The translations under genes and the position numbers were made by a program. From Leptolyngbya sp. FACHB-261 (GTDB lineage: Bacteria; Cyanobacteriota; Cyanobacteriia; FACHB-261): a stretch of DNA of 64,000 nucleotides. Of the stretch, positions 1 to 64,000 are shown one piece after another. Where the stretch lies: the NCBI RefSeq assembly GCF_014696065.1, contig NZ_JACJPL010000013.1:124001-188000 (forward strand). The letters are read 5' to 3'. How positions within the stretch are numbered: position 1 is the first letter of the stretch; every line of letters begins with the position of its first letter. Below the pieces are notes generated by a model. That model worked only from the letters and a program-made list of their open reading frames with translations. It made no database searches and had not been told where the DNA came from.

Positions 1-2
1 GG

Positions 3-344
3 ACTATGGATCAACTCTTCCTCGACCGCCCCGGAAACGCTGAAATCCAACTGGCGCTGTTGTATAGCTATGGCACGAATCCGCCACTATACCCCCAATG
101 GCAAGAGTATTTCCGCAAATACCAGCCGCCGACCCTGATTGTTTGGGGTAAGAACGACTATATCTTCCCCGCTGAGGGTGCCTATCCCTACCAGCGCGAT
201 CTGAAAGATGTTGAGTTCCATTTACTGGATACTGGGCACTTTGCCCTAGAAGAGGACGGGGATGTGATCGCGGATCATATTCGTGGCTTTATGACAACTC
301 ATGTTATGAAAAAGGGTCTTATGGCAACCTCTAGCCGAAAATAA
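3..344 (+). CDS. Alpha/beta-fold hydrolase, 3' end only
   Basis: Only the last ~113 codons are in the window; the frame is open to the left edge, so the half with the nucleophile is missing. The visible part has the acid-strand motif LIVWGKND and the catalytic-His segment [11 protein letters not shown], as in haloalkane-dehalogenase-like alpha/beta hydrolases. It aligns without gaps to the end of the hydrolase at 1595-2482 (shared [26 protein letters not shown]). The two are therefore paralogues on either side of the esterase at 483-1478. Substrate unknown. Confidence 0.85.
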
Positions 345-409
345 TCTTCACTGGAAAGCGATATCGATAGCCGGTGATCATCATTCCACGATCGCTGCCC
401 ATCAGTTAG

Positions 410-457
410 CACTGTCAAGTTAATTAGCTTGACAGTGACACTTCAACAAATTATTCA
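410..457 (+). promoter_or_regulatory. Promoter overlapped by a perfect inverted repeat
   Basis: CACTGTCAAG (410-419) and CTTGACAGTG (428-437) form a perfect 10-bp inverted repeat around an 8-nt centre. The right arm contains TTGACA (429-434), and 17 bp later lies TATTCA (452-457), a good -35/-10 pair. Transcription would start about 20 nt before the esterase ATG at 483. A repressor dimer on the repeat would block the -35. An intrinsic terminator for the upstream gene is less likely because no T-tract follows. Confidence 0.6.
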
Positions 458-482
458 CCCCCTATAAATTCAGGGAGAACTT

Positions 483-1478
483 ATGGTTGCTCAAGCAAAC
501 TCACAAGCGGTGAAAATTTTGGAAGTCGCAGATGATCCACGTCTTTCCAGAGAAGTGAAAGCATTTTTGAAAGTTCTGAATTCAAGTGGTGTACCTTTAG
601 AGACGCTCCCTCCAGTCGAAGCGCGTCAAGCGCTAGTGGATGCGCAAGCTTCTGTTGAGGTTGATCTTTCAGGGATTGACGAGTCTGAGAAGACAATTAC
701 TGCTGACGGCTATTCGATCAAGCTAAACATCGTGCGACCTGAAGGTGTTAAGGGCACCTTACCTGTTTTCATGTTTATTCATGGCGGCGGCTGGGTGCTG
801 GGTGATTATCCAACACATAAACGCATGGTTCGCGATCTCGTCGTGCTTTCAGGTTTTGCGGCTGTCTTTGTCAACTACACTCCAACTCCCGATGCTCAGT
901 ACCCGCAGGCTATCAATGAGATCTATGCCGCGACGCAATGGGTTGCCGAGCATGGTGAAGAGATTGGTGTTGATGGCAAAAATCTGGCAATTGTCGGCAA
1001 CAGTGTTGGCGGTAACATGACGACTGTGACCGCATTGAAGGCAAAAGAGAAGGGAGGACCAGACATTAAGTTGCAAATCCTGATGTGGCCGATCGTGGAC
1101 GCTAATTTTGAAACAGATTCTTATCAACAATTTGGCGAGAAACGTTTCCTGACCACACCTTTGATGAAGTGGATGTATGACCTTTATACAACTGATCTGG
1201 AAAAACGCAAAGAAATTTACGCCTCTCCTCTACAGGCTACGATTGAGCAACTGAAAGGATTGCCCCCAGCGTTAATTCAGGTCGCCGAAAGCGATATCTT
1301 GCGAGATGAAGGCGAAGCTTATGGACGCAAGTTGGATGAAGCCGGGGTAACCGTGACAACTGTGCGTTACAACGGCATGATCCATGACTTCGGACTGTTG
1401 AATGGTTTGGCCGAGGTTCCGGCCGTTCGTTCTCTTTTCGTCCACGCAGCCGCTGAACTGAAAAAATACCTGCAATAG
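483..1478 (+). CDS. Alpha/beta hydrolase, hormone-sensitive-lipase (acetyl esterase) family
   Basis: A 331-aa cytoplasmic esterase/lipase-like enzyme expected to hydrolyse short acyl esters. The oxyanion motif HGGGW is near residue 100. The nucleophile elbow reads GNSVGG, where GDSAGG is usual, with Ser as nucleophile. The acid region is VAESDILRDEG and the catalytic His is in GMIHDFGLLN. The length fits the family. There is no signal peptide. AGGGAGAAC stands just before the ATG. The upstream palindrome overlapping the promoter suggests repressor control. Natural substrate cannot be told. Confidence 0.85.
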   Translation: MVAQANSQAVKILEVADDPRLSREVKAFLKVLNSSGVPLETLPPVEARQALVDAQASVEVDLSGIDESEKTITADGYSIKLNIVRPEGVKGTLPVFMFIHGGGWVLGDYPTHKRMVRDLVVLSGFAAVFVNYTPTPDAQYPQAINEIYAATQWVAEHGEEIGVDGKNLAIVGNSVGGNMTTVTALKAKEKGGPDIKLQILMWPIVDANFETDSYQQFGEKRFLTTPLMKWMYDLYTTDLEKRKEIYASPLQATIEQLKGLPPALIQVAESDILRDEGEAYGRKLDEAGVTVTTVRYNGMIHDFGLLNGLAEVPAVRSLFVHAAAELKKYLQ

Positions 1479-1594
1479 GGATCGCTCGTTCAGCAAGAAA
1501 GACTATGAATATCAAGCATGAATGATGCCGCAGTGGTCATCATCACTCTGCGGAACGGCCTTGTATTTGACGCATCCATTTGAGGAGATTGTAT

Positions 1595-2482
1595 GTGACG
1601 GTATCTCGCACAGTTACTGTTGATGGGCTTGACATTTTCTACCGGGAAGCAGGTTCACCTGATGCGCAAACTATCTTGTTGCTACACGGTTTTCCCACGT
1701 CATCCCACATGTTCCGCAATCTGATGCCTGCGCTTGCCGATCGCTTCCATCTGGTTGCCCCCGACTATCCTGGCTTTGGTTATAGTTCCATGCCCGCGGT
1801 GGATGAGTTTGATTACACCTTCGATCACCTTGCCGAAGTGATGACAGGCTTTATCGATGCGATCGGGTTGAAACGCTACAGCCTTTACTTAATGGATTAT
1901 GGCGCGCCCATTGGCTATCGAATCGCGGCTAAAAATCCAGAGCGAGTAGAGTCCCTGATTGTGCAGAATGGCAATGCCTATGAGGAAGGGTTAGGCGACT
2001 TTTGGAAACCAATGAGAGCCTATTGGCAGCACAAAACACCTGAAAATGCCGAGCGGGTGCGCCAGACTATGACAGTGGATGCCACGAAACGGTATTACAC
2101 CACCGGAGCCAGGAATCTAGAAAACCTCAGTCCTGATACTTGGACTCTGGATCAAGCCCTCCTCAATCGCCCTGGCAACCTAGATATTCAACTGGCATTG
2201 AAATACAGCTACCAGTCCAATCTGCTGCTATATCCGCAATGGCAAGCCTACCTTCGTCAGCATCAACCACCCACGCTAGTGGTATGGGGTAAGAACGACC
2301 GAGGCTTTTTAGTAGAAGGAGCCTACGCCTACAAACGCGACTTGCAGAACCTTGAGTTTCATCTCTTCGATACCGGGCACTTTGCCCTGGAAGAAGATGG
2401 GGACGCAATCGCAGACCATATCCGGCGATTTATGACCACTCACGTTGGAGAAAGGGTATTACTGAAGGCGGGTGTCATTTAG
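1595..2482 (+). CDS. Alpha/beta-fold hydrolase (haloalkane dehalogenase-like)
   Basis: About 295 aa. I start at the GTG at 1595, which has GAGGAG (1582-1587) seven bases upstream; the TTG at 1580 would overlap that site. The fold markers are in order: HGFPTSSHMFRNLMP (oxyanion loop), LYLMDYGAPIGYRIA with Asp rather than Ser at the nucleophile elbow, WGKND on the acid strand and [11 protein letters not shown] with the catalytic His. Asp at the elbow is typical of dehalogenase/epoxide-hydrolase-like members, so a thioester- or ester-type mechanism is less likely. The C-terminal 100 residues closely match the partial gene at the left edge, pointing to a local duplication. Substrate unknown. Confidence 0.85.
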   Translation: MTVSRTVTVDGLDIFYREAGSPDAQTILLLHGFPTSSHMFRNLMPALADRFHLVAPDYPGFGYSSMPAVDEFDYTFDHLAEVMTGFIDAIGLKRYSLYLMDYGAPIGYRIAAKNPERVESLIVQNGNAYEEGLGDFWKPMRAYWQHKTPENAERVRQTMTVDATKRYYTTGARNLENLSPDTWTLDQALLNRPGNLDIQLALKYSYQSNLLLYPQWQAYLRQHQPPTLVVWGKNDRGFLVEGAYAYKRDLQNLEFHLFDTGHFALEEDGDAIADHIRRFMTTHVGERVLLKAGVI

Positions 2483-2523
2483 CACCCTAGAGTCTAGTGG
2501 AGACTTGTCTAAATTAAATTCCA

Positions 2524-2586
2524 ATACATATTCCTACCCAGGAAAGCGGTGTCTACAACGTCAGCAAATGGGCGGTTAGCACATTG
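2524..2586 (+). pseudogene. Fragment of a short-chain dehydrogenase active-site region
   Basis: In the frame leading into the next gene, this stretch reads SGVYNVSKWAVSTLV, which matches the Tyr-x-x-x-Lys active-site helix of an SDR. No Rossmann motif precedes it and no SDR C-terminus follows. It runs in frame into the 16 codons before the cysteine hydrolase ATG. I take it as a relic left by recombination, not as part of the hydrolase. Confidence 0.5.
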
Positions 2587-2631
2587 GTGGTTGACGAGGC
2601 TATCAGCGTATCAACAAGCAAAAAAACAACC

Positions 2632-3279
2632 ATGAACATCAATAAAAATGACACCGCAGTAGTCGTCATCGACCCACAAAATGATGTCTTAAGTGAAACC
2701 GGGGTCTCCTGGGACTTGGTAGGTGAAAGCGTCAAGGACAATAAAACTGTCGAGAACATCGAGCGAGTCTTCAAAGCCGCGAAGCAGAATGGTTTTGAGG
2801 TTTTCATCTCTCCTCACTATTACTACCCCACTGACTACACTTGGAAATTTGCTGGAAACCTAGAGCAGATGATGCTTGAGGTCAAGGAATTTGTTCGCAG
2901 TGGGCCGTTAAGTCTTGACGGTTTTTTGGGGTCAGGTGCTGACTGGCTCGATCGCTACAAGCCCTTTATTGAGGATGGCAAGACGGTCGTAGTTAGTCCT
3001 CATAAAGCCTATGGACCCCAGAACAATGACCTCGTTTTGCAACTGCGTAAGCGCAACATCAGTAAAGTCATTCTGCTTGGGATGTTGGCGAATCTCTGTG
3101 TTGAAGCTCACCTGCGCGATTTAATCGAGCAAGGATTTGAGGTGCTCGTTGTCAAGGATGCAACCGCTGCCCCGCACCATCCGGAGTTAGGCGATGGCTA
3201 CAAGGCAGCACTGATTAACTTTGGGTATATCGCCAATGCAGTTCTGTCTACAGACGACGTTGTAATAGCAATGTCATAA
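2632..3279 (+). CDS. Isochorismatase-family cysteine hydrolase
   Basis: A 215-aa protein with the family's Asp-Lys-Cys triad: D14 in VVIDPQND, K125 in VSPHKAYGP and C156 in MLANLCVEAH, preceded by the usual cis-peptide region. The family includes isochorismatases, nicotinamidases and other amidases; which reaction applies here is not visible. I start at ATG 2632 because the reading frame further upstream holds an SDR relic. The next gene begins 23 bp downstream behind a good ribosome site, so the two are probably co-transcribed. Confidence 0.85.
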   Translation: MNINKNDTAVVVIDPQNDVLSETGVSWDLVGESVKDNKTVENIERVFKAAKQNGFEVFISPHYYYPTDYTWKFAGNLEQMMLEVKEFVRSGPLSLDGFLGSGADWLDRYKPFIEDGKTVVVSPHKAYGPQNNDLVLQLRKRNISKVILLGMLANLCVEAHLRDLIEQGFEVLVVKDATAAPHHPELGDGYKAALINFGYIANAVLSTDDVVIAMS

Positions 3280-3302
3280 CGTCAAACTTAAAGGAGATAG
3301 AA

Positions 3303-4691
3303 GTGGACACTGAATATTACGATGACATTGTTATCGGTGGCGGTAAAGCAGGTAAAACACTAGCACCAGCGCTGGTTGCAGATGGACGCAAGACTGCGTT
3401 GGTGGAACGCAGTTCAAACATGATTGGTGGCGGGTGCATCAATATTGCTTGCATTCCCACCAAAACGATGGTGGCAAGCGCAGAAGTAGCAAATACAGTT
3501 CGGAATAGTGCCACTTATGGTGTGAAAACTAACGCGCCCACTGTTGATTTAGCAGCAGTCGTTCAGCGCAAGCAATCGGTGGTGCAATCGGCGCGTGCAG
3601 TGAACTTGCACAATCTAGAAACTGCTCTGGGTCACGAACTGATCATTGCCACCGCCCGTTTTGTAGCACCCAAAACGATTGAAGTAACAACAGCTGAAGG
3701 CACAACTCGCTTACTCACCGCAGAACGGTTGTTTATTAATACAGGTACCCGACCGTTGATTCCATCAATTCCCGGACTCAAAGAAACCGGGTTTTTGACC
3801 AGCGAGTCAATCATGGAGCTAGAACAGTTGCCTGAGCATCTGATCGTGCTTGGGAGTGGCTACATTGGGTTGGAGTTTGCCCAGATGTTTCAACGCTTTG
3901 GCTCCCGCGTCACCGTAATTGGGCGAAGTGAGCAAATTCTGTCACAGCAAGACCCCGATATTGCCAATGCGGTTCAAACGCTACTGCAGCGGGACGGCAT
4001 TGAATTCTTGCTGAACGCAGAGGTCTTGAGAGTTGATCGCGTTGATAGTGAGACCACTCTTCACATCCACATTGCTGGCCAAGAGGTGAGTCTACAAGGG
4101 TCACATTTGCTCATCGCTGTCGGTCGGTCGTCCACTACTGATAGCTTAAATTTAGCCGCCGCTGGTGTTGAAGTAGGTGCAGGCGGATTCATTCGAGTCA
4201 ACGAACGTCTAGAGACGAATGTACCGGGGATTTGGGCGCTGGGCGACATCAATGGCGGACCGCAATATACCCATGTGTCGCTCGACGACTATCGCATTAT
4301 CAAAGCCAATCTTATTGATGGGGGTAACCGCAGCACGCGCGACCGATTGGTGCCATCCTGTCTATTCATTGATCCAGAACTGGCTCATGTGGGTTTGACC
4401 GAAACTGAAGCGCGACGACAAGGACATGCCATCCGCGTGGCGATGCTGGATGCCTCAGCCATTCCTAGAGCGAGAACACTGGGTCAAACTGATGGACTGC
4501 TGAAGGCGATCGTGGATAGCGTGACAGGTCGTATTCTTGGGTGTTCACTGTTGTGCCATGAAGCAGGTGAAGTAATTTCAACGGTGCAGATGGTGATGCA
4601 GGCTCAGCTACCCTACACCGTTCTGCGCGATGGCGTTTTGACTCATCCAACGATGACCGAAGGGTTGAATTTGCTGTTTTCAAAGGTGTAG
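3303..4691 (+). CDS. FAD-dependent pyridine nucleotide-disulfide oxidoreductase (mercuric reductase-like)
   Basis: A 462-aa class I flavoprotein. GGGKAG near the N-terminus binds FAD. The redox pair C45/C50 lies in GGGCINIACIPTK. GSGYIGLEFAQMF near residue 185 is the NAD(P) site, and GIWALGDINGG is the second FAD motif. The C-terminal dimer motif HPTMTEGL supplies the active-site His. It lacks the C-terminal vicinal cysteines and the N-terminal metal-binding domain of true MerA, so mercury reduction is doubtful. Start is GTG behind AAAGGAGAT. It follows the cysteine hydrolase closely. Confidence 0.88.
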   Translation: MDTEYYDDIVIGGGKAGKTLAPALVADGRKTALVERSSNMIGGGCINIACIPTKTMVASAEVANTVRNSATYGVKTNAPTVDLAAVVQRKQSVVQSARAVNLHNLETALGHELIIATARFVAPKTIEVTTAEGTTRLLTAERLFINTGTRPLIPSIPGLKETGFLTSESIMELEQLPEHLIVLGSGYIGLEFAQMFQRFGSRVTVIGRSEQILSQQDPDIANAVQTLLQRDGIEFLLNAEVLRVDRVDSETTLHIHIAGQEVSLQGSHLLIAVGRSSTTDSLNLAAAGVEVGAGGFIRVNERLETNVPGIWALGDINGGPQYTHVSLDDYRIIKANLIDGGNRSTRDRLVPSCLFIDPELAHVGLTETEARRQGHAIRVAMLDASAIPRARTLGQTDGLLKAIVDSVTGRILGCSLLCHEAGEVISTVQMVMQAQLPYTVLRDGVLTHPTMTEGLNLLFSKV

Positions 4692-4745
4692 GCAGCAAGT
4701 GCAAACGCCTCGCAATCTACATACCCAAACAAGGCTCTCAGGCTC

Positions 4746-5123
4746 ATGACAACCCTCCAAATTGACCCCGACGAGCTATCCGGCAAGAGAGTGCTGGTTA
4801 CAGGCGGAACCAAAGGCATGGGCGAAGCGACCGTCAAACGTCTGAGGCAAGCCGGTGCAAAGGTGATAGCAACCGTCCGCTCAAAGCCCAATGAACTTCA
4901 ATCGCCAGATTTATTTATTCAGTCCGATATCAGCACACCTGATGGTGTAAAAAAGGTCATTGAGGAAGTGTTTGCTCGTCTCGATGGCGTAGATATTTTA
5001 ATCAATAATGTTGGCGGTTCTTCGGCACCGAGCGGTGGCGTACTTGCCCTAAGTGATGATGATTGGCAGCAGACATTTAATGCTAATTTATTCGCGGCTG
5101 TCACTTTGCAGCGGTCTAGGTAA
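4746..5123 (+). pseudogene. SDR oxidoreductase truncated after about half its length
   Basis: The 125-aa product has an intact N-terminal Rossmann motif (TGGTKGMG) and the NNVGG strand, then stops after FNANLFAAVTLQRS. Family members run to ~250 aa and carry the catalytic Ser and Tyr-x-x-x-Lys in the missing half. The following 150 bp do not continue the fold in any frame. It cannot be a working dehydrogenase as read. It lies between the flavoprotein and an intact SDR, and recombination between SDR paralogues could have removed its end. Confidence 0.8.
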
Positions 5124-5279
5124 GAATTCACTTCTTTGCTTTTGACTAATCTTCTATAGCGTTGCGCCTAAGTACCTGAGCGTTCCACTACCCATCGAGT
5201 TACTACCGGGACAAATCCAATTTTCGAAACCCCGTCGCAAACAGCTCTTTCAAACCCAACAACCACAGGACTAATCATC

Positions 5280-6029
5280 ATGAGAAAACTAGAAGGAAAA
5301 GTTGCTCTTGTTACCGGCGGTAATAGTGGCATTGGTCTTGCCACTGCCAAGCGTTTCGTGGCCGAAGGTGCCTATGTTTTCATCACAGGTCGTCGTCAAC
5401 CTGAACTAGATGCTGCGGTAAAAGAAATTGGTAAAAACGTTACGGGCGTTCAGAGTGATGTCTCCAATCTGGCAGACCTCGATCGCCTATTCACCACAAT
5501 TGAGCAAGAGCAAGGACATCTCGATGTGCTCTTCGCTAATGCGGGGGGTGGAGAAATCGTCCCACTCGGTTCAATCACCGAAGAACATTTTGACAAAACC
5601 TTCAACACCAACGTCAAAGGTCTGCTGTTCACCGTGCAAAAGGCACTACCGCTGATGCCAGAGGGCTCTTCCATTATTCTGAACGCCTCGACTGCTTCTA
5701 GGAAAGGCACGCCCGCCTTCAGTGTTTACAGCGCTACTAAAGCCGCCGTGCGCTCTTTTGCTCGCAATTGGACGCTCGACCTCAAAGAGCGTCATATCCG
5801 AGTTAACGCCATTAGTCCTGGCGTGGTTCCAACTCCTGGCTACAACCTCATAGGACTGAATGATGAGCAGGTGCAGGAATTCGTGGATAGCCAAGCCGTC
5901 ACCATTCCTCTAGGACGAGTGGGCACCCCCGATGAAATTGCTAAAGCCGTTGTCTTTCTCGCTTCAGATGACAGTAGTTTTGTCAACGGCATTGAGCTAT
6001 TTGTTGATGGCGGTATGGCTCAGATTTGA
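5280..6029 (+). CDS. Short-chain dehydrogenase/reductase
   Basis: A complete 249-aa classical [11 protein letters not shown] (residues 12-19) binds the cofactor, NAG is present near residue 88, and the catalytic Ser137, Tyr150 and Lys154 are all in place. The C-terminus [14 protein letters not shown] is typical. Basic residues after the second strand (TGRRQ) suggest NADPH. The substrate is not predictable from sequence. It is the only intact SDR in this cluster; three damaged relatives lie within 2 kb. Confidence 0.92.
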
Positions 6030-6080
6030 AGCGCCCTAAACCCGATCACAAATACATAACTAATCTCAAGGAGATGGATG

Positions 6081-6813
6081 ATGACCCAAAAGACGTGGCT
6101 AATTACAGTTTGAGGCCAGTAAGGACGTATTGACACTCAGCATGGATGTAACCGACGAAGCCCAGGTGAAAGCGGCAACTGCAACAGGGCTGGAAAGATT
6201 TGGACGGATTGATGTGCTGGTTAACAATGCCGGATTCGGCTTGCTGGGAGCAATCGAAGAGTGCAGTGCCGAAGAGGTTGGGAGCGTTTATCGAACCAAT
6301 GTCTTCGGGCTGCTGAATGTCACCCGTGCGGTGCTACCCAGTATGCGCCAGCACCGCTCCGGACATATCATTAATTTCTCGTCGATTGGTGGCTACCGAT
6401 CCGCCCCAGGGTGGGGCATCTATTCCTCGACCAAGTTTGCAGTTGAAGGCATTACCGAAGCCTTATATGGCGAGTTAGCCCCCTTGGGGATTCACGCTAC
6501 GGTTGTCGAGCCGGGATACTTCCGCACCAATTTTCTCGATAGCAGTTCGCTACGCCAGAGCGCAGCGCAAATCCCTGATTATGCTGGAACTGTCGGTAAA
6601 ACTCGGAATATCGCGGCTGAACGCAATCATCAACAACTAGGAGATCCCACTAAGCTCGCCCCAGCCATTCTTCAGATCGTCAACACAGACGAGCCACCCC
6701 TAAGGTCGCGTCTAGGCACAGATACACTTCAGGCAATAGCCGAGAAGAACGCTTACGTTGAGCAAGAGACAGTAAAATGGCAAACGCTATCTGAATCTAC
6801 CAACTACAAGTAA
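6081..6813 (+). pseudogene. SDR gene with the cofactor-binding region deleted
   Basis: A ribosome site AAGGAG (6068-6073) precedes ATG 6081, which starts MTQKTWLIT, the usual N-terminus of an SDR subgroup, but a TGA follows after ten codons. From ~6112 another frame resumes with LTLSMDVTDEAQV and continues through NNAGFG, NFSSIGG and the YSSTKFAVEG active site to the end at 6813. About 50 codons covering TGxxxGxG and the second strand are missing, and the frame changes. I infer an internal deletion; the downstream open frame alone lacks a cofactor site. Confidence 0.8.
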
Positions 6814-6821
6814 TCTCGTTG

Positions 6822-6986
6822 GCTTTTCTAAACGCTGTTTTTGACCAAAAACAAATTGAAGCGCTAACCCCACTGGGTCGCATCGGACAGCCGCAGGACA
6901 TTGCCCCTGCGGCTGTCTTCTTCGCATCCTCCGATTCAGCCTGGATCACTGGCGAAACGCTGGTCATCGCGGGTGGTATTCATTGA
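6822..6986 (+). pseudogene. C-terminal fragment of another SDR
   Basis: One frame reads LTPLGRIGQPQDIAPAAVFF, then ASSDSAWITGETLVIAGGIH and a stop. This is the C-terminal helix and strand of a classical SDR (usual end: FLASDESSWVTGETLVVDGG). There is no start codon and no upstream domain. It is a relic, the third damaged SDR in this cluster, directly downstream of the deleted one. Confidence 0.75.
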
Positions 6987-7013
6987 TTTGTTTCTGTTAA
7001 AGAGCCCACTGCT

Positions 7014-7403
7014 ATGAATGCAAATAACGGCATCATCAACCAGCCCAGCCAGTATTCAGTAACTGCAACCATTGATCGATTAGCAGCCGTCCTTCAGGCA
7101 AAAGGCATCACCATTTTTGCCCGCATCGATCAACAAGTTGAAGCTGAGAAAGTTGGGCTAAACCTGCGGCCGACGCAGTTGTTATTGTTTGGTAGCCCTA
7201 AAGCTGGAACACCGCTCATGGTAGCAGAGCCAACGATTGCCCTGGATTTACCTCTAAAAGTGGTGGGCTGGGAAGCATCTGATGGCAAGGTATGGCTGAG
7301 TTACAACGATCCTCTCTACTTAAAACAACGGTTCTCCCTCTCTGATGAGTTGGTTAAGAACATTGATGTCATTACACCGTTAATCCATCAAGCACTTCTC
7401 TAA
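7014..7403 (+). CDS. DUF302 family protein
   Basis: A 129-aa protein matching the DUF302 fold throughout: a start helix with IDRLAAVLQAKGITIFARIDQ, the strand LLLFGSPKAGTPLM and the end segment DLPLKVVGWEASDGKVWLSY. DUF302 proteins are small soluble proteins of unproven function, often near redox and stress genes, as here. No signal peptide is visible. It closes the plus-strand cluster of hydrolases and dehydrogenases. Confidence 0.85.
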   Translation: MNANNGIINQPSQYSVTATIDRLAAVLQAKGITIFARIDQQVEAEKVGLNLRPTQLLLFGSPKAGTPLMVAEPTIALDLPLKVVGWEASDGKVWLSYNDPLYLKQRFSLSDELVKNIDVITPLIHQALL

Positions 7404-7411
7404 GCAATGCC

Positions 7412-7600
7412 TTAATCCACTTGCTGAAATGCTTGACGGCGACCCAATTCAACATCGTGGTAACAACTCTGCAGACAGCGAAGTTCATCGGTGAGTACCA
7501 GCATCAGGTCATTTCGAACGTTGGCCGTAACCTGCCCCAGGAAGATCCCACAGCGTTCGCAGCTGCGGTCTGGGAACCCGCATCGAAAAAACGTTGACAA
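7412..7600 (-). CDS. Small cysteine-rich hypothetical protein
   Basis: A possible 62-aa product starting at a TTG. Five cysteines occur as C-x6-C-x2-C near the N-terminus and LRCLQSCY near the middle, which could hold zinc. Codon choice resembles neighbouring genes and no other gene occupies the interval. I do not recognise the family. The start lacks a clear ribosome site and the gene could be a fragment. Confidence 0.35.
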   Translation of the reverse strand: MSTFFRCGFPDRSCERCGIFLGQVTANVRNDLMLVLTDELRCLQSCYHDVELGRRQAFQQVD

Positions 7601-7729
7601 CTTCTCGAAGCTATGACCCTGCGCCTCTTACCCCTCTCGAAGAAACCAACTGAGAACCTGCTCGCTACCACTAAAGCTCACGAGTGGTGGTTAGCAAGTT
7701 TGACGGGAAGGCAATGCAAGGTTGTTGGG

Positions 7730-8197
7730 TCAGTCACAAGCAGATCCGTTTGCTTCTTGCAGGGTGCCCCGAAGCGTATGAACCACTACGCACCGCTTGG
7801 CCTTACTACTGGGAGCTGTTACCGTCGCTTTAAATGGGATTTGACCACTCACTGGCTCTCCCTTGGCGTTGAAGCTAAAGGTGCTACTGCTCACGGTTAA
7901 CAGCAGTTGCCCTGCTTTGAGTTCTCCACGCCCCAATGTTTGCCATCGGTTGTTGACGCTGATAAGGGGGGGGTCTGAGTTGAGATCAAATTGAACTGCT
8001 GTTGTGCGCTCGACCCGCTTCGCCTCATTCTGAGCGCTTTGCAAGGCTTGCAGAATTTCCTCTTGAGCAACACTCATACGACGCTGATTCACGAAGGCAA
8101 GCCAGTTTGGAACCGCGACTGCCGATAGAAGCCCAATAATGACTCCAACAACCAGCATTTCAGTAAGCGTAAAGCCTGAGCTTGAGCTATTTCTCAC
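7730..8197 (-). CDS. Type IV pilin-like (GspH/FimT) pseudopilin
   Basis: A 155-aa prepilin with the class III signal SGFTLTEMLVV: cleavage is expected between G8 and F9, and E13 becomes mature residue 5. A ~20-residue hydrophobic helix follows, then a GspH/FimT-like globular part ending in two cysteines. It would be processed by PilD and act as a minor pilin or pseudopilin in the inner membrane. The GTG start overlaps the stop of an upstream open frame (8187-8456), suggesting translational coupling. Confidence 0.85.
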   Translation of the reverse strand: MRNSSSSGFTLTEMLVVGVIIGLLSAVAVPNWLAFVNQRRMSVAQEEILQALQSAQNEAKRVERTTAVQFDLNSDPPLISVNNRWQTLGRGELKAGQLLLTVSSSTFSFNAKGEPVSGQIPFKATVTAPSSKAKRCVVVHTLRGTLQEANGSACD

Positions 8198-8456
8198 TGA
8201 ACACTTCCTGTTTACTCATAGCGATCACGTTTCCGTTGGACCAGTCCCCCACATAGTCCCCCACAGGCTCTCGGTTCAAAACAGCCATGCTGTTGCTGAT
8301 CTGTTCGTAATTTAGAAATTTTTCTTCGCCTGGTTCACTTATAGGGACAAAAACCTCTGCTACGACCCGTCCCAGAGGTCCCGTCCAAGGGGCGTGATAA
8401 TTACCTAATACCTGCTGCGGCGATGAGTTTATGCAGAGGTTCTCGGCTTTCTGAAC
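8187..8456 (-). pseudogene. Open frame overlapping the pilin start, probably the 3' end of a gene
   Basis: About 89 codons between stops; the last 11 bases overlap the pilin start. The translation is protein-like (NYHAPWTGPLGRVVAEVFVP, later NYEQISNSMAVLNREPVGDY) but has no good start codon near its beginning. I do not recognise it. The overlap with the pilin argues that it was once the upstream gene of the same operon. Confidence 0.35.
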
Positions 8457-8781
8457 CTAAAGGCGAACTAGCTTAGATCTCTCACCATCTCTCCCTCCGA
8501 TAGGGTCGCCACTAGGGACACCAAGCATATCCTAATGTTCCGACTCAGGCATTTAGACATTGAGTGCTGCTCCCTGCACTCCCCCATTGGAGCGGCTGAC
8601 GAAAGTATTGCCAGCCGACGGATGAGATGAGCCCTGCTGTCAATCCGCTGCTGCCTCAACCTCTGGACCAGCCACTCGGCGGCCTTCTGCTTGTGCTTAG
8701 AGTAATAGTTGAATATGGGATGTCTTTGGCTATGGGGAAAAGCCTTAATTTTCAAGGCTTTCAGGGTTTTTTAATGAGTCA
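8457..8781. other. Gene-free stretch
   Basis: I see no supported gene here. Open frames on both strands have poor protein character and one of them runs through the adjacent tRNA gene. Confidence 0.5.
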
Positions 8782-8852
8782 AGCGGGTGGTGGGAATCGA
8801 ACCCACAACTACAGTTTGGAAGACTGTGGTTTTACCACTAAACTACACCCGC
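8782..8852 (-). tRNA. tRNA-Gly (anticodon UCC)
   Basis: Read on the minus strand, the 71-nt cloverleaf has acceptor arms GCGGGTG and CACCCGC with discriminator T, a D-loop with TAGTTTAGTGGT, anticodon stem ACAGT/ACTGT around loop CTTCCAA (anticodon UCC), and T-loop GGTTCGATTCC. No 3' CCA is encoded. Confidence 0.95.
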
Positions 8853-9070
8853 ACTCTGAACAAGCAATGACCAGGATAGCACATGGCAGAAGCTTTCCCC
8901 ACCGCCAGCATTACCTGGTACATAGCCAAGAACGCCGAGACGCAGAGCTTTCAAGGACATAGCCCTAGTCCCAGACGAGATCAGCAGGCATTATGGGCCT
9001 TGCTAGCCTCGTGGCCTCATGGGTTTGTGCCTTGCCTTCCAGCCCACCAATGACAGGGCATGGTCGGTTG

Positions 9071-9847
9071 CTAGTGAACCAGAACAGCCTCTTCTGTTTC
9101 CGCCCGCAGTAGATCCATCACGTTCTCTTTCGTTTCTAGGAAGCGACTAGAACGCTTGATTTGATAGGTGCGTTCCGCAGGCCAGTCAAAACTAAATTCT
9201 GCTTTAATGCTGCCCGGACGTGAGGTGAGCACATAGAGGCGCTGCGAGAGAAAAACAGCTTCCTCAACGTCGTGGGTAATCATAAAAATAGTCGTGCTGG
9301 TCTGTCGCCACACATGTAAGAGAAACTGTTGCATGGCTTCCTTCGTTTGCACGTCCAAGGCTCCGAAAGGCTCATCCATCAGCAGAATCTTGGGCTGAGA
9401 AGCCAAAGCTCGAGCAATCGCTACGCGTTGCTTCATGCCACCCGATAATTCACGGGGTAGAGCCTGGGCAAATTGAGATAAACCTACCACCTCCAAATAG
9501 TAGGCAATTTGCTGGCGTCGCAAGGTGGAGGGCGCACCCTGCAACTTCAAGCCAAAGCCAACATTTTCAGCAACCGTCATCCAGGGGTAGAGCGTGTAGC
9601 TCTGAAAGACCATGCCCCGATCTGGCCCTGGCCCCGCTACTGAAACACCGTCCACCCGAATTTCACCGGCAGTGGGTGTATCTAACCCGGCAATCAGACG
9701 CAGCAGCGTAGACTTTCCAGAACCAGAGGCACCAACGGCACAAACTAGTTCCCCTTCTGCGATGTGCAAATTGATATCTCTCAGGACTGCTAGAGGGTTA
9801 AGCCGAGTCTTGAATTGCTTGTAGAGTTGACGAACTTCTAACTGCAT
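9071..9847 (-). CDS. ABC transporter ATP-binding protein of the guanidine operon
   Basis: A 258-aa ATPase of the nitrate/sulfonate/taurine importer type (NrtD/SsuB/TauB). Walker A is GASGSGKST (39-47), the signature LSGGMKQR (134-141) and Walker B LLMDEP (155-160). It would drive import by the permease at 9854-10699, six bases upstream. Last gene of the six-gene minus-strand operon. The order hydrolase, hypA, hypB, binding protein, permease, ATPase is, as I recall, that of Synechocystis sll1077-sll1082. Guanidine as substrate is inferred from context. Confidence 0.9.
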   Translation of the reverse strand: MQLEVRQLYKQFKTRLNPLAVLRDINLHIAEGELVCAVGASGSGKSTLLRLIAGLDTPTAGEIRVDGVSVAGPGPDRGMVFQSYTLYPWMTVAENVGFGLKLQGAPSTLRRQQIAYYLEVVGLSQFAQALPRELSGGMKQRVAIARALASQPKILLMDEPFGALDVQTKEAMQQFLLHVWRQTSTTIFMITHDVEEAVFLSQRLYVLTSRPGSIKAEFSFDWPAERTYQIKRSSRFLETKENVMDLLRAETEEAVLVH

Positions 9848-9853
9848 AAGAAT

Positions 9854-10699
9854 TTACCGTGACCAACGACAGGCAAAGCGCAACAGTAAGCGGAACAATA
9901 AATCGATACCAACACCAATTAAGCCGATCACAATCAAACCGACGAACATCTCATCAGTCTTGAGAAACCTTTGAGCGACGCTAATTCGACGTCCTAGTCC
10001 TTCAGTCGCTGCGACCAATTCAGAAACAATCACCAGGTTCCAAGATGCCGCCATGTTTACCCGACAGGCATCAATGATGTTGGGCAAAATAAAAGGCAGA
10101 ATCACCTGGAGTAAAACTTGGGAGCGACGACCACCCAAGGTATAGGAGGTTTCGATCATCTCCTTGGGTACAAACTTGACCGCATCCATAATCATCAGCG
10201 TGTTGAAAAACAAAGTGCCGATGAAAATGAGCAGAATTTTAGGGACTTCGCCCAGCCCAAAATACAGAATTAATAAGGGAATGAAGGCTGAGGCTGGCAT
10301 GTAACGAATCAGGCCAATGAGCGGCTCAGTTAGGGCACGAATACTGGCAAACGTCCCCATCAACACACCCAATGGCACTGAGATCATTGCAGCTAAAAAG
10401 AAACCGCACAAAACGCGAAACAGACTAAAGCCCGCATCTTGCAGCAGGCTACCGTCACTGGCTAACTTTTGCAGAGCTGCCCAAACCTGAAGGGGGGTGG
10501 GCAGTAACAACGGAGGGACCACCCCCGAATTTGAAACCGCCCACCACAGACCAAAGGGAACACAGACTGACAGAGCCATCAAGAGCCAGGTCAAAGGCCG
10601 AGGAATGTCCTCACAGATTTGCCAGAAAACTGATGGTCCCAACATTCGCTGCGGACGCTGGAACGTGAGTGCGCTGGAATTCTGAATCGGTTTAGCCAT
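9854..10699 (-). CDS. ABC transporter permease of the guanidine operon
   Basis: A 281-aa inner-membrane permease of the SsuC/TauC/NrtB type with about six hydrophobic segments. A cytoplasmic coupling loop (EAA loop) is recognisable around NMAASWNLVIVSELVAATEG. The hydrophilic ~30-residue N-terminus is normal for the family. It should form a homodimeric channel with the ATPase encoded six bases downstream and take substrate from the lipoprotein encoded upstream. Confidence 0.9.
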   Translation of the reverse strand: MAKPIQNSSALTFQRPQRMLGPSVFWQICEDIPRPLTWLLMALSVCVPFGLWWAVSNSGVVPPLLLPTPLQVWAALQKLASDGSLLQDAGFSLFRVLCGFFLAAMISVPLGVLMGTFASIRALTEPLIGLIRYMPASAFIPLLILYFGLGEVPKILLIFIGTLFFNTLMIMDAVKFVPKEMIETSYTLGGRRSQVLLQVILPFILPNIIDACRVNMAASWNLVIVSELVAATEGLGRRISVAQRFLKTDEMFVGLIVIGLIGVGIDLLFRLLLRFACRWSR

Positions 10700-10756
10700 A
10701 CCTTGAGCCCTGATGGTATTAGGAGAAACTAAAGAAACAAGCTAGAGCCGTATCCC

Positions 10757-11797
10757 TTAGGTTTTGCCTGCCTTGGCAGCATAGGCTTTGACAAACTGAT
10801 CGTCGAAGAGCTTGCTGATATCCGGCGCTTCTTTTGCTAGACCACTCTCAACTAAGAACTGATTAATTTGCTGAGCGGAATAGAACAAGGACGTCGGAGT
10901 CTGCCCAGGCGCAAAGGCTTTAAGATTCTCCTCGATAGTGAAGATTTTGGTACCCGAATCGTAATCTTTGTATTCGTCTACTGAAACATTGGCTCGCTTG
11001 GCTAAAGCTTCATAAGCCTTATCACGATTGCTGTTGATGAAATCGAGAGTAGCAAACCAGCTATTGACCAGCCCTTGAACATCCTGCGGCCGCTCATTGA
11101 TCAACTGACGAGTGACGACGAGATGATCAGGAACAGCACCCGGAAAGTCTTTGGAACTAAAGAGTTCTTTGCTGCCAGGTCGCTTGAGGGCTTGAGTGGT
11201 GAAAGGGGCAAAAACGGCTACAGCATCCAGCTGGCCAGCGGCAAAAGCTGCTGCGGCTGCCCCTGTTTCTAGAGGTTGAAAGTCAATGTCAGCTTGAGTT
11301 AAACCTTCCTTCTTCATGCCCAGCAGCAACAGAAAGTGATCGACAGTTCCCTCCTCAGCGGCAACTCTCTTGCCCTTAAGGTCAGCGATTTGATTAATGC
11401 CCTCGCTCACAATGATCTTGTCGTTGCCGGTGGAGTTGTCATTGACCAACACAATCACCTGATCGGAACCAGCAGCCACCGAGCTAATGGTGTCATTGAG
11501 GGTTTGAGTGTTGGCATCCAATTGCCCAGCGGTCAGTGCCTTGATCGAATCTAAATAGCCATCAAACCACTTGAGATCCACCGTGACATTGTTAGCCTCA
11601 AACAGCTTTTCATCCTGAGCGATCTGCCAGGGAATCCAACCGGGCCAAGCGCTGAACCCCATCCGTACAGGCGCAGAAGCGGCTGCGGATGTGCCTGCAT
11701 TTGAAGTAGTTGCCGATGGGGACGGTGTACAACTGACCGTTACAATTAAGCCGACCAAGGCCAGCGCGAAGAAAGAAACAAGCGTACGCACCCTCAT
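10757..11797 (-). CDS. ABC transporter substrate-binding lipoprotein of the guanidine operon
   Basis: A 346-aa NMT1/THI5- or SsuA-like binding protein. The N-terminus is a lipoprotein signal with lipobox TVSC, so C23 would be lipidated and the protein tethered outside the inner membrane. The start of the binding lobe, VRMGFSAWPGWIPWQIAQDE, is typical. It lies 57 bp from the HypB-like gene and 57 bp from the permease. Guanidine is the likely ligand because of the upstream hydrolase and riboswitch; the sequence alone would also allow an alkyl sulfonate or similar ligand. Confidence 0.88.
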   Translation of the reverse strand: MRVRTLVSFFALALVGLIVTVSCTPSPSATTSNAGTSAAASAPVRMGFSAWPGWIPWQIAQDEKLFEANNVTVDLKWFDGYLDSIKALTAGQLDANTQTLNDTISSVAAGSDQVIVLVNDNSTGNDKIIVSEGINQIADLKGKRVAAEEGTVDHFLLLLGMKKEGLTQADIDFQPLETGAAAAAFAAGQLDAVAVFAPFTTQALKRPGSKELFSSKDFPGAVPDHLVVTRQLINERPQDVQGLVNSWFATLDFINSNRDKAYEALAKRANVSVDEYKDYDSGTKIFTIEENLKAFAPGQTPTSLFYSAQQINQFLVESGLAKEAPDISKLFDDQFVKAYAAKAGKT

Positions 11798-11854
11798 GAG
11801 CTATCCTCTGAATCTATCCACTGAAAACTATCCGCTGAAAAGCGACTAAAAAAG

Positions 11855-12595
11855 TCAATGCGGTGAGGCAATCAGAGCGTCTGGTTTGGCTTCTAATGGC
11901 CTAGCTTCTAGACGCAAGGTTGTTTGACTTGCAACCTGTGACCGCACCCAGCTAAACCAGCAATCTAAACCTTCACCGGTTTTGGTTGAAACTGGAATCA
12001 GCGTGACATCTGGATTGATCTGTCGCACATTGGCTTCAATACGAGCCAGATCAATATCGAGATAGGGGGCCAGATCTAGTTTGGTGATTAGCAAGCAGTC
12101 TGCCTCCTGAAACATGATTGGGTACTTCAGGGGTTTATCTTCGCCTTCGGTCAAACTTAACAGGGCAACCTTGGCATGTTCGCCTACCTCAAATTCAGCA
12201 GGACAAACTAAATTGCCGACATTTTCGACCAAGACTAAATCAAACTCAGCAGGAACGTACTCCTGGGCCAGTTGATGGAGCCCACCCGCCACCATCTTGG
12301 CGTCCAAATGGCAGGCACGCCCGGTATTGATAGCCATTACAGGCACTCCATATTGACGCAACCGCTCAGCGTCTAGCTCCGTGGTCATATCGCCTTCGAT
12401 TACGGCGATCTTGAGATCTTGACTTAAAGCAGCCAGGGTCTTTTCGAGCAGCGCTGTTTTACCTGCACCAGGGCTACTCATGAGATTGAAGCAAGTAATG
12501 CCCCACTGATCAAAATGGGCTCGATTGTGGTCAGCGCCCCGCTGATTAGCGTGCAGCAAGTTGATGCCCAGGGCTGCGTCAAATGTTTGGTGCAT
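11855..12595 (-). CDS. ghaB: HypB-like nickel GTPase, accessory to guanidine hydrolase (GhaB)
   Basis: About 246 aa from ATG 12595, chosen because family members start [10 protein letters not shown]; an upstream start at 12640 would add 15 residues. The P-loop is SSPGAGKT (40-47), [16 protein letters not shown] is the metal/switch region and ITKLDL the base-recognition motif. A long His-rich N-terminal tail is absent. In the described system HypA/HypB-like proteins load nickel into guanidine hydrolase. The gene overlaps the HypA-like gene by 17 bp. No hydrogenase genes are near. Confidence 0.88.
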
Positions 12596-12965
12596 ATGCT
12601 TGTGAGGGAGTCGAATCAGTACAGTATTCGAGGCGGTCAATCTTCAGTTCGCGGCCTGAACGAATGTCTTCCATCGGGCTTTGACATTGAGGACAGGCAT
12701 AATGCAAACCGATTTCAGGTTCATAGGACTGTTGGCAAGGGTGACAGAAGGCAACGAGTGGTATCTCTTCAATGACCAGCTCGGTTTCAGCCAGAAAAGT
12801 TCCCTGTCTCTGTACCTCAAAGCTGAATTGCAAACTTACAGGCTCAACACAGGTAAACTTGCCAACCGTCAAGTGAATGCGTTCGATACGGGGAGGCTCA
12901 GTTTGAGCATCCCACCAGTCCTTGACCGTTAGAATCAAGGCCCTAGTCATGTCAGTTTCGTGCAC
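12579..12965 (-). CDS. ghaA: HypA-like nickel chaperone, accessory to guanidine hydrolase (GhaA)
   Basis: A 128-aa HypA homologue. The N-terminal MHE motif binds nickel (Met1, His2, Glu3), and a zinc site is formed by C74/C77 and C91/C94. It starts three bases after the gdmH stop and overlaps the HypB-like gene. Its place next to gdmH, with no hydrogenase genes in sight, supports dedicated nickel delivery to GdmH rather than hydrogenase maturation. Confidence 0.9.
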
Positions 12966-12968
12966 AGC

Positions 12969-14156
12969 TTACCCCCAAGGACTATCGACTACTTGGGCTT
13001 CTGCATGGATATAGTCTGGCTTTTGGCGGCGCGGCAGTTGACCCGACAAAACCAGATTGGCCATGGCATCACAAATGACCCGGGTTGCCATCAGCGAAGT
13101 CAGATCACTGATGTCATAGGGCGGTGAAACTTCCACCACCTCAAGACCGCAAACCGGAGCCCGCCGGATAATCTTGCCCAACAGATAGAGTGCTTCACGG
13201 GGGAGCAACCCACCTGGCTCTGGCCAGCCCGTCCCTGGCACAAAACCAGCATCGATACAGTCGATATCGAAGCTGATATAGACACAATCCGTGCCATCTA
13301 AAGCACGCTCTAATGCGAAGTCTACGGCAGCATCCAGCCCGATTTCTGTAATGTCCGTAACCGTGAGAATATTCGTAGCCCGTTCGCGGCAAACTTTAAC
13401 CCCTTGGCGCGGCACCTGCCAGCCACCAATGCCCAACTGCACCAAGTTTTTTGCAGGCGCATTTGCCATATTGGTGGCATGAAACCAGGGGCAGGTATGC
13501 ATGCGTTCGTCCAAGTCTGTTTCCTGAGTATCCACATGGCGATCGAAGTGGATGATGCCAACTTTCTTGTCGCCTAGATGCCGACAAACACCACGAACTG
13601 TAGGGAAACCAATCGAGTGATCGCCGCCCAAAATAATTGGGAAGGCTCCGGAGCTGAAGATGTGGGAAATCCCTTTGGAAATCTGGTCAAAGGACTTCTC
13701 GTTGTTGGCAGGAATCGTAAAGATATCGCCAACATCACAGAGGGTGATTTGTTCGCGCAAATCAATGCCTAGCTCGAAGTTATAGGGCGTGTAAAGGGCT
13801 GAAATGCGACGAATTCCCTGAGGTCCAAAGCGCGTTCCAGGTCGATAGGTTGTACCGGAATCGTGAGGCACGCCGACAACAGCAACATCGTATTCCCCAA
13901 CCTTGCGCACATCTTCTAAATATGGTGCTTTGAGAAAAGTGTTAATGCCTGCAAAGTGAGGGAGTTCGCCTCGGGAAAATGTTGGGATGGAGCGGTCACG
14001 AATGCTTTCGGCGGCTTCTAAACCGAACTCTAAGCCTCGGCTCACCTCTTGCTGCCAGCCCGTCATTGGCAGATGGGTTTCTCGTTCTAGTGCACGACGA
14101 CCCTCAGTGCCAGGTGCATCGGAATTGGGCTGTTGAAAAAGGGGCTGTTCGGTCAT
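12969..14156 (-). CDS. gdmH: Nickel-dependent guanidine hydrolase (agmatinase/arginase fold)
   Basis: A 395-aa ureohydrolase-fold enzyme that should split guanidine to ammonia and urea using two nickel ions. Metal-binding motifs are GGDHS (177-181), DRHVD (205-209) and SFDIDCID further on. An N-terminal extension of ~65 residues precedes the core, as in GdmH. I start at ATG 14156, with AAAGGA upstream; the frame is open further up but that is riboswitch sequence. Often misannotated as agmatinase. First gene of the operon, controlled by the guanidine-I riboswitch just upstream. Confidence 0.92.
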   Translation of the reverse strand: MTEQPLFQQPNSDAPGTEGRRALERETHLPMTGWQQEVSRGLEFGLEAAESIRDRSIPTFSRGELPHFAGINTFLKAPYLEDVRKVGEYDVAVVGVPHDSGTTYRPGTRFGPQGIRRISALYTPYNFELGIDLREQITLCDVGDIFTIPANNEKSFDQISKGISHIFSSGAFPIILGGDHSIGFPTVRGVCRHLGDKKVGIIHFDRHVDTQETDLDERMHTCPWFHATNMANAPAKNLVQLGIGGWQVPRQGVKVCRERATNILTVTDITEIGLDAAVDFALERALDGTDCVYISFDIDCIDAGFVPGTGWPEPGGLLPREALYLLGKIIRRAPVCGLEVVEVSPPYDISDLTSLMATRVICDAMANLVLSGQLPRRQKPDYIHAEAQVVDSPWG

Positions 14157-14205
14157 GTTGATTGATCCTTTGTAGATGCTGAACCGGTGATCCGTTGAAA
14201 ATGGC

Positions 14206-14257
14206 AAAAGCCCAGAAGTCGCCAACAGTCCTTTGCTGCTGTATGGCTCTCCCGGGC
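14206..14257 (-). terminator. Riboswitch-controlled intrinsic terminator
   Basis: On the minus strand GCCCGGGAG (14257-14249), the last conserved segment of the riboswitch aptamer, can pair with CTTCTGGGC (14218-14210), followed by TTTT (14209-14206). Forming this hairpin would need the aptamer's 3' arm to be free, so ligand binding should prevent termination: an ON switch. Pairing read by eye, with G-U pairs included. Confidence 0.75.
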
Positions 14258-14385
14258 TTTTCTCCCGCCGTGTGACCCTCTTCCGCAATCTTTGGGTTTC
14301 TCATTGCCAAGATTGTCGAAAGTTGGTTGCTTCTCTCGGACCAGACATCTGAACTGCATACGGTCAGATCGGAACCCTAGAAGCT
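14245..14385 (-). promoter_or_regulatory. Guanidine-I riboswitch (ykkC)
   Basis: The minus strand carries the conserved blocks in order: CTAGGGTTCCG, then CTGGTCCGAGAG, then ACGGCGGGAGAAAAGCCCGG followed by GAGA. These are the hallmark blocks of the ykkC class that binds guanidinium. The aptamer ends about 90 nt before the gdmH start, and its last segment doubles as one arm of the terminator at 14206-14257. Confidence 0.95.
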
Positions 14386-14609
14386 AATCACTTGTATAGC
14401 GTGGTGCTAAAGCAGTTGCTCAGACCTCCCAATCTTGTTAAGCCTGACGTAGTCTTAACAAGAGCGTTGAGCGGAAAGTGTATCAAAGCCTACAAAGGCT
14501 CGTTATCACTATTTTTTTGCATCTAACGAAAACGCGGGCTTGTGATTAGACCAGCCTTGTTGCTTAGACTTGCCTAGTGGAATAGGCTCCTGTAGACAAG
14601 AAGGTTGCT

Positions 14610-15179
14610 CTAAAACTTGCTTGATCGGTTGCGGCGTTCAGCTTGCCGGAATTTGCTAGCAGACCGTTTTTTGCTGGGGCCGCGTAGCTTCTTAAGACCA
14701 GAACCAATCCAGTCACTCAGGCTATGGCTCATGGCTCCCAGTTCCAAGCCCACTAAAATAGCCAGCCACTGCAAGGGAAAGGTGGTGAACAGGGCTAGTC
14801 CAGCCTTGGCAATGGGTCGCCACTGCCACAGCCAACCCTGTGTTTGGTACCAGCCCCACAGGATCAGCAGAACCACAGGCAGTACCCAGCAGGCTAGGTA
14901 GGCGAGACGGAGGACCGTCCCCACTACAGGGCCGTGGGACAGAAAGGAGCGATGGCGCATGCTCTTGCGATAGGGTAGCCAGAGCCAACGCAGGATGCCC
15001 CACCGTTTGTACTGCTGCGAATGGATATCCAGATCGCCCCCGAACATCAAACCTGCGAATAGGTAACTGCCACTGAGCAGCAGGGAGAGTTCGCCACTTC
15101 GGGTGCCCCAGTAGCTCGCCCCGGAAATCAGGGGCAAAGTCCACAGTGTGATTTGATCGTGGGTTCGACCGAGTGGCAT
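14610..15179 (-). CDS. DUF2227 putative metal-binding membrane protein
   Basis: A 189-aa protein with the DUF2227 pattern: MPLGRTHD at the N-terminus, GGDLDIHS near residue 50 and RHRSFLSHGPVVGT near residue 80. The His/Asp residues could bind a metal. Two hydrophobic stretches follow and the tail is very basic (KKRSASKFRQAERRNRSSK). Function unknown. Common in cyanobacteria. It lies divergent from tRNA-Val, 30 bp away. Confidence 0.85.
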   Translation of the reverse strand: MPLGRTHDQITLWTLPLISGASYWGTRSGELSLLLSGSYLFAGLMFGGDLDIHSQQYKRWGILRWLWLPYRKSMRHRSFLSHGPVVGTVLRLAYLACWVLPVVLLILWGWYQTQGWLWQWRPIAKAGLALFTTFPLQWLAILVGLELGAMSHSLSDWIGSGLKKLRGPSKKRSASKFRQAERRNRSSKF

Positions 15180-15209
15180 GGCAAAAGTTTGATATACTCA
15201 GATTCTACC

Positions 15210-15281
15210 GGGCGGTTAGCTCAGTGGTAGAGCGCCTGCCTTACAAGCAGGATGCCACTGGTTCAAATCCAGTACTGCCCA
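15210..15281 (+). tRNA. tRNA-Val (anticodon UAC)
   Basis: A 72-nt cloverleaf: acceptor GGGCGGT/ACTGCCC with discriminator A, D-arm AGCTCAGTGGTAGAGC, anticodon stem CCTGC/GCAGG around CTTACAA (anticodon UAC), and T-loop GGTTCAAATCC. CCA is not encoded. Confidence 0.95.
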
Positions 15282-15313
15282 TCTTCTTCAGTGCTCAAAT
15301 CCTTTACTAGTAG

Positions 15314-15769
15314 GGGTTTGAGCACTCGTCGATTAGCACGCTATTTGTCGTCGTTAGTAGATTCATGTCGTTGCGACAACAACCATATGCTTGTCAGTCT
15401 CCCCCATTGAGAGCGACGTAGCAGGTTGAGGGAGACCTAACCCCCCGGCCCCCTCCCCTGCGAGGGAAGGGGGAGGCAAGGGACAGGTGTTTGCAGAGGG
15501 TGAGGAAATCTTGGGTAGGGGCTTGGTTGCCAAGCCCTCAATGGCCATTCTGCACGGCTCGTAGCAGGTTGGGGGAGAGGCTGTAGAGGGCCTGGTAGGG
15601 CCGCCGCCTTTGGGGTGGACGGTGACTTTGCGGACTAAGTCGCGGGCTTCGAGACCTAGGAGCAGGGGCTGGAGGCCTTGGGGTTCGAGGTTGATGTCGC
15701 GGCTGAGTAGGGCGAGGGTGACGCGGGAGTGGGCGCTGTTAGGTTCGAGGTAGTTGGCAATGGTCAGCA
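15314..15769. repeat. Left copy of a ~400-bp direct repeat
   Basis: Shares GGGTTTGAGCAC, GCTATTTGTCGTCGTTA, the C/G-rich block CCTAACCCCCCGGCCCCCT, and then ~300 bp of near-identity with 16871-17269. This copy has an extra ~60 bp near 15361-15425 that includes the palindrome GTCGTTGCGACAAC. Similarity ends abruptly after CAGCAGGAT at about 15768. Confidence 0.85.
15551..15768 (-). pseudogene. Truncated, frameshifted copy of the gene at 17037-17348
   Basis: The minus-strand translation matches the middle and C-terminal part of the 103-aa protein (TIANYLEPNSAHSRVTLALL, VRKVTVHPKGGGPT) but lacks its first ~25 codons. After GGPT a one-base deletion relative to the intact copy shifts the frame. 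It is a partial duplicate inside the left direct repeat. Confidence 0.75.
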
Positions 15770-15945
15770 GGATTGAATAAGCGCTGAAACCACGTTCAGC
15801 CTAATGTTACTCAACTGAATCTCTTCCTACTAACTCAATTGGGAAAACGGCAGCTATGCTAGATGGACATCTCACCCCGCTTTGAACAATCGCCCCAATC
15901 ATTTCATTCCTTTAATTTTGTCAGTCCAGCAAGACATAGGACGGG

Positions 15946-16590
15946 TTACGAGATTGCGAAGCCTTTACCTGCTACTTTGGTTGATTTCGGTGCAGCCGAG
16001 GTGAATTTGATGTCCTTCATGTTTGGTCTGGGGCGGTGCTGTTTCTTAGCCTCATACCGTTCGTTGATTTCAACTTGCCTGTGACAAAATTCATATTCAT
16101 CCTGAAAATGTTGATAAACATCTTTGTAGGACAAATGAACGCCAAAATCTAATTCTTCAATGTCTAGTAAATTTAACGTTTCCTTGAGAATAATCGTCTT
16201 GGCTTGGACGTGATTGAGCTTATAACCTTCGTATGGCTTCAATAAGTCAAGGTGGGCCTCGATCGGTACGTACTTCTTTATATCAATTGCATAGTCTTTG
16301 GTGCCATTACTCCTTGTATAGCTGACAACTTTCCCAAGAGCTGCGTATCTGCCAAACCGTTCACATCTGGGTGGTTCATAGATGTCTTTATTCATATAAA
16401 GCCAAATATGATCCAGTGTTCTAAGTTGATCCTGACGACCTTTGTAAGGAATGGCCTTGATGTTTTGCAGTAGAAAAGAACTATCTCCAGTTTTGTCCGC
16501 CGTTCCCCAGTAATTTAAATATCCCTCAAAGCGAACGTTTTGCCCCAGCCAATCCGCCAGTGGTCTACAAGCAGTCGGTGACTTTTTCAT
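15946..16590 (-). CDS. Hypothetical protein, possible OB-fold-like
   Basis: A 214-aa product from ATG 16590, preceded by GGGAGGA. I cannot name it. The first 110 residues (VRFEGYLNYWGTADKTGDSS, FLLQNIKAI, DHIWLYM, then GKVVSYTRSNGTKDYAID) resemble the layout of small phage or mobile-element proteins with a five-strand barrel, where VxFxGxFxxxG leads to DHxW. The rest is charged and helical. It lies between the two direct repeats. Base composition is more AT-rich than in the repeats, consistent with insertion. Confidence 0.6.
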   Translation of the reverse strand: MKKSPTACRPLADWLGQNVRFEGYLNYWGTADKTGDSSFLLQNIKAIPYKGRQDQLRTLDHIWLYMNKDIYEPPRCERFGRYAALGKVVSYTRSNGTKDYAIDIKKYVPIEAHLDLLKPYEGYKLNHVQAKTIILKETLNLLDIEELDFGVHLSYKDVYQHFQDEYEFCHRQVEINERYEAKKQHRPRPNMKDIKFTSAAPKSTKVAGKGFAIS

Positions 16591-16870
16591 CTTGATCCTC
16601 CCAGAAGTTCCTTTATCTTGTGGAATGCCAGGATCAACCAATCCCCATGTGGCTGAGATTCAACGCAATTGGGCATGACGAACGGATACCCTGACTCTAA
16701 AAAATCAAGATAAACAATCAGGACTAACATTGGCTCCAGTGTTATCAAGGAAATGTGAAGCGATGGAATATAACTGGACAGCATATTTACCGAGTGGTTC
16801 GCAGACGCAAGGCAAAATAGCAGCCTTCCTTATAGTTGGTTGTTGCTCTGGCTAACTAATGGTTGTTGCA

Positions 16871-17269
16871 TGAGGGTTTGAGCACTTGTCGTGTCGATTA
16901 ACGCGCTATTTGTCGTCGTTAACAGGTTGGGGGAGACCTAACCCCCCGGCCCCCTTCCCTCGCAGGGAAGGGGGGCAAGGGACGGGGTTCTGCGGGTGGC
17001 GAGGAAATCCTGGGTAGGGGCTTGGTTGCCAAGCCCTCAATGGCCATTCTGCACAGTTCGCAGCAGATTGGGGGAGAGGCTGTAGAGGGCGATGGTGGGG
17101 CCGCCGCCTTCGGGGTGGACGGTGACTTTGCGGACCAGGTCGCGGGCTTCGAGGCCCAGGAGCAGGGGTTGGAGGTCTTGGGGTTCGAGGTTGCTGTCGC
17201 GGCTGAGTAGGGCGAGGGTGACGCGGGAGTGAGCGCTGTTGGGTTCGAGGTAGTTGGCGATGGTCAGCA
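16871..17269. repeat. Right copy of the ~400-bp direct repeat
   Basis: Matches 15314-15769 apart from a ~60-bp gap and scattered substitutions. This copy continues past the repeat end into an intact gene (17037-17348), so it is probably the original and the left copy the derived one. Confidence 0.85.
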
Positions 17270-17348
17270 GGATCAGTTTGAGCTGAGCGGAGAGGTTGAG
17301 GCGGCGGGTGATGTGGTCCCAGAGGGCGAGGCGAAGGTTGAGGCTCAT
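17037..17348 (-). CDS. Winged-helix-like hypothetical protein
   Basis: A 103-aa protein whose pattern (LSAQLKLILLTIANYLEPN, RVTLALLSRDSNLEPQDLQP, LLLGLEARDLVRKVTVHPEG, ALYSL) looks like a helix-turn-helix core followed by a beta wing, as in small replication-initiator or MarR-like domains. DNA binding is an inference. It lies 70 bp downstream of 17419-17787 on the same strand and probably shares its transcript. Its 3' two-thirds is duplicated at 15551-15768. Confidence 0.65.
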   Translation of the reverse strand: MSLNLRLALWDHITRRLNLSAQLKLILLTIANYLEPNSAHSRVTLALLSRDSNLEPQDLQPLLLGLEARDLVRKVTVHPEGGGPTIALYSLSPNLLRTVQNGH

Positions 17349-17418
17349 GGTTGGGGGATTGGGGGCAAAAGTGTCATTGCTGCGGCTTGACAGGCAGGGG
17401 TACTTGTGGCGAAGCCCG

Positions 17419-17787
17419 TCAAGGGATAGCGGACACAGGGCTGCTTGAGTTGCGCAGTTGGGTGTGTCGCTGTCGCCACAGTTGCCGCCAATAGCTCAGC
17501 ACGTCTTCGGGGTAGGAGTAGCGCTGAATTTCGGTTTTGATCACTTCGCCAATCCAGTCGAGCAGGTGCAGGTCGTTGCAGGCTTGGATGGTGAGAGCAC
17601 AGGCGGCAAGCCACTGATTGAATTTGCGATAGCTGAGGAACTGTCCGCCTCGGTCGGCGCGATGGACGAACAGCACATGCAGCCAGTGTTCGATGCGGCA
17701 AATGAGCGATTCGGGAATGCCTAAGAAGCGGGCGACTTGAGACAAAGGAATGCAAAGCTGCGGCTGCAACACCTGAGTAAGGTGCAT
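17419..17787 (-). CDS. Hypothetical protein
   Basis: A 122-aa protein that I do not recognise. The N-terminus (IPLSQVARFLGIPESLICRI) looks like a helix-turn-helix, and the rest is helical and rich in Trp and Leu, without membrane segments. It precedes the winged-helix-like gene on the same strand. The strong hairpins at 17873-17937 would lie in or near its 5' leader. Confidence 0.6.
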   Translation of the reverse strand: MHLTQVLQPQLCIPLSQVARFLGIPESLICRIEHWLHVLFVHRADRGGQFLSYRKFNQWLAACALTIQACNDLHLLDWIGEVIKTEIQRYSYPEDVLSYWRQLWRQRHTQLRNSSSPVSAIP

Positions 17788-18470
17788 GACAAGAACTCCA
17801 AAAATTTGAGGGCAATAGAGCCTTTGACCCCTATTCAGGGCCGAGAAAGGTAGGTGATAAACTGCCCCCTAGCCGCCAGGCTGGTGTTAACAACCTGGCG
17901 GTTAGTTCCCCAGAGTTTGGTTAAGACCCTGGGGGACGCCTAGGGGTCCAGTTGCCTGCGTTGAAAGGTAGCAGGGACTTACCGCTGGAGTCAAGTAGGC
18001 AGCGCAAAAAAGATCTGTGTGTTGCAGCTGACCAAGCGAAGTAGCACTGAAACTTAGTTTCAGTCCCGTTTCACTCCACTAATTTTTTCTGCCCAATCAG
18101 AAAGAGGTAGGATCTAAGAGGATAAATTTCATTCTGCATATAGCCAAATAGCTCTTTTGGTCGTAGCACATCTTCAAGAAACATCAAGTTGTCTATCTAC
18201 CTCAGATTTAGAGATACTAGTCCGCGAAGAGAGGTAATATTCCCGGAAAAAATGCTGAACTTTCTAGTCAATTCCTTAGGCAAAGGTTAATATTCGAATA
18301 ATCTAGCAGCCTAATTGCTGAACTCAGAAATTGACTTAAAAACTGCACCGGAACGAAGTTTATCTATGGGCGAGTACAGAGGTTATTTTCATCTAGTGTA
18401 TGGAATCGTTCGGTGTGCATCCCGTCTCCTAGGCTCTTTTCTACAGTAGAAGTGTATAAGATAATCTGGC
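17788..18470. other. Gene-free stretch with two strong hairpins
   Basis: Two adjacent hairpins occur: CCGCCAGG/CCTGGCGG (17873-17880 with 17894-17901) and GTTCCCCAG/CTGGGGGAC (17905-17913 with 17929-17937). No long T-tract follows on either strand, so a structured leader of 17419-17787 or a small RNA is more likely than a terminator. I see nothing else clear up to 18470. Confidence 0.5.
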
Positions 18471-19494
18471 ATGAAAAAGACGAAGAAACAACATTATGTT
18501 CCCCAATTCTACTTAAGACGTTTTACCGTTGATGGAAAACGGTTATACATATTCGACAAGTTGAAAGGCGAGGTTCGTGGACCAGAAAACATAGAAAATG
18601 TTGCCCAAGAGCGGTTTTTTTTACGACTTGCCATTATGCGATATCCCTAGTGAAGCTGGTGTTGACCAAAACTCCCAGTTTATAGAAAAAGCGCTTAGCG
18701 TCATGGAAGCAGAATTTGATGCCGCAATTGAGGCTGCACTTCGAGTCGCGCAAGGTAAAGGAGCTAGTTTAGAGGAGCGTGTACTCATGGCACGCTTCAT
18801 AACTGTACAATTTGTACGGACAAGATCATTCCGTAATCGGCTCATTGAGGCGAGGACGAAGACTCAGGAAGCAGTTTTCAATACTGTATTGCAATTACTG
18901 GCTCCTGATCTTGCAGAAAAGCTTAGTGTAGGAGTCGATTACGATAAAGATACTGCTTCGGTACTTCATGCCCAACAAATGTGGGACACAAGCTTTTTAA
19001 TTAAAGTTGCAACAGGTTTGTGCTATCATCTGTGGTTTGTTGGTATCAACAATACAGACATACCCCTGTACACTTCCGATAGCCCTGTAGTGCTGCAATC
19101 TCACAAAGCAGGGAAGAAACCATCGATTGATCCGCTTGCTGGTCCGGGCCTCACTTTAGCCACAATCCAACTAACATCGAAGCTGCCAAGCCCACTATCA
19201 GAGGGCGTAGAGATAATTTTCCCTCTTACTCCGACCTACGCTCTTTTTATGCTAGAGCACAAGCACTTTCAACACCTAGAAGAAAAGCAAGGCAGGGCAT
19301 TCAGGATGAGCCCAGACGATGTACAAGGCGCTAATGCCTTGCAGGTTTTACAAAGTAATCGACAAATATATAGCGTATCGAATGATTTCGGCTTGGCGCA
19401 AACAATTTGTGCTACGAAGCCGGAGATTTGCAATCCACAAAAGGATACTGTTGGAGTTACAGCAACAATACACAATACTCTTAACTCAAACTAA
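18471..19494 (+). pseudogene. DUF4238 protein gene with a +1 frameshift in a T8 run
   Basis: ATG 18471 opens MKKTKKQHYVPQFYLRRF, the hallmark of DUF4238 (a Lys-rich start then HYVPxFYLRxF). At the run of eight T at 18615-18622 the frame breaks; removing one T joins AQERFF to YDLPLC and gives ~340 aa to the stop at 19494. As read, the first frame ends about 25 bp later. The C-terminal half has IPLYTSDSPV and EIIFPLTP, usual for the family. Function unknown; some members sit in defence loci. Sequencing error, phase variation and true decay are all possible. Confidence 0.75.
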
Positions 19495-19590
19495 TTCCCC
19501 CTCTGTCGTAGGCTTACTGTTTTTCATTTTTATATTCGTCCGTTACTTGTTCCGTCTGGAATTGGCGGCAGGGGATCTTGAACGCTAGGC
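19484..19590 (+). other. Weak attC-like site after DUF4238 gene
   Basis: ACTCAAAC (19484-19491) overlaps the gene's end and GCTAGGC (19584-19590) stands where the repeat cassette begins; CCCCCTCTGTCG pairs partly with GGCGGCAGGGG. The end 7-mers deviate from consensus, so this is tentative. Confidence 0.35.
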
Positions 19591-19700
19591 TGCTCAAGCT
19601 ATAGGTGAGAACATAATCTAGAGCTTGTCTGATGGGATTTGACAAGGTATTGAAGGTTAAACTGGATGGGTTTCGTAGGCACTTTGAGTAGTTGTCAGCA
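19585..19700 (+). repeat. Dispersed cassette repeat, short copy
   Basis: Starts GCTGCTCAAGCTATAGGTGA and shares GAGAACATAATCTAGAGCTT, then an AGGTATTG segment, with the copies at 23151 and 28419. It has no 21-bp tandem units and no open frame, so this cassette is only about 195 bp including its attC. Confidence 0.75.
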
Positions 19701-19786
19701 GTTGAACACTTCAGTGCAGCGGATTGGCAAGCAATCATAGTACTGTATTCAAATTGGTCTGTAACCGCTGACTTTTGCCGTTCGGC
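19701..19786 (+). other. attC-like site
   Basis: GTTGAAC (19701-19707) and GTTCGGC (19780-19786) bound an 86-nt imperfect inverted repeat; CAGTGCAGCGG pairs with CCGCTGACTTTTG apart from unpaired bases. The left arm resembles that of the site at 23863, which follows another copy of the same repeat. Confidence 0.6.
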
Positions 19787-19885
19787 TGCTTACACAGTGT
19801 AACAACTGAAAGAAATCTCGCTTTGCCATAATTGTGGGTGTAGGAAGATATGCGAATGGTAGGCAAGCGAGGAGTGCGATCTACA

Positions 19886-20260
19886 ATGCAATCAATGTCG
19901 CAAATCGAAGCTGTCAAAACGATGGAGCGTCTTGTAGGGTCGCAGGATTGGCAAGCGGCAACCGCATACTTTACCTCTGACGTTATGTACAAGGTCGGCT
20001 CACGGGAGCCGGTTTACGGTGTAGCAGGCATCCGGGATTACATGGAATGGCAAAACCAATATGCTCTGTGGCAGGGGCACACGCTGCGACTCCAATGGAA
20101 CTACGACGACATTGTGGTGATTGAAGTTGACTCACATTTCATGCGATTGCGTGACCAACGCCCAATTACGATATCATGCACTGACATTTACCGTATGAGC
20201 GGGTTGCAAATCCGCGAATGGCGTGTCTATGCAGATATGTCCCTGTTTTTTGGGGACTAG
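19886..20260 (+). CDS. SnoaL/NTF2-like protein
   Basis: A ~124-aa protein. The pattern is that of an NTF2-like cone fold: MSQIEAVKTMERLVGSQDW (first helix), AATAYFTSDVMYKVGSREP, then YGVAGIRDYM and the strand IREWRVYADMSLF. Such folds serve as small hydrolases, isomerases or binding proteins. The start may be ATG 19886 (GAGGAG 11 bases upstream) or 19895. It lies in the same unit as the GST gene at 20416; no clear attC separates them. Confidence 0.75.
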   Translation: MQSMSQIEAVKTMERLVGSQDWQAATAYFTSDVMYKVGSREPVYGVAGIRDYMEWQNQYALWQGHTLRLQWNYDDIVVIEVDSHFMRLRDQRPITISCTDIYRMSGLQIREWRVYADMSLFFGD

Positions 20261-20415
20261 TAGGCAATTAAGAACGAGATAATTTCTTAAGGTTGAAGTA
20301 GCGAACGGCGTTGACTACGATGAGACGCAACCGAACAACTTTTGCATAAACCTTACTTGATCCCGTGAAATGACCTGTAATCCTTGACTAATTCTAGACG
20401 CAAAGAGGTTTCCTC

Positions 20416-21087
20416 ATGTCTGAGATCGAACTTTATAGCGCGGTTCTTTGTCCCTTCGCCTATCGAGCACGCTTAACTCTAGCCGAGAAACAAGTGCCAT
20501 TTAAGCTAATCGAAATTGACTTACAAAACAAGCCTACCAACTTTGAGGAAATTTCTCCCTATGGTCTAGTACCCTTACTCAAGCATGGCAAGTTCCGCAT
20601 ATGGGAGTCTGCGATTATTAATGAATATCTGGAGGAATCGTTTCCAACCCCTCCGCTATTACCCAAAGACCTGGTGCAACGTGCCCAAGCGCGAATCTGG
20701 ATTAATTTTGCCGATGTTCGGTTGTTTGCAGCCACTCATAAATTGTTGCTCACCCTAGAACCACTACAGCAAGCAGAGGGCGTAGAAGAACTAAGCAAGT
20801 ACTTACAATTTGTTGAGCAAGAGGGATTGCAAAAGTTATCGGCAGAGGAACCTTACTGGTTGGGCGCAGAAATCAGCCTTGTCGATCTGACCTATTACCC
20901 TTGGTTTGAACAAGTCGCAGTATTGGAGCATTTTCGTGGATTTCAATTCCCAAGCGGACTTAATCGCCTAAAAAAATGGTACGAAACCGTCGCCAACCGA
21001 GAATCAGTTCGGGCAATTGCCAAGCCTAAAGAATTTTATCTCAAACACTATGCGCGGTTACAAAGCTCGGCATCGGTGATTTCTTAG
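20416..21087 (+). CDS. Glutathione S-transferase family protein
   Basis: A 223-aa cytosolic GST. The N-terminal thioredoxin-like domain carries LCPFAYRARL with Cys13 in the place of the catalytic Ser/Cys (omega/zeta-like), GLVPLLKHG with the cis-proline, and WESAIINEYLEE, the glutathione gamma-glutamyl site (Glu-Ser). The C-terminal helical domain is complete. Likely roles are glutathione-dependent thiol transfer or isomerisation. Followed 41 bp later by an attC-like site, so it is a cassette gene. Confidence 0.88.
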   Translation: MSEIELYSAVLCPFAYRARLTLAEKQVPFKLIEIDLQNKPTNFEEISPYGLVPLLKHGKFRIWESAIINEYLEESFPTPPLLPKDLVQRAQARIWINFADVRLFAATHKLLLTLEPLQQAEGVEELSKYLQFVEQEGLQKLSAEEPYWLGAEISLVDLTYYPWFEQVAVLEHFRGFQFPSGLNRLKKWYETVANRESVRAIAKPKEFYLKHYARLQSSASVIS

Positions 21088-21128
21088 CATCGTTAGGCAG
21101 AGACGTTAAAAAGTTGGAAGAAATCACC

Positions 21129-21214
21129 GCATAACAAAGTCGATAAAGCAGACTGCGAGAGCCACTAGTGGAGTTGCAGAGAAAACTTGCAGCCGCTTAT
21201 CTTGGTCGTTATGC
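21129..21214 (+). other. attC-like site
   Basis: GCATAAC (21129-21135) pairs perfectly with GTTATGC (21208-21214). Inner arms CGATAAAGCAGACTGC and GCAGCCGCTTATC also pair with one or two unpaired bases. 86 nt. Confidence 0.8.
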
Positions 21215-21336
21215 CTGCAAGTTCTCGGTGGGGACGTGACCGAAAGTTTATCTGTTGGAGGTCAGGAATTAAGCTATCGTGAGATTGTTGGTGAGGCAGT
21301 GCTTTAGGGTTAGTAGTTAGGCAACTAAAACTTGAA

Positions 21337-21792
21337 ATGTCTACTCTGATTCATCGTCGGGTTGAGGAAGCACGTCAAGGCATTAATCCAGCAGTGATTT
21401 GTCGGGTTCCATCAGGCTGGGTAGTGCTTGGCGATGTGCAGTTCTTGCAGGGTTACTCTCTTCTACTACCTGATCCAGTCGTGCCAAGTCTGAATTCTTT
21501 AGCAATGGAGCAACGCACAAGCTTCTTGCAAGACATGACAGTTTTGGGTGATGCTTTGCTTGAGGTTACTGGCGCAGTTCGTATCAACTATGAAATCTTG
21601 GGTAATAGTGAAGCGGCGCTACACGCCCATGTGTTTCCGAGGTTTACAACCGAGCCAGAAGAGAAGCGGCGGAAGCCCGTATGGTTTTACGATTGGGCAA
21701 GTGCGCCTCCACTTGATTTGAAGCGGGATCAGCAATTGATGCGTAAAATTGCGGCATCGATTCAGCAGCGTCAGGAAATTGTGGAGAGTTAA
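21337..21792 (+). CDS. HIT family protein
   Basis: A 151-aa histidine-triad protein, expected to hydrolyse or transfer nucleotidyl groups. The motif reads ALHAHVFPRF: H96 aligns with the nucleophilic middle His and H98 with the third, but the first His of the triad is Ala94. Upstream, WVVLGDVQFLQGYSLLLPDP is the usual core strand pair. The protein lies alone between two attC-like sites, with a 120-nt leader of no obvious function. Confidence 0.8.
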   Translation: MSTLIHRRVEEARQGINPAVICRVPSGWVVLGDVQFLQGYSLLLPDPVVPSLNSLAMEQRTSFLQDMTVLGDALLEVTGAVRINYEILGNSEAALHAHVFPRFTTEPEEKRRKPVWFYDWASAPPLDLKRDQQLMRKIAASIQQRQEIVES

Positions 21793-21815
21793 TAGCACTG
21801 TGGAGCGTCGCGGCG

Positions 21816-21901
21816 GCATAACAACCCGGCTGAAGCAGACTGTTGGGAGCTTTGGTGGGAATATAAAAGTTACTTGCAGCCGCTCAGCTGGAACATTAGG
21901 C
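21816..21901 (+). other. attC-like site
   Basis: GCATAAC (21816-21822) and ATTAGGC (21895-21901) bound an 86-nt element; the usual first G of the right 7-mer is A. Inner arms CCCGGCTGAAGC and GCCGCTCAGCTGG pair. The left arm also resembles the half-site near 25231-25262. Confidence 0.7.
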
Positions 21902-22065
21902 AGCTTCAATTGTCGGTATGGTCGGTAGTTTGAATATCTGTAGCAATGGTTTTAAGTTACTCGCTCTGCCCTTAGGTTAAAGTCGGTAGACTTCGTACGC
22001 GAGGGACAACAAAGTTTGTGCCTACCGAGAATATTAGGAAACTGTTTTCCAACTGGAATAGTAGT

Positions 22066-22947
22066 TCAGTACTTCAAGCTAGCTGCGCCGCCGATCGATT
22101 GTCTGCCATAGAGGATAGCTCCAAAACCAGTAACATACATCAACAAGCTATAAACGGCAGCGGGCACAGCCATGTCGGGATTGTTGAGTAGACCAGCAGT
22201 GATGGCGAGCGCCAACGTTCCATTTTGAATGCCCACTTCAATGGCGATACAGATCTGTTGAGCCAGCGGCAGCCGAAACAACTTTCCAGCAAGAAATCCT
22301 GCTAGCGTTGCCAGTAGGTTGAGCAGCAATGCGCCGACTCCCACCTGCACCAGGAATCCTGGGAGCTTACTGCCTTCTCTTACCAGCAACAGCACAATAA
22401 TCAGCGCTAATAGTCCTACGGCAAGGCGGCTCATTTGCTTTTCTAGGCGACGTGCTGTGTCAGGAAACTGGTGACGAATTGCCATCCCGATCGCTGTAGG
22501 CAACAGCGTGATCAGGAAGATTTGCAGGATGGTAGTGCCAATCGGCAAAGCGAGCGCAGCACTTTTCCCTAGGAAATACTGGAGCGCCAGATTTGTAAAA
22601 AGGGGAATCGTAAACACGGTGATAATGCTGCTGACTGCCGTGAGCGTCACCGATAGAGCAACATCGCCCTTTGCCAGATAGGTAATAAGATTAGAGGAAG
22701 GACCGCCGGGACAGACTGCCAAAACAAGCAGACCCACAGCGATTTCCGGTTGCATGGGAACTACCAGTGTGATCAGGCTCCCAATCAGCGGCAGCAGCAA
22801 TACCTGGCAGACCGTGCCCACTGCAACTGCCTTGGGGTAGCGAGTGATTCGCTTAAAATCTTCTGGAACCAAACTTAGTCCCATACCTAGCATGACAATT
22901 GCTAGAGCCAGGGGCAGTAAAACAGAGGTGAATAAGTTGCTCTGCAT
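22066..22947 (-). CDS. Bile acid:sodium symporter (BASS) family transporter
   Basis: A 293-aa inner-membrane protein with nine to ten hydrophobic segments. Family marks are ALAIVMLGMGLSLVPEDFKR near the N-terminus, the unwound-helix motif VCPGGPSSNLITYLAKGDVA, and IEVGIQNGTLALAI (sodium-site region). Bacterial members import organic anions with sodium; cyanobacterial substrates are mostly unknown. The gene reads against the direction of the array, between attC-like sites at 21816 and 23068, so it must have its own promoter. Confidence 0.9.
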   Translation of the reverse strand: MQSNLFTSVLLPLALAIVMLGMGLSLVPEDFKRITRYPKAVAVGTVCQVLLLPLIGSLITLVVPMQPEIAVGLLVLAVCPGGPSSNLITYLAKGDVALSVTLTAVSSIITVFTIPLFTNLALQYFLGKSAALALPIGTTILQIFLITLLPTAIGMAIRHQFPDTARRLEKQMSRLAVGLLALIIVLLLVREGSKLPGFLVQVGVGALLLNLLATLAGFLAGKLFRLPLAQQICIAIEVGIQNGTLALAITAGLLNNPDMAVPAAVYSLLMYVTGFGAILYGRQSIGGAASLKY

Positions 22948-23067
22948 AAGTGCTAGAAATTGACAACAGGAGAGAATTTGATCTGTTCAGACCAGAAACA
23001 AAATAGCACCCATTGCACCTTAATCTTTACAAATATCATCAGTGAGTATTAATTTCACAAAAGCACT

Positions 23068-23156
23068 GCCTAACAACGCCCATGTACGCCGACCGCCGAG
23101 AGTTAGTTGGCTATGATGCAAAGGTTATCTGCAGCAGGTGATGGGCAGCGTTGGGC
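23068..23156 (+). other. attC-like site
   Basis: GCCTAAC (23068-23074) and GTTGGGC (23150-23156) pair, and AACGCCCATGTACGCC pairs with GGTGATGGGCAGC. 89 nt, one of the clearest sites. The dispersed repeat starts at its crossover point. Confidence 0.85.
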
Positions 23157-23600
23157 TACTCAGGCTATGGGTGGGAACATAATCTAGAGCTTGTCCGCTG
23201 TAATTTGAGAAGGTATTGCTGGTTAACCGTGTAGGCTTCGTTGAGCTGCTCGTTCACGCCCAAGCATCGCCGTAGGTATTTATTACTTTGGAGTACTCAA
23301 AAGCTATTTCCGCGACCGCCGATGTTATTTCCGCTGCCGCGGATGTTATTTCCGAGTACTCAAAAGCTGTTTCGGCGCTCGCCGATGTTATTTCCGTTGT
23401 CGCGGATGTTATTTCGGCGACCGCCAATGTTATTTCGGAGTACTCAAAAGCTATTTCCGAAGTCGCGGATGTTATTTCGGAGTACTCAAAAGCTATTTCC
23501 GCGACCGCCGATGTTATTTCCGAGTACTCCAATGTTATTTCGGCGGTCGCCATTGTTGATTCCAGTCCCGCCTAAGCAATAAATCGCAACAAACTCATAG
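23151..23600 (+). repeat. Dispersed cassette repeat, long copy with 21-bp tandem units
   Basis: The unit begins TTGGGCTACTCAGGCTATGG and shares its first ~130 bp and last ~50 bp with the copy at 28419-28680. The middle (23285-23565) is ~13 tandem 21-bp units of two main kinds, which translate in one plus frame as EYSKAIS- and ATADVIS-like heptads. Because 21 is a multiple of three and the units have few stops, long frames stay open on both strands, so coding is not shown. Copy number differs between the two long copies. Confidence 0.85.
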
Positions 23601-23862
23601 GTAGAACCACAGACGAATTCCCAATTGATCAGTTCAACCGTCGATTCAATCCACAAAACTACTTAACCGAGGAAAAAGAGCACTCCGCCATCCTGAGAAC
23701 AAATCAGTCAAGGAGCATCTATACGCCTCCTAAGCTCTTGCCGACCAATGCTTCAAGAAGCTAGGTCGAAACCGTGTAACGCCCACTTGCTGAGCAAAGC
23801 TTGCCAAGCCTATTCAGAAAGAACATGGAGGCTTACTCCATTCAGATACTGATGTTGCAGCA
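23601..23862. other. Rest of the long repeat cassette, no gene seen
   Basis: Between the end of the 21-bp repeat block and the next attC-like site I find no convincing coding sequence. The start (CAACAAACTCA) is still shared with the 28.6-kb copy; the rest is not. Confidence 0.5.
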
Positions 23863-23948
23863 GCCCGACACTTCACGGTAGCGGACGAACGCGAGCCGCT
23901 GGTGCTGAGTTCAAGGCTCTCTGCCGCCGCTGCGTTTTGCCGTTAGAC
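23863..23948 (+). other. attC-like site
   Basis: GCCCGAC (23863-23869) and GTTAGAC (23942-23948), 86 nt. CGGTAGCGGACG pairs with CGCCGCTGCG. It ends the long repeat cassette and begins the VOC cassette. Confidence 0.7.
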
Positions 23949-24017
23949 TGCTCAAAAAAGCTGCATAAGCGCTTAGAGACAACCATCATCTATAAGTAAA
24001 GCGAGAGATAGACTGCG

Positions 24018-24434
24018 ATGGTTGATGTTGGACTAACTCACATAGCGCTCCCCGTTACAGATATAGAGCAAAGTATTAAATTTTACTCTGTCTACGCTCA
24101 AATGCAGGTTGTTCATCGTCGCATTGACGCAGAAACAGGGATTGCGGTTGTATGGCTTTCTGATCGCACTCGCCCTTTCGTCATTGTTCTCATTCAAACA
24201 AGCTCAGTGCATCCCGTTCTATCTCCCCTTGCACACCTTGGAGTTGGGTGTCAAAGCCGAGAATTTATGGATGCTCTTTGTGAGAAAGCAAAAAAAGAAG
24301 GTGTTCTGCTTCAGGAACCAAAAGATTCTGGATATCCGGTTGGATACTGGGCTTTTTTACGAGATCCAGACGGTCACACACTTGAACTATCTTATGGACA
24401 AGAAATAGGATTAACTGTAAACCAGTCACCATGA
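24018..24434 (+). CDS. VOC family (glyoxalase/bleomycin-resistance-like) protein
   Basis: A 138-aa vicinal-oxygen-chelate protein. It opens VGLTHIALPVTDIEQSIKFY with a putative metal-binding His, and the second half-site ends in FLRDPDGHTLELSYG with His and Glu. Members bind metals or small toxic compounds. The start ATG follows a GCGAGAGATAG leader. Single-gene cassette. Confidence 0.85.
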   Translation: MVDVGLTHIALPVTDIEQSIKFYSVYAQMQVVHRRIDAETGIAVVWLSDRTRPFVIVLIQTSSVHPVLSPLAHLGVGCQSREFMDALCEKAKKEGVLLQEPKDSGYPVGYWAFLRDPDGHTLELSYGQEIGLTVNQSP

Positions 24435-24446
24435 AAATACGCTACA

Positions 24447-24514
24447 TCGGAACACCTCAGTCTAGTCAGTTAGTTGCAAAGGTTGTCTGCCTCCGGTGAG
24501 CTTGGTCGTTCGAC
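24447..24514 (+). other. Weak attC-like site
   Basis: TCGGAAC (24447-24453) and GTTCGAC (24508-24514), 68 nt. The right half (CTGCCTCCGGTGAGC, TTGGTCGTTCGAC) resembles those of clear sites; the left half is degraded. Confidence 0.4.
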
Positions 24515-24614
24515 TGTTCGTTCTGGGTTGAGACAGTGCTTCAAAGTTAACGACCAGTCACACAGTGCTAAGTTGGATTTCTTCAAAGCAAGTATAAAGT
24601 AAAGTGTTGGAATA

Positions 24615-25151
24615 ATGTCGCATTTGCTTCACACTGAACGTTTAAGTTTGCGCTCCTGTCAGATGAGCGATCTAGATGCTGTACACCAGTTATGGAACGA
24701 GGCTGATGTCCGACGATTTCTCTTCGATAATCGACAAATCTCTGTCGAGGAAGCAAAATCGTTTATTGAAACAAGTGTGGTGAGCTTTGCTAGTCATGGC
24801 TATGGAATTTGGCTCTTTTTTGAGCATCAAAGCGCTCAGGTAGCAGGGTTTTCAGGTCTGCTGCATTCACTACAAGGTTCACCGAGTCTAATTTTTGGCA
24901 CACGGCCTCAACTCTGGGGAAGGGGATATGCCAAGGAAGCTACACTTTCTATACTTCGCTACGCATTTGATGCGCTTGGATTGGAGAGAGTAGAGGCAGA
25001 CGTTGATGAGCCTAACAAAGCGTCGATTCGAGTGCTTGAGGCATTGGGAATGTCTCGAACTCGTAGAGCGATCGTCAATGAGCGTCCATTGCTTTACTAC
25101 GAAATTCAAACTTGGGGAAAAGCAGAAAGTACGAAGCTACCAGCAACCTAA
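24615..25151 (+). CDS. GNAT family N-acetyltransferase (RimJ/RimL-like)
   Basis: A 178-aa acetyltransferase. It starts LLHTERLSLRSCQMSDLDAV, typical of RimJ/RimL-type members, and the acetyl-CoA loop is RPQLWGRGYAKEA, close to the usual R/Q-x-x-G-x-G/A. VEADVDEPNKASIRVLEALG is the conserved motif B region. The acceptor (protein N-terminus, ribosomal protein or small amine) is unknown. The stop codon lies within the following attC-like site. Confidence 0.88.
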   Translation: MSHLLHTERLSLRSCQMSDLDAVHQLWNEADVRRFLFDNRQISVEEAKSFIETSVVSFASHGYGIWLFFEHQSAQVAGFSGLLHSLQGSPSLIFGTRPQLWGRGYAKEATLSILRYAFDALGLERVEADVDEPNKASIRVLEALGMSRTRRAIVNERPLLYYEIQTWGKAESTKLPAT

Positions 25152-25233
25152 CAATTAAGCTGCACTAGAACGTACCCATCGGATCAGTCGGGTTGCAAAG
25201 TTTATCTGCGTCCGGTGAGCGCAGCCGTTAGGC
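25146..25233 (+). other. attC-like site
   Basis: ACCTAAC (25146-25152) and GTTAGGC (25227-25233), 88 nt. AGCTGCACTAG pairs with GAGCGCAGCC. A half-length attC remnant (about 25231-25262, ending TTTAGGC) directly abuts it. Confidence 0.85.
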
Positions 25234-25305
25234 ATCACAACCCAGCTGGAATGCAGTTTAGGCAAAGTAGGGCGAAGCCTTTCGCCCATATAACGGAGGT
25301 AATAG

Positions 25306-25496
25306 ATGTCCCAAACTGAACGAAGGCTGCAAGACCTTGGAATCGTTCTCCCGCAGCCACTCCAACTGCCACCCGGAGTTGTCTTTCCCTTCTCTTGGGT
25401 TCGGATCGTTGGCACGAGGGCACTGATCTCTGGGCGTGGACCTGTCAACCTAGATGGAACAATCGCCCAACCTCTGTTGAACTTCATCCGAATGAC
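25306..25496 (+). pseudogene. RidA family gene cut off at an attC-like site
   Basis: A ribosome site GGAGGTAATAG precedes MSQTERRLQDLGIVLPQPLQ, and WVRIVGTRALISGRGPVNLD is a good RidA/YjgF N-terminal domain. RidA proteins deaminate reactive enamines. Similarity stops after about 58 residues (DGTIAQP), and the frame then runs into the attC-like site at 25497. The C-terminal half with the trimer's catalytic Arg is missing, so the product should be inactive. Confidence 0.7.
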
Positions 25497-25589
25497 ACCT
25501 AACAAACACATGCAGCGGAGCCCGCAAAGTGAATTCCGTATACTTCACACCAGTGCCGTTCGTGCGCCCGGTGATGCCTACCGTTATGC
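25497..25589 (+). other. attC-like site
   Basis: ACCTAAC (25497-25503) and GTTATGC (25583-25589), 93 nt. The end 7-mers pair incompletely, but CATGCAGCGG pairs with CCGGTGATGCC. It terminates the truncated RidA cassette. Confidence 0.65.
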
Positions 25590-25610
25590 AGAAGAAGCTT
25601 GCAGGTCACT

Positions 25611-26117
25611 ATGGAAGCCGATGTCACGTTAACTCCGTTCTCCAGCACCGAGGTCACGTTACTAAGACGTTGGCTAGTGGCTCCCCATGTCGCTGCTTGG
25701 TATCCTGACCCTGAAGACCATGTTGAGTGGGCAGCCAATCCACCAGCCGGTGGTGATCGAGCGCTGATCGCAGTCGGAGGTCAGACAGTTGGCTACGTTC
25801 GATGGCAGGCTGTGTCGCGTGAAATTTTGGATTCAGTTGGTCTTCACGAAATCCCCGCAGGATCGGTTGACGTAGACATTCTCATTGGTGAGCCGGAGTT
25901 TGTTGGTCGTGGGATCGGACCGAAAGCACTCCTGGTATTGTTGTCACAGCTTCGCCAGAGGCGAGATGTCCCGTTGGTTGGTCTGACTACAAGTGTGCAG
26001 AATCTGTTCGCACAGCGCGCCTATACCAAAGTTGGCTTTCGCATTCTGCGAGAATACAGCCCTCCTGGATATGGTCGTTGTTATCTTATGGTCTACAGTT
26101 TCAACGAAGATGCCTAA
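25611..26117 (+). CDS. GNAT family acetyltransferase (aminoglycoside 6'-acetyltransferase-like)
   Basis: A 168-aa acetyltransferase. TLTPFSSTEVTLLRRWLVAP, HVAAWYPDPE, VDVDILIGEPEFVGRGIGPK and NLFAQRAYTKVGFRILREY follow the order seen in AAC(6')-like and siderophore-type GNATs; the acetyl-CoA loop is VGRGIGPKA. Resistance cannot be claimed from this. I start at ATG 25611. The stop overlaps a GCCTAAC 7-mer (26112-26118) that has no matching right half nearby. Confidence 0.82.
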   Translation: MEADVTLTPFSSTEVTLLRRWLVAPHVAAWYPDPEDHVEWAANPPAGGDRALIAVGGQTVGYVRWQAVSREILDSVGLHEIPAGSVDVDILIGEPEFVGRGIGPKALLVLLSQLRQRRDVPLVGLTTSVQNLFAQRAYTKVGFRILREYSPPGYGRCYLMVYSFNEDA

Positions 26118-26485
26118 CACTGCGTTAGTGCGGACGAAACAGTAATTATTGGTGGGCATCCGAGGTGATCTGACGCCGCACAACTTCACCGTCCGCCTGC
26201 TTGTTCACTTCCGTACCCAATTGTATTCGAGTGTCCTGATCGATCGCTCAACCTGTTTTTTAATCCCTGTAAATACCTTCTTCGTGCACATGCACCACAT
26301 CCCTGCAACTTTTTGCCAATGTTTCCGTCTTTTCAGCAGAGCAAACGAAGTAGATAGTTACAATGCGTTGGTTCAGTGGGGTTGAAAACTAACAACTGGT
26401 TCGCCACCTACTTATTAGTCATTACTCTTAGTATCTTTGTCCTCACCATCCTGTGCGTTGCACCCTCTAACAAGAAGTTCATCCC
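26118..26485. other. Gene-free stretch with a long-range inverted repeat
   Basis: GTTAGTGCGG (26124-26133) can pair with CCGCACAAC (26176-26184). The order is inside-out relative to an attC, so I take it as a hairpin or a scrambled site. Nothing else is supported before the VanZ-like gene. Confidence 0.4.
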
Positions 26486-27040
26486 ATGACCAGCATGTTC
26501 TCAATTCAGTCTGCTCCCATACTTCTGTTCCTCTTTGTGGCGTATCTGGCTACCCTGGTGTACCTTGCTGTCTATCAAGGCAGAAGGTTGAGCCCTCTCC
26601 GGTTTGCAATTCTCACCGCATTCGTGCTCTACCTCCTTGCTGTTCTGCATCTTGTGTTGTTCCCCATGCAGATTCGTATTGGCAACCCTTATTCAGAAAA
26701 TCTTTGGTACATTAACGCGATACCAATCCTCACTGCTGATCTTCACAGCTTCTTGTCAAGTATGCTGCTGATGGTTCCGCTTGGCGTGTTTCTCCCCTTG
26801 ATCTTCCCTTCATCCTCGTCTATCAAAACCATTGCACGGCGAACGTTCAAACTCTCCCTAGCCATCGAACTCACGCAGTTTCTTACCAACATGATCTTGG
26901 GGAGTGCTCGCCTTCCCGATGTGAATGATGTGATTGCAAATACGCTGGGCGGGGTACTGGGATATCTGCTGTTCAAACAGATGTCACGTATTGCAGCCAT
27001 TGACGAATTCTTCGATCGGGACGCACGTCCAACACGCTGA
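26486..27040 (+). CDS. VanZ-like membrane protein
   Basis: A 184-aa protein with four to five membrane helices and the VanZ layout: VLHLVLFPMQIR near residue 60, a loop with NAIPI, LLMVPLGVFLPLIF, IELTQFL and then GSARLPDVNDVIANTLGGVL, the most conserved motif (xxRxxDxxDxxxNTxG). VanZ proteins are linked to low-level teicoplanin resistance and to cell-envelope functions; the role here is open. Cassette gene, same strand as the array. Confidence 0.85.
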   Translation: MTSMFSIQSAPILLFLFVAYLATLVYLAVYQGRRLSPLRFAILTAFVLYLLAVLHLVLFPMQIRIGNPYSENLWYINAIPILTADLHSFLSSMLLMVPLGVFLPLIFPSSSSIKTIARRTFKLSLAIELTQFLTNMILGSARLPDVNDVIANTLGGVLGYLLFKQMSRIAAIDEFFDRDARPTR

Positions 27041-27108
27041 ACGAACGGTCAAAGCACATCCGCAGCGCATACGATGAGTACAAGCCTCTTCAGCAACTGC
27101 GGATGGTA

Positions 27109-27182
27109 GTCGAACAACCGTGGTGCAGCGCGCTTGTGGTGTCGCCAGGGTTATTAGCAGCCGCTGACCAAGATCGTTATGC
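27109..27182 (+). other. attC-like site
   Basis: GTCGAAC (27109-27115) and GTTATGC (27176-27182). GTGGTGCAGCGCGC pairs with GCAGCCGCTGACCA, with unpaired bases. A longer alternative would start with GCTGAAC at 27036, at the VanZ stop. Confidence 0.55.
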
Positions 27183-27223
27183 GGCTCGACTAGTCGGTGA
27201 GGACGCAACCGCAAGCTTACCCA

Positions 27224-28276
27224 TTAGTGCTCAGCAATGATGTGAGCCATCTTATAAACTAGAGCTAATCCATAGTCGTGTTTATCTCGGTTAACCAGTG
27301 CTGTGATTGTTGTGCTAAAACCTGCCAACCTTGAAAAATGAAATGCGGCGGCTGAATATCCTGGTCCTTCACCTGTGTGCCCCGTGACCTTCCCATAAGG
27401 TGATTCTGTATCTATAAATAGTCCTAACCCATATCCTAAATTCCCAAATAACGGGAATTTTCCTAGGCTGTAATTAGGGTGGGACATTTGTTCAACAAGT
27501 GGCGGGTCGAGAATCTGCCCCCTAAATATTGCATCTATGATCATTGCAAGTTCTGGCGCAGTAGAAATGAAAACACTGTGAGCAACCCAGGCTGGATGAT
27601 AGATGCGAGTTATATCTTGTAATTCATCTCCATTGAAAAAAGCGGAATAGCCTGAAGTCAGATGAAAACTATTATCTAAAGTTATTGGGACAAAAGATTT
27701 TTTCAAAGACAGAGGGCTGAAAATCACTTGATCTAAGAGCATCTGTATTGATAAACCTGTTGTTCTCTCAAGAATGCGTTTGAGTAACAGATAGCCAATA
27801 TTGAAATATCCCCATCCTTTGCCTGGTGCGAATTGTAGTCCTTGGGTCTGGGCAAGATCTAGAAACGTTTCTGTCGACCAAGGAGAGCTAGGATTGGCTT
27901 TGACAGCCTCAGAATAGGCAGGCACTCCGCTGTAATCTGACAGCCCACTGGTATGGCTAAGCAGTTGACGAAGTGTGATGGAGGTATCTAGAGAAAGATC
28001 AGTTAGGTAGGCATGTACAGGTGCGTCTAGTTCAAGCAATCTTTTTCCAACCAGGTATAGTGATGCCGTTGCTATCAGGCTTTTAGTGATGCTGTAGATA
28101 TAAAAACTGGCATCTGTAGACAGCAACCCTTCATGATCTTTGTTTTCACAGCCAATTCCTGTTTCGAGAAAAGCCTGGCCATTGATATGTACAGCGATCG
28201 CAGCACCAGGAGTCTGAGATTTAATAAGGGATTGTTGGACAACTAATTTGAGTTGCTCCCGAAGGTCTTGATCCAC
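27224..28276 (-). CDS. Serine beta-lactamase / D-Ala-D-Ala carboxypeptidase family protein
   Basis: About 350 aa. The class C-like penicillin-binding fold has SxxK at S62-ITK (YSITKSL), Tyr157-F-Asn159 (YFNIGY) and HTGEGPG in place of KTG. No signal peptide is visible, so it may be a cytoplasmic esterase or peptidase rather than a beta-lactamase. The frame is open up to 28390, but that part is attC-like sequence; I prefer the GTG at 28276. It reads against the array. Confidence 0.8.
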   Translation of the reverse strand: MDQDLREQLKLVVQQSLIKSQTPGAAIAVHINGQAFLETGIGCENKDHEGLLSTDASFYIYSITKSLIATASLYLVGKRLLELDAPVHAYLTDLSLDTSITLRQLLSHTSGLSDYSGVPAYSEAVKANPSSPWSTETFLDLAQTQGLQFAPGKGWGYFNIGYLLLKRILERTTGLSIQMLLDQVIFSPLSLKKSFVPITLDNSFHLTSGYSAFFNGDELQDITRIYHPAWVAHSVFISTAPELAMIIDAIFRGQILDPPLVEQMSHPNYSLGKFPLFGNLGYGLGLFIDTESPYGKVTGHTGEGPGYSAAAFHFSRLAGFSTTITALVNRDKHDYGLALVYKMAHIIAEH

Positions 28277-28337
28277 AGTAAAGTACTTGAATACACAGTA
28301 GTTCAGTTTGTATGGTAGGGGTTGTGTTGTGATCGCC

Positions 28338-28424
28338 GCGTAACAACGCGCTGAACCGGAGCGGGATATAGGTCGTCTGCTAAGTTGCAAATATTGTCGC
28401 CATCCGGTTGCTTCGATGTTAGCC
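28338..28424 (+). other. attC-like site
   Basis: GCGTAAC (28338-28344) and GTTAGCC (28418-28424), 87 nt. GCTGAACCGGA pairs with TCCGGTTGCTT. The second long copy of the dispersed repeat starts at its crossover point. Confidence 0.85.
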
Positions 28425-28680
28425 TACTCAGGTTGTGGGTGAGAACATAATCTAGAGCTTGTCTGCTGAATTTGAGAAGGTGTTGCAGGGTCAACCGTGT
28501 AAATCTCGTTGAGCTACTCGTTCACACCACCAGCATCGTCTTAGGTATTTATTACTTTGGCGACCTCCGATGTATTTCCGCAGTCGCGGATGTTATTTCT
28601 GAGTACTCCGATGTTATTTCGGCGGTCGCCGTTGTTGATTCCAGTTCTGTCAAAGCAACAAACCCCAACAAACTCACCAG
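28419..28680 (+). repeat. Dispersed cassette repeat, shorter long copy
   Basis: Begins TTAGCCTACTCAGGTTGTGG and shares GAACATAATCTAGAGCTTGT, AACCGTGTAAATCTCGTTGAG and GGTATTTATTACTTTGG with the copy at 23151. The tandem block here (about 28558-28650) has only four or so 21-bp units, against ~13 in the other copy. The closing segment GTTGTTGATTCCAGT is shared. Confidence 0.85.
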
Positions 28681-28766
28681 TGGAAACACAGCGGAAAGTT
28701 TCAGTCCAGGAATAGTTATGCCGCTGAATTTCGGCGGAGGCGTGATCGCAAGCTGATCTGTTAGTG
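28663..28766 (+). other. Weak attC-like site
   Basis: CCCCAAC (28663-28669) and GTTAGTG (28760-28766), 104 nt. Inner arms pair partly. Some boundary is expected here because unrelated cassette sequence follows. Confidence 0.4.
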
Positions 28767-28853
28767 ACTATGTTTTCGAGGAACTAGCTTTCCTGAAATA
28801 CGTCTTAAGAAGGCGAATGCTTTCATTAGTAAAACATTGCTAAGGTGCTCACA

Positions 28854-29318
28854 ATGAATTCAAAGCAATTAGTGGTCTTAACGGGCAGTGTTGCTCTGGT
28901 ATCAGCGGGTGCGATCACTGGTGTCCAATCTTTCAAAAACGAAGCTCCTGTTACTGAAATCAATGCTAATTATGAAGAACGCGTACGACAAGCCACTGCC
29001 ACTGCCTTAACTCAACGAATCGCCCAAGTGGAAGTTGAAAAAGTTCTTCAGGGCGAAATATTTATGGAAGACGCACCTGTGATCACTCAGTTGAAAGAAC
29101 AGCAATCCAGTCTTGAAAAACGCCTTACCCAGTTACAACCAGATAGCAGCCAAAGTGCAATTGTCGTCGTTACCGCTAGTGCTATCGAGTCTAAAATTGC
29201 TGATTTAGAAGTGCTCTACGCGCAAGACCAAGCGAAGTTTTCTGATTCTCACCCAGCGTTGCAGGTGCGTAAAGCTCAAATCGAAGCCCTGCGCCAACGC
29301 CTGACCACGCTACAGTAG
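28854..29318 (+). CDS. Membrane-anchored or secreted coiled-coil protein
   Basis: A 154-aa protein of unknown function. Residues 1-30 (MNSKQLVVLTGSVALVSAGA and on) look like an N-terminal membrane anchor or signal. The rest is polar and helical with heptad-like spacing (VITQLKEQQSSLEKRLTQLQ and EALRQRLTTLQ), predicted coiled coil. LYAQDQAKFSDSHPALQVRK resembles linkers of Wzc-like chain-length proteins. ATG 28854 is preferred over 28845. Cassette gene followed by an attC-like site. Confidence 0.7.
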   Translation: MNSKQLVVLTGSVALVSAGAITGVQSFKNEAPVTEINANYEERVRQATATALTQRIAQVEVEKVLQGEIFMEDAPVITQLKEQQSSLEKRLTQLQPDSSQSAIVVVTASAIESKIADLEVLYAQDQAKFSDSHPALQVRKAQIEALRQRLTTLQ

Positions 29319-29351
29319 CAAGGATACTGATTTGACAAAAGTTGTGCGGCG

Positions 29352-29438
29352 GCATAGCAATTCGCTTGGAGCAGATTGCCGAAAGCTGCTGGTATTGAGT
29401 TCAAGTCTTCTTGCAGCCGCTTAAGCGAACCGTTGTGC
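29352..29438 (+). other. attC-like site
   Basis: GCATAGC (29352-29358) and GTTGTGC (29432-29438), 87 nt. TTCGCTTGGAGCAGATTGC pairs with GCAGCCGCTTAAGCGAA very well, although the outer 7-mers have one mismatch. Confidence 0.8.
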
Positions 29439-29689
29439 TGCTATCCTTGCTAGCTCCATGTCAATTATGAGATAAGTCTTTCTTAGTTGAACTGTCACGT
29501 CTCTCGGTAAATGGCAGGAATTTCGGCTCTTGCGCTCTTTTGGTGAAAATGGACTCGACCTCTCGTTCTTTTCGTGTGGAATCTGGATTTCAAGCTGCTC
29601 AAAAACCTAAATCACCTAAAGTGCGTAAGAGCCAAAATGGTTTGAAACTCGACAAATGTCACTCTGAGTTCTTTGAGGATGAAAAAAAG

Positions 29690-31081
29690 CTACTTTGGTT
29701 GATACTGCAAAATCCACACACCCTGATTCTTATGAGAGATGTAAATGTAGCCTCGGCGATCGACCAACACATCTTCGGTTTGCACAACTAGCCGATCTTC
29801 TGGAATCGGACCATATCGTTTTTCGGGATCAGGCGGAATAAAAAAGCCGATTTCTCGTGGTAGACGTGGTTTAGAAACATCAAAGATTCGCAAACCCGCA
29901 TTGAAGTAAGTCAGGTACAACAGATCACCTTGCTGCTGCACATCTGGATTGTGGAGTAGATGATTGATGTTGTGCGGTCCCTGCCAACCTCCCTTCTCGG
30001 AAAAGTCACTGTAGCCGTAACCATCCGGTGGCATAGGACGCGGTAGAACTGACAGTAGGAAAGGATTTGCCGGATCACGAATGTCCACGATCGAGGCATG
30101 GGCAGCCGCTCCGCCACCGTAGGAAACATCTTCAGAGTTGACGTAAGCAATGCCTTTTTCTGGCAGCGGCAATACGCTGTGCACCCCAAAGCGGGCATGG
30201 AATGGTGGACTGAAGGGCAACCGTCCAACTTGACGCGGTTTTGAGACATCGCTGATGTCTAGTACAACCATTCCCGCTGCCCCGTAGGAGAGGTAGGCTA
30301 AGTTCCCGACAACATAGGGTGGTCCATGATGAGAAACATGCATTGCACCAGGCTTTTCACCCCCTGCGGTATGTTGTCCTGGAACCCACCACCGTCCCGT
30401 CTCACGCGGTTTCTCAGGATTACTAATATCCACAATTACGTAGATATTGCCATCATATCCTGGCATTCCGGCTGCCAGATGAATGTAACGTCCACCCGCG
30501 TAGAAGTTGCGATGGGTACCTGTGCCGCCTGTGCGAAATTGTCCCAACCGCTTTGGATTCACCGGGTCTTGAATATCCCAAATCAGAACGCCCTCATCAA
30601 ACGCTTGTTGGTTCCCGCCAAAATTAGGAAAGATTTTCTCCAAAGCCGTGATCATGGTGTTCCCAGACACTTCCATTTGCAGTGTCCAGGTATTCCTGGG
30701 CCCCTCTAGGAATTTGGCAACTCTAGGTTGGGTTGGATCGGTCACATCCACAATCGACCAGCCAGAGTGCCAGGAGGGTCCGGTATAGAGATACCAACGT
30801 CCTTGACGCTCTCGAATCGACAGCTTGAATGCGGGTCTATCTGCCATGTCACAGTAGCCAACGACACGCACATTGTGAGCAATGGGTTCAGCCTGCCGTT
30901 TGAAGGACTGGCTGAAATGACCGCGTTGTGGTGTTTCTTGTAGGTAGGAACGGTTGAGAATTGTGGGCTGATCAACCATTTGAGCGGGTTGTTGAGCCGC
31001 TGCTTTTTTGCCCAGCACCGCACTGGTAAACCCGGCTGCTGTGAGGGCAAAGAATGATCGACGATCGCAAAAACCACACAT
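29690..31081 (-). CDS. LVIVD-repeat protein with Tat signal
   Basis: A 463-aa exported protein. The N-terminus CDRRSFFALTAAGFTSAV has the twin-arginine pattern and a hydrophobic core ending near AAAQ. The body contains LVIVD-type beta-propeller repeats: WSIVDVTDPTQPRVAKFLEG, GVLIWDIQDPVNPKRLGQF, YVIVDISNPEKPRETGRW, MVVLDISDVSKPRQVGRL, and ASIVDIRDPANP. Function unknown; members are surface or periplasmic propellers. It reads against the array and is by far the longest protein in it. Confidence 0.85.
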   Translation of the reverse strand: MCGFCDRRSFFALTAAGFTSAVLGKKAAAQQPAQMVDQPTILNRSYLQETPQRGHFSQSFKRQAEPIAHNVRVVGYCDMADRPAFKLSIRERQGRWYLYTGPSWHSGWSIVDVTDPTQPRVAKFLEGPRNTWTLQMEVSGNTMITALEKIFPNFGGNQQAFDEGVLIWDIQDPVNPKRLGQFRTGGTGTHRNFYAGGRYIHLAAGMPGYDGNIYVIVDISNPEKPRETGRWWVPGQHTAGGEKPGAMHVSHHGPPYVVGNLAYLSYGAAGMVVLDISDVSKPRQVGRLPFSPPFHARFGVHSVLPLPEKGIAYVNSEDVSYGGGAAAHASIVDIRDPANPFLLSVLPRPMPPDGYGYSDFSEKGGWQGPHNINHLLHNPDVQQQGDLLYLTYFNAGLRIFDVSKPRLPREIGFFIPPDPEKRYGPIPEDRLVVQTEDVLVDRRGYIYISHKNQGVWILQYQPK

Positions 31082-31409
31082 AATTTACCTGTCTTGAGTA
31101 CAACCTGAATAGAACAATTAGACACCTTCAGCAAGCGATTGAATCACAACCTGATTGGTTTGTAGAAACGGTATGAGCAAATGATTTCGGCTTCTGTTAT
31201 AGCTCACGTCTTCGGCGGGTGATGCTAATGCTAAAAGAAACTTTTCAACTCGTCCATCCTCAATTAACCTCAGTACCCAGCGGATAGATCTCGTAGCTCT
31301 CTCCACAAGTCACACTTAGAATTTTGCTGTCATTTAAAGTTGTCCTTGTTCTTAAAAGTGATCACTATGTTATGTGTTTGATCGTACATCTGAGTCGTCT
31401 GCGTATTGA

Positions 31410-31520
31410 ATCTGAAAATATGCGGAAAGATTCTGCCTATCTACTTGACTTATGGTGTTATACGGAAAGCATCCGCCTACACCACTATAGAGGTGTGATA
31501 CGGAAACTTTCAGTTCAATA
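31410..31520 (+). promoter_or_regulatory. Repeated motif with mutually exclusive hairpins
   Basis: Three copies of a TRCGGAAA motif start at 31421, 31461 and 31499, spaced 40 and 38 bp. ACACC (31479-31483) can pair with GGTGT at 31454-31458 (reinforced by CGGA/TCCG) or with GGTGT at 31492-31496. This could be a regulator-binding array or a switching leader for the gene at 31593. Otherwise nothing is seen in 31082-31592. Confidence 0.35.
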
Positions 31521-31592
31521 ATAATTAGCCTGGTAAAATTGCTAAACAATGCCTCACTTGTAAGCTGTGTGCAGTCAGAGTAGGAGTAAGTA

Positions 31593-32405
31593 GTGGAATC
31601 AACGTTCTTGCTTCACAAGCCAGTCAGTTACGGAAGCTCCTTTGCAAACTCCCTCTTCTTGATCATGCTTTTACCCCACATCATCGCTGGGGCGATCGCA
31701 CCGATCTCGGCTATTGTGGCCTTCACAGCGCGAAAGGGAAGCAAATCACACGTGCGCTCCGGACGCCTTTTCGCTTGGTCGATGGTCACCGTGGCGCTCA
31801 CGGGTATCCTGCTCGACGTGGTTCGACTCTGCTTTTTCGTACAAGAAAATCATACGAAATATGCAGGCTACTCCATGCCCAGCACCTGTCCGGCACGCCT
31901 AGGCTTTCTGTTTGTGGGTCTCTGTATTCTCTACATTTTACGAGAGGTCACACCGCCGCGTGTATTCCGTCGGCAGTCCAGAGAGACGGTTGCCACAGTG
32001 GTGCCCAGCCTGCTCGTTGCGACCGGACTAGTACTCACGCTCATCACCGCTTTGCGACTCAATCCGTGGACTGGTGCACTGTGGATGATCTGGACGTTCA
32101 TTCTCATTGTTATCGTCATGGCACGAACAACTTCGTCCTCGGACAATAACCGTGCGACGGATGTGGCGCGACATCGCTTTGGCATGAGCTGCTTGGCAGC
32201 ATTCAGTTGGTGGGGCGCGCTTCAGGGGTTTGGGCCAGCGATCGCCATCGCGATCAAGGGCGACGATCTGTCTACCAGCGCCTATCTGGGCAACCAGCCT
32301 GGTCCGTTTTCGCCAGCGTTTTTTCTCTTCCTCGTCAGCTGGGCACCGTTCTTTCTCCTCGCAGCATATCTGATTCGCCGCTCCACTAAGTTGCGTCACA
32401 TCTAA
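31593..32405 (+). CDS. Multi-pass membrane protein (DUF2306-like)
   Basis: A 270-aa protein with seven or eight hydrophobic segments. The start MLLPHIIAGAIAPISAIVAF, followed by RKGSKSHVRSGRLFAWSMVT, resembles DUF2306-type proteins, where a His in the first helix and a KGxxxHRxxGR loop recur. GTG start behind AGGAG. Function unknown. The stop codon lies in the next attC-like site. Confidence 0.65.
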   Translation: MESTFLLHKPVSYGSSFANSLFLIMLLPHIIAGAIAPISAIVAFTARKGSKSHVRSGRLFAWSMVTVALTGILLDVVRLCFFVQENHTKYAGYSMPSTCPARLGFLFVGLCILYILREVTPPRVFRRQSRETVATVVPSLLVATGLVLTLITALRLNPWTGALWMIWTFILIVIVMARTTSSSDNNRATDVARHRFGMSCLAAFSWWGALQGFGPAIAIAIKGDDLSTSAYLGNQPGPFSPAFFLFLVSWAPFFLLAAYLIRRSTKLRHI

Positions 32406-32483
32406 CTAGGCCACTGCAGCAAACGATCTAAGCACGATGATGCTGAGTTACGCTTTACTTATCGCCGAGTTCAACCGTTAGAT
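32400..32483 (+). other. attC-like site
   Basis: ATCTAAC (32400-32406) pairs perfectly with GTTAGAT (32477-32483). Inner pairing is weaker than elsewhere. 84 nt. Confidence 0.65.
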
Positions 32484-32551
32484 CAACGCATAAAATAATT
32501 ATTGTCGGCACTATTTTCTACAGGTTTTGAAAGGACTTTACAAGAAATGCC

Positions 32552-32878
32552 ATGATGAACCAAGAAACTCCCCCACAAAACGTCATTGACTGTTTGCAGA
32601 TCATCTTGGATGCTACTGTTTCAAACGATTATGATCTTTTTACCACGGTAGGTAATTCATCTTACAAAGCAGGCATTACCAAGCAAATGTTTGAAGGTGT
32701 TAGTGAACAGATTGCTCCACGTATGTTAGAGGGATATACAACCGCTTATCTTGGTCATTTGAAACAACTTCACTATCAAATCTATTTGTGGAAGCTAAGC
32801 TTTGAAGATGATGGAGACGAGTTTGTAATACGCATGACTATGGATAGAGACAAAGTCGCTGGGATTTTGATCGCGTGA
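32552..32878 (+). CDS. Hypothetical small cassette protein
   Basis: A 108-aa soluble protein I do not recognise. It has an N-terminal helix (NVIDCLQIILDATVSNDYDL), a basic loop, and a C-terminal strand pair (HYQIYLWKLSFEDDGDEFVI). The layout of one helix then an alpha/beta body is compatible with an NTF2-like fold, but that is a guess. ATG 32552 or 32555 could start it. Single-gene cassette between two attC-like sites. Confidence 0.7.
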   Translation: MMNQETPPQNVIDCLQIILDATVSNDYDLFTTVGNSSYKAGITKQMFEGVSEQIAPRMLEGYTTAYLGHLKQLHYQIYLWKLSFEDDGDEFVIRMTMDRDKVAGILIA

Positions 32879-32909
32879 CGCCTATGTCGGAAACATGCTG
32901 TAAGGCACG

Positions 32910-32994
32910 ATATAACAAATCGTTGCAATGGCGGAATAGACCTAACCACTTGTGATGCTGAGGTTTTAGCCGCTGTTGAACTCAATCGTTATGC
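32910..32994 (+). other. attC-like site
   Basis: ATATAAC (32910-32916) and GTTATGC (32988-32994), 85 nt. GTTGCAATGGCGG pairs with GCCGCTGTTGAAC. Inner arms are stronger than the outer 7-mers. Confidence 0.75.
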
Positions 32995-33071
32995 AGCACA
33001 GCAATTCCCTCCTGAAAGGCCGCCCATCCCCTTGATCAGCTAGTCATGTCAATATCCAATGCTCAGAATGC

Positions 33072-33118
33072 TTGACATGCCATACATCACAGCCTATCAT
33101 TCAACTATATGGTTGAAT
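33072..33118 (+). promoter_or_regulatory. Promoter with operator over the ArsR-family start codon
   Basis: TTGACA (33072-33077), a 17-bp spacer and TATCAT (33095-33100) make a near-consensus sigma-70 promoter. ATTCAAC (33099-33105) and GTTGAAT (33112-33118) form a perfect inverted repeat whose centre contains the ATG at 33109. Transcription should start around 33106-33108, giving a leaderless or nearly leaderless mRNA. The repeat is the obvious site for autorepression by the encoded ArsR-type protein. Confidence 0.7.
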
Positions 33119-33432
33119 CGAGTGTTGCTCTCGATATGATTTTTGGTGCTCTCGCCGACGCGACGCGGAGAGACATCCTTAAGCGTGTATCGAGAGGAAA
33201 ACACACCATAAGCGAATTAGCGGAACCGTATGCCATGTCTTTAGCAGCGGTTGCAAAGCACATCAGCGTGCTTGAGAAAGCAGGACTCGTGACCAAGTGT
33301 CGAAGTGGTAAGGAGAAAGTTATTCATGTCGAACCAAAGACAATCAAACTAGCTGCAGCGCACCTCAGCGAATATGAAAAAGTATGGGGTGCCCGCTTCG
33401 ATGCCTTGGAACAATTGTTAGAAGAAAATTGA
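33109..33432 (+). CDS. ArsR-family transcriptional regulator
   Basis: A 107-aa winged-helix regulator. ALADATRRDILKRVSRGKHT leads into the helix-turn-helix (ISELAEPYAMSLAAVAKHIS), then VLEKAGLVTKCRSGKEKVIH forms the wing. No metal-binding Cys pair is present in the usual places, as in the subgroup paired with SRPBCC proteins. It probably represses its own operon through the palindrome at its start codon. The next gene begins 19 bp downstream. Confidence 0.88.
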   Translation: MVESSVALDMIFGALADATRRDILKRVSRGKHTISELAEPYAMSLAAVAKHISVLEKAGLVTKCRSGKEKVIHVEPKTIKLAAAHLSEYEKVWGARFDALEQLLEEN

Positions 33433-33451
33433 CTAGTAGGAGCACAATTGT

Positions 33452-33931
33452 ATGGCACATCTGAAAGTAACGGTCCCAGAAAATTCACAGAATATCTTGG
33501 GCACCGTCACAATCAATGCTTCATTAGAAAAAGTATTTGAAGCATACGTCAAAGAGGAGCTCTTCGCTAAATGGTGGTGTCGCGGTAATTCGATGAAAGT
33601 TTACCATTTTGATTGCAAAGACGGCGGGAGCTGGCATATTGCCGAGCAATCAGAAAACGGCAATGAGTATGAATTCACTGGCTGTTTTCACGAAGTAGCT
33701 AAAAACAGACGTATTGTGCAGACGTTTGAATTTTTAGGGATGCCAGAGCGTGGACACGTCATGCTGGAAAAAGCCGAGTTTGTGGCTATTAACGAACATA
33801 CAACTGAGATTCGTACACACAGCACCGCAATGACTCAAGAAGACCGTGACGGCATGGTTGCAAGCGGAATGGAAAGCGGTTGGAGTCAGTCAGTTGAAGC
33901 CCTCGGCAAGCTTTTAGAATCAGAAAATTAA
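33452..33931 (+). CDS. SRPBCC (AHSA1-like) domain protein
   Basis: A 159-aa ligand-binding START/SRPBCC-fold protein. TVTINASLEKVFEAYVKEEL, FAKWWCRGN, DGGSWHIAEQSENGNEYEF and GMESGWSQSVEALGKLL follow the AHSA1/CalC pattern. Genes of this type commonly sit directly after an ArsR-type regulator, as here. The ligand is unknown. Likely co-transcribed with the regulator and with the DUF1428 gene 111 bp downstream. Confidence 0.87.
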   Translation: MAHLKVTVPENSQNILGTVTINASLEKVFEAYVKEELFAKWWCRGNSMKVYHFDCKDGGSWHIAEQSENGNEYEFTGCFHEVAKNRRIVQTFEFLGMPERGHVMLEKAEFVAINEHTTEIRTHSTAMTQEDRDGMVASGMESGWSQSVEALGKLLESEN

Positions 33932-34042
33932 TTACAACCTGCTTTTTTGAAAGACCAGTCTTGGTTAGAAGCTAGCGACTTCAAAGAGTCAATTCAGCAA
34001 AGCATTGCAATTAATTTAGTCAAAATTGAGAGGTGAAACTCA

Positions 34043-34405
34043 ATGTTTTACGTCGATGGCTTTGTTATAGCTGTACCTACAGCCAACAAGGAAATTTACC
34101 AACAGCATGCAGAAGCTGCGGCTATTGTGTTTAAGGAATATGGTGCATTAAAGTTGGTCGAGTGCTGGGGTGACGATGTTCCAGAAGGGGAAGTTACTTC
34201 ATTTCCTATGGCAGTTAAGCGCAAAGAAGATGAGACTGTCTGTTTCTCCTGGATTGTTTGGCCTTCACGCGAAATTAGAGACGAAGGTATGGAGAAAGTC
34301 ATGGCAGATCCACGTATGAAGCCAGAAACCAATCCAGCTATTGAGATGGTGTTCGATGGAAAACGAATGCTCTATGGTGGCTTCCAGATGATAGTTGATG
34401 CATAG
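34043..34405 (+). CDS. DUF1428 family protein
   Basis: A 120-aa protein covering the whole DUF1428 fold: MFYVDGFVIAVPTANKEIYQ, GALKLVECWGDDVPEGEVTS, FSWIVWPSREIRDEGMEKV and FDGKRMLYGGFQMIVDA. The fold is a dimeric alpha/beta barrel similar to antibiotic monooxygenases; function unknown. It often occurs with ArsR and SRPBCC genes, which supports a three-gene operon in one cassette. Confidence 0.9.
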   Translation: MFYVDGFVIAVPTANKEIYQQHAEAAAIVFKEYGALKLVECWGDDVPEGEVTSFPMAVKRKEDETVCFSWIVWPSREIRDEGMEKVMADPRMKPETNPAIEMVFDGKRMLYGGFQMIVDA

Positions 34406-34441
34406 ATTAAACTATGTGTTCTTGAGTTAACTGGAGACACT

Positions 34442-34530
34442 GCATAACGTTCCGCTTGCACACCGACTGTACTGAATTGGTTAATTGAAAACCAAAGGTT
34501 ACTAGTGGCAGGTGAAGCGGAACGTTATAT
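34442..34530 (+). other. attC-like site
   Basis: GCATAAC (34442-34448) and GTTATAT (34524-34530), 89 nt. ATAACGTTCCGCTTGCACACC pairs with GGTGAAGCGGAACGTTAT almost perfectly, making this the strongest stem in the array. Confidence 0.9.
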
Positions 34531-34730
34531 GGCTTGTTTTATTAGGTGTGGCAGTTATTAAAAAGCAGTTATTAAAAAGATGTCCACGAATGTTTGAAAA
34601 TTAAGTTTAGCTTGAGCCTCTAAATCAGCGCTTGATACCTAAATATCGTTCGTTTTCATACATTACAAGCTCGGCATCCAGTCAATCAGATATTATACTG
34701 CTCTAAGATTAAGGCCACTCGACAGACAGA

Positions 34731-34848
34731 GTGAGGAAAGCTGACCGTCTTTTCCAATTAGTGAATCTCATCAAATCTCACCAACCTATTACAGCAGAGC
34801 AACTAGCCGAGCGGATTGGTGTTTCTGTGCGTACAATTTACCGCATCG
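34731..34848 (+). pseudogene. N-terminal fragment of a WYL/YafY-type regulator
   Basis: From GTG 34731: RKADRLFQLVNLIKSHQPIT, then AEQLAERIGVSVRTIYR, a clean HTH_11 domain as in WYL-domain regulators. It is cut exactly where the next attC-like site begins; the effector domain (~250 aa) is missing. The remaining frame runs through the attC and stops. It may make a 55-60 residue DNA-binding peptide or nothing. Confidence 0.7.
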
Positions 34849-34935
34849 ATATAACAACCTGGTTGGAGCGGACATTGAGAGTCTTTTCGTCTATTATTTA
34901 AGTTCTCTCATTGCCGCTCAATCGGAATGTTAGAT
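34849..34935 (+). other. attC-like site
   Basis: ATATAAC (34849-34855) and GTTAGAT (34929-34935), 87 nt. AACCTGGTTGGAGCGG pairs with GCCGCTCAATCGGAAT. Confidence 0.85.
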
Positions 34936-34943
34936 CTCAGAAC

Positions 34944-35312
34944 ATGCACTTTACTAAACGAGGCAACTTCTATCAGGCTTCCAGGATTACAGGGCCAAGG
35001 CACAACTTCCTCGCCATAGCCCTAAAGCCGGGCCACACTCGTGAGACAGTTATCGAGGCTCTGCCGCCTGTTGGTGAGTGCCGCCACGCTGCTTTGAGTG
35101 CGGAAGCTATTCTCTCCTCTGTTACCGAAGGCGTGGTGGAGGCGAATTCTAGATTCGGGACGGATTACGGAGTGAGCCACATCTATTATGTGGAGAATGA
35201 CACGCCGCCCGAGGCTGTTTACGGCTTTATGGCGCATGAGATCATTAAGCAGCTGAATAGCGGGGGTGAGTTTGTAGAGGTGAAAGAGAGCGAGAAGAGT
35301 AGTGGGGCGTGA
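34944..35312 (+). CDS. Hypothetical cassette protein
   Basis: A 122-aa protein I do not recognise, from ATG 34944, only nine bases after the attC-like site. It is alpha/beta in character: KRGNFYQASRITGPRHNFLA, ALSAEAILSSVTEGVVEANS, DYGVSHIYYVENDTPPEAVY. It ends in a charged tail. No signal or membrane segment. It has no visible ribosome site of its own, usual for cassettes translated close to their 5' end. Confidence 0.7.
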   Translation: MHFTKRGNFYQASRITGPRHNFLAIALKPGHTRETVIEALPPVGECRHAALSAEAILSSVTEGVVEANSRFGTDYGVSHIYYVENDTPPEAVYGFMAHEIIKQLNSGGEFVEVKESEKSSGA

Positions 35313-35325
35313 GGGGTGGACTGAA

Positions 35326-35413
35326 ACCCAACAGCAGCCTGCACCGACCACCGACACGGAGTCTGTCGTCAACAGCAGAGGTCTAGGGCAACGGGTGATG
35401 CTGGGCGTTATGC
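35326..35413 (+). other. attC-like site
   Basis: ACCCAAC (35326-35332) and GTTATGC (35407-35413), 88 nt. AGCAGCCTGCACCGACC pairs with GGGTGATGCTGG with unpaired bases. Confidence 0.8.
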
Positions 35414-35437
35414 CCATACCAAATTGTTGGAGCAACC

Positions 35438-35905
35438 ATGACAGACGCTGAAGAAAGTAATCTAGCTCTAGTGCGCTCTTATCTGGCCGCCCTTGAAGCA
35501 GGCACAGTGGGTGAGGATCTGATTCAATTCTTCACCCCTGATGCAGTTCAAGTAGAGTTGCCAAACCTTTTAAATCCGAAAGGAGGTGAAAGTGATCTTC
35601 CGACCATACTTGTGCGGTCTAAACAAGGGCAGAAGCTACTAAGCACCCAGCGCTATGAGATTCGCTCTGAAATTGTCCAGGGATCGAGGGTAGCAGTCGA
35701 GGCGTTATGGACAGGAACGCTTGGGCTTGCACTGGGTGAATTGGCTGCTGGCTCAACGATGAGAGCCTACTTCGCGGTGTTTTTTGAATTCAGTTATGGT
35801 CGAATCCGATCACAGCGCAACTATGACTGCTTTGAACCATGGCAACCTCAACCGAACGGCACAACCCAGGTAAATCAATCTTTCCGGCATTTAAAGGCAG
35901 CCTAA
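35438..35905 (+). CDS. SnoaL-like (NTF2 fold) protein
   Basis: A 155-aa NTF2-fold protein: NLALVRSYLAALEAGTVGED (helix), LIQFFTPDAVQVELPNLLNP, then QGSRVAVEALWTGTL and the long strands MRAYFAVFFEFSYGRIRSQR and NYDCFEPW. The last strand with the DCF/W pair is characteristic. Catalytic function unknown. Its stop codon overlaps the next attC-like site, as in other tight cassettes. Confidence 0.83.
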   Translation: MTDAEESNLALVRSYLAALEAGTVGEDLIQFFTPDAVQVELPNLLNPKGGESDLPTILVRSKQGQKLLSTQRYEIRSEIVQGSRVAVEALWTGTLGLALGELAAGSTMRAYFAVFFEFSYGRIRSQRNYDCFEPWQPQPNGTTQVNQSFRHLKAA

Positions 35906-35986
35906 CAACCCGGATGAAGAGGACTGCCAAAGTTGGTAGGTTTTGCAGCAGAGGTTACTTAGATCCGCTCAGCTGGAACGTTAGAC
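35900..35986 (+). other. attC-like site
   Basis: GCCTAAC (35900-35906) pairs with GTTAGAC (35980-35986) with one mismatch. CCCGGATGAAGAGG pairs partly with CCGCTCAGCTGG. 87 nt. Confidence 0.85.
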
Positions 35987-36024
35987 TTATTGGACTGACT
36001 TGAAAAATGTAACGGTGGTGAATA

Positions 36025-36519
36025 GTGAAAACTGATCCCGTTCTGCACTTTTTCTGTGGAAAAATGGCATCAGGAAAGACAACGCTGTCGAGAAAGCTGG
36101 CATCAGAACATAATGCCATTCTAATCAGTGAAGATATCTGGTTGTCGAAGTTGTACCCAGAAGAGATTGTTACCTTCGATGATTATTTGAAATATTCGTC
36201 ACGCTTAAAACCTGTAGTCTTAAAACACGTGCAAGATATTCTGGCACAGGGAATATCTGTTGTTCTAGATTTCCCAGGGAATGTTCCTTCTCAGCGACAA
36301 TGGTTTCGTTCAATCATTGAAGCAGCCAACGTGAATCATGTGCTTCATTACATTGTTGCGTCCGACTCCTTATGCAAAAAGCAATTGCGGAAACGAAACG
36401 CTGAACAGCCTGAAGGTTCGATGGTCATGTCTGAGGCAGACTTTGACTACATCACCTCATATTTTCAACCACCGACTGCAGACGAAGGCTTTAACATCAT
36501 TAGATATGAGTCCAATTAA
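36025..36519 (+). CDS. P-loop ATP-binding kinase-like protein
   Basis: A 164-aa single-domain AAA_33/zeta-like P-loop protein. Walker A is GKMASGKT (12-19), ISEDIWLSKLY carries the Asp of the base/phosphate-acceptor region, ISVVLDFPGN is Walker B-like, and LRKRNAEQPEG looks like the lid arginine pair. It may phosphorylate a small molecule or act like the zeta toxin family; no antitoxin gene is adjacent. GTG start 36025. Last clear cassette of the array. Confidence 0.8.
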   Translation: MKTDPVLHFFCGKMASGKTTLSRKLASEHNAILISEDIWLSKLYPEEIVTFDDYLKYSSRLKPVVLKHVQDILAQGISVVLDFPGNVPSQRQWFRSIIEAANVNHVLHYIVASDSLCKKQLRKRNAEQPEGSMVMSEADFDYITSYFQPPTADEGFNIIRYESN

Positions 36520-36542
36520 TTGGGTTCATTAACCTAGCAAAA

Positions 36543-36630
36543 ACCTAACAAGCTCGTTGCACCCCGACTATACAGGGACAATGGCTGAGTGTGAAAAGCT
36601 TTAATGGCAGGTGGAATGAGGGCGTTAAGT
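36543..36630 (+). other. attC-like site, last in the array
   Basis: ACCTAAC (36543-36549) and GTTAAGT (36624-36630), 88 nt. AAGCTCGTTGCACC pairs with GGTGGAATGAGGGC. No further site is seen downstream. Confidence 0.85.
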
Positions 36631-36741
36631 TACTGATACGAGAAAGCTTATAGGCACAAGCGTCAGGTCATAAGCATCAGGCTGCAATAATGCATTCAGT
36701 GTCCATCAATAAAATCCATTACAGAGGCAAAGAGGTGAGAA

Positions 36742-36822
36742 ATGACGGGGTCCCCTCCCACTGAGCGCGACGCATTCAAGCAGTTCGAGCGCAATGGATT
36801 CGACCGGATAGCTGAAGGATAG
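36742..36822 (+). pseudogene. N-terminal remnant of a SAM methyltransferase gene
   Basis: Behind AGAGGTGAGA, ATG 36742 starts MTGSPPTERDAFKQFERNGF and continues DRIAEG before a TAG. This resembles the opening of class I methyltransferases of the form TERDAFKxFExxGWxRxAxxY. The rest is absent; an NmrA-like gene follows 70 bp later. Confidence 0.4.
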
Positions 36823-36892
36823 GATGCGATCGCGAAGGACCTCTCAGGTTGATGAAGCCATATTAGACGCGACTGATGGAGAATTGAATTAT

Positions 36893-37813
36893 ATGTATCG
36901 AGACAAAACTATCCTCGTTTTCGGCGCGACAGGCCAGCAGGGCGGCTCCGTGGCAGGTGCCTTGCGCGCAAATGGTTGGCGGGTCAAAGCACTAGTTCGT
37001 GATACGAAGACCGATAAGGCCCAGACGCTCGCATCTCAAGGGATCGAGACAGTCCGTGGCGATCTAGCAGACGTACGGTCTATCCAGTCCGCAATGGCAG
37101 GTGCCTACGGCGTTTTCAGCGTTCAACCCAGCTCTGGCCAAGGGGCAGCCTATGGGGTTACCGATGATGATGAGATCCAATATGGCAAGGCCGTGGCAGA
37201 CATCGCAGTCGCGAACAGTGTTCATCATCTCGTTTATAGTTCCGTAAACGCCGCTGGGCCAACCAAGACCGGCATGGGGCATTTTGATACCAAAAGTGAG
37301 CTTGAGGAATATATTCGCGGTCTGAATATCTTGCACACGGTCATCCGACCGAGCGCGTTCATGGAAATCCTGACGTTACCCGGTATGGGGCTCGATAAAG
37401 GCACATTCACATTCTTCATGAGAGCAGATCAGCCGATGCAGTTCATTGCAGTCGAGGACATTGGCAAGATAGTGGCCGGAATTTTCGCTGATCCCACGAA
37501 GTTCGGATCTCAGACTATCGAGATCGCTGGCGACACCTTGACGGGGGCTCAACTGGCTGAAAAATTCGCTCGGACAGCGGAGCGTCCCATCGCCTATCAT
37601 CGGTTTCCGGACAGCCTGCTTGAACAGAACGCTTTCCTCGGCGGACTAGCTAGGCTTGTCGATCAGGGCCGACTAGCCGGCAGTGCGGACATTGCAGCAC
37701 TTCGGAAAGAATTCCCTGGGCTGCTCACGATGGACGAGTGGCTCACAGGTGCTGGAAGGTCTGCGCTTCTCGCTGCAATTCAAGCTGACGGCGGTGACGT
37801 CGCACTTCGGTAG
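36893..37813 (+). CDS. NmrA-like NAD(P)-binding protein
   Basis: A 306-aa protein from ATG 36893. The N-terminal TILVFGATGQQGGSVAGAL is the NmrA/HSCARG-type GxxGxxG site, and VYSSVNAAG, HFDTKSELEEYIRG and TVIRPSAFMEI follow the family. The active-site Tyr of SDRs is absent (HFDTK), as expected for redox-sensing NmrA-like proteins that bind NADP without catalysis. NADPH-quinone reductase activity remains possible. It lies just outside the cassette array. Confidence 0.88.
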   Translation: MYRDKTILVFGATGQQGGSVAGALRANGWRVKALVRDTKTDKAQTLASQGIETVRGDLADVRSIQSAMAGAYGVFSVQPSSGQGAAYGVTDDDEIQYGKAVADIAVANSVHHLVYSSVNAAGPTKTGMGHFDTKSELEEYIRGLNILHTVIRPSAFMEILTLPGMGLDKGTFTFFMRADQPMQFIAVEDIGKIVAGIFADPTKFGSQTIEIAGDTLTGAQLAEKFARTAERPIAYHRFPDSLLEQNAFLGGLARLVDQGRLAGSADIAALRKEFPGLLTMDEWLTGAGRSALLAAIQADGGDVALR

Positions 37814-38041
37814 AGGTGGCATTTGCTGAGGCAGCGAACGCCTCTTTGCACGACCGCTTCTGGGTACGGTGTCGACTGCAGTGGGGTATCACGCCGCAAG
37901 AGAAAAATCGCTCTACTTATTTACCCCTATTTTGCAACGGGTCTATTGATTGTCGAATAATTCACCCTTTTTGAAAAAAACTGCATAAGCTCAGCGACTC
38001 AGCCTTAAGAAGCTATAGGCGCTGTTTTTCGCTTTTAACAA

Positions 38042-38758
38042 ATGCTTATTCATCCCAATCAATCTAAACAAGCTCCATTCCCGGAAATATCTCCAGAGTT
38101 GTCGCAGTCACCGAAATTGCCCACGAAATTTCAGCAGGCCTTAGCGAATAAACGGTACATCCTGAGTGTAAAGCTTTTGTTGAAAGGGGATTGTGATGAT
38201 CATGGAGCACGAAGGATAGCTCATGGTGTTACCGGGATTATTGAGCTAGAGGGTTGGGACGAGGAATGGAATCAATTAACAGAATCCGAGCTAGTTGGTG
38301 AAGAGCCAAAACCAATTGAGATTGGTTACATTTCAGGATGGCGCACGCTTAGCTCTAATCCGAACAAAGTTCTACTTTGGTCTGATCGAGTTAATTCTGA
38401 TGTTTGCTCGGCATTTAATTGGCTGATTGCCCAGCGGGCTGAGTTTGGTGTAGAAGCAGCCTTGTTCATTGATCAGGTCGTCCTTAAGCCTTGTTGGCGA
38501 GGACAGCAACTCGCCTTGAGAGCCGTCGCTACCTACCTAGATCTAGTCGGCTGCAAGTTCGTGTTCTTGCAAGTTGCTCCCTTAGATGTGAGCCACCTAA
38601 CACCTCAGCAACAAGACTCGATAAAACATCGATTAAGACGCTACTGGCAAAAACTAGGACTGAAACACTATGATCCAGCAAACAATATTGTGTGGACAGA
38701 CCACTGGCAATGTCCCCAATGGTTGCAGTCTGAGGATGACTATACTTATATTTCTTAA
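38042..38758 (+). CDS. Hypothetical protein with GNAT-like C-terminal region
   Basis: A 238-aa protein. The C-terminal half carries LKPCWRGQQLALRAVATYLD and a downstream RYWQKLGLKHYDPANNI, matching the acetyl-CoA loop (R-G-x-x-L/A) and the late helix of GNAT acetyltransferases. The N-terminal half (residues 1-100) is unfamiliar. No substrate can be given. An AT-rich 100-bp region precedes it; downstream is a decayed stretch. Confidence 0.55.
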   Translation: MLIHPNQSKQAPFPEISPELSQSPKLPTKFQQALANKRYILSVKLLLKGDCDDHGARRIAHGVTGIIELEGWDEEWNQLTESELVGEEPKPIEIGYISGWRTLSSNPNKVLLWSDRVNSDVCSAFNWLIAQRAEFGVEAALFIDQVVLKPCWRGQQLALRAVATYLDLVGCKFVFLQVAPLDVSHLTPQQQDSIKHRLRRYWQKLGLKHYDPANNIVWTDHWQCPQWLQSEDDYTYIS

Positions 38759-38880
38759 GATGCTTTCTGGTGTTTTAACACTCACTAGGAGCGATCATCT
38801 AATCCGAGACGAACTAGCACTGAAGTAGTGCGTTCACTGAATAACCGTAAATATTTAGATGTAGGCCAGAGAGGTGTGCA

Positions 38881-39084
38881 ATGCGTGTTCAACGAATGTG
38901 GTTCAAGCTTTACTGTATAGGCTGGAGACATGGCTCCCTGAAGCGTCCCCTCCCCCTCCAACACTGGTTGCTTAATATCTTTCTTTGCTATCGAAAAGGC
39001 TATACCGAAGGGTCGAAACGGAGGCTACAGAAACGCTTAGAACATCTGCTATTTAGTAACGCTGCTGAGCAAAGGCACTTTTGA
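38881..39084 (+). CDS. Possible small basic protein
   Basis: A 67-residue open frame, rich in Arg, Trp and Leu (KRRLQKRLEHLLFSNAAEQR). GAGAGG lies seven bases before the ATG. I do not recognise it. It lies between a complete gene and a decayed gene fragment, so it could also be chance. Confidence 0.3.
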   Translation: MRVQRMWFKLYCIGWRHGSLKRPLPLQHWLLNIFLCYRKGYTEGSKRRLQKRLEHLLFSNAAEQRHF

Positions 39085-39147
39085 GAACCTGAGGTTAGTC
39101 AGGTACCTCCACCTGAGTAACGGATGACAGTTCCCCCTAGCTAATTG

Positions 39148-39321
39148 CTGACCAAGGGAGCATACAATCGGGAACGATCACTGGTGAAAGCGATCAATCC
39201 GGACGGCTGGTTTGATACGAGCGATTTGGGCATGGTCACGCGCTGCAACAATTTGATCATCACTTTTAGAGCGGAGATAAAACAGGACCATAAGCATGTG
39301 GTTTCCCCAACAACAATTTGA
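39148..39321 (+). pseudogene. Fragment of an acyl-ACP/acyl-CoA synthetase
   Basis: One frame reads KAINPDGWFDTSDLGMVTRC and then NNLIITFRAEI before degenerating. This matches the hinge of AMP-forming acyl-activating enzymes (usual GWFDTGDLG ... LVLTGRAKD), closest in wording to cyanobacterial acyl-ACP synthetase (aas). No start codon, adenylation core or C-terminal lysine domain is nearby. A relic of about 55 codons. Confidence 0.6.
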
Positions 39322-39395
39322 TGACCAACCGACTCGTTTGATGCACGACCTCTACAGCCATAATTAGACAAGTAGTTAACCTGGCCACAGTAAAA

Positions 39396-40163
39396 ATGTC
39401 TTCCCCAACTGATCTAGAGCTAGAGCACACAACCCTGTTTGAGCAACTGCAGAGCATTTTGAGCGAGTTATATAAAGAAGTAACCCAGCAGATTGCGGTT
39501 TTGCCCCTGTCAGATCAACCACTTCAGAGCTTTAGCAGCCCCGATGGCAACGTGACAGGCTCACTCTTGTCCTTCACTGGAGAGGAGCTGGATTGGATGG
39601 TTCACTCGTGGATTAATGCCGCTCAAATGAGATTTAGCACCATGCGCCTGACTCTTTGGCTAAGCCCACTGATTCAGGTACCTCACCTAGCGTTTGAATT
39701 TGGCACAAAGCCCGATCTCTTCTTCTATATTGACTACATCCCTAGAGTTGATTTGTGGAGTGATTTAAGCTACACAGAACGCTACTATGACTCTGTGAAT
39801 GCAACTTATCTAGAATTAAGAGAGAATCCTAATCTGTCTTTGTTTGTGAGTAAGGCGCTGTACGTGAGGCAATTGCAGTCTCCAACGTCGCTTTGCTTTA
39901 CTTGCCCTGCAACAGAGGATTCTCTTTCGTTTATTCGGAATACTGCCCATGAAATGTGTTCTCGCTGGTTAACTTGGGTTAAGCAGGCAGAACCTGTATC
40001 TGTCGATCGCCAAACTATACTGGCAGAACGTGATTTACTGCTGCGACGAATTACTGCAGAACGCGATCCAGGCAATGCTGTAGCAGTAAAAATCTTTGGG
40101 GCAGAGTTGGCAAACCGGTTGATCCGTTCGCTATGGAGCAAAGAACATGAGCAAGAAACATAG
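39396..40163 (+). CDS. Red chlorophyll catabolite reductase-like protein
   Basis: A 255-aa protein resembling RCCR, a member of the ferredoxin-dependent bilin reductase fold. Diagnostic parts are VPHLAFEFGTKPDLFFYIDY, IPRVDLWSDLSYTERYYDS and KALYVRQLQSPTSLCFTC, which parallel the plant sequence around its PPRKDL, IEKYYD and YIRSxxSPT motifs. Plant RCCR reduces a pheophorbide-derived linear tetrapyrrole in chlorophyll breakdown. The native substrate in cyanobacteria is uncertain. No transit peptide. Followed 76 bp later by an NmrA-like gene and a GST. Confidence 0.75.
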   Translation: MSSPTDLELEHTTLFEQLQSILSELYKEVTQQIAVLPLSDQPLQSFSSPDGNVTGSLLSFTGEELDWMVHSWINAAQMRFSTMRLTLWLSPLIQVPHLAFEFGTKPDLFFYIDYIPRVDLWSDLSYTERYYDSVNATYLELRENPNLSLFVSKALYVRQLQSPTSLCFTCPATEDSLSFIRNTAHEMCSRWLTWVKQAEPVSVDRQTILAERDLLLRRITAERDPGNAVAVKIFGAELANRLIRSLWSKEHEQET

Positions 40164-40239
40164 TGCCACGATGCCATCTTTCTAAAAAAGTCCGTTTTTT
40201 TAAAGACTAAACTGAGTACAGAGCGTTGGAGATTATGCT

Positions 40240-41169
40240 GTGAACCCTTCAGATTCTATGAATACAGAGACAGCAGTTGGTAAAGTGCTGCTGATAGGTG
40301 TGACTGGGGGGACAGGCAGCAATGCTGTCAAAGGACTGCTCGAACAGAATGTGATTGATCTACGTGCGATTACCCGCAAGATTGACCTTGAGCGTCCTTC
40401 CTTATCTAGACTGCACAATAGCGGTGTTGAGCTAGTTGAAGCAGATCTCGATGATGAGTCTTCGTTGAAAGCGGCCTTTGCAGGTGTTTCAGCCGTTTAC
40501 TGCCACGCAACTGCCGGAGATTCTGCCAAGCCCGATCCACAAGAAATTGCAAGGGCAGAGCGAGTTGCACAAGCTGCTAAACAAGCCAATATCAGCCACT
40601 TTGTCTACAATTCTGCTGGAGGGGTCGATCGCAATTCTGGCATTCGTCACATCGAGCAAAAGCATAAAGTAGAGCAGATTCTAAAGCAGACGGGTTTACC
40701 AACTACAATGCTGAGGGCCTGCCTATTTATGGAGGAGTTCTGGAAGCAATACACCCGACCGTCTGTCCTTAAAGGGTCTTTTTCCTTTGCGGTTCAGCTC
40801 AACAGGCCGCTTCATCTGATTACGACAAAAGATATGGGACGAGTGGCCGCACATGTGATGAAGCACCGTTCTCAGTATGTGGGTCAAGAAATTGAGCTGG
40901 CTGGAGATGTGTTGACTCCTAAACAAATGGCGGAAGCATTCTCCAGGGCGCAGGGAAAACCGGTGATTTACAAAGAAATTCCTCCCTGGATTTTCTTACT
41001 TCTATTTCGCAAATCGCTATTTGATTTAATTCAGTGGTATCGCAACCAAGGCTATCAAGCAGATGTTCCCTGCTTAAGAGAGACATTTCCTGGGCTTCTG
41101 ACTACCTTTGACCAATTTCTAAAAGAAACCGATTGGGCAAATGCAGAGTTGTCGTATCAAGATTTGTAG
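40240..41169 (+). CDS. NmrA-like NAD(P)-binding reductase
   Basis: A 309-aa protein of the NmrA/HSCARG group, with VLLIGVTGGTGSNAVKGLL at the N-terminus, FVYNSAGGVDRNSG, a HIEQKHKVEQILKQTGLPTT helix and LRACLFMEEF. His-x-x-x-Lys replaces the SDR Tyr-x-x-x-Lys. GTG 40240 is preceded by GGAG; ATG 40258 is an alternative. The 3' end overlaps the widest frame of the GST gene, so transcription with it is likely. Confidence 0.87.
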   Translation: MNPSDSMNTETAVGKVLLIGVTGGTGSNAVKGLLEQNVIDLRAITRKIDLERPSLSRLHNSGVELVEADLDDESSLKAAFAGVSAVYCHATAGDSAKPDPQEIARAERVAQAAKQANISHFVYNSAGGVDRNSGIRHIEQKHKVEQILKQTGLPTTMLRACLFMEEFWKQYTRPSVLKGSFSFAVQLNRPLHLITTKDMGRVAAHVMKHRSQYVGQEIELAGDVLTPKQMAEAFSRAQGKPVIYKEIPPWIFLLLFRKSLFDLIQWYRNQGYQADVPCLRETFPGLLTTFDQFLKETDWANAELSYQDL

Positions 41170-41228
41170 AACTTCAAAGACAGGTACGAACGATCAATCC
41201 CATATCCTATCTGCATGGTTTGTGTCAC

Positions 41229-42440
41229 ATGGTCATTCATAATACTGAGTCTAGCTGGGAGCAACTGTTAGAAGTTGCCCGCGACAATACTTCGGCTCGA
41301 CGACTACGCAGACCTGGACAATCTCCTTCTACTGTCCCCATTGCGAGTAGTTTGCACAAACTGCCCACTGACACTGCACCTCCTGTTGTGCTTTATCGAG
41401 ATACAAACTCTTGGTGTCCTTTTTGTGAGCGTGTTTGGTTTGCATTAGAGGAAAAGGAAATCCCGTTTGCAACTGAATTTATCGACCTGTTCAACAAACC
41501 AAAATGGTACACTGATTTGGTTCCGACAGGCCTTGTTCCGGCAGTAAAAATTGAAGATCAATTTGTTCACGAATCCAAAGCCATTCTTTTAGCGTTGGAA
41601 GAACAATTCGGGATAACATTACTTCCTGATAATCTAGAAGAAAACGCTATCGCAAGACAATGGATCGAGGAGGCAGAAACCGGCGGGTTGGAGCAAGCTG
41701 GCTACAAATTTCTGCTGGAAAAAACGTCAGAGGCGGATGGACTAGTAGGGCTGCAAGCTGCATTTGAAGCCAAACTAGACGAACTAGAGCAAGCGTTAGG
41801 GCAGTATCCTGGGCCTTACTTTTTGAGCACGTTTAGCTTGGTCGATATCACGTATAGCCCTCATCTCGATCGATTGGCTGCCACTTTACCAGTCTATAGA
41901 GACTATTCGATCAAGGGCAATCCTCGCTTTCCTCGGATCAGTGCTTGGTTTGTAGCATTGGCTGAGCGTCCTGCTTACCATCGGGTCAAGTCGGAAGATA
42001 TTACCAACAATTTGCTGTTCCGTCGTTTCTGGGGAGCAGAACCGATCGCCAATCTAGTTCCTCCTGATCCAGCCATCAGCCATACGCTGGCCTGTCGAGC
42101 GGAAGCCGCAGAGCGGTTGAGCGACAATCATGAGCTTGCGATCGCAGATATTCTCAAGAACTCTGGTCTACAAGCGTTTTCAGGAGAAACTTCTGCACTC
42201 GAAACCGCGATCGAGAGCCATCTCAAACTATTAGCGACCTATCTTCTTTACGGCGAAGATACTCTACTTCCCTGGGGACGAATCGGGGGCAAAGATCAGA
42301 GCGATCCATTCGCTTCAGCCGTAGGAGCGATCGCCCTGACTTACGTGAGGAATCGCATCTGTGCACCGCGCGATATGAGTGCAGGTGCCGCGATCGCATT
42401 TCGTGCAGCCGTCGATCGACTACTGACATCGCTCTACTAA
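41229..42440 (+). CDS. Two-part glutathione S-transferase family protein
   Basis: About 403 aa from ATG 41229. An N-terminal ~50-residue lead is followed by a GST thioredoxin-like domain with the redox-type CPFC (C63/C66) in SWCPFCERVWFALEEKE, GLVPAVKIED (cis-Pro) and HESKAILLALEE. The GST helical domain and then ~130 extra C-terminal residues follow, a layout seen in cyanobacterial DHAR/omega-like proteins. Probably glutathionyl- or thiol-transfer chemistry. It follows the NmrA-like gene by 59 bp. Confidence 0.85.
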   Translation: MVIHNTESSWEQLLEVARDNTSARRLRRPGQSPSTVPIASSLHKLPTDTAPPVVLYRDTNSWCPFCERVWFALEEKEIPFATEFIDLFNKPKWYTDLVPTGLVPAVKIEDQFVHESKAILLALEEQFGITLLPDNLEENAIARQWIEEAETGGLEQAGYKFLLEKTSEADGLVGLQAAFEAKLDELEQALGQYPGPYFLSTFSLVDITYSPHLDRLAATLPVYRDYSIKGNPRFPRISAWFVALAERPAYHRVKSEDITNNLLFRRFWGAEPIANLVPPDPAISHTLACRAEAAERLSDNHELAIADILKNSGLQAFSGETSALETAIESHLKLLATYLLYGEDTLLPWGRIGGKDQSDPFASAVGAIALTYVRNRICAPRDMSAGAAIAFRAAVDRLLTSLY

Positions 42441-42489
42441 CAAACACAAGGCAAGTTACAGAGAGAGGGCACTTCCAAAGGCCCCATTC

Positions 42490-42518
42490 ACGATGCTCGC
42501 ATGAGCATCGTTGTTTGT
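42490..42518 (+). terminator. Intrinsic terminator
   Basis: ACGATGCTC (42490-42498) and GAGCATCGT (42503-42511) form a perfect 9-bp stem with a 4-nt loop, followed by TGTTTGTGT. It ends the RCCR-like/NmrA/GST transcription unit and may also serve the convergent AraC gene. Confidence 0.8.
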
Positions 42519-42651
42519 GTCAAGGCAAAAAGGGTTAGAAATTTGGCATCCCTGCTAATTTAGTAGCATTGCTACTACAGCTCTACTCAAATAGAGTTCC
42601 AGAAAAATCTTGCGACACTACCTCTGCAACGAATAGCTAGACAGTTTTCGC

Positions 42652-43626
42652 TTAAGCAGTGCGCAGCCGTTCGATGTCCCGAATCGGTGGCGCACCGAAC
42701 ATGCGCGAATATTCGCGGCTGAACTGGGAGGGACTTTCATACCCCACTTGGTAAGCAGCAGAAGTCGCATCAAAATTTTCAGCAAGCATCAGACGACGAG
42801 ACTCCAAAAGTCTTAACTGCTTTTGATACTGAAGCGGGCTCATTGAGGTCACTTGCTTAAAATGCTGATGGAACGACGAAGTAGACATACCGACTCGCCC
42901 GGCTAACTCTTCAATCCGCATCGGCTTAGTGAAATCAGATTTGATTAATTTGATCGCTGACGCAATTCGCTGCATGCTACTGCCCAAGGTGGCGATTTGG
43001 CGCACGGCTTCACCTTGTTCACCCGTGAGCAGACGGTAATAGAGCTCACGAATCATCATCGGTGCCAGCATGGGGATATCTTGCGGCGTATCTAAGAGCT
43101 TGGTTAGGCGAAGGGCGCTCTCGATCAAGGCAGCATCAGCATTGCTGACTGATACGCCCCGGACAGAATTCTCTTTCTTACCCAACCTGAGATTCATTTG
43201 GGCAACCATATCACACAGTTGAATTGGGTCTAAGCTTAGCTTCAGCCCTAAATACGGCTTGTCAGGGGTCGCCTCAACTACAAATCCACTCAGTGGTAAC
43301 TCAACCGAAACTATCAGATATTGTGCTGCGCCATACTGATACGTTTCCTCACCCAGCAACACTTCTTTTTGACCTTGAACAATGAGCGCGAGGATTGGGT
43401 TATAAACACTGTGGCCGAGTGCGGTAGACGCAGTATCCGATCGCGTGAAGTCCAATTGCTCGATCGCAGTTGGCTGGATAAGGTTCCCGTTAGCCTCAGT
43501 ATGCCGCATCACTAGGGTCGCGAGTTCTTGGCGTTGAGCCACGGTTCCTAGCGCCTTGGGAGCAGTTTCGCCTACAGAGTTTAGCCTTGCGTTAATCGCT
43601 TCAGGCTTAGAGATTTCGACTGTCAT
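42652..43626 (-). CDS. AraC family regulator with AraC_N cupin-like domain
   Basis: About 324 aa from ATG 43626 (GAGGCGAG upstream; 43644 is possible). Residues 50-200 match the AraC-type N-terminal domain (LALIVQGQKEVLLGEETYQY, SVELPLSGFVVEATPDKPYL). The C-terminal two-HTH AraC domain reads IEELAGRVGMSTSSFHQHFK and VGYESPSQFSREYSRMFG. Regulators of this type commonly control nearby SDR or aldo-keto reductase genes; the SDR at 44148 is a candidate target. Confidence 0.9.
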   Translation of the reverse strand: MTVEISKPEAINARLNSVGETAPKALGTVAQRQELATLVMRHTEANGNLIQPTAIEQLDFTRSDTASTALGHSVYNPILALIVQGQKEVLLGEETYQYGAAQYLIVSVELPLSGFVVEATPDKPYLGLKLSLDPIQLCDMVAQMNLRLGKKENSVRGVSVSNADAALIESALRLTKLLDTPQDIPMLAPMMIRELYYRLLTGEQGEAVRQIATLGSSMQRIASAIKLIKSDFTKPMRIEELAGRVGMSTSSFHQHFKQVTSMSPLQYQKQLRLLESRRLMLAENFDATSAAYQVGYESPSQFSREYSRMFGAPPIRDIERLRTA

Positions 43627-43754
43627 GCTAGAGACTCGCCTCATTGAAGGCCTTACTTCTGACGATTATAGAACCTCTCAAAGCGACTGCTTTGGAGAAT
43701 TAGGCAATGATCACATAGATTTGGGCATTTGAAAGGCTGGTTCGAACTCGTAGG

Positions 43755-44033
43755 ATGAAAGCATCGCAAGGAGAACCGTCAAAGAATAAGGCAATGGTGA
43801 ACAGTAAGAAAACCCGGCTGGCTACAAGTGTTTCCCGTAGTCTTGGCAAAGCGTTTGCTCCAGGGATGCTAGAACAAGGTTATTGCAAAACTCTCGCGAC
43901 TCTTCTAATTCAACTTGAGGAAGTAGAGGAGCAAATTGACTGTTTACAACAAACACGTTTAGAACTGATTGAGAAGATTTTTGGTCAAAAAAATGCTCAC
44001 TCGTTTAGTCAATCTCACCTTGTGGAGAAATAG
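43755..44033 (+). CDS. Small hypothetical protein with coiled coil
   Basis: A 92-aa protein (or 79 aa from ATG 43794). The second half, LATLLIQLEEVEEQIDCLQQ and TRLELIEKIFGQ, should form a helical hairpin or coiled coil. The first third is basic. I do not recognise the family. It is divergent from the AraC gene and upstream of the SDR at 44148. Confidence 0.5.
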   Translation: MKASQGEPSKNKAMVNSKKTRLATSVSRSLGKAFAPGMLEQGYCKTLATLLIQLEEVEEQIDCLQQTRLELIEKIFGQKNAHSFSQSHLVEK

Positions 44034-44147
44034 CCATGTTTGCAAACTAAGCAAATTAGCATAGTCTTTTGAAACTTTAATAAAGAGAGACAACAATCTC
44101 TTGACACTCAGCTTTTTTTAGGACGATTAACTAGGAAATAGAGTCTC

Positions 44148-44888
44148 ATGCTTACCGACGCAAACACACAGAAAGTTGTGCTAATAACAGGTGCGAGCAG
44201 CGGCATTGGTGAAGCCACAGCCCGTTTACTTGCTCACAAGGGCTTACGGGTTGTGTTAGGGGCAAGGCGCACCGATCGACTCGAAGCGATCACATCTGAA
44301 ATCCACCATAAAGGGGGTTCAGCAGAATATCGCGCCCTTGACGTGACTAGCCTCGAAGAGATGCAAGCCTTTGTAGAATTTGCAAAAGACAAGTTTGGTC
44401 GCATTGATGTGGTGGTGAACAATGCAGGCTTGATGCCACTCTCCAAGCTAGAGGCATTGAAAGTTGACGAGTGGAACCGCATGATTGATGTAAACATTCG
44501 CGGTGTACTCCACGGCATCGCCGCCGCCCTTCCCACCTTCAAGCAGCAGCACTCCGGACAGTTTGTGAATCTATCCTCAATCGGAGGACATGCCGTTTTT
44601 CCCACGGCTGCGGTTTATTGTGCGACCAAGTACGCGGTCTGGGCGATCTCTGAGGGACTGCGGCAAGAATCGACAGATATTCGTGTCACGGTTGTTTCGC
44701 CTGGAACAACCGAATCTGAACTTGCTAACACCATCACTGATGCTGAGGCAGCGCAGTGGACGGCAGAATTTCGCCAATCCGTTATCCCAGCAGACGCGAT
44801 TGCTCGTGCCATTGCCTTTGCGATTGAGCAGCCAGAAGAGGTGGATGTCAATGAAATCATCGTTCGACCGATCGGACAGAGCACCTAA
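44148..44888 (+). CDS. Short-chain dehydrogenase/reductase
   Basis: A 246-aa classical SDR. TGASSGIG (14-21) and ARRTDR suggest NADPH use; NNAG is present, the catalytic Ser is in NLSSIGG and the active-site helix reads VYCATKYAVWAI. The C-terminus is the short form of the YdfG/serine-dehydrogenase-like group (ISPGTTESELANTI-type loop as VSPGTTESELA, then QPEEVDVNEIIVRP). Substrate unknown. Followed 50 bp later by a short AraC-type gene. Confidence 0.92.
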   Translation: MLTDANTQKVVLITGASSGIGEATARLLAHKGLRVVLGARRTDRLEAITSEIHHKGGSAEYRALDVTSLEEMQAFVEFAKDKFGRIDVVVNNAGLMPLSKLEALKVDEWNRMIDVNIRGVLHGIAAALPTFKQQHSGQFVNLSSIGGHAVFPTAAVYCATKYAVWAISEGLRQESTDIRVTVVSPGTTESELANTITDAEAAQWTAEFRQSVIPADAIARAIAFAIEQPEEVDVNEIIVRPIGQST

Positions 44889-44938
44889 GCGCCAGCCGAT
44901 ATTGAGGCATTGAAAGGGCTGTGAGCAGTGGATCAGGG

Positions 44939-45271
44939 ATGAATGAGCGTTTTCACTCCCGTCAACTATGTTTGTCCCAGCAAGCCATTGACTATATTCA
45001 CACTCACCTTGACCGAGATTTATCACTGGCTGGCATTGCCAAAGTTATCAATATTAGTCCCACTTACTTTGCGAGTTTGTTTAAAAGCGCCATGGGAATT
45101 TCGTCGTATCAGTATGTGATTCAACAGCGAGTAGAACGGGCAAAATTGATGCTGTCGAAAACGGATTTGACGATTGCGGAGATCGCCTCACAAGTCGGCT
45201 TTTCTAGCCAAAGCCATTTGACACAACAGTTTAAGCGATTTACCGAAACGACACCCAAGCAGGTTCGCTAA
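44939..45271 (+). CDS. AraC-type DNA-binding domain protein, single domain
   Basis: About 110 aa, made only of the AraC double helix-turn-helix: QQAIDYIHTHLDRDLSLAGI, AKVINISPTYFASLFKSAMG and the second HTH with LTIAEIASQVGFSSQSHLTQ and QFKRFTETTPKQVR. Full-length members have ~180 residues before this. GTG 44921 is an alternative start. Stand-alone AraC domains such as MarA and SoxS exist, but a gene that lost its effector part is equally possible here. Confidence 0.7.
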   Translation: MNERFHSRQLCLSQQAIDYIHTHLDRDLSLAGIAKVINISPTYFASLFKSAMGISSYQYVIQQRVERAKLMLSKTDLTIAEIASQVGFSSQSHLTQQFKRFTETTPKQVR

Positions 45272-45360
45272 CACTATAAGAATTTGATAAAACGTCGCAA
45301 GAATCTGAAAGAAGTCAAGCATCGAACTCAATACGCTTTAGATAGATAGAACCAAGAGAA

Positions 45361-45522
45361 TTCAATGCAGACAGCAATGCATATAAGCAATATACAACTG
45401 TCCAGATTTTGGTCGCTTATCTGACACGGACTGAAAAAGACATCCAAACTTGGGTAGACCTATTTGCTGAAAACGCAGTTGCTGATTTTCCTATTGGTGT
45501 TCTAGATTTGTTGCCTACCTGA
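45361..45522 (+). pseudogene. Fragment of a SnoaL-like gene
   Basis: One frame reads NAYKQYTTVQILVAYLTRTE, then KDIQTWVDLFAENAVADFPI, and stops soon after. It matches the first helix and strand of SnoaL-like ester-cyclase/ketosteroid-isomerase proteins. No start codon is in place and two-thirds of the fold are missing. A relic. Confidence 0.5.
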
Positions 45523-45557
45523 AGGGTTTAAAAGTAGTTGGCAGACATATTTGACAA

Positions 45558-45962
45558 ATGAAGAAAACGTACACAGGAAGCTGCCACTGCGGTGCAGTGC
45601 GGTTCGAGGCTGACATCGACTTAAGTGCTGGGACTAACAAATGCAATTGTTCCATCTGCACCAAAACAAGAAACTGGAACGCAATCATTAAGCCCAATGC
45701 ATTTCGGCTGCTCGTAGGAGAAGACGCGCTGAGCGACTATCAATTTGGCAGAAAGAGTATGCACCATCTATTTTGTCGGTACTGCGGGGTGCGATCGTTT
45801 GCACGTGAATACGCTGAGGCAATCGGTGGTGACTATATAGGAATTCAACTGGCCGCGTTAGACAACGTAGAGCCGCAAGAACTGATTGCAGCACCGATTA
45901 GATATGCGGACGGACGGAATAATCACTGGGAAGTTGCCCCGGCTGAAACCCAACACCTCTAG
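45558..45962 (+). CDS. GFA (glutathione-dependent formaldehyde-activating-like) protein
   Basis: A 134-aa CENP-V/GFA zinc protein. All seven metal-binding cysteines are visible: C9 and C11 (SCHCG), C29, C31 and C34 (CNCSIC), C73 and C76 (CRYCG). Members bind two zinc ions; the proposed addition of glutathione to formaldehyde is proven for few. A second GFA gene lies at 48084-48575. Confidence 0.9.
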
Positions 45963-46056
45963 CGGTCAGACATTTTGGGAAGACATACACGCTGGACAAG
46001 CAGGCATGAGAAGCCAACAGCAGCAAGAAACTTTATCCTGCCAGATGCTTTGGCAA

Positions 46057-46497
46057 TCACTGCGATACGCCCAGATTAAATGTGAACATGACGTGATCGC
46101 TCGGTGCTTCTGCATTAGCGACAGCCGAGTAAAGATTCATCGCTGCGGTATTTTCCCGATCGGTCAGCACCCAAGCTTCAGCACAGCCTAACTCCCGTGC
46201 CACATCAAACATGCTCTGCAACAAGCGTTTTCCCAAGCCTTGCCGACGGTAGGTTTCTGCTACGCCCACTTCATTAATCCATAACTCTGGATGCGGCTTG
46301 TCGGGATGAACGTAATGCACCGCTGAAACGAAGCCGATAACTCGATCGGTTGCGAGCGCAACGACTAAATGGTGGCGCGGATCTGCCAGGAACTCATCAG
46401 CTCTTGATAGGTCAATCGGGTCGTCAAAGACATCCGGATCAACATTCTGAAGAATGTCTGCATCGTTGCGACCCAGACTCTTAATTACGATCGTCAT
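46057..46497 (-). CDS. GNAT family N-acetyltransferase
   Basis: A 146-aa single-domain acetyltransferase. The acetyl-CoA loop is TYRRQGLGKRLLQSMF, a full Q/R-x-x-G-x-G/A motif, preceded by ELWINEVGVAE and followed by EAWVLTDRENTAAMNLYSAV. The last motif (NxAAxxLY) is typical of aminoglycoside- or antibiotic-type GNATs such as AAC(3)-I-like proteins. The substrate is not predictable. Forms a minus-strand group with the VOC and AraC genes. Confidence 0.9.
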   Translation of the reverse strand: MTIVIKSLGRNDADILQNVDPDVFDDPIDLSRADEFLADPRHHLVVALATDRVIGFVSAVHYVHPDKPHPELWINEVGVAETYRRQGLGKRLLQSMFDVARELGCAEAWVLTDRENTAAMNLYSAVANAEAPSDHVMFTFNLGVSQ

Positions 46498-46544
46498 CGC
46501 ATTCTCTCTGTTGATGCAATTCGCTTACGTTCAAAAGTTTATAG

Positions 46545-46937
46545 CTACGCAACTGGATCAGACATCCACTGAACAAGTTGAAGCACCACACCATTTGGAT
46601 CGGTAACCTGAAAGAACCGTTCACCCCAAGGTTCGGTTTCGATGGGAGTCGTGATCAGCACCCCTTCAGCTTGCAATCGCGCATATTCACGCTCAATATC
46701 GTCTACTACAAAGGCAATGAGCAGACCATCCGCTCGATGTCCCCGCATGGCGGTCGGTTTGAAGCTTTCTAATCCAGTTCGGAGAAAGATCAAGTTAAAC
46801 CCAGCATCCTGTCGAGAGAGTGACACGAAGCCGTCGGCTGCCATATCTTCCTTGAAGCCGAAATGTTGTTTGACGAATGTGGCAGACGCTGTGACATCAT
46901 CAACGTTGAGCGAAATCGCTGAAGCAGTAATCTGCAT
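46545..46937 (-). CDS. VOC family protein
   Basis: A 130-aa glyoxalase-fold protein. SAISLNVDDVTASATFVKQH opens it, HRADGLLIAFVVDDIEREYA begins the second half, and WGERFFQVTDPNGVVLQLVQ ends it with the conserved Glu replaced by Gln. The loss of metal ligands suggests binding rather than catalysis. It lies 47 bp upstream of the GNAT gene on the same strand. Confidence 0.87.
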   Translation of the reverse strand: MQITASAISLNVDDVTASATFVKQHFGFKEDMAADGFVSLSRQDAGFNLIFLRTGLESFKPTAMRGHRADGLLIAFVVDDIEREYARLQAEGVLITTPIETEPWGERFFQVTDPNGVVLQLVQWMSDPVA

Positions 46938-47025
46938 ATATTCCTCTCAAAACACTCGTTTTCTAACGAATCAGGCCTCTTATTGTGCCGTATCAGCCCT
47001 ATGGAAGGATTGTAAAAAACTGACC

Positions 47026-47868
47026 TCAACTGGGCAGCACGATATGGCAAGGATGAAAGCCTCGTTGGGCAACATACTCAGTAGGTGTACAGTGAGCAAA
47101 CGCTCGAAAATCGTGGATCAAGTGGGCTTGATCAAAGTAGCCGCAAGTGAAGGCAACATCTAGCCAATCGATCTGATCTTGGCCAGCTAGTAGAGAAAGA
47201 ACGTGCTGCAAACGCCGAACGCGACAAAATAGTTTGGGAGTTAGCCCCACTTGATCGCGGAATAGCTGGTTGAAGTGGCGGGTGCTGAGGCCAACTTGAT
47301 CCGTTACAGTTTTGACTGTGGGCGTAGGCGATCGTTTAAATGCATGTAAGGCGAAATCAACAGCAGGATGACGTTTAGGTGGCTGCAGCATCGTCAAGAG
47401 AAACTGTTCCAGAACCAGGAAACGAGTTTCTAAGCTTGGGGCCTCTAGTAAGCGCTCACGCAATTCTGTGGCACGGCTCTTCCAAAGTTCTTCCAGTGAG
47501 ACGATTTGATTATGCAATTCACCGGCAGGAAGCGTGAAGAAAGCAGCATGGCCGCCAGGTTTGAAATGGACTCCCATAGCAGAAACCCGCCGCTCATTGT
47601 TAATGATGAAACCTTCAGAATGGGCACCACAAATTCTCGTACCGTTCGTGCTGCCCCGCTCTGCCTGAGTATGTGGATCAAAGAGTGGAATCCTGTCCTC
47701 GTGCAGGTTGATCACCAACTCCATTGAGCCAATTGGTAACAGGCGTGATTGCGCCTCCGGTAGGTTATCTCCTTCTCGAATCCACAGAAATTCCACGAAC
47801 CGTGAGAGGGGTAGTTCCTTCAGAGTTGTGCTTCGTGCCAGTCGAGGCTGATAAGTCCGGTAGATCAT
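47026..47868 (-). CDS. AraC family regulator (DUF6597-type N-terminus)
   Basis: A 280-aa regulator. The N-terminal ~120 residues (LSRFVEFLWIREGDNLPEAQ, RLLPIGSMELVINL, GVHFKPGGHAAFF) match the domain found before AraC HTHs in this subgroup. The C-terminal DNA-binding part contains VTDQVGLSTRHFNQLFRDQV and the second HTH VAFTCGYFDQAHLIHDFRAF. It may control the minus-strand VOC and GNAT genes that follow it. Confidence 0.9.
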   Translation of the reverse strand: MIYRTYQPRLARSTTLKELPLSRFVEFLWIREGDNLPEAQSRLLPIGSMELVINLHEDRIPLFDPHTQAERGSTNGTRICGAHSEGFIINNERRVSAMGVHFKPGGHAAFFTLPAGELHNQIVSLEELWKSRATELRERLLEAPSLETRFLVLEQFLLTMLQPPKRHPAVDFALHAFKRSPTPTVKTVTDQVGLSTRHFNQLFRDQVGLTPKLFCRVRRLQHVLSLLAGQDQIDWLDVAFTCGYFDQAHLIHDFRAFAHCTPTEYVAQRGFHPCHIVLPS

Positions 47869-48083
47869 AGAGCTTTAAGCAAGTTGTCTCTACTTCTCTT
47901 GCCAATTTAGTCTTTGGTGAGGGCAGCACGGACGAGCGATCCAGCGGTGAAATGTCCAAAAGGCCCGATGTGCAGGATATTGCACGGTCATGCGTCTTGA
48001 GCCCTCCAGAGATGGAAGCAACTGAGCAAAAATTAAGTAAATCTGTAGGGAGATCCAGTCTTACTTTGCGTTAGGAGATTTCA

Positions 48084-48575
48084 ATGCTGCTAGAAGGTTC
48101 GTGCCATTGCGGAGCGGTACGCTTCAGTGTCCAAAGCCATCACCCTTATCCATTTATGCGCTGTTATTGTTCCATCTGCCGAAAAACAGCGGGCGGGGGT
48201 GGTTACGCCATTAACATTGCAGGTGATAACCGGACGCTAAAGGTTGAGGGTGAGGAACACATTACGGTCTACCATGCCCACATTCAGAATCCAGGAGATG
48301 CAAAGTCGTACGTTAGTCAGGGAGAGCGGCGGTTTTGCCGTCATTGTGGCTCTTGCTTGTGGGTCTATGCTCCAGACTATCCAGATTTGATGCATCCCTT
48401 TGCCTCTGCGATTGATACGGAATTGCCAAAACCACCCGAACACATGCATATCATGCTAGATTTTGCCGCCAGTTGGGTTGAGATTTTCCAAGAGCCAGAC
48501 AGCTGCTATTTCTCTCGTTATCCTGAAGAATCGATCGCGGCTTGGCATGAACGATTGGATTTAGCAGCCGATTGA
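48084..48575 (+). CDS. GFA family zinc protein
   Basis: A 163-aa GFA protein with C7/C9 (SCHCG), C27, C29 and C32 (CYCSIC) and the last pair in RRFCRHCGSCLW. It is longer than the one at 45558 because of a C-terminal region with DYPDLMHPFASAIDTELPKP and HMHIMLDFAASWV, a recognised GFA subgroup. ATG 48084 is preceded by TTAGGAGATTTCA. Function beyond zinc binding is unproven. Confidence 0.9.
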   Translation: MLLEGSCHCGAVRFSVQSHHPYPFMRCYCSICRKTAGGGGYAINIAGDNRTLKVEGEEHITVYHAHIQNPGDAKSYVSQGERRFCRHCGSCLWVYAPDYPDLMHPFASAIDTELPKPPEHMHIMLDFAASWVEIFQEPDSCYFSRYPEESIAAWHERLDLAAD

Positions 48576-48748
48576 GATTCTATTGCTCTCTATCGAGTGA
48601 AGTTTTTTCACTTTTGAATGACAGGCTGAACCCACTATCGATAGAGTGTGAGCCTCAGCTGTCCTTAAGCGGCTACGTTCACGGGACTACTTTATTTGTA
48701 GTGGACTGACGCAAAATAGAGCCAAGGTGCCTGAGGGAAGCGGCAATC

Positions 48749-49480
48749 ATGAGCAGCACATCTGAGCAGAAGCGTGGAGAATTCCTAGTCCAAGTGCCAG
48801 CAGGTTCAGTCAGGCTGGAAGGAAATTTAAGTATTCCAGCAAATGCGATCGGTGTTGTGCTATTCGCTCACGGCAGTGGCAGTGGTCGGTACAGCCCCCG
48901 AAATCGCTTTGTAGCAGAAACCCTACAAGCGGCAGGACTGGCAACGCTGCTGCTCGATTTGTTGACTACCGATGAAGAAGCCGTCGATAGTCGCACCAGA
49001 GCATTACGTTTTGACATTAGGCTACTGCGCGATCGCTTAATAGACACGATCGACTGGTTAGCACAAAACTCAGAGACCCATGATCTTAAGATTGGCTGTT
49101 TTGGAGCCAGTACTGGGGCAGCAGGCGCATTAATGGCCGCGGCAGAACGTCCAGAAGTGATTCAGGCGGTTGTGTCACGGGGAGGTCGTCCAGACCTGGC
49201 AAACCCTGTTCTCGAACGTGTTCAAGCACCAACGCTGCTGCTTGTCGGGGAGAACGATCCAGTGGTGATTGATCTCAACCAACAGGCAATGGCCCATCTC
49301 AGCTGTGAAAAGCAGCTTGAAACTATTCCCAAAGCAACTCATTTATTTGAGGAAGCGGGGACACTTTCCGAAGTTGCCCGATTAGCAGGACTTTGGTTTC
49401 AGCGCCATCTCCTGCCAGCCAAAGAGCTGGGACCACACCTAACTAATTTAGACGAGGAAGGCAACCGGGAGGAATTATAA
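48749..49480 (+). CDS. Dienelactone hydrolase-like alpha/beta hydrolase
   Basis: A 243-aa hydrolase. VVLFAHGSGSGRYSPRNRFV is the oxyanion region, the nucleophile elbow is GASTGAAGAL (Ser), the acid strand reads LLLVGENDPVV and the catalytic His lies in ATHLFEEAGTL. The same type occurs fused to or beside phosphoribosyltransferase domains in other bacteria; here it stands alone. Cytoplasmic. Substrate unknown. Confidence 0.87.
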   Translation: MSSTSEQKRGEFLVQVPAGSVRLEGNLSIPANAIGVVLFAHGSGSGRYSPRNRFVAETLQAAGLATLLLDLLTTDEEAVDSRTRALRFDIRLLRDRLIDTIDWLAQNSETHDLKIGCFGASTGAAGALMAAAERPEVIQAVVSRGGRPDLANPVLERVQAPTLLLVGENDPVVIDLNQQAMAHLSCEKQLETIPKATHLFEEAGTLSEVARLAGLWFQRHLLPAKELGPHLTNLDEEGNREEL

Positions 49481-49788
49481 CCACCGACTACCTAACCTTT
49501 CAAAATGAGTTTGATTTGCCAGACATAGTTAAAAAATTGGGCGAAAGGCGTTAATCTCTGTCGTAATGGGGTTTCAGGGTTGGTTATACGCCTAGCAATC
49601 ACAGCTCCTATAGACAGGGCAGAGATTATACAAAAGATTCATGAGCTGCTGCTCATCTTCTAGGTAGGTGATATAACAGGTTTTAAGAGTTTACCTTTGT
49701 CAAAAACGGACAGACACTTGAGTTGAGAAGCTTTACTCTAGAGGAGTAAAGGTTTTAACCAAAGCTCAGCGGAGGTAAAACAGTATCC
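49481..49788. other. Gene-free stretch
   Basis: I see no gene and no strong hairpin. The last 60 bp before 49789 contain a poor ribosome site (GGAGG at 49771-49775) for the CheR-type gene. Confidence 0.5.
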
Positions 49789-50685
49789 TTGATGATCAAA
49801 CTAGATCCCCCTCGTAGTAACGTTTCCGCTCCATTCTTAGAAACGGCTGAGTTAGAAGATTTACTCATCTACCTCAAACGAGATCAGCAGATTGATCTTA
49901 CGGGCTATAAACGCCCTGCTCTAAAGAGTCGGATCTTGGCGCGGATGCAGCGACTTGGAGTTGAGAATTATCGAGACTATCGGGCTCACTTCGAGCAGCA
50001 ACCCAAGGAATTGAGCTACTTCTTAGATACTGTTTTTATCAACTTCACGCGGTTCTTTCGCGATCGCCTCGTTTGGGATTACTTAGCCAATCAGGCTATT
50101 CCGCAGATTATTGCGAACAAGGCACCACACGAGTCAATTCGCGTCTGGAGTGTAGGCTGTGCTTCGGGAGAAGAAACCTATTCGCTAGCAATTGTACTGG
50201 CAGAGGCACTGGGGATAGAACAATTTCAGCAACGAGTGCGGCTGTTTGGCACGGATGTCGATCCAAAGGCCGTGCTGAAAGCCCGTAGAGGATATTATTC
50301 GGCTCATGCAGTTGAGGCAATTCCTACAGCTCTGCGAGAGAAATATTTTGAGTGCACAACTGATGGTTACCTCCGGCACAGCGGCTTGCGTCGCTCAATA
50401 TTTTTTCGATGCCACGATCTCATCCACAGACCCCCTTTTCTAAAAATTGACTTACTCGTTTGCCGTAACACTCTCATCTACTTCAGGCAAGAGGCTCAAA
50501 CTCAGGCATTGCTTCGCTTTAATTTCAGTCTGAGGAATGACGGTTTTTTGCTATTAGGACAGGCAGAAAACCTGGTCACTCATCTTCAAAAGTCACTTTT
50601 CACACCTGTTGAGCGACAGGTCAAGATTTTCAAAAAAATTCCGAATTCCCATCGAAAGCATAACTTATTTCCGATCGCCTTTTGA
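49789..50685 (+). CDS. CheR-type protein-glutamate methyltransferase
   Basis: A 298-aa protein with the CheR two-part layout. The helical N-terminal domain contains GYKRPALKSRILARMQRLGV, FINFTRFFRDRLVWDYL follows, then the SAM-binding VWSVGCASGEETYSLAI and VCRNTLIYF near the end. It should methylate glutamates on chemoreceptors or PilJ-like transducers with SAM. It lacks the TPR or pentapeptide tail of some members. No other chemotaxis gene is near, so its partner is elsewhere. Confidence 0.92.
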   Translation: MMIKLDPPRSNVSAPFLETAELEDLLIYLKRDQQIDLTGYKRPALKSRILARMQRLGVENYRDYRAHFEQQPKELSYFLDTVFINFTRFFRDRLVWDYLANQAIPQIIANKAPHESIRVWSVGCASGEETYSLAIVLAEALGIEQFQQRVRLFGTDVDPKAVLKARRGYYSAHAVEAIPTALREKYFECTTDGYLRHSGLRRSIFFRCHDLIHRPPFLKIDLLVCRNTLIYFRQEAQTQALLRFNFSLRNDGFLLLGQAENLVTHLQKSLFTPVERQVKIFKKIPNSHRKHNLFPIAF

Positions 50686-50697
50686 CAAAAGGCGATC
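50673..50697 (+). terminator. Intrinsic terminator overlapping the cheR-like stop
   Basis: GATCGCCTTTT (50673-50683) and AAAAGGCGATC (50687-50697) are perfect complements around a 3-nt loop. The stem includes the TGA stop. No T-run follows, but the stem's own A/T part could help release. Confidence 0.65.
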
Positions 50698-51523
50698 ATA
50701 ATTACAAGGCGGCAATTCCATAAATATCAGCATAGTAAGTCTAGAACACCAGTTTTAGTTTAGGTGCCTTGCATCAAGTCAGCTCGTCACTCACTTTGAC
50801 AATCAGCTTACCAAAGGTTTTTCCTCTGCGCTTATTAACTCGCCAAGATTTGGTGAACTCAATCTGCTCGTGTTTGGTAAAACGCTGTACAATCTTGAGA
50901 TTTAACTTAGAAAGACAGCGGGGCAATCGAAAACTTTAGTGTTGCCTTACTTCCACTGCTGGAGTTTTTCCTCAATAGTCTCATGGGCATGGTATAGAAG
51001 CTTGCCCCATAAATTAATAGATCTGAACCCGCGTTGTCAACCATATTTTTAGCAAGGCAGCGAAAAGGGCTTCTACACCCTGGCTGACTTCTCACGCTTA
51101 CTCTAGCGCAGAGCCCTAGATTTAGGGTTTTTAGAAGTAGAAAGATTAAGTTGCAGCTTAACTTAAAGAACTTGCCTGTTCAGAACTCAACAGACGTTGA
51201 AGAATAAGGACAATTGGTTGAAAGCCCAGTAGAATCCGCCCTGTGACTAACTAGATTATCAAAATAAGATGACTGAGATCAGTTTTGTGGCAATTCAGAA
51301 CTGACCCGAGGTGCTGAGTAAGACATCCAATACCCAAAACCCAAACAGATGGGTTCTTGGATCACGTGATGCAGAAGATATTTGGCTCTATCCGATCGCC
51401 GCTCGATACGTTGGGGAACCCGACACATTGGGATTGGCAGCGCTCGGATTGCAGCCGACAAAAACGAGCAATGGCAATTAATAAACGTACTGTGCAGCGG
51501 CTCAAGAACTAGGAGACTAAACA
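50698..51523. other. Mostly gene-free stretch
   Basis: Apart from a possible minus-strand oxidoreductase fragment near its left end I find no gene. AGGAGA (51511-51516) at the right end serves the transketolase relic. Confidence 0.45.
50774..50901 (-). pseudogene. Possible C-terminal fragment of a zinc-type alcohol dehydrogenase
   Basis: The minus strand reads LKIVQRFTKHEQIEFTKSWR and then GKTFGKLIVKVSDELT before TGA. The ending GKxxGKLIVKV is like the last strand of quinone-oxidoreductase or zinc-containing dehydrogenases. There is no start and the match is short, so this is a weak call. Confidence 0.25.
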
Positions 51524-51853
51524 GTGATTGCTCCAACTCAAACCGCCAGTCAAACACGAACCAGTCATATACAAGCAGGCCAAACACAAGCCAGTCATAC
51601 ACAACTAGATGAGCCGCGTATCAACACTATTCGCACTCTACTGATGGATACTGTGCAGCAGGCAAACTCCAGTCATCCTGGCACACCAATGACAATGGCT
51701 CCAGTTGCTGACTGTGTGGGAGCAATATATCGGTTACAGAGAAGCAGCGTTGGGATGCACACCTTTTCGTCTGCTCTATAGGGAGAGCTGTAGAAGAAAT
51801 TTGGCTTTATCCCTAAGAACATTTTTGCCGCTGTCAAAGCACAACTTAACTAA
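51524..51853 (+). pseudogene. tkt: Transketolase gene with a large internal deletion
   Basis: A GTG with AGGAGA upstream starts a leader rich in Gln/Thr, then RINTIRTLLMDTVQQANSSH and PGTPMTMAPVADC, the transketolase N-terminus including the thiamine-site His. Soon after, in the same frame, VGMHTFSSA, two stop codons and KKFGFIPKNIFAAVKAQLN follow, the usual transketolase C-terminus. About 550 codons are missing in between. The ten bases after its final stop lead to the transaldolase-isomerase gene, so the operon once began with a full tkt. Confidence 0.85.
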
Positions 51854-51862
51854 GAGAATTCC

Positions 51863-54739
51863 ATGACTTCTACATTAATCGCTACCGCAAATCCGCTACA
51901 AGCCCTACAAACCTACGGTCAATCGGTTTGGCTTGACTATATCCGTCGCAATTTGATTACCAGTGGCGAATTGCAACGCATGGTGGACGCCGGTGAAATC
52001 TGGGGGGTCACGTCTAACCCAGCCATTTTCCAAAAAGCGATTGCAGGCAGCACCGACTATGATGAAGCCTTGAAAACATTGGAGCAGAAGCACGATCGCA
52101 ATCCAATGGCACTGTATGAAGCCTTCGCGATTGAAGATATTCAAGCTACAGCCGATATTCTCAGACCTGTTTATGAGAAGACCAATAAGCGCGATGGCTA
52201 TGTCAGCCTGGAAGTTTCGCCTTATCTTGCTCACAACACGGAAGAAACCATTACTGAAGCGCATCGTCTCTGGCTAGCTGTTGATCGCCCCAATTTGATG
52301 ATCAAAGTGCCTGCGACTCCGGCAGGGATTCCAGCAATCCAGCAATTGATTGGTGATGGCATTAACATCAACGTGACCTTGCTGTTCTCAAAGGCCGTTT
52401 ACGAGCAAGTTGCCAATGCCTACATTGCAGGTTTGGAGGCACTGGTAGCCAAGGGTGGAACTGTCAGTCATGTCGCTAGCGTTGCTAGCTTTTTCGTCAG
52501 CCGGATTGACACCGCGATCGACAATCAGATTGCAGCTCAACTCAAGGTGATGACACACAAAGAAACTCGTCAACTGCTGCAAACTATACAAGGAAAGATT
52601 GCGATTGCTAACGCTAAAGTTACTTACCAACGCTATCAGGAACTTTATCGCAGCGATCGCTGGCAAGCCCTGGCCGCTCAAGGCGCACAAACACAGCGAT
52701 TGCTGTGGGCCAGCACAGGCACAAAGAATCCTCACTATAGTGACGTATTGTATGTCGAAGAACTGGTTGGAGCGGACACAGTCAACACAATTCCGCCCGC
52801 AACTCTAGCCGCTTTTCGCGATCACGGACACCCACGTTCCAGCCTCCGCCAAGACCTTGATGCTGCGCAAGAAACGATGCAGAATCTGCAGCAGGCAAAC
52901 ATTTCTCTAGAGCGAGTGACCGATCAGCTGCTCACTGAGGGCGTACAGCTTTTTAGAGATGCCTTTGACCAGTTGTTGAGCGTGGTGGAGCAGCAACGGG
53001 AAGCGAGGTTGGGAAATAAGCTCGATCAGCTGACCTACAAGCTTCCTGAAGGGCTCAATACTGCAGTACAAGCGTCACTTCAGGATTGGCAGGTCAACGG
53101 CAAGATTCGCCGCTTGTGGGCGCAGGATGCCACCCTGTGGACCGGAGCAGATGAGAACCGCTGGCTCGGTTGGCTGGGCATTACCGAAGATCAATTGGCG
53201 CACCTTGAGCGCTTGAAGCTACTAGCCGCAGAGGTGCAAGATTTAAAGTTCTCCCATGTTGTGCTGCTGGGGATGGGTGGGTCATCGCTCTGCCCCATTG
53301 TGATGAAGGCGACCTTTGGAAAAGTAGAAGGCTATCCGGAATTGTTGGTGCTTGATTCAACTGACCCAGCCCAAATCAAAACTCTGGAGAACCAAATCAA
53401 TTTAACGACCACTCTGTTCATTGTCTCCAGTAAATCTGGCAGCACACTAGAGCCAAACATTTTCAAGCAATACTTCTTCGATCGAGTGCAGCAGATTTTG
53501 GGTGCAGAATCCGCAGGCAATCGCTTTATTGCGATTACTGATCCAGATTCCAAACTACAACACATTGCGGCAGGCGATGACTTTCGGCATATTTTCGCGG
53601 GCGTGTCTAGTATTGGTGGTCGATACTCTGCTTTGTCTAACTTTGGCATGGTGCCTGCGGCAGCAATGGGTGTAGATGTCGCAAAGTTTCTCAACCACGC
53701 TGAGGAAATGGTGCATTCCTGTGCGCCCTCGGTTCCAGCTAAGGACAACCCTGGCGTGGTTTTGGGAACAATTTTAGGGCAGGCAGCAAATCAAGGACAA
53801 GATAAGGTTACTTTCATTAGTTCTCCAGGCGTTGAGAGTTTGGGCGCATGGCTAGAGCAATTGCTAGCAGAGTCCACCGGCAAAGATGGTAAAGGCATTA
53901 TCCCAATTGACTGGGAGCCGATTGGTTCACCCACCGTTTACGGTAATGACCGTCTCTTCGTTTATATCCGCTTAGAATCGGCTCCTGAAGCGACTCAAGA
54001 TGCTGCTGTCGCCGCATTAGAGCAAGCAGGACACCCCGTTGTTCGGATTGCAATTGCCGACCCTTACCAATTGGGGCAGGAATTCTTCCGCTGGGAAATT
54101 GCCACTGCGGTGGCAGGTTCAATCATCGGCATTCATGCCTTCAACCAGCCAGATGTTGAAGCCAGCAAAATTGCAACGCGCCAACTTACAACTGAATACG
54201 AAAAGACTGGATTACTCCCTGCGGAAACACCAATCGCAATTGAAGCTGGCATTCAGCTATATACCGATCCTAAAAATGCGGCAGCCCTTGCTCAGGCAGC
54301 GCGTAGTGATCGTTCTTTGGGCGGCTATCTACGTGCTCACTTAGCTCACCTCCAGCCTGGAGACTACTTCGCATTGCTGGCCTATATTGAGATGAACAGC
54401 CAGCACGCCACACAACTGCAAGAGATTCGTCAGTCGATTCGAGATGCAAAACAAGTCGCAACCTGTCTCGGCTTTGGTCCCCGTTTCTTGCACTCCACCG
54501 GGCAAGCCTACAAAGGAGGACCCAATACCGGAGTTTTTCTACAAATTACCTGCGACGATGCAATTGACTTAGCTGTACTAGGACAGGAATATAGCTTTGG
54601 AGTAGTTAAAGCGGCTCAAGCACGCGGTGACTTTCAAGTGCTAGCAGAGCGCGATCGGCGGGCATTGCGAGTGCATTTAGCAGATGTTGAGGCAGGATTG
54701 GCAACCCTAAAACACTTGATTCAACAGAGCTTAGTTTAG
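51863..54739 (+). CDS. Bifunctional transaldolase / phosphoglucose isomerase
   Basis: A 958-aa fusion. Residues ~1-370 are transaldolase: GVTSNPAIFQKAI, and Lys148 in LMIKVPATPAG as Schiff-base lysine. Residues ~420-950 are glucose-6-phosphate isomerase: LLGMGGSSLCPIV and IVSSKSGSTLEPN (sugar-phosphate loops), and GSPTVYGNDRLFVYI. It would interconvert sedoheptulose-7-P/glyceraldehyde-3-P with erythrose-4-P/fructose-6-P and then fructose-6-P with glucose-6-P, the substrate of zwf. Start ATG behind AAGAGAATTCC. The second gene of the operon after the broken tkt. Confidence 0.95.
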   Translation: MTSTLIATANPLQALQTYGQSVWLDYIRRNLITSGELQRMVDAGEIWGVTSNPAIFQKAIAGSTDYDEALKTLEQKHDRNPMALYEAFAIEDIQATADILRPVYEKTNKRDGYVSLEVSPYLAHNTEETITEAHRLWLAVDRPNLMIKVPATPAGIPAIQQLIGDGININVTLLFSKAVYEQVANAYIAGLEALVAKGGTVSHVASVASFFVSRIDTAIDNQIAAQLKVMTHKETRQLLQTIQGKIAIANAKVTYQRYQELYRSDRWQALAAQGAQTQRLLWASTGTKNPHYSDVLYVEELVGADTVNTIPPATLAAFRDHGHPRSSLRQDLDAAQETMQNLQQANISLERVTDQLLTEGVQLFRDAFDQLLSVVEQQREARLGNKLDQLTYKLPEGLNTAVQASLQDWQVNGKIRRLWAQDATLWTGADENRWLGWLGITEDQLAHLERLKLLAAEVQDLKFSHVVLLGMGGSSLCPIVMKATFGKVEGYPELLVLDSTDPAQIKTLENQINLTTTLFIVSSKSGSTLEPNIFKQYFFDRVQQILGAESAGNRFIAITDPDSKLQHIAAGDDFRHIFAGVSSIGGRYSALSNFGMVPAAAMGVDVAKFLNHAEEMVHSCAPSVPAKDNPGVVLGTILGQAANQGQDKVTFISSPGVESLGAWLEQLLAESTGKDGKGIIPIDWEPIGSPTVYGNDRLFVYIRLESAPEATQDAAVAALEQAGHPVVRIAIADPYQLGQEFFRWEIATAVAGSIIGIHAFNQPDVEASKIATRQLTTEYEKTGLLPAETPIAIEAGIQLYTDPKNAAALAQAARSDRSLGGYLRAHLAHLQPGDYFALLAYIEMNSQHATQLQEIRQSIRDAKQVATCLGFGPRFLHSTGQAYKGGPNTGVFLQITCDDAIDLAVLGQEYSFGVVKAAQARGDFQVLAERDRRALRVHLADVEAGLATLKHLIQQSLV

Positions 54740-54973
54740 AAGGCAAAAGAGCTATTCACCCTGCAGAAACATCAATTTCTCTGTGGTTATACCCTGCCTT
54801 CGAAGATTTCTTGCAGATTAGCCTTGTCTAAACTGCAGTGCTGAAAGGTCAAGCTTTGAGCCGCTCAAGCTAAAAGCAACCTATTGCAGGCAAAGGGAAG
54901 AGCTAAAAGGATTACTACTTTACCCCTTGCCCTTTGCCCCTTTCTCATTTCTAAACAATAAGGAGAAGCAAGT

Positions 54974-56002
54974 ATGCAACTTGGAGTCATTGGATTGGGA
55001 CGTATGGGCGCAAATATTGTGCGGCGGTTGCTGCGCGATGGGCATGAATGCGTCGTGTTCAACCGCACACCCAGCAAAGTAAAACAGCTTGCGTCCGAAG
55101 GTGCGAAAGGGGCTTATACGCTCGACGATCTTGTACAGAAACTCGACAAGCCACGAGCTATTTGGCTAATGGTACCGGCTGGAGATCCAACTGAACAGAT
55201 GGTAATGGAACTGGCTCAAAAGCTTGAGCCGGGAGACATTCTAATCGACGGTGGTAACTCCTACTACATTGACGATATTCGACGGGCAAAAGCACTGAAA
55301 TCCAATGGAATTGATTACGTTGATATCGGTACCAGTGGCGGTGTGTGGGGACTAGAGCGAGGTTATTGCATGATGATTGGGGGACCGGAAGCTGCGGTTC
55401 AACACCTTGACCCCATCCTTAAAACACTGGCACCAGGATTAGGTACAATCTCCCGCACACCGGGTCGGGAAACTGTAGGCGGTACGGCGGAACAAGGCTA
55501 TTTACACTGTGGTTCCAATGGTGCAGGGCACTTCGTCAAGATGGTGCATAACGGCATCGAATACGGTGTGATGGCAGCTTATGCAGAAGGCTTGAATATT
55601 CTGCATCATGCCAACGTGGGCAAGCAGCAACGGGCTGCCAACGCAGAAACCACTCCGTTACGCGAGCCAGCACACTACCAGTACGACTTCAATCTGCCAG
55701 ACGTTGCCGAGGTCTGGCGGCGTGGCAGCGTCATTGCCTCTTGGCTGCTGGATTTAACAGCGATCGCACTCCTCGAGCAACCCAATTTAGCGAAGTTTAC
55801 AGGTCGGGTGTCTGATTCTGGCGAAGGACGCTGGACAATCACTGCCGCGCTCGATGAAGGCACGCCTGCGCCAGTCCTCAGTGCTGCTCTCTATCAACGA
55901 TTTAGCTCCAGAGGCGAAGACGAATTTGCCGCTAAGCTTTTGTCTGCGATGCGCTACCAGTTTGGCGGACATGTTGAAGAACAGGCGGAGATTGGAGCAT
56001 GA
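54974..56002 (+). CDS. gnd: 6-phosphogluconate dehydrogenase, short (decarboxylating) type
   Basis: A 342-aa dehydrogenase with [13 protein letters not shown] near residue 7, [15 protein letters not shown], the catalytic-Lys segment [14 protein letters not shown] and a His/Asn pair. At 342 aa it belongs to the short GntZ/YqeC-like type, often NAD-preferring, rather than the ~470-aa NADP enzyme usual in cyanobacteria. It forms ribulose-5-phosphate and CO2. AAGGAGAAGC precedes the ATG. Its last four bases (ATGA) overlap the zwf start. Confidence 0.93.
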
Positions 56003-57534
56003 CCAGTGCGGCTATATCCCATCTCCCAACTGAAGCCTCCGTTCGTCCAGCGGAACCTTGCACGATCGTGATTTTCGGTGCAGCAGGAGATTTAACCAAG
56101 CGTTTATTGATGCCTGCGCTCTACAATCTAGCGCACAGTAATCTATTGCCAGAAGAGTTTGCGATCGTTGGTGTAGCTCACACGATGATGAGTCAGGACG
56201 ACTTTCGCAGCAAACTCAGCCGTGATATTCGTGAGTTTGCAACGGTCGCGGTAGAGGATCAACTTTGGGAGCGGCTTGAGCAGCGATTGTATTACTTGTC
56301 AGGTGAGTTTCAGGATGCCAACACGTACCATCAGTTGCAAGATCTGTTGACTCAGATCGATCAAGAATGCGGCACTCAAGGCAATTACCTATTCTACTTA
56401 GCAACCTCGGCTAATTTCTTCTGCGACATTGTGGCGCAGTTGGGGGCAGCAAAGCTGACACAGGAGGACGATAAACACTGGCGACGGGTAATTATTGAAA
56501 AGCCGTTTGGACATGACTTAGCGTCAGCCCGTGCGTTGAACAAAGGCATCAGCACCGTGCTGAAAGAGAGTCAAGTTTACAGAATCGATCACTATCTGGG
56601 CAAAGAAACAGTTCAGAACATCCTGGTGTTCCGGTTTGGCAATGGCTTATTCGAACCGCTTTGGAACCGTGAGCATATTGATCATATCCAAATCACGGTA
56701 GCTGAGACAGTCGGCGTAGAAGGCAGAGGCAACTTTTACGAAGGCACAGGTGCAGTACGAGATATGATGCAAAACCACCTGTTTCAGCTATTAGCAATGA
56801 CAGCGATGGAACCGCCGATTTCCTTTGAAGCCGATGCGGTACGGGATGAAAAATCAAAGCTGTTGAAATCTATTGTTCCACTGACACCTGAAGCTGTACT
56901 CCATAACGCTGTTCACGGACAGTATGGTGCAGGCTCTGTAAAGGATACAGAAGTACCTGCTTATCGATCGGAGCCACGAGTCGCACCAGACTCTACTACT
57001 GAAACTTATGTTGCTCTGAAGCTAAACATTGATAATTGGCGCTGGGCAGGGGTTCCCTTTTATTTGCGGACAGGCAAGCGTTTACCCAAGCGCCTGACTG
57101 AAATCTCTATTCAGTTTAAGCAAGTGCCCTCACTGCTATTCCGTCAAATGTCAATCGACAGCCTCACGCCCAATTTTTTGACCATTCGCATTCAGCCCGA
57201 GGAAGGAATTCATCTTCAGTTTGGAGCTAAGGTTCCTGGTCCGGCTATCAAGATTGACCCGGTAGAAATGGATTTTTGCTACGCCAACTACTTTGGCATG
57301 GCTCCCAGTACAGGATATGAAACCTTGCTCTACGACTGCATGATTGGCGACGCAACCCTGTTTCAGCGTGCAGACAACGTAGAGCTGGGCTGGAGCGTTG
57401 TTACGCCGATTCTCGATGCCTGGGCAGCAACACCGCCGCAAACCTTTCCCAACTACGCAGCTGGCACCTGGGGACCCAAAGCGGCAGACGAGTTACTGCA
57501 GAAAGAGGGCCGGCGCTGGCGTGTCCATCAGTAA
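55999..57534 (+). CDS. zwf: Glucose-6-phosphate dehydrogenase
   Basis: A 511-aa G6[13 protein letters not shown] (26-35) binds NADP, EKPFG (167-171) is the coenzyme/substrate loop and RIDHYLGKE (195-203) holds the catalytic His. The C-terminal all-beta domain is complete. It makes 6-phosphoglucono-lactone and NADPH. The ATG overlaps the gnd stop, indicating translational coupling. No opcA, the redox-activating partner common in cyanobacteria, is present in this operon. Confidence 0.96.
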
Positions 57535-57610
57535 ATCTATCCTCAAAAACTTTCGTAGCCCAAACGCTAAAACTCACACAGCAATCCCAAAATCACTATC
57601 ACCATTACCC

Positions 57611-58525
57611 ATGTCGAACCTACCGTCTCCATCGTCTAAAGTCTCTCTGCTGCTTGCAGATGTGGATGGCACTCTGGTCACGAAAGAAAAAATATTGACC
57701 GATCGCGCCCGTGCTGCTGTTCAGAAACTTCAAGATGCAGGCATTCGTTTCACCATTACCAGTGGTCGTCCTCCCTTGGGCATGAAGATGATTGTGGAGA
57801 CATTGGAGCTAACAGAGCCTATCGCGGCCTTTAACGGAGGTTTATTTCTCGATCGTGACTTTTCTATGCTCGATGAGAATGTTTTGCCAACAGCAACCGC
57901 CCAAACGATTGCCAAAATGATCACCGATCATCATTTAGATGTTTGGATCTATCGCGGCAGTGAGTGGTTCGTACACGAGCGGCATGGCCCTCACGTCGAT
58001 CGCGAAGAGTGGACAGTCAAATTTTCACCAACAGTTGTAGCAAGCTTCGATAATTTATTCGACAACGTAGTGAAAATAGTCGGTGTTAGTGATGATCTAG
58101 AAGCCATTACTAAGTGCGAAGCCGATGTGCAGCAGGCGTTTAGCCAACAGGTTTGCTGTCAAGCAGGAGCCAGTTCCAGTGGCGGAGAACAGGTCTCTGC
58201 GGCTCGCTCTCAGCCCTATTACCTAGACGTGACCCATCCCCGTGCGAACAAAGGAGCAGTTGTTGACCGCCTCTCACAGTTGCTCGGAATTCCGAGAGAA
58301 GAAATCGCCACGATCGGGGATATGCCAAACGATGTACCCATGTTCGAACGCAGTGGCTTGAGCATTGCTATGGGTAACGCCAGTGTTGAGGTGCAACAGT
58401 GTGCCCACTACGTCACGACTTCCTATGAGGAGGAGGGATTTGCCAATGCAGTCGAATGGTTCATCTTAGGTAATGGAAAGCCAGCAGAATTATCCAGCAG
58501 CTACCTTCAACAATCGACTGTTTAA
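57611..58525 (+). CDS. HAD superfamily hydrolase, Cof type
   Basis: A 304-aa sugar-phosphatase-like protein. Motif I is LLADVDGTLV with the nucleophilic Asp, motif II ITSGRPP, motif III Lys in PRANKGAVVDRLSQLLGI, and motif IV TIGDMPNDVPMFERSG. The C2B cap spans residues 85-200. ATG 57611 is chosen; the frame extends into the zwf 3' end but without homology there. Likely dephosphorylates a sugar phosphate of the pathway. A small zinc-ribbon frame overlaps its last 53 bases. Confidence 0.92.
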   Translation: MSNLPSPSSKVSLLLADVDGTLVTKEKILTDRARAAVQKLQDAGIRFTITSGRPPLGMKMIVETLELTEPIAAFNGGLFLDRDFSMLDENVLPTATAQTIAKMITDHHLDVWIYRGSEWFVHERHGPHVDREEWTVKFSPTVVASFDNLFDNVVKIVGVSDDLEAITKCEADVQQAFSQQVCCQAGASSSGGEQVSAARSQPYYLDVTHPRANKGAVVDRLSQLLGIPREEIATIGDMPNDVPMFERSGLSIAMGNASVEVQQCAHYVTTSYEEEGFANAVEWFILGNGKPAELSSSYLQQSTV

Positions 58526-58667
58526 CTCTGCAATCGACAAAGCTGATTGTCCCTGCTGTTCTGATCGACTGCTACGTCACATCCGTTACCACAGTGTGCA
58601 CTGGGTTTGCCGAAGCTGCCGACAAGGAATGCCCGTCTTAAACCCTCTTGCAACCAAAAAGGTTTAA
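58473..58667 (+). CDS. Small zinc-ribbon protein
   Basis: A 64-aa protein with CPCCSDRLLRHIRYHSVHWV and then CRSCRQGMPV: CxxC pairs spaced ~20 residues apart, a zinc ribbon like those in small cyanobacterial proteins of unknown function. It overlaps the HAD gene end by 53 bp and ends 28 bp before the aldolase, so it is in the operon. A later start within the frame cannot be excluded, as no other ATG precedes the cysteines. Confidence 0.65.
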   Translation: MESQQNYPAATFNNRLFNSAIDKADCPCCSDRLLRHIRYHSVHWVCRSCRQGMPVLNPLATKKV

Positions 58668-58695
58668 CCCAAGTTATCGAACGGGAGATAGAACA

Positions 58696-59637
58696 ATGAC
58701 TCAACGAGTAAAAGAAATTCTCAGTTGGTACGGTAGTGATAATCCAGGAACGCTGACCAACCTGGCGCGGGTACTCAATCACGGCAGACTGGCGGGAACG
58801 GGCAAGCTCGTAATTTTGCCCGTTGATCAAGGCTTTGAACATGGGCCTGCCCGCAGTTTTGCCTCTAATCCCCCTGCTTACGATCCGCGTTATCACTTTG
58901 AGCTAGCAATCGACGCAGGCTGCAATGCCTACGCTGCGCCGCTAGGTTTTCTAGAAGCTGGGGCACGGGAATTTGCAGGTGAGATTCCGCTAATCCTCAA
59001 ATTGAATAATCACGATGTGCTGTTGGATGAAACCAATCCAACCCAAGGACTCACAGGCAGTGTGCAGGATGCCCTGCGTTTGGGCTGTGTGGGAATTGGC
59101 TTTACCATCTACCCAGGTTCATCTCAACGGTTTGAGATGTATGGGCAAATTCGGGCCTATGCCGAGGAAGCGAAACGTCACGGATTGATTGTCATGATCT
59201 GGTCGTATGCACGGGGGGCAGATCTCAGCAAGACGGGCGAGACAGCGATTGATGTTATTGGTTATGCGGCTCAAATTGCAGCTCAGTTAGGCGCTCATAT
59301 CATTAAGGTCAAACTGCCGAATGAACATATTGAGCAGGAAGCGGCTCGTAAAGTCTACGAAAAAGAACAAATTGCGATCGCAACCTTAGAAGAACGGGTA
59401 CGCCACGTCGTGCAATGTACTTTCTATGGACGGCGAATTGTGATTTTTTCGGGCGGCACGATTGACACTGATGAGGCTTTACTGGCTGAAGCTCACGCTA
59501 TCCAAGCAGGTGGGGGATTTGGTTCGGTTATTGGGCGTAACTCGTTCCAACGCTCCAAGCCAGATGCCTTGCGGCTACTCAACAGCATCATGGATACGTA
59601 CAACTCCCGGGGTGTACTCAGTCATGCCCAGCATTAG
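58696..59637 (+). CDS. fbaB: Class I fructose-bisphosphate aldolase (DhnA type)
   Basis: A 313-aa aldolase that splits fructose-1,6-bisphosphate. LPVDQGFEHGPARSF near residue 45, the strand IVMIWSYARG and the Schiff-base lysine region HIIKVKLPNE (K204/K206) identify the archaeal/DhnA-type class I family, and FSGGTIDTDEAL, GGFGSVIGRNSFQR the phosphate site. GGGAG is positioned well for ATG 58696. Cyanobacteria normally rely on class II aldolase, so this is an extra enzyme. Confidence 0.93.
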   Translation: MTQRVKEILSWYGSDNPGTLTNLARVLNHGRLAGTGKLVILPVDQGFEHGPARSFASNPPAYDPRYHFELAIDAGCNAYAAPLGFLEAGAREFAGEIPLILKLNNHDVLLDETNPTQGLTGSVQDALRLGCVGIGFTIYPGSSQRFEMYGQIRAYAEEAKRHGLIVMIWSYARGADLSKTGETAIDVIGYAAQIAAQLGAHIIKVKLPNEHIEQEAARKVYEKEQIAIATLEERVRHVVQCTFYGRRIVIFSGGTIDTDEALLAEAHAIQAGGGFGSVIGRNSFQRSKPDALRLLNSIMDTYNSRGVLSHAQH

Positions 59638-59666
59638 CCCGAATGATGATATGGGGATTTTCAGCC

Positions 59667-60436
59667 ATGATATCAACCAACACAAAGATTCAAACCTTTG
59701 CCGACGCTGAGAGCCTTGAACAGGCAGCAGTTATCCAATTTGTGCAGATTGCAGAAGCCGCCATCGCAGCGCGGGACAGGTTTACCGTTGCCTTGTCGGG
59801 GGGCTCAACTCCTAAACGCCTGTATCAACTCCTGGCAACACCTGAGTGGCGCAACAAAGTGGACTGGAACAAGGTTCATCTATTTGGGGCGACGAGCGGC
59901 ACGTTCCCCCTGATCACCCAGACAGCAACTACCGCATGGTGCGAGAGAGTTTGATCGATCACGTGCCAATTCCAGAAGCCAATGTTCATCGCATTAAGAC
60001 AGAAAATCCTGATGCTGCTCAGGTTGCAAGTGAGTATGAGCAGTTGTTGCGACCGTTCTTCGCACTAAGCGAACATGAGTTACCCCAGTTTGATTTAGTC
60101 TTGCTCGGCATGGGTGCAGATGGGCATACGGCATCCCTCTTTCCCCAAATAGGAGCAATTTTTGAGCTAAAGCATCTAGTTGTTGCACCGTGGATTGAAA
60201 AGTTCAAAACCCACCGCATCACATTAACACCGCCGGTAATCAACAAGGCTTTACAGATCATCTTTTTTGTAACAGGAGTAGAAAAAGCCACGGCCCTGAA
60301 GTCAGTATTAGAAGGCATCTATCAGCCCGAGCGTTTCCCAGCTCAAATTATTCGCTCAACGCACGGTACTCTGCTGTGGATGGTTGATCAAGCTGCTGCA
60401 AGCTCACTATCAACTGTTAGCTTGGTGAAAACGTAA
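59667..60436 (+). pseudogene. pgl: 6-phosphogluconolactonase with a one-base deletion
   Basis: The first frame from ATG 59667 gives ALSGGSTPKRLYQLLA and KVDWNKVHLF; the second, from about 59880, gives WGDERHVPPDHPDSNYRM and GMGADGHTASLFP, the two family motifs. At ~59882-59886 the sequence lacks one T: an extra base would join VHLF to WGDERHVP and give ~256 aa. 6PGL hydrolyses the lactone between zwf and gnd. As read the gene is broken; a sequencing error in the short T/G run is possible. Confidence 0.85.
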
Positions 60437-60500
60437 ACTGCGAAGCAAGGGAGGCGCTGTTCTTTGGGCCTTTCTTGCAACCTAGACGTATAACAGCTAA

Positions 60501-60541
60501 CTAAACTCAACAGTGCCAGTAGCTAGCACTGTTGGGTTTAG
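60501..60541. terminator. Bidirectional terminator after the sugar-phosphate operon
   Basis: CTAAACTCAACAGTGC and GCACTGTTGGGTTTAG form a 15-16 bp stem with one mismatch around a 9-nt loop. It lies between the operon and the convergent CGNR gene. Confidence 0.75.
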
Positions 60542-60612
60542 AGTGAGAGAATCAGGGTTTTAGATGCCAGCTTGACCAACTAACTAATAGTCGTTGTTGC
60601 AGCCGCTACCTT

Positions 60613-61155
60613 CTATTCTGGGAGCGGCTTATTGCTGTGTTGCTGATAGTGACGTTTGGCCTTGGAGCGGTTTCCACAGGTTTTCATATCGCACCAGCGG
60701 CGGGTGCCGTTCTTTGAGGTGTCGAAAAAATACAAAATGCAATCCGGGTGATCACAAGTACGAATCCGACCTGGAGCAGTTCTTAGCAAGCCAAGCAAAT
60801 TTTGAGCGGCTAGCCAAGCTACTCGCCAGGATGACGGAACTTCGGGAATAGTCTCGGGACCATCCTTGCCCAGTTGCTCCAGCACACGCCCCTGTGCAAG
60901 GACGACATTCAGGGCATTCCGAGCTGCAATATCGCTGGGAGACTCCAGCACTTTTCGGATGGCGGCACGGGTTTCGATCAGCCTCAGACGCACAGTTTCA
61001 ACCAGCTCATCTTGCTGGAGGCTATGTTCTTCCAGCCAAGCAGTCGTGCCTACAGCAGTGCTTAGAAGATCTTGGCGCAAGCCGCTCTCTAACCATTCTG
61101 TGTTCAGCAGATCCAGAGCGAGAGGTTCTCCGGTCAGAGGACGTTGGGAAATCAC
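60613..61155 (-). CDS. CGNR zinc-finger regulator with ABATE domain
   Basis: A 180-aa predicted transcription factor. Residues 5-90 form the stress-linked ABATE region (GEPLALDLLNTEWLESGLRQ). The C-terminal zinc finger has C134, C139, C155 and C160, with FFDTSKNGTRRWCDMKTCGN and the name-giving CGNR at 160-163. GTG start. It is divergent from the GST and the flavin protein and probably binds the two 33-bp repeats between them. A hairpin (AAGCCGCT/AGCGGCT) at its stop may end its transcript. Confidence 0.9.
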   Translation of the reverse strand: MISQRPLTGEPLALDLLNTEWLESGLRQDLLSTAVGTTAWLEEHSLQQDELVETVRLRLIETRAAIRKVLESPSDIAARNALNVVLAQGRVLEQLGKDGPETIPEVPSSWRVAWLAAQNLLGLLRTAPGRIRTCDHPDCILYFFDTSKNGTRRWCDMKTCGNRSKAKRHYQQHSNKPLPE

Positions 61156-61162
61156 AAGCCCA

Positions 61163-61245
61163 TTCTAACCCCTGAAAAATCTTGAATGGTTAGAAAAGCT
61201 ATGATATTCTGACTCTAACCCTTCAAACAATTTGAGCAGTTAGAA
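61163..61245. promoter_or_regulatory. Two 33-bp operators in the divergent promoter
   Basis: TTCTAACC (61163-61170) with GGTTAGAA (61188-61195), and CTCTAACC (61213-61220) with GTTAGAA (61239-61245). Both sites are exactly 33 bp and start 50 bp apart, about five helical turns. They share CTAACCC and the spacing of a TTGA inside. The CGNR regulator is the natural binder. Confidence 0.75.
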
Positions 61246-61354
61246 TACGGATCAAACTCAAGCCTGTACAGACAAGGGGCTTTCTAAAACGAACTTTGAA
61301 GCGAGCCCCGACTGGGACTCAAACTGCTTATCCAGAAAATTAGAGGACCGGTCA

Positions 61355-61948
61355 ATGCTCAAGTTGTACAGTCACTCATTGTCAGGAAATTGTCACAAGG
61401 TGCAGTTGATGTTATCCCTGCTCGGCTTGGAGTATGAACTCGTACCCGTTGACCTGCTCAACGGCGAGCAGAAGGCTCCAGCGTTTCTGGTCTTAAACTC
61501 ACTAGGACAAGTCCCCGTCTTTATTGATGGGAAGCTTCTCATTCGAGATGCACAAGCCATTTTGGTCTATCTAGCAAGGCGCTACGGTGAGGCTTGGCTA
61601 CCGATTGAGGCTGAACCCCTAGCTAGAGTCATGCAGTGGTTGTCTACAGCAGCCAACGAGATTCAACACAGTTTCTCAGCTGCAAGGCGACATTATATGT
61701 TCAACACACAGGTGAACCCAGAGCCAGCACAGCAAAAAGCCCATCAACTGCTGCAAATCCTTGACCAACATCTGCATGAGCGGAGCTGGCTCGAACTGAG
61801 CCGTCCAACCATTGCAGATATCGCTTGCTTCCCATATATCAACTTGGCTGCAGAGGGCAAAATCTATTTAGACAATTACCCCAACGTGCGGGCCTGGACT
61901 ACACGTATCAAGCAGCTTCCCGGTTATGTTGGCATGCCAAGCCTTTAG
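61355..61948 (+). CDS. Glutathione S-transferase
   Basis: A 197-aa GST. LYSHSLSGNCHKVQLMLSLL places Ser/Cys at the active site, GQVPVFIDGK carries the cis-Pro, and IRDAQAILVYLARRYG has the Asp-Ala in place of the usual Glu-Ser glutathione site. The C-terminal domain ends RIKQLPGYVGMPSL. Likely detoxification or thiol chemistry. It is divergent from the CGNR regulator, which may control it, and is followed 77 bp later by the split-barrel gene. Confidence 0.9.
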   Translation: MLKLYSHSLSGNCHKVQLMLSLLGLEYELVPVDLLNGEQKAPAFLVLNSLGQVPVFIDGKLLIRDAQAILVYLARRYGEAWLPIEAEPLARVMQWLSTAANEIQHSFSAARRHYMFNTQVNPEPAQQKAHQLLQILDQHLHERSWLELSRPTIADIACFPYINLAAEGKIYLDNYPNVRAWTTRIKQLPGYVGMPSL

Positions 61949-62025
61949 ACCTTTCAGTCTTCATGCATTGAAGATTTTTCAGCCCGAAAACTGCGCCTTC
62001 TGAGGCGCTTGAATAGGAGTTTCTT

Positions 62026-62622
62026 ATGCCGCGTAAATTTAGCCAAATCGCTTTCACACCTGCGGTTAAAGCAGCCCAAACTCGTCACGGTTCGCGTCAA
62101 ATATATGCACGCTTCGAGGAAAGTGGTCCAGCCAATGACAAGGTCACAGCCGAAATAAGCCAGTTCATCGCTGAGCGTGACAGCTTTTATCTGGGAACAG
62201 TCAGTGCCAATGGTTGGCCCTACATTCAGTTCCGAGGTGGGCTCCCCGGTTTTTTGAAGGTAATTGATGAGAATACGCTGGGCTTTGCAGATTACAAAGG
62301 TAATGCACAGTACATCACGGTTGGCAATCTGGCTGAGAACAACAAGGCATTTATCTTCTTGATGGATTATCGCAATCGCAGGCGTCTAAAGCTATGGGGC
62401 CGTGCCACAGTCGTTGAAGATGACACCGGCTTGATTCAGGATCTATGTGATTCTAATTATCCGGTTGAGATTGAGCAGGCAATTCTCTTTCAGGTCGAAG
62501 CTTGGAATTGGAATTGTCCACAACATATTCCCATTCACTACTCAGAAAATGAGGTTACTGAAATAGTCAACAAGCTTCAAGATCGAATTGTGGAATTAGA
62601 GGGTCTGCTAACTCAGAAATGA
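62026..62622 (+). CDS. Pyridoxamine 5'-phosphate oxidase-family (FMN split-barrel) protein
   Basis: A 198-aa flavin-type split-barrel protein: FIAERDSFYLGTVSANGWPY, IQFRGGLPGFLKVIDENTLG, then DYKGNAQYITVGNLAENNKA and FLMDYRNRRRLKLWGRA, the FMN-contact segment. True PNPOx residues are not all present, so an FMN- or F420-binding reductase is more likely. A C-terminal coiled segment (EVTEIVNKLQDRIVELEGLL) follows. Likely co-regulated with the GST. Confidence 0.87.
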   Translation: MPRKFSQIAFTPAVKAAQTRHGSRQIYARFEESGPANDKVTAEISQFIAERDSFYLGTVSANGWPYIQFRGGLPGFLKVIDENTLGFADYKGNAQYITVGNLAENNKAFIFLMDYRNRRRLKLWGRATVVEDDTGLIQDLCDSNYPVEIEQAILFQVEAWNWNCPQHIPIHYSENEVTEIVNKLQDRIVELEGLLTQK

Positions 62623-62944
62623 GCAGATCTTTGCAACATCAGGTCTGGCTAAGTCTTAATTAGAATAAATGAGTCAGTTTTTAGGCTCAGCCTCCGTGCT
62701 CAGTTTTTAGGTTGATTCTGAAGAAGCTGATATCTTACACTTGCAAACATTAGTCACAGCACAATGAGCCGGTTCAGGTGCAAGATCTTGGCTTCTAATT
62801 AAATAATGCAGCGCAAATGAGCCAGCTTACCGTGACTAATCTACAACTTGTACAGAGCGAACTCAGTACAAAATGCTCGTGCAAGATATCAGCAAGTCGC
62901 TCTTATTGTTGTCCTCAGCAAGGTAGTAATTGGAAGCTTGCCAA
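62623..62944. other. Gene-free stretch
   Basis: No convincing gene. The segment around 62677-62712 contains two copies of CAGTTTTTAGG, 26 bp apart, which may be chance. Confidence 0.45.
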
Positions 62945-63217
62945 TCAGACTAAATACTGATGCAGTTGCCACTGAAACTGCAACTGCTCATTGTAGAGAG
63001 CCTCTCGCAGTTCTGTTCTCAATTCTGCCACCCTAGCCTCAGCATTACGGAGCGCTGCCTCTCTTTGTGCTCGCTGTGCAAGATAAGTGCCCACCGTCTT
63101 GATCTGCACTCGGCTCAGGGCTTCTAAGCGCTCTTTCGCTGCCAGAACTGCTAGCCGACCCCGCCAAACCTCGTCAAGAATCTCTACCGATGGCCGAAGC
63201 GATGCAGTGATCTCCAT
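62945..63217 (-). CDS. Small helical/coiled-coil protein
   Basis: About 90 aa from ATG 63217 (AAAGG upstream). The sequence is almost all helix with heptad spacing: LAVLAAKERLEALSRVQIKT and REAALRNAEARVAELRTELR. No known domain; could bind another protein through the coil. The longer frame starting at 63340 adds 41 residues with poor character. Confidence 0.5.
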   Translation of the reverse strand: MEITASLRPSVEILDEVWRGRLAVLAAKERLEALSRVQIKTVGTYLAQRAQREAALRNAEARVAELRTELREALYNEQLQFQWQLHQYLV

Positions 63218-63860
63218 GGGAGCCTTTGAACTCTTCACGGATATAGTACACCAGTACTCACTGGACGCAAGGGGTAGGTTCTCTGAACTCTTTTCTTGCC
63301 TGTGCAACCGTTGGGCAGGCGGCATGGTAATGCCAGTCACCTGAGGTATTCCCTAACCCATTCATGAGACCACTAGCAGCATCATTCAGCTCACTGCGAA
63401 CCTTCTACGTAGCAGCAGGCGACACTTCATTACTGAGCTGAACTTCAACACGATGTAAAATTCGTTACCTCTCTCTAACAAGCTTTGATCTAGGACACCT
63501 GAAGGCATCATTGATTACAACATGCAATCATCTTCAAGCAGGTTTAGTTCTCGTTAATCCACCATCGTCCTGAATCGCAGATGGTTCAGTTTTGTCAGGA
63601 GCAAGATATTTAATTTAGCTGCTGGCAGTTTGGGAGGAAGTTGCTGTCAGAACAATATCTCGGTCAGCCGGAGCCTCGGCAAAAACAGCTAAGCTCCACC
63701 TGACTACAGAAATACAAGAATCTAGTGAATGCTTTGATCGGTTTGCAACTGTTTCAAGGTCTAGTATTCACCACTACAATGTTGCTTAAAGATACGCTGT
63801 CAGCCTAGCAAATATCGCGTCCCATATATTCTTGAGCCCGTCATCCTGGCCTGTGTGAGT
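63218..63860. other. Gene-free stretch
   Basis: I see no supported gene, RNA or repeat here. Confidence 0.45.
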
Positions 63861-64000
63861 ATGAGAAGACAGCTAGGAGTAGCCACACACATTGCAGAGA
63901 CAGATAAAATCTTTAGTTTTACTTTAGACCCTCAAAACTATCAGCAACTGGAATCTATTTTGACTCACCCAAGAGCTCCCTGCCAGTTGATTGGTGAGCG
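63861..64000 (+). CDS. Possible gene start cut by the right edge
   Basis: ATG 63861 opens a frame that stays open to the edge (MRRQLGVATHIAETDKIFSF, TLDPQNYQQLESILTHPRAP). It looks protein-like but is too short to identify, and no strong ribosome site precedes it. Confidence 0.35.
   Translation, partial: MRRQLGVATHIAETDKIFSFTLDPQNYQQLESILTHPRAPCQLIGE

Follow-up and report, generated by a model that had tools for sequence, protein, structure and literature searches.

Probable decayed integron platforms carrying a non-coding 21-bp minisatellite within the cassette arrays of a Leptolyngbya genome

Repeat-bearing units in the cassette arrays of the cyanobacterium Leptolyngbya sp. FACHB-261 are probably decayed integron platforms that lie within the array, carry a non-coding 21-bp minisatellite of Nostocaceae type, and were possibly spread by past integrase activity. 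The units form a multi-copy family with borders at attC and attI, sister copies retain integrase relics, the repeats and their flanks have a non-coding signature, and no intact integrase gene was found in the genome. The analysis started from a window of 64,000 nucleotides (contig C13, positions 124001-188000), the whole stretch of DNA to which the coordinates in Table 1 refer, in a genome of 6.95 Mb and 36 contigs (assembly 97.7% complete).

The window contains three units of the family, copies A, B, and C (Table 1). A sequence-only reading had taken them for copies of one cassette that begin alike exactly at attC crossover points, two with tandem 21-bp units (about 13 and about 4) and a third with none. 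The repeat content was as described (13 cores in 263 bp and ~3.5 units in 73 bp), copy C being a head alone. The shared start at attC crossovers was borne out with the attC model for copies A and B: the last 7 bp of the left attC of copy A (GTTGGGC, 23150-23156) are also its first bases, with the start at G^TT, 23151, and the last 7 bp of the left attC of copy B are likewise its start (28419, the base behind the G of GTTAGCC). Copy C (19585) shares the start, but in front of it the attC covariance model detects no site. The attI-type ending of copy B was reached after a deletion, and the next cassette follows directly (ORF 28845-29318, attC 29348-29438). The description as copies of one cassette holds as to one family, but not as to an ordinary gene cassette, given the integrase relics in sister copies and several attI ends. 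The surrounding cassette array (19697-36630), with ~19 predicted attC sites, codes among other things for a glyoxalase and a pair of GNAT acetyltransferases; it also holds, in reverse orientation, a gene of the beta-lactamase family (serine hydrolase) at 27224-28390. The solitary attI-like site in the same array has neither head nor 21-bp array; the ORFs on either side of it are 29690-31081 (reversed) and 31593-32405 (forward).

Table 1. Features of copies A, B, and C and associated recombination sites in the window (E values from attC covariance model R1; training sites match the model by construction)
Feature	Position	Strand	Remarks
attC of cassette preceding copy A	23064..23156	+	attC covariance model R1, E 4e-20; training-set site
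Copy A head	23151..23288	+	~140 bp, common to ~14 other copies
Copy A 21-bp array	23289..23551	+	13 variable 9-bp cores, 12 linkers (AAAGCTATTTCN or RATGTTATTTCN), 263 bp
Copy A tail	23552..23720	+	~160 bp, common to other copies; without coding signature
Copy A region aligned to tail end of copy H (C26)	23720..23858	-	
attC closing copy A on right	23859..23948	+	E 2.5e-14; training site; attC in place of attI
attC of cassette preceding copy B	28334..28424	+	E 1e-11; training site
Copy B head	28419..28557	+	
Copy B short 21-bp array	28558..28630	+	73 bp, ~3.5 units, 1-bp deletion in unit 1
Copy B truncated tail	28631..28691	+	
Copy B attI end (CGGAAAGTTTCAGTCCAGGAATAG^TTATGCC)	28692..28722	+	read from sequence against attI ends of K, L, N, O, G
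Copy C head fragment	19584..19664	+	array-less
attC behind copy C	19697..19786	+	E 1e-8; not a training site
Solitary attI-like site	31402..31529	+	repeats AATATGCGGAAAGATTC / GTGTTATACGGAAA, end AATAATAATTAG; further platform remnant

Genome-wide, searches with the head and tail of copy A yielded ~18 copies or fragments, as counted from search matches, on six contigs (C13, C26, C31, C1, C5, and C20). The 200-bp head of copy A alone has 31 matches on six contigs; with the copy at C26:319965 the head identity is 96%. For detection of attC sites we used a covariance model, which replaced an own-made finder of too little power; the model was built on nine attC sites of the window, and these nine match by construction, the sites in regions L009-L018 being independent of it. 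Across the cassette regions examined, the model identifies ~50 further sites. An attC ends exactly at the head in 12 copies (A, B, D, E, F, G, I, J, K, M, O, and Q), an attI-like right end with a different cassette directly behind is present in seven (B, G, K, L, M, N, and O), and both borders are present in B, G, K, M, and O. The left flanks are unrelated among copies apart from attC and head, and among the four right flanks compared (K, L, M, and O) attI is the only common element. Beyond the position of the integrase relic, repeats such as TTATGCGGAAAGATTC are present in copies G, K, L, M, N, and O, and most of these copies end in CAATAATAGTTAG or a close variant; this attI architecture is the same as that in front of the start codon of intact intI genes at L052 and L058. 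Matches of attI type number 18 genome-wide, one of them the solitary site in the window. The family thus includes units with the borders of an attI-type cassette: G^TT of an attC on the left, attI on the right.

Relics of integrase genes lie in sister copies. On the strand opposite to that of the EYSKAIS heptad reading, copies E and F2 continue from the head into "DGKGS", "GLRLKE", and an N-terminal integrase region, and fragments matching the integrase family TIGR02249 lie beside copies E, F2, and G. A tblastn search with 28 intact cyanobacterial IntI proteins assigns residues 1-79 and ~140-169 to copy E (E 3e-17 to 1e-4), residues 1-79 and 170-191 to F2, residues 1-88 to G, and residues 248-293 to H, all broken by stops and frameshifts. 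Such relics are not detectable in the window copies themselves; copy A has a region that aligns to the tail end of copy H, where the C-terminal relic is detected, and in copy A alone the relic is not significant. Neither head nor tail is recognisable as IntI (E > 0.3 in hmmsearch). We dropped a derivation of head and repeats from integrase codons (matches by eye of the head to IntI residues 211-250, and of EIAFEYS to IntI), the profile search of head and tail being not significant. No match in the genome exceeds the TIGR02249 cut-off of 265 bits, the highest score being 60; an integrase above it is present in 123 of the 390 class genomes. A second, distinct integrase relic (G000:C5:14704-14904; IntI residues 1-67, one stop) is unlinked to any head or array copy.

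Because sister copies retain integrase relics and several copies have attI ends, we read the unit as a decayed platform and not as an ordinary gene cassette. What marks a decayed platform, a TIGR02249-type integrase gene (here as relics) and an attI used by a first cassette, is present, and what marks a functional one, an intact integrase gene, is absent. One ORF with its own attC, as in an ordinary gene cassette, is not what the units contain: there is no coding signature, and B and six other copies end in attI. In the best-preserved copies, the order proposed for the plus strand begins with the attC of the preceding cassette and G^TT, continues through head, 21-bp array, and tail to the intI remnant (on the minus strand), and closes with attI, G^TT, and the next cassette. 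While the integrase was still active, recombination between attC and attI would have cut this segment out and inserted it anew as a cassette of attI type with the platform as its cargo; this would have spread the platform through the arrays, the integrase genes decaying afterwards. The 21-bp array would have been carried along between integrase remnant and attC border, as a hairpin-capable, strictly 21-bp minisatellite that may grow and shrink by whole units.

Against the platform reading stands that no single copy has all parts intact. The copies with the longest integrase relics (E and F2) lack the array, in those where an array is joined by a clear attI (K, L, M, N, and O) no intI is recognisable, and only copy G has an array, an N-terminal relic, and an attI. 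Since the relic in H and the aligned region in A are C-terminal, deletions must be invoked. Among 30 intact relatives, the 1.5 kb available behind the integrase showed no cassette-strand attC, so a platform inside a cassette array looks unusual. Five intact cyanobacterial integrases (L043, L046, L057, L062, and L064) have an attC on the intI strand, downstream or, at L046, upstream, with no attI seen before intI; these may be reverse-type integrons.

Ordinary homologous recombination, or segmental duplication between cassette arrays, could also have multiplied the copies without integrase, the 21-bp array then being the recombination substrate at which the head of one copy is joined to the tail of another. 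In favour of this, affinities of heads and tails are partly discordant, most clearly for L and M, which are 95% identical in their tails and 78% in their heads; for M and O the values are 90% and 77%, respectively. Several copies also share one region, with five within ~15 kb on C31. But the borders of the copies coincide exactly with attC and attI crossovers, beyond which the neighbours are unrelated, and the low correlation between head and tail is a weak signal for recombination, the correlation between the two halves of the head being low too. The results are no more than suggestive for recombination within the array as a general rule. Multiplication of the copies by homologous recombination is a serious competitor of spread by integrase, though we consider it unlikely.

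In the platform reading, the 21-bp units are not a gene. According to the alternative, each unit would be a cassette gene in which the 21-bp units encode an extendable heptad (coiled-coil) protein, either on the plus strand (EYSKAIS/ATADVIS) or on the minus strand (MATAEITS..., with a C-terminal tail). Features that fit a protein are the 21-bp period kept by the arrays, a hydrophobic spacing of 3-4 in both frames, a complete minus-strand ORF of ~130 aa with ATG and stop in copy G, and a weak in-frame hydrophobic segment upstream in D, M, and O. Both strands are indeed open, as the sequence-only reading had observed; by inspection, however, the two heptad frames, on opposite strands, face each other and share their wobble positions, so the openness of both strands carries little information, and a simple codon-position test is blind to strand and still tests for coding at all. 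Such a test, which the sequence-only reading had called for, shows no bias in array units or tail. The array units have no third-position excess, with synonymous and non-synonymous counts near expectation, counts that are not independent of one another inasmuch as a few ancestral polymorphisms recur. The tail has a pN/pS of 0.90 in the heptad frame and no codon-phase bias (p 0.45). In 12 arrays of related genomes of family f32, 128 distinct changes likewise follow a neutral pattern: 33 synonymous vs. 35.2 expected, and 28 vs. 30.7 in the other heptad frame. Among the Nostocaceae arrays listed, the pooled count gives an excess of synonymous change in another frame, CYFGxR, probably because a small number of shared C/T polymorphisms entered the count repeatedly. 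The minus frame is broken by a stop or frameshift in A, B, D, L, M, and O, and most plus frames have no start codon. No Pfam family exceeds its cut-off, and arrays elsewhere are mostly intergenic. With no codon bias in arrays or flanks and with frames broken in most copies, a coiled-coil gene is unlikely; neither codon-position bias nor a conserved frame with start and stop, the marks of a heptad-repeat gene, is present. Near-neutral change, flanks without codon phase, frequent stops and frameshifts, and inconsistent start codons together make the heptad protein highly improbable. We read the 21-bp repeat class as non-coding, and the sequence-only reading's other suggestion, a repeat that acts as DNA or RNA, fared better than the protein.

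The number of 21-bp units is variable, as claimed, at 2.5, 3.5, 6.5, and 12.5 in the measurable copies; array lengths are 263 bp in A, D, G, and M, 137 bp in O, 74 bp in H, 73 bp in B, and 53 bp in F and L. The repeats had been called in-frame, which is correct for array A, with its exact 21-bp spacing of cores, but not for copy B, whose array, with its 1-bp deletion, does not stay in frame throughout. Four arrays are identical in length (263 bp) despite a differing order of units; descent in register as the source of this equal length is unsupported, the best register being zero for the G-M pair only. In copies F, G, and H on C26 (L010:15241-15485, L011:3111-3580, and L011:5697-5995), the first head-side unit is inverted, GGAAATAACATC for GATGTTATTTCC, with the frame kept.

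Added to the platform reading, the array could have a function as nucleic acid, such as that of a bidirectional terminator rich in hairpins or of phased protein sites at 21 bp (two helical turns) behind intI. Array A folds strongly compared with dinucleotide shuffles, both as RNA (z -9.3 for the minus strand, -5.5 for the plus strand) and as DNA (z -4.0), because the cores GCGACCGC and GCGGTCGC are mutually complementary and GAGTACTC is palindromic. The four own arrays of identical 263-bp length, and the regularity of Nostocaceae arrays (below), would be in keeping with a function. But the shuffles destroy the repeat structure and leave repetitiveness uncontrolled, so the fold is only a hint of function; many copies have a short array or none; genes in all orientations are seen beside Nostocaceae arrays; and Rfam has no match for head, tail, or array in the window region. 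Indel depletion was rejected as a sign of constraint: the ratio of indels to substitutions in arrays (1/29) is not clearly below that in flanks (9/184). A function of this kind is improbable on present evidence.

The repeat class extends to other cyanobacteria. A pattern of three exact tandem units (GYTRTTTCNG-N11) has 30 matches in the genome, and its reversed control has none in all 390 genomes; arrays of the same design are present in four genomes of family f32 (G376, G190, G334, and G282) and in G169. A first scan of the genome collection with a unit from the genome itself gave no match, nor did viral contigs. A scan of named genomes gave at least 120 stretches with an array, the 80 loci listed including Nostoc, Komarekiella, Desmonostoc, Dendronalium, Tolypothrix, Spirirestis, and other cyanobacteria. 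Among the loci listed, 73 of 77 arrays lie outside long ORFs, and 718 of 739 unit spacings are exactly 21 bp. By unit pattern, the arrays in Leptolyngbya belong to this Nostocaceae-type minisatellite class, be it homologous or convergent. Two expectations of the sequence-only reading fail here: arrays of the class are not always bounded by attC, since Nostocaceae have arrays that lie outside an integron context, and unit lengths are not always multiples of three, the exceptions being copy B and 7 of the 739 spacings in the Nostocaceae arrays listed. Several arrays lie within elements, MITE-like by eye, that are bounded by GGTGCGTTACGC and an end CATAACGCACC or CGTAACGCACC. Nostoc arrays at nine loci (L130, L138, L139, L143, L147, L153, L154, L155, and L175) are in or beside MITE-like elements with ends GGTGCGTTACGC...(C)ATAACGCACC, and other Nostoc arrays adjoin a dispersed GCGATGCCTACGGCTGGCTACGCCTACGC repeat.

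Components of the platform reading have precedents. Pseudo-integrons and duplicated intI genes are known (Nemergut et al., 2008, PMC2426708), and sedentary chromosomal integrons, CALINs (attC clusters without integrase), and pseudo-integrons (PMC2426708) resemble the arrays here in attC array, varied cassettes, intI pseudogenes, attI sites, and lack of an intact integrase; those systems have one platform at one end, whereas here platform remnants are many and stand among the cassettes of several arrays, every one bordered by a separate attC and often ended by a separate attI. Cassettes of the form attC-ORF-deltaattI are excised and re-inserted by IntI1 in the laboratory (PMC12901181). The deltaattI-type cassettes of class 1 and class 2 integrons (PMC12901181) share the architecture attC-X-attI, but there X is an ORF, mostly a resistance gene, and attI mostly a short remnant, whereas in the present units an integrase remnant and the repeat array take the place of X, several copies have a long attI, and the units are known from sequence alone. 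Tandem repeats of cyanobacteria include the LTRR of Anabaena (mentioned in PMC2408588); LTRR and STRR (the latter used for STRR fingerprinting) are, like the 21-bp class, intergenic tandem repeats of filamentous cyanobacteria with hairpin potential, a likeness of general description. The literature searched contained no paper on a 21-bp repeat class.

The usual picture of an integron is one fixed platform that collects mobile cassettes. We suggest tentatively, as a possibility somewhat short of an even chance, that in one cyanobacterium the integron became its own passenger: the platform moved as an attC-bordered, attI-ended cassette, sowed ~18 copies, and left internal attI sites, and the repeat array may since have let heads and tails, and hence blocks of cassettes, recombine without integrase. 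Open reading of a 21-bp repeat on either strand does not speak for a gene; the class is abundant between Nostocaceae genes and easily mistaken for heptad proteins. The platform itself in many attC-bordered, attI-ended copies suggests a route to large cassette arrays and to integrase-less CALINs, and the same route is suggested for the origin of internal attI sites.

Follow-up and report, generated by a model that had tools for sequence, protein, structure and literature searches.

A red chlorophyll catabolite reductase-family gene and its NmrA-type neighbour in the cyanobacterium Leptolyngbya sp. FACHB-261

Introduction

Little is understood of how organisms other than plants and algae break down chlorophyll, although the turnover is vast. 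A stretch of 64,000 nucleotides from Leptolyngbya sp. FACHB-261 (contig NZ_JACJPL010000013.1, positions 124,001 to 188,000; hereafter the window) carries a gene resembling plant red chlorophyll catabolite reductase (RCCR), with an NmrA-type gene and a GST gene behind it. What might such a reductase do in a cyanobacterium, and which of its neighbours belong with it? A sequence-only reading of the locus had taken the grouping of the three genes as a hint of a tetrapyrrole-degradation or photo-oxidative detoxification unit.

Cyanobacterial RCCR homologues have been in print since 2009, when Npun_R3277 and Npun_R3279 of Nostoc punctiforme and a homologue in Anabaena variabilis were described (PMC2716323). 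According to the available excerpts of that paper, by Thomas et al., homologues were then known only from Nostoc and Anabaena, and it was not settled where plant RCCR came from or what its cyanobacterial counterparts mean (PMC2716323).

Results

The first gene encodes a genuine RCCR family member

Three forward-strand ORFs were confirmed where the sequence-only reading had placed them, at 39396-40163, at 40240-41169 and ending at 42440. The features of the locus are as follows.

39396..40163, + strand: RCCR-family reductase gene, 255 aa (Pfam PF06405, PDB sequence match, predicted fold)
40240..41169, + strand: NmrA-family oxidoreductase-like protein gene, 309 aa (PF05368), 76 bp downstream of RCCR
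41229..42440, + strand: GST iota-like protein gene, 403 aa; GST domain with CPFC and phycoerythrin-alpha-like C-terminal domain with Cys378
42087..42434, + strand: phycoerythrin-alpha-like domain of the GST (residues 287-402), by phmmer to PDB 3mwn
42490..42511, + strand: stem-loop 3' of the GST gene, 9 pairs, a weak terminator candidate

The product of the first gene matches Pfam RCC_reductase (PF06405) at E 3.3e-18 and 66.3 bits, above the cut-off of 24.9, and matches Arabidopsis RCCR (AtRCCR) in the PDB by sequence at E 9.1e-10. Its AlphaFold model (pLDDT 94, pTM 0.91) is predicted to have the RCCR/bilin reductase fold. Foldseek returned AtRCCR as the top PDB match (E 5.6e-16, TM 0.77-0.78), with AtRCCR chains filling ranks 1-9 before PebB (E 5e-12). 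Structural alignment to AtRCCR gave Z 26.1 over 238 residues, whereas PcyA, PebA, PebB and HY2 entries gave Z 21.8-24.8. The protein is thus nearer to RCCR than to any ferredoxin-dependent bilin reductase (FDBR), with a narrow lead (26.1 versus 24.8 for the best FDBR). Structural alignments put its identity to plant RCCR at 20-24%. At E 0.01 the protein has no match to PF05996 (Fe_bilin_red) or to NCBIfam; PF05996 is matched by one cyanobacterial RCCR homologue (L019, E 8e-10).

E154 and D291 of plant RCCR, in the numbering of the F218V PDB entries, are acidic residues that we take to be functionally important. Both are kept in the window, as E101 and D224. When 65 of 85 RCCR ORFs were aligned (leaving out 2 fragments and 18 further rows), D224 was found in 65/65 and E101 in 36/65, and D113 was invariant. 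The plant F218 position, presumably the one governing stereospecificity, is occupied by Q161. A literature search on E154/D291 gave nothing relevant among the matches listed, and none of the literature found held activity data for a bacterial RCCR. These results establish the gene at 39396-40163 as a genuine RCCR family member, as its likeness to the plant enzyme had first suggested.

The NmrA gene is a conserved partner of RCCR

The second product, previously described as an NADP-binding sensor-like protein, matches Pfam NmrA (PF05368) at E 3.1e-42. Its ORF begins with GTG and has an alternative in-frame ATG at 40258. Of 386 cyanobacterial genomes, 6 have a close NmrA orthologue (E 1e-100). 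Five of these also encode RCCR, against 0.22 expected, and in all five the two genes adjoin; the sixth genome (G305) has the orthologue without RCCR. Among 67 cyanobacterial RCCR loci, 28 have an NmrA gene within 3.5 kb, a pairing not unique to this strain, although such neighbour counts, like the co-occurrence counts, are confounded by common descent. The pair is retained at loci L031, L033 and L034. The close relative L032, with 8 kb of flank on each side, has no NmrA gene near RCCR.

In many Nostocales, the genes behind RCCR encode a C-N hydrolase of the nitrilase family and an aldehyde dehydrogenase. Across the 67 loci, the hydrolase lies within 3.5 kb of RCCR in 43 and the dehydrogenase within 4.5 kb in 46, and 10 loci, some of which end at a contig edge, have none of the three neighbours. 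A search at E 1e-80 found no such nitrilase in the genome of the window strain; 11 genomes that lack RCCR have one. The adjacency seen in five genomes makes the NmrA gene a conserved partner of RCCR.

RCCR genes lie in multi-gene clusters in heterotrophic bacteria

Of 95 confirmed RCCR relatives, our scan retained the 80 strongest and set aside the 15 weaker ones; homologues at 36-46% identity were found in MAGs of Chloroflexota, delta/Myxococcota, Oligoflexaceae and Actinomycetota, and RCCR was also present in cyanobacteria of several families. We examined 13 non-cyanobacterial loci and searched the genomes of 10 of them (all but L099, L104 and L110) for Rieske, PaO and FDBR genes; in the gene tally, L161 and L162 were added for L101. 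The loci are not independent because L101/L103 and L108/L110 are near relatives.

A conserved cluster was found in non-photosynthetic Chloroflexota, Myxococcota/delta, Actinomycetota and others. Here RCCR is grouped with a Rieske oxygenase that is not of the PaO family, a second, distinct reductase of the RCCR fold (RCCR2), a hydrolase resembling chlorophyllase (GHSxGG) and ring-degradation genes. The clusters further hold a flavin monooxygenase and paralogous LipA and LipC proteins, which are related to each other (hhalign probability 97.7). Other members are a cyclic amidohydrolase, isochorismatase- and nitrilase-family amidases, LeuC and LeuD/DmdB-type hydratase subunits, a CoA-transferase and an HMG-CoA-lyase-like lyase; judged by their families, these genes would fit the breakdown of pyrrole-derived imides. 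In the Anaerolineae locus L101, the Rieske gene lies at 9740-10888, and the RCCR, RCCR2 and Lip proteins have no NCBIfam match at E 0.001. A kinship between the Lip proteins and the DUF3598-like proteins found next to some RCCR units of Nostocales was not supported (hhalign probability 1.8 for LipC and 0.4 for LipD).

The host genome has no PaO match

No match to PaO (PF08417) was found in the window genome, which is 97.66% complete. The same model matched 13 of 27 other genomes and, among 14 control genomes, gave matches in Caulobacter vibrioides and Synechococcus elongatus, one of them above the cut-off. Of 18 cyanobacteria with RCCR that were searched, 13 have PaO-family genes. Such genes went unmatched in the window genome and in the RCCR-bearing G005, G278, G386 and G387, the completeness of the last two being unstated. 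Since PaO has no match in the window genome, the plant PaO/phyllobilin pathway as such is unlikely in this strain, and a plant-like route there is not supported. The search for Staygreen (PF12638, Mg-dechelatase) was uninformative, with 0/28 genomes matched and the control genomes likewise at 0.

The Rieske genes of the window genome are 30-35% identical to the heterotroph-cluster Rieske, the best match being 30% over its length. Besides RCCR, the genome has a single gene of the FDBR family (PF05996). In one strain (loci L020 and L092), a heme oxygenase lies about 3 kb from the RCCR unit, with hemN-type genes also near; a search of the ORFs from 93 loci found heme oxygenase in the flanks of no other RCCR. 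This arrangement would also fit a biliverdin-derived substrate.

A proposed catabolic role for the RCCR-NmrA pair

With moderate confidence, we favour a reading in which the window RCCR is a ferredoxin-dependent open-chain tetrapyrrole reductase working with NmrA in a branch for catabolite detoxification or salvage. We infer the electron donor, the substrate class, the proton-donor roles, the part played by NmrA and the catabolic direction as follows. The RCCR would bind an open-chain tetrapyrrole in its bilin pocket and reduce it with ferredoxin, D224 and E101 being the likely proton donors. The NmrA-type oxidoreductase, NAD(P)H-dependent, would act with it in a small branch that detoxifies or salvages tetrapyrrole catabolites. 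The search found no PaO gene, and red chlorophyll catabolite from a plant-type PaO is therefore probably not what the enzyme reduces. Its substrate would rather be a different linear tetrapyrrole, either of the cell's own making or imported.

We consider it rather unlikely that the enzyme is instead biosynthetic, turning biliverdin into an unusual bilin that serves as a chromophore or signal. The fold is shared with PcyA, PebA, PebB and HY2, whose best Z falls merely 1-2 below that of RCCR, and a second reductase could broaden the bilin set of a genome with one FDBR-family gene. The heme oxygenase and hemN-type genes noted above also point this way, but among the 93 loci heme oxygenase accompanies RCCR in one strain only, the window protein lacks the PF05996 match, and the partner genes elsewhere belong to catabolic families.

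It is unlikely that the protein acts simply as in plants, converting red chlorophyll catabolite to pFCC after another oxygenase has opened the ring. AtRCCR is its closest fold, both plant acidic residues are conserved and most RCCR-bearing cyanobacteria tested have PaO-family genes; set against this are the five RCCR-bearing genomes with no PaO match, the distant Rieske genes of the host and the low identity to the plant enzyme.

The GST gene is probably a chance neighbour

The third product matches GST_N_2 (PF13409) at E 1.4e-18 and has CPFC at residues 63-66, so the assignment as a CPFC-type GST is upheld. ATG 41229 is a more probable start of translation than TTG 41133: numbered on the 403-aa protein that it gives, the 20 full-length matches, one of them the window's own, start within residues 1-8 and end at 403. 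CPFC and NRxCxPRDMS are present in 20/20 full-length orthologues, again counting the window's own. The C-terminal part alone matches PDB 3mwn (phmmer E 2e-10), over the same range as with the whole protein. Likeness to Synechocystis Sll1902 (PDB 9r0w, E 5e-37) is limited to the GST part.

The GST iota class (GSTI) was described in 2014 with a possible C-terminal phycoerythrin-alpha domain, and CPYC is listed as its active-site motif in the available text (PMC4138524). The window GST shares this architecture but has CPFC instead of CPYC, and we therefore call it iota-like only. Since that earlier description exists, we dropped the idea that the fusion is a novel architecture. Our literature search for the iota class in cyanobacteria gave no paper.

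A co-transcribed RCCR-NmrA-GST unit for photo-oxidative detoxification is very unlikely, even though the genes share one strand with gaps of 76 bp (RCCR-NmrA) and 59 bp (NmrA-GST), and 7 of 386 genomes have both RCCR and this type of GST, against 0.73 expected. In the six besides the window genome, the two genes are on separate contigs or 0.67 Mb or more from each other, and because all six belong to one family (f7) the co-occurrence may reflect descent. No such GST ORF was found in the flanks, many of them contig-truncated, of 80 RCCR loci (the best 80 of 95 relatives) and 13 further loci, nor at L031, L033 and L034, where the NmrA pairing is kept. In ten other genomes, the five recurrent GST neighbours examined are a methyltransferase, an aldo/keto reductase, a phosphatase, a flavoprotein and an arylsulfotransferase, none plainly of a tetrapyrrole-related family.

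A terminator had also been placed after the GST gene. A 9-pair stem-loop does lie there, but its tail is not T-rich, and the region 38700-43000 has no more terminator-like sites than expected by chance (2 versus 4.3 in shuffles). Signals from a promoter scan around the locus were likewise not above chance. We judge the GST gene to be a chance neighbour. Of the grouping first proposed, the RCCR-NmrA link stands, and a role in tetrapyrrole degradation remains plausible and is strengthened by the heterotroph clusters, with the GST outside the unit.

Discussion

Heterotroph clusters and cyanobacterial pairing together could mean that RCCR chemistry arose in bacteria. As a tentative possibility, drawn from gene content, RCCR-family reductases may belong to a widespread undescribed bacterial pathway that opens and consumes chlorophyll-type tetrapyrroles. 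The cyanobacterial RCCR-NmrA and RCCR-nitrilase-aldehyde dehydrogenase units would then be reduced branches and plant RCCR a late offshoot. If this is true, the heterotroph clusters are a bacterial route for consuming chlorophyll-like pigments, with the host's pair as a branch. With a partner gene conserved in cyanobacteria and a cluster of many genes conserved in heterotrophs, this becomes a testable pathway with named genes.

The converse origin, a plant-derived gene acquired by symbiotic cyanobacteria, as discussed when homologues seemed confined to Nostoc and Anabaena (PMC2716323), is extremely unlikely given the homologues in non-cyanobacterial MAGs and several cyanobacterial families and a tree in which the single plant row is not nested in the cyanobacterial clades, a placement made uncertain by long branches, an unsettled bootstrap and a poor outgroup.

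Several known systems bear comparison with this locus. The tolyporphin cluster of Oculatella sp. LEGE 06141 is biosynthetic and, in the available text, is listed as HemA-HcaE-HcaE-TolH with paired HcaE Rieske proteins (PMC10459692). The two best Rieske relatives of the heterotroph-cluster Rieske in that strain (G387; 44 and 39%) lie beside glutamyl-tRNA reductase, acyltransferase-like and P450 genes, which fits that listing; the window genome has no comparably close Rieske relative. The FDBRs PcyA, PebA, PebB and HY2 have the same fold and differ in the PF05996 match that the window protein lacks; RCCR serves as an outgroup for them, as the accessible part of one study states (PMC10151467). 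The Nostoc punctiforme and Anabaena variabilis homologues were linked to symbiosis, and the excerpts of that paper do not describe NmrA, nitrilase or aldehyde dehydrogenase genes around them (PMC2716323). Arabidopsis RCCR (PDB 2zxk, 2zxl, 3aga, 3agb, 3agc) shares with the window protein its fold, the E154/D291 equivalents and PF06405. The window protein differs from it in sequence, at 20-24% identity, in the Q at the F218 position, in a host genome without PaO and in its NmrA partner.

The RCCR gene of the window and its fold

The three genes of the sequence-only reading lie where it had put them, all on the forward strand, with these Pfam assignments:

39396-40163, + strand, RCCR gene (255 aa; RCC_reductase, PF06405)
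40240-41169, + strand, NmrA-family gene (309 aa; PF05368)
41229-42440, + strand, GST gene (403 aa; Pfam GST)

The RCCR gene is real, and its assignment to the family by sequence was borne out by both Pfam and PDB sequence matching. Searching the genome (6.95 Mb, 97.7% complete) with this gene gave no further significant match that would indicate a second copy. Among the best 80 of 95 confirmed relatives, the closest (77-86% identity) come from Leptolyngbya sp. FACHB-36, a Leptolyngbyaceae MAG, Oculatella sp. LEGE 06141 and cyanobacterium CCT1, and the window protein clusters with these same four in a tree (support 100/97).

An AlphaFold model from 65 sequences (pLDDT 94, pTM 0.91) was searched with Foldseek; the top nine hits were Arabidopsis RCCR chains, followed by bilin reductases. 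VIA-align gave Z 26.1 against AtRCCR (rmsd 2.3 over 238 residues) and Z 24.8 against the best bilin reductase, so the predicted structure would favor RCCR narrowly. With plant numbering fixed through the F218V entries, E154, D291 and F218 correspond to E101, D224 and Q161. These residues have roles in the plant enzyme. D224 is kept in 65/65 homologues and E101 in 36/65; the remaining 29, which include all 13 non-cyanobacterial RCCRs, have A, V or G at this position.

RCCR is linked to NmrA; a link to the GST gene is not supported

The sequence-only reading took the grouping of RCCR, NmrA and GST as a hint of a tetrapyrrole-degradation or photo-oxidative detoxification unit. RCCR is present in 14 of 386 cyanobacterial genomes and NmrA (E 1e-100) in six, five of which also encode RCCR; genome G305 has the NmrA match without RCCR. 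The two genes are adjacent in all five genomes that have both, indicating that the RCCR-NmrA link is real. Within the window's group, three loci (L031, L033, L034) carry the tandem, with ORFs overlapping or 77 bp apart, and L032 has no NmrA near RCCR. Among the best 80 of 95 relatives, NmrA lies near RCCR in 28/67 cyanobacterial loci; the order is reversed in L035, with NmrA before RCCR, and the remaining 24 of these 28 loci have NmrA on the opposite strand. Going by its nearest solved relatives (5f5l, a monooxygenase entry; HSCARG; triphenylmethane reductase), the NmrA protein probably functions as either an NAD(P)H oxidoreductase or a redox sensor.

In L022, L063, L065 and L077, two RCCR copies flank the NmrA gene, the second with V at the E101 position. 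Another NmrA-family gene (36824-37813), 1.6 kb upstream of RCCR in the window, is 31% identical to the partner NmrA and has no close match in 13 further RCCR loci.

Membership of the GST in this unit was not supported: in six further genomes with both genes, GST and RCCR either sit on separate contigs or have at least 0.67 Mb between them, and this GST type is missing from the flanking sequence retrieved for other RCCR loci. We take it to be a chance neighbor of RCCR-NmrA. Full-length matches occur in 20/386 cyanobacterial genomes, this one counted, and CPFC and the cysteine of NRxCxPRDMS are conserved in all 20. The last 116 residues of the GST match phycoerythrin alpha chains (3mwn, E 2e-10). 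This architecture is already known, since GST iota proteins were described in a 2014 review as possibly carrying a phycoerythrin-alpha domain (PMC4138524). The window protein (41229-42440) is GST iota-like, with a truncated phycoerythrin-alpha-like domain. An AraC_N-type regulator gene (42652-43644, - strand) is convergent with it.

Other neighbors of cyanobacterial RCCR genes

Among the best 80 of 95 relatives, RCCR has a nitrilase-family hydrolase nearby in 43/67 cyanobacterial loci and an aldehyde dehydrogenase in 46/67. Ten of the 67 lack NmrA, nitrilase and aldehyde dehydrogenase alike; of the 56 loci whose flanks both extend for 3 kb or more, 48 have at least one of them. At E 1e-80 the nitrilase was found in 20/386 genomes, the window genome not among them; nine of these 20 have RCCR, adjacent in eight. 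Heme oxygenase, AcsF-like and HemN-type genes (L020:10463-14710; L092 is the same strain) lie near an RCCR-nitrilase-aldehyde dehydrogenase unit and in no other RCCR locus searched. We take the rubrerythrin-family protein there for AcsF.

No support for the plant pathway as such in this strain

PaO had matches in 13 of 18 RCCR-bearing cyanobacteria tested and none in the window genome or four further RCCR-bearing cyanobacteria. Without a PaO match, the genome gives no support to the plant pathway as such. The single FDBR-family gene of the genome is probably PcyA. A Staygreen search, which gave no match in the control genomes either, is uninformative on this point.

A conserved RCCR gene cluster outside cyanobacteria

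A common gene set surrounds RCCR in the 13 non-cyanobacterial loci among the best 80 of 95 relatives.

Genes shared by the 13 non-cyanobacterial RCCR loci, several of which end at contig ends (Lip, cluster protein names)
Hydrolase: 10/13
Rieske oxygenase: 9/13
RCCR2, second RCCR-like reductase: 9/13
LipA: 9/13
LipD: 8/13
DUF3891: 8/13
Acyl-CoA dehydrogenase-like: 7/13
LipC: 7/13
LipB: 7/13
GntR regulator: 5/13
Aldehyde dehydrogenase: 5/13
Flavin monooxygenase: 4/13

L104 shows RCCR and LipC only. The cluster is found in non-photosynthetic bacteria at L101:1-16732, an Anaerolineae locus taken together with L161 and L162, and at L088, L095, L096, L102, L103 and L106-L110. All ten hydrolase ORFs carry GHSxGG, and the chlorophyllase match of the L101 hydrolase is weak, below the cut-off. 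RCCR2 of L101 had no Pfam or PDB sequence match; a profile of eight RCCR2 sequences matched the RCCR profile (probability 98.3%, E 1.4e-14), and the RCCR2 model (pLDDT 91) matched AtRCCR and bilin reductases about equally.

The clusters also contain cyclic amidohydrolase, hydrolases of the isochorismatase and nitrilase families, hydratase subunits of the LeuC and LeuD/DmdB types, CoA-transferase III and HMGL-like lyases. These would fit imide or lactam ring opening, with products feeding central metabolism. In the class of genome G393, RCCR occurs in 4/150 genomes, G393 counted, and the two most distant RCCRs (34% identity) still lie beside flavin monooxygenase and isochorismatase-family genes. 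Judged by gene content, we hypothesize that the cluster encodes a tetrapyrrole-catabolic pathway.

The Rieske oxygenase family

The L101 Rieske protein is of the VanA_C type, without a PaO match. Among nine Rieske ORFs examined, eight have the cluster-binding motif and eight the mononuclear iron motif. Each of the 10 non-cyanobacterial genomes searched contains a relative, with a top hit of 47-100% identity (the 100% match is the query's own genome; those in G392 and G399 are partial), and none of the 10 had a PaO match. Rieske genes with 26-35% identity also turn up in many cyanobacteria, which tells little. The best cyanobacterial relatives (41-44%) are arranged as tandem pairs. In Oculatella sp. 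LEGE 06141 (G387) the pair adjoins genes for glutamyl-tRNA reductase, an acyltransferase-like protein and a P450; in G101 (judged Desmonostoc vinosum) it adjoins coproporphyrinogen III oxidase; and in CCT1 its neighbor is an alpha/beta hydrolase, with RCCR 10.5 kb away on that contig. Gene location thus suggests a tie between this family and tetrapyrroles. The tandem pairs, whose settings are tolyporphin-type or unassigned, lie at L159:8024-10278, L160:8867-11057 and L163:1133-3500.

Comparison with known systems

For Oculatella sp. LEGE 06141, a review names HemA, two HcaE and TolH as parts of the tolyporphin cluster (PMC10459692). Cyanobacterial RCCR homologues are already in print (PMC2716323). 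RCCR has been used as an outgroup for bilin reductases in a paper that also mentions relatives in Schekmanbacteria (PMC10151467). An Anaerolineae MAG encodes an active Mg-dechelatase homologue, its physiological role being reported as unknown (PMC8531759). The literature searched, mostly non-subscription, gave no description of the heterotroph RCCR cluster or of the RCCR-NmrA pairing. The wider RCCR cluster is a more surprising result than the window gene.
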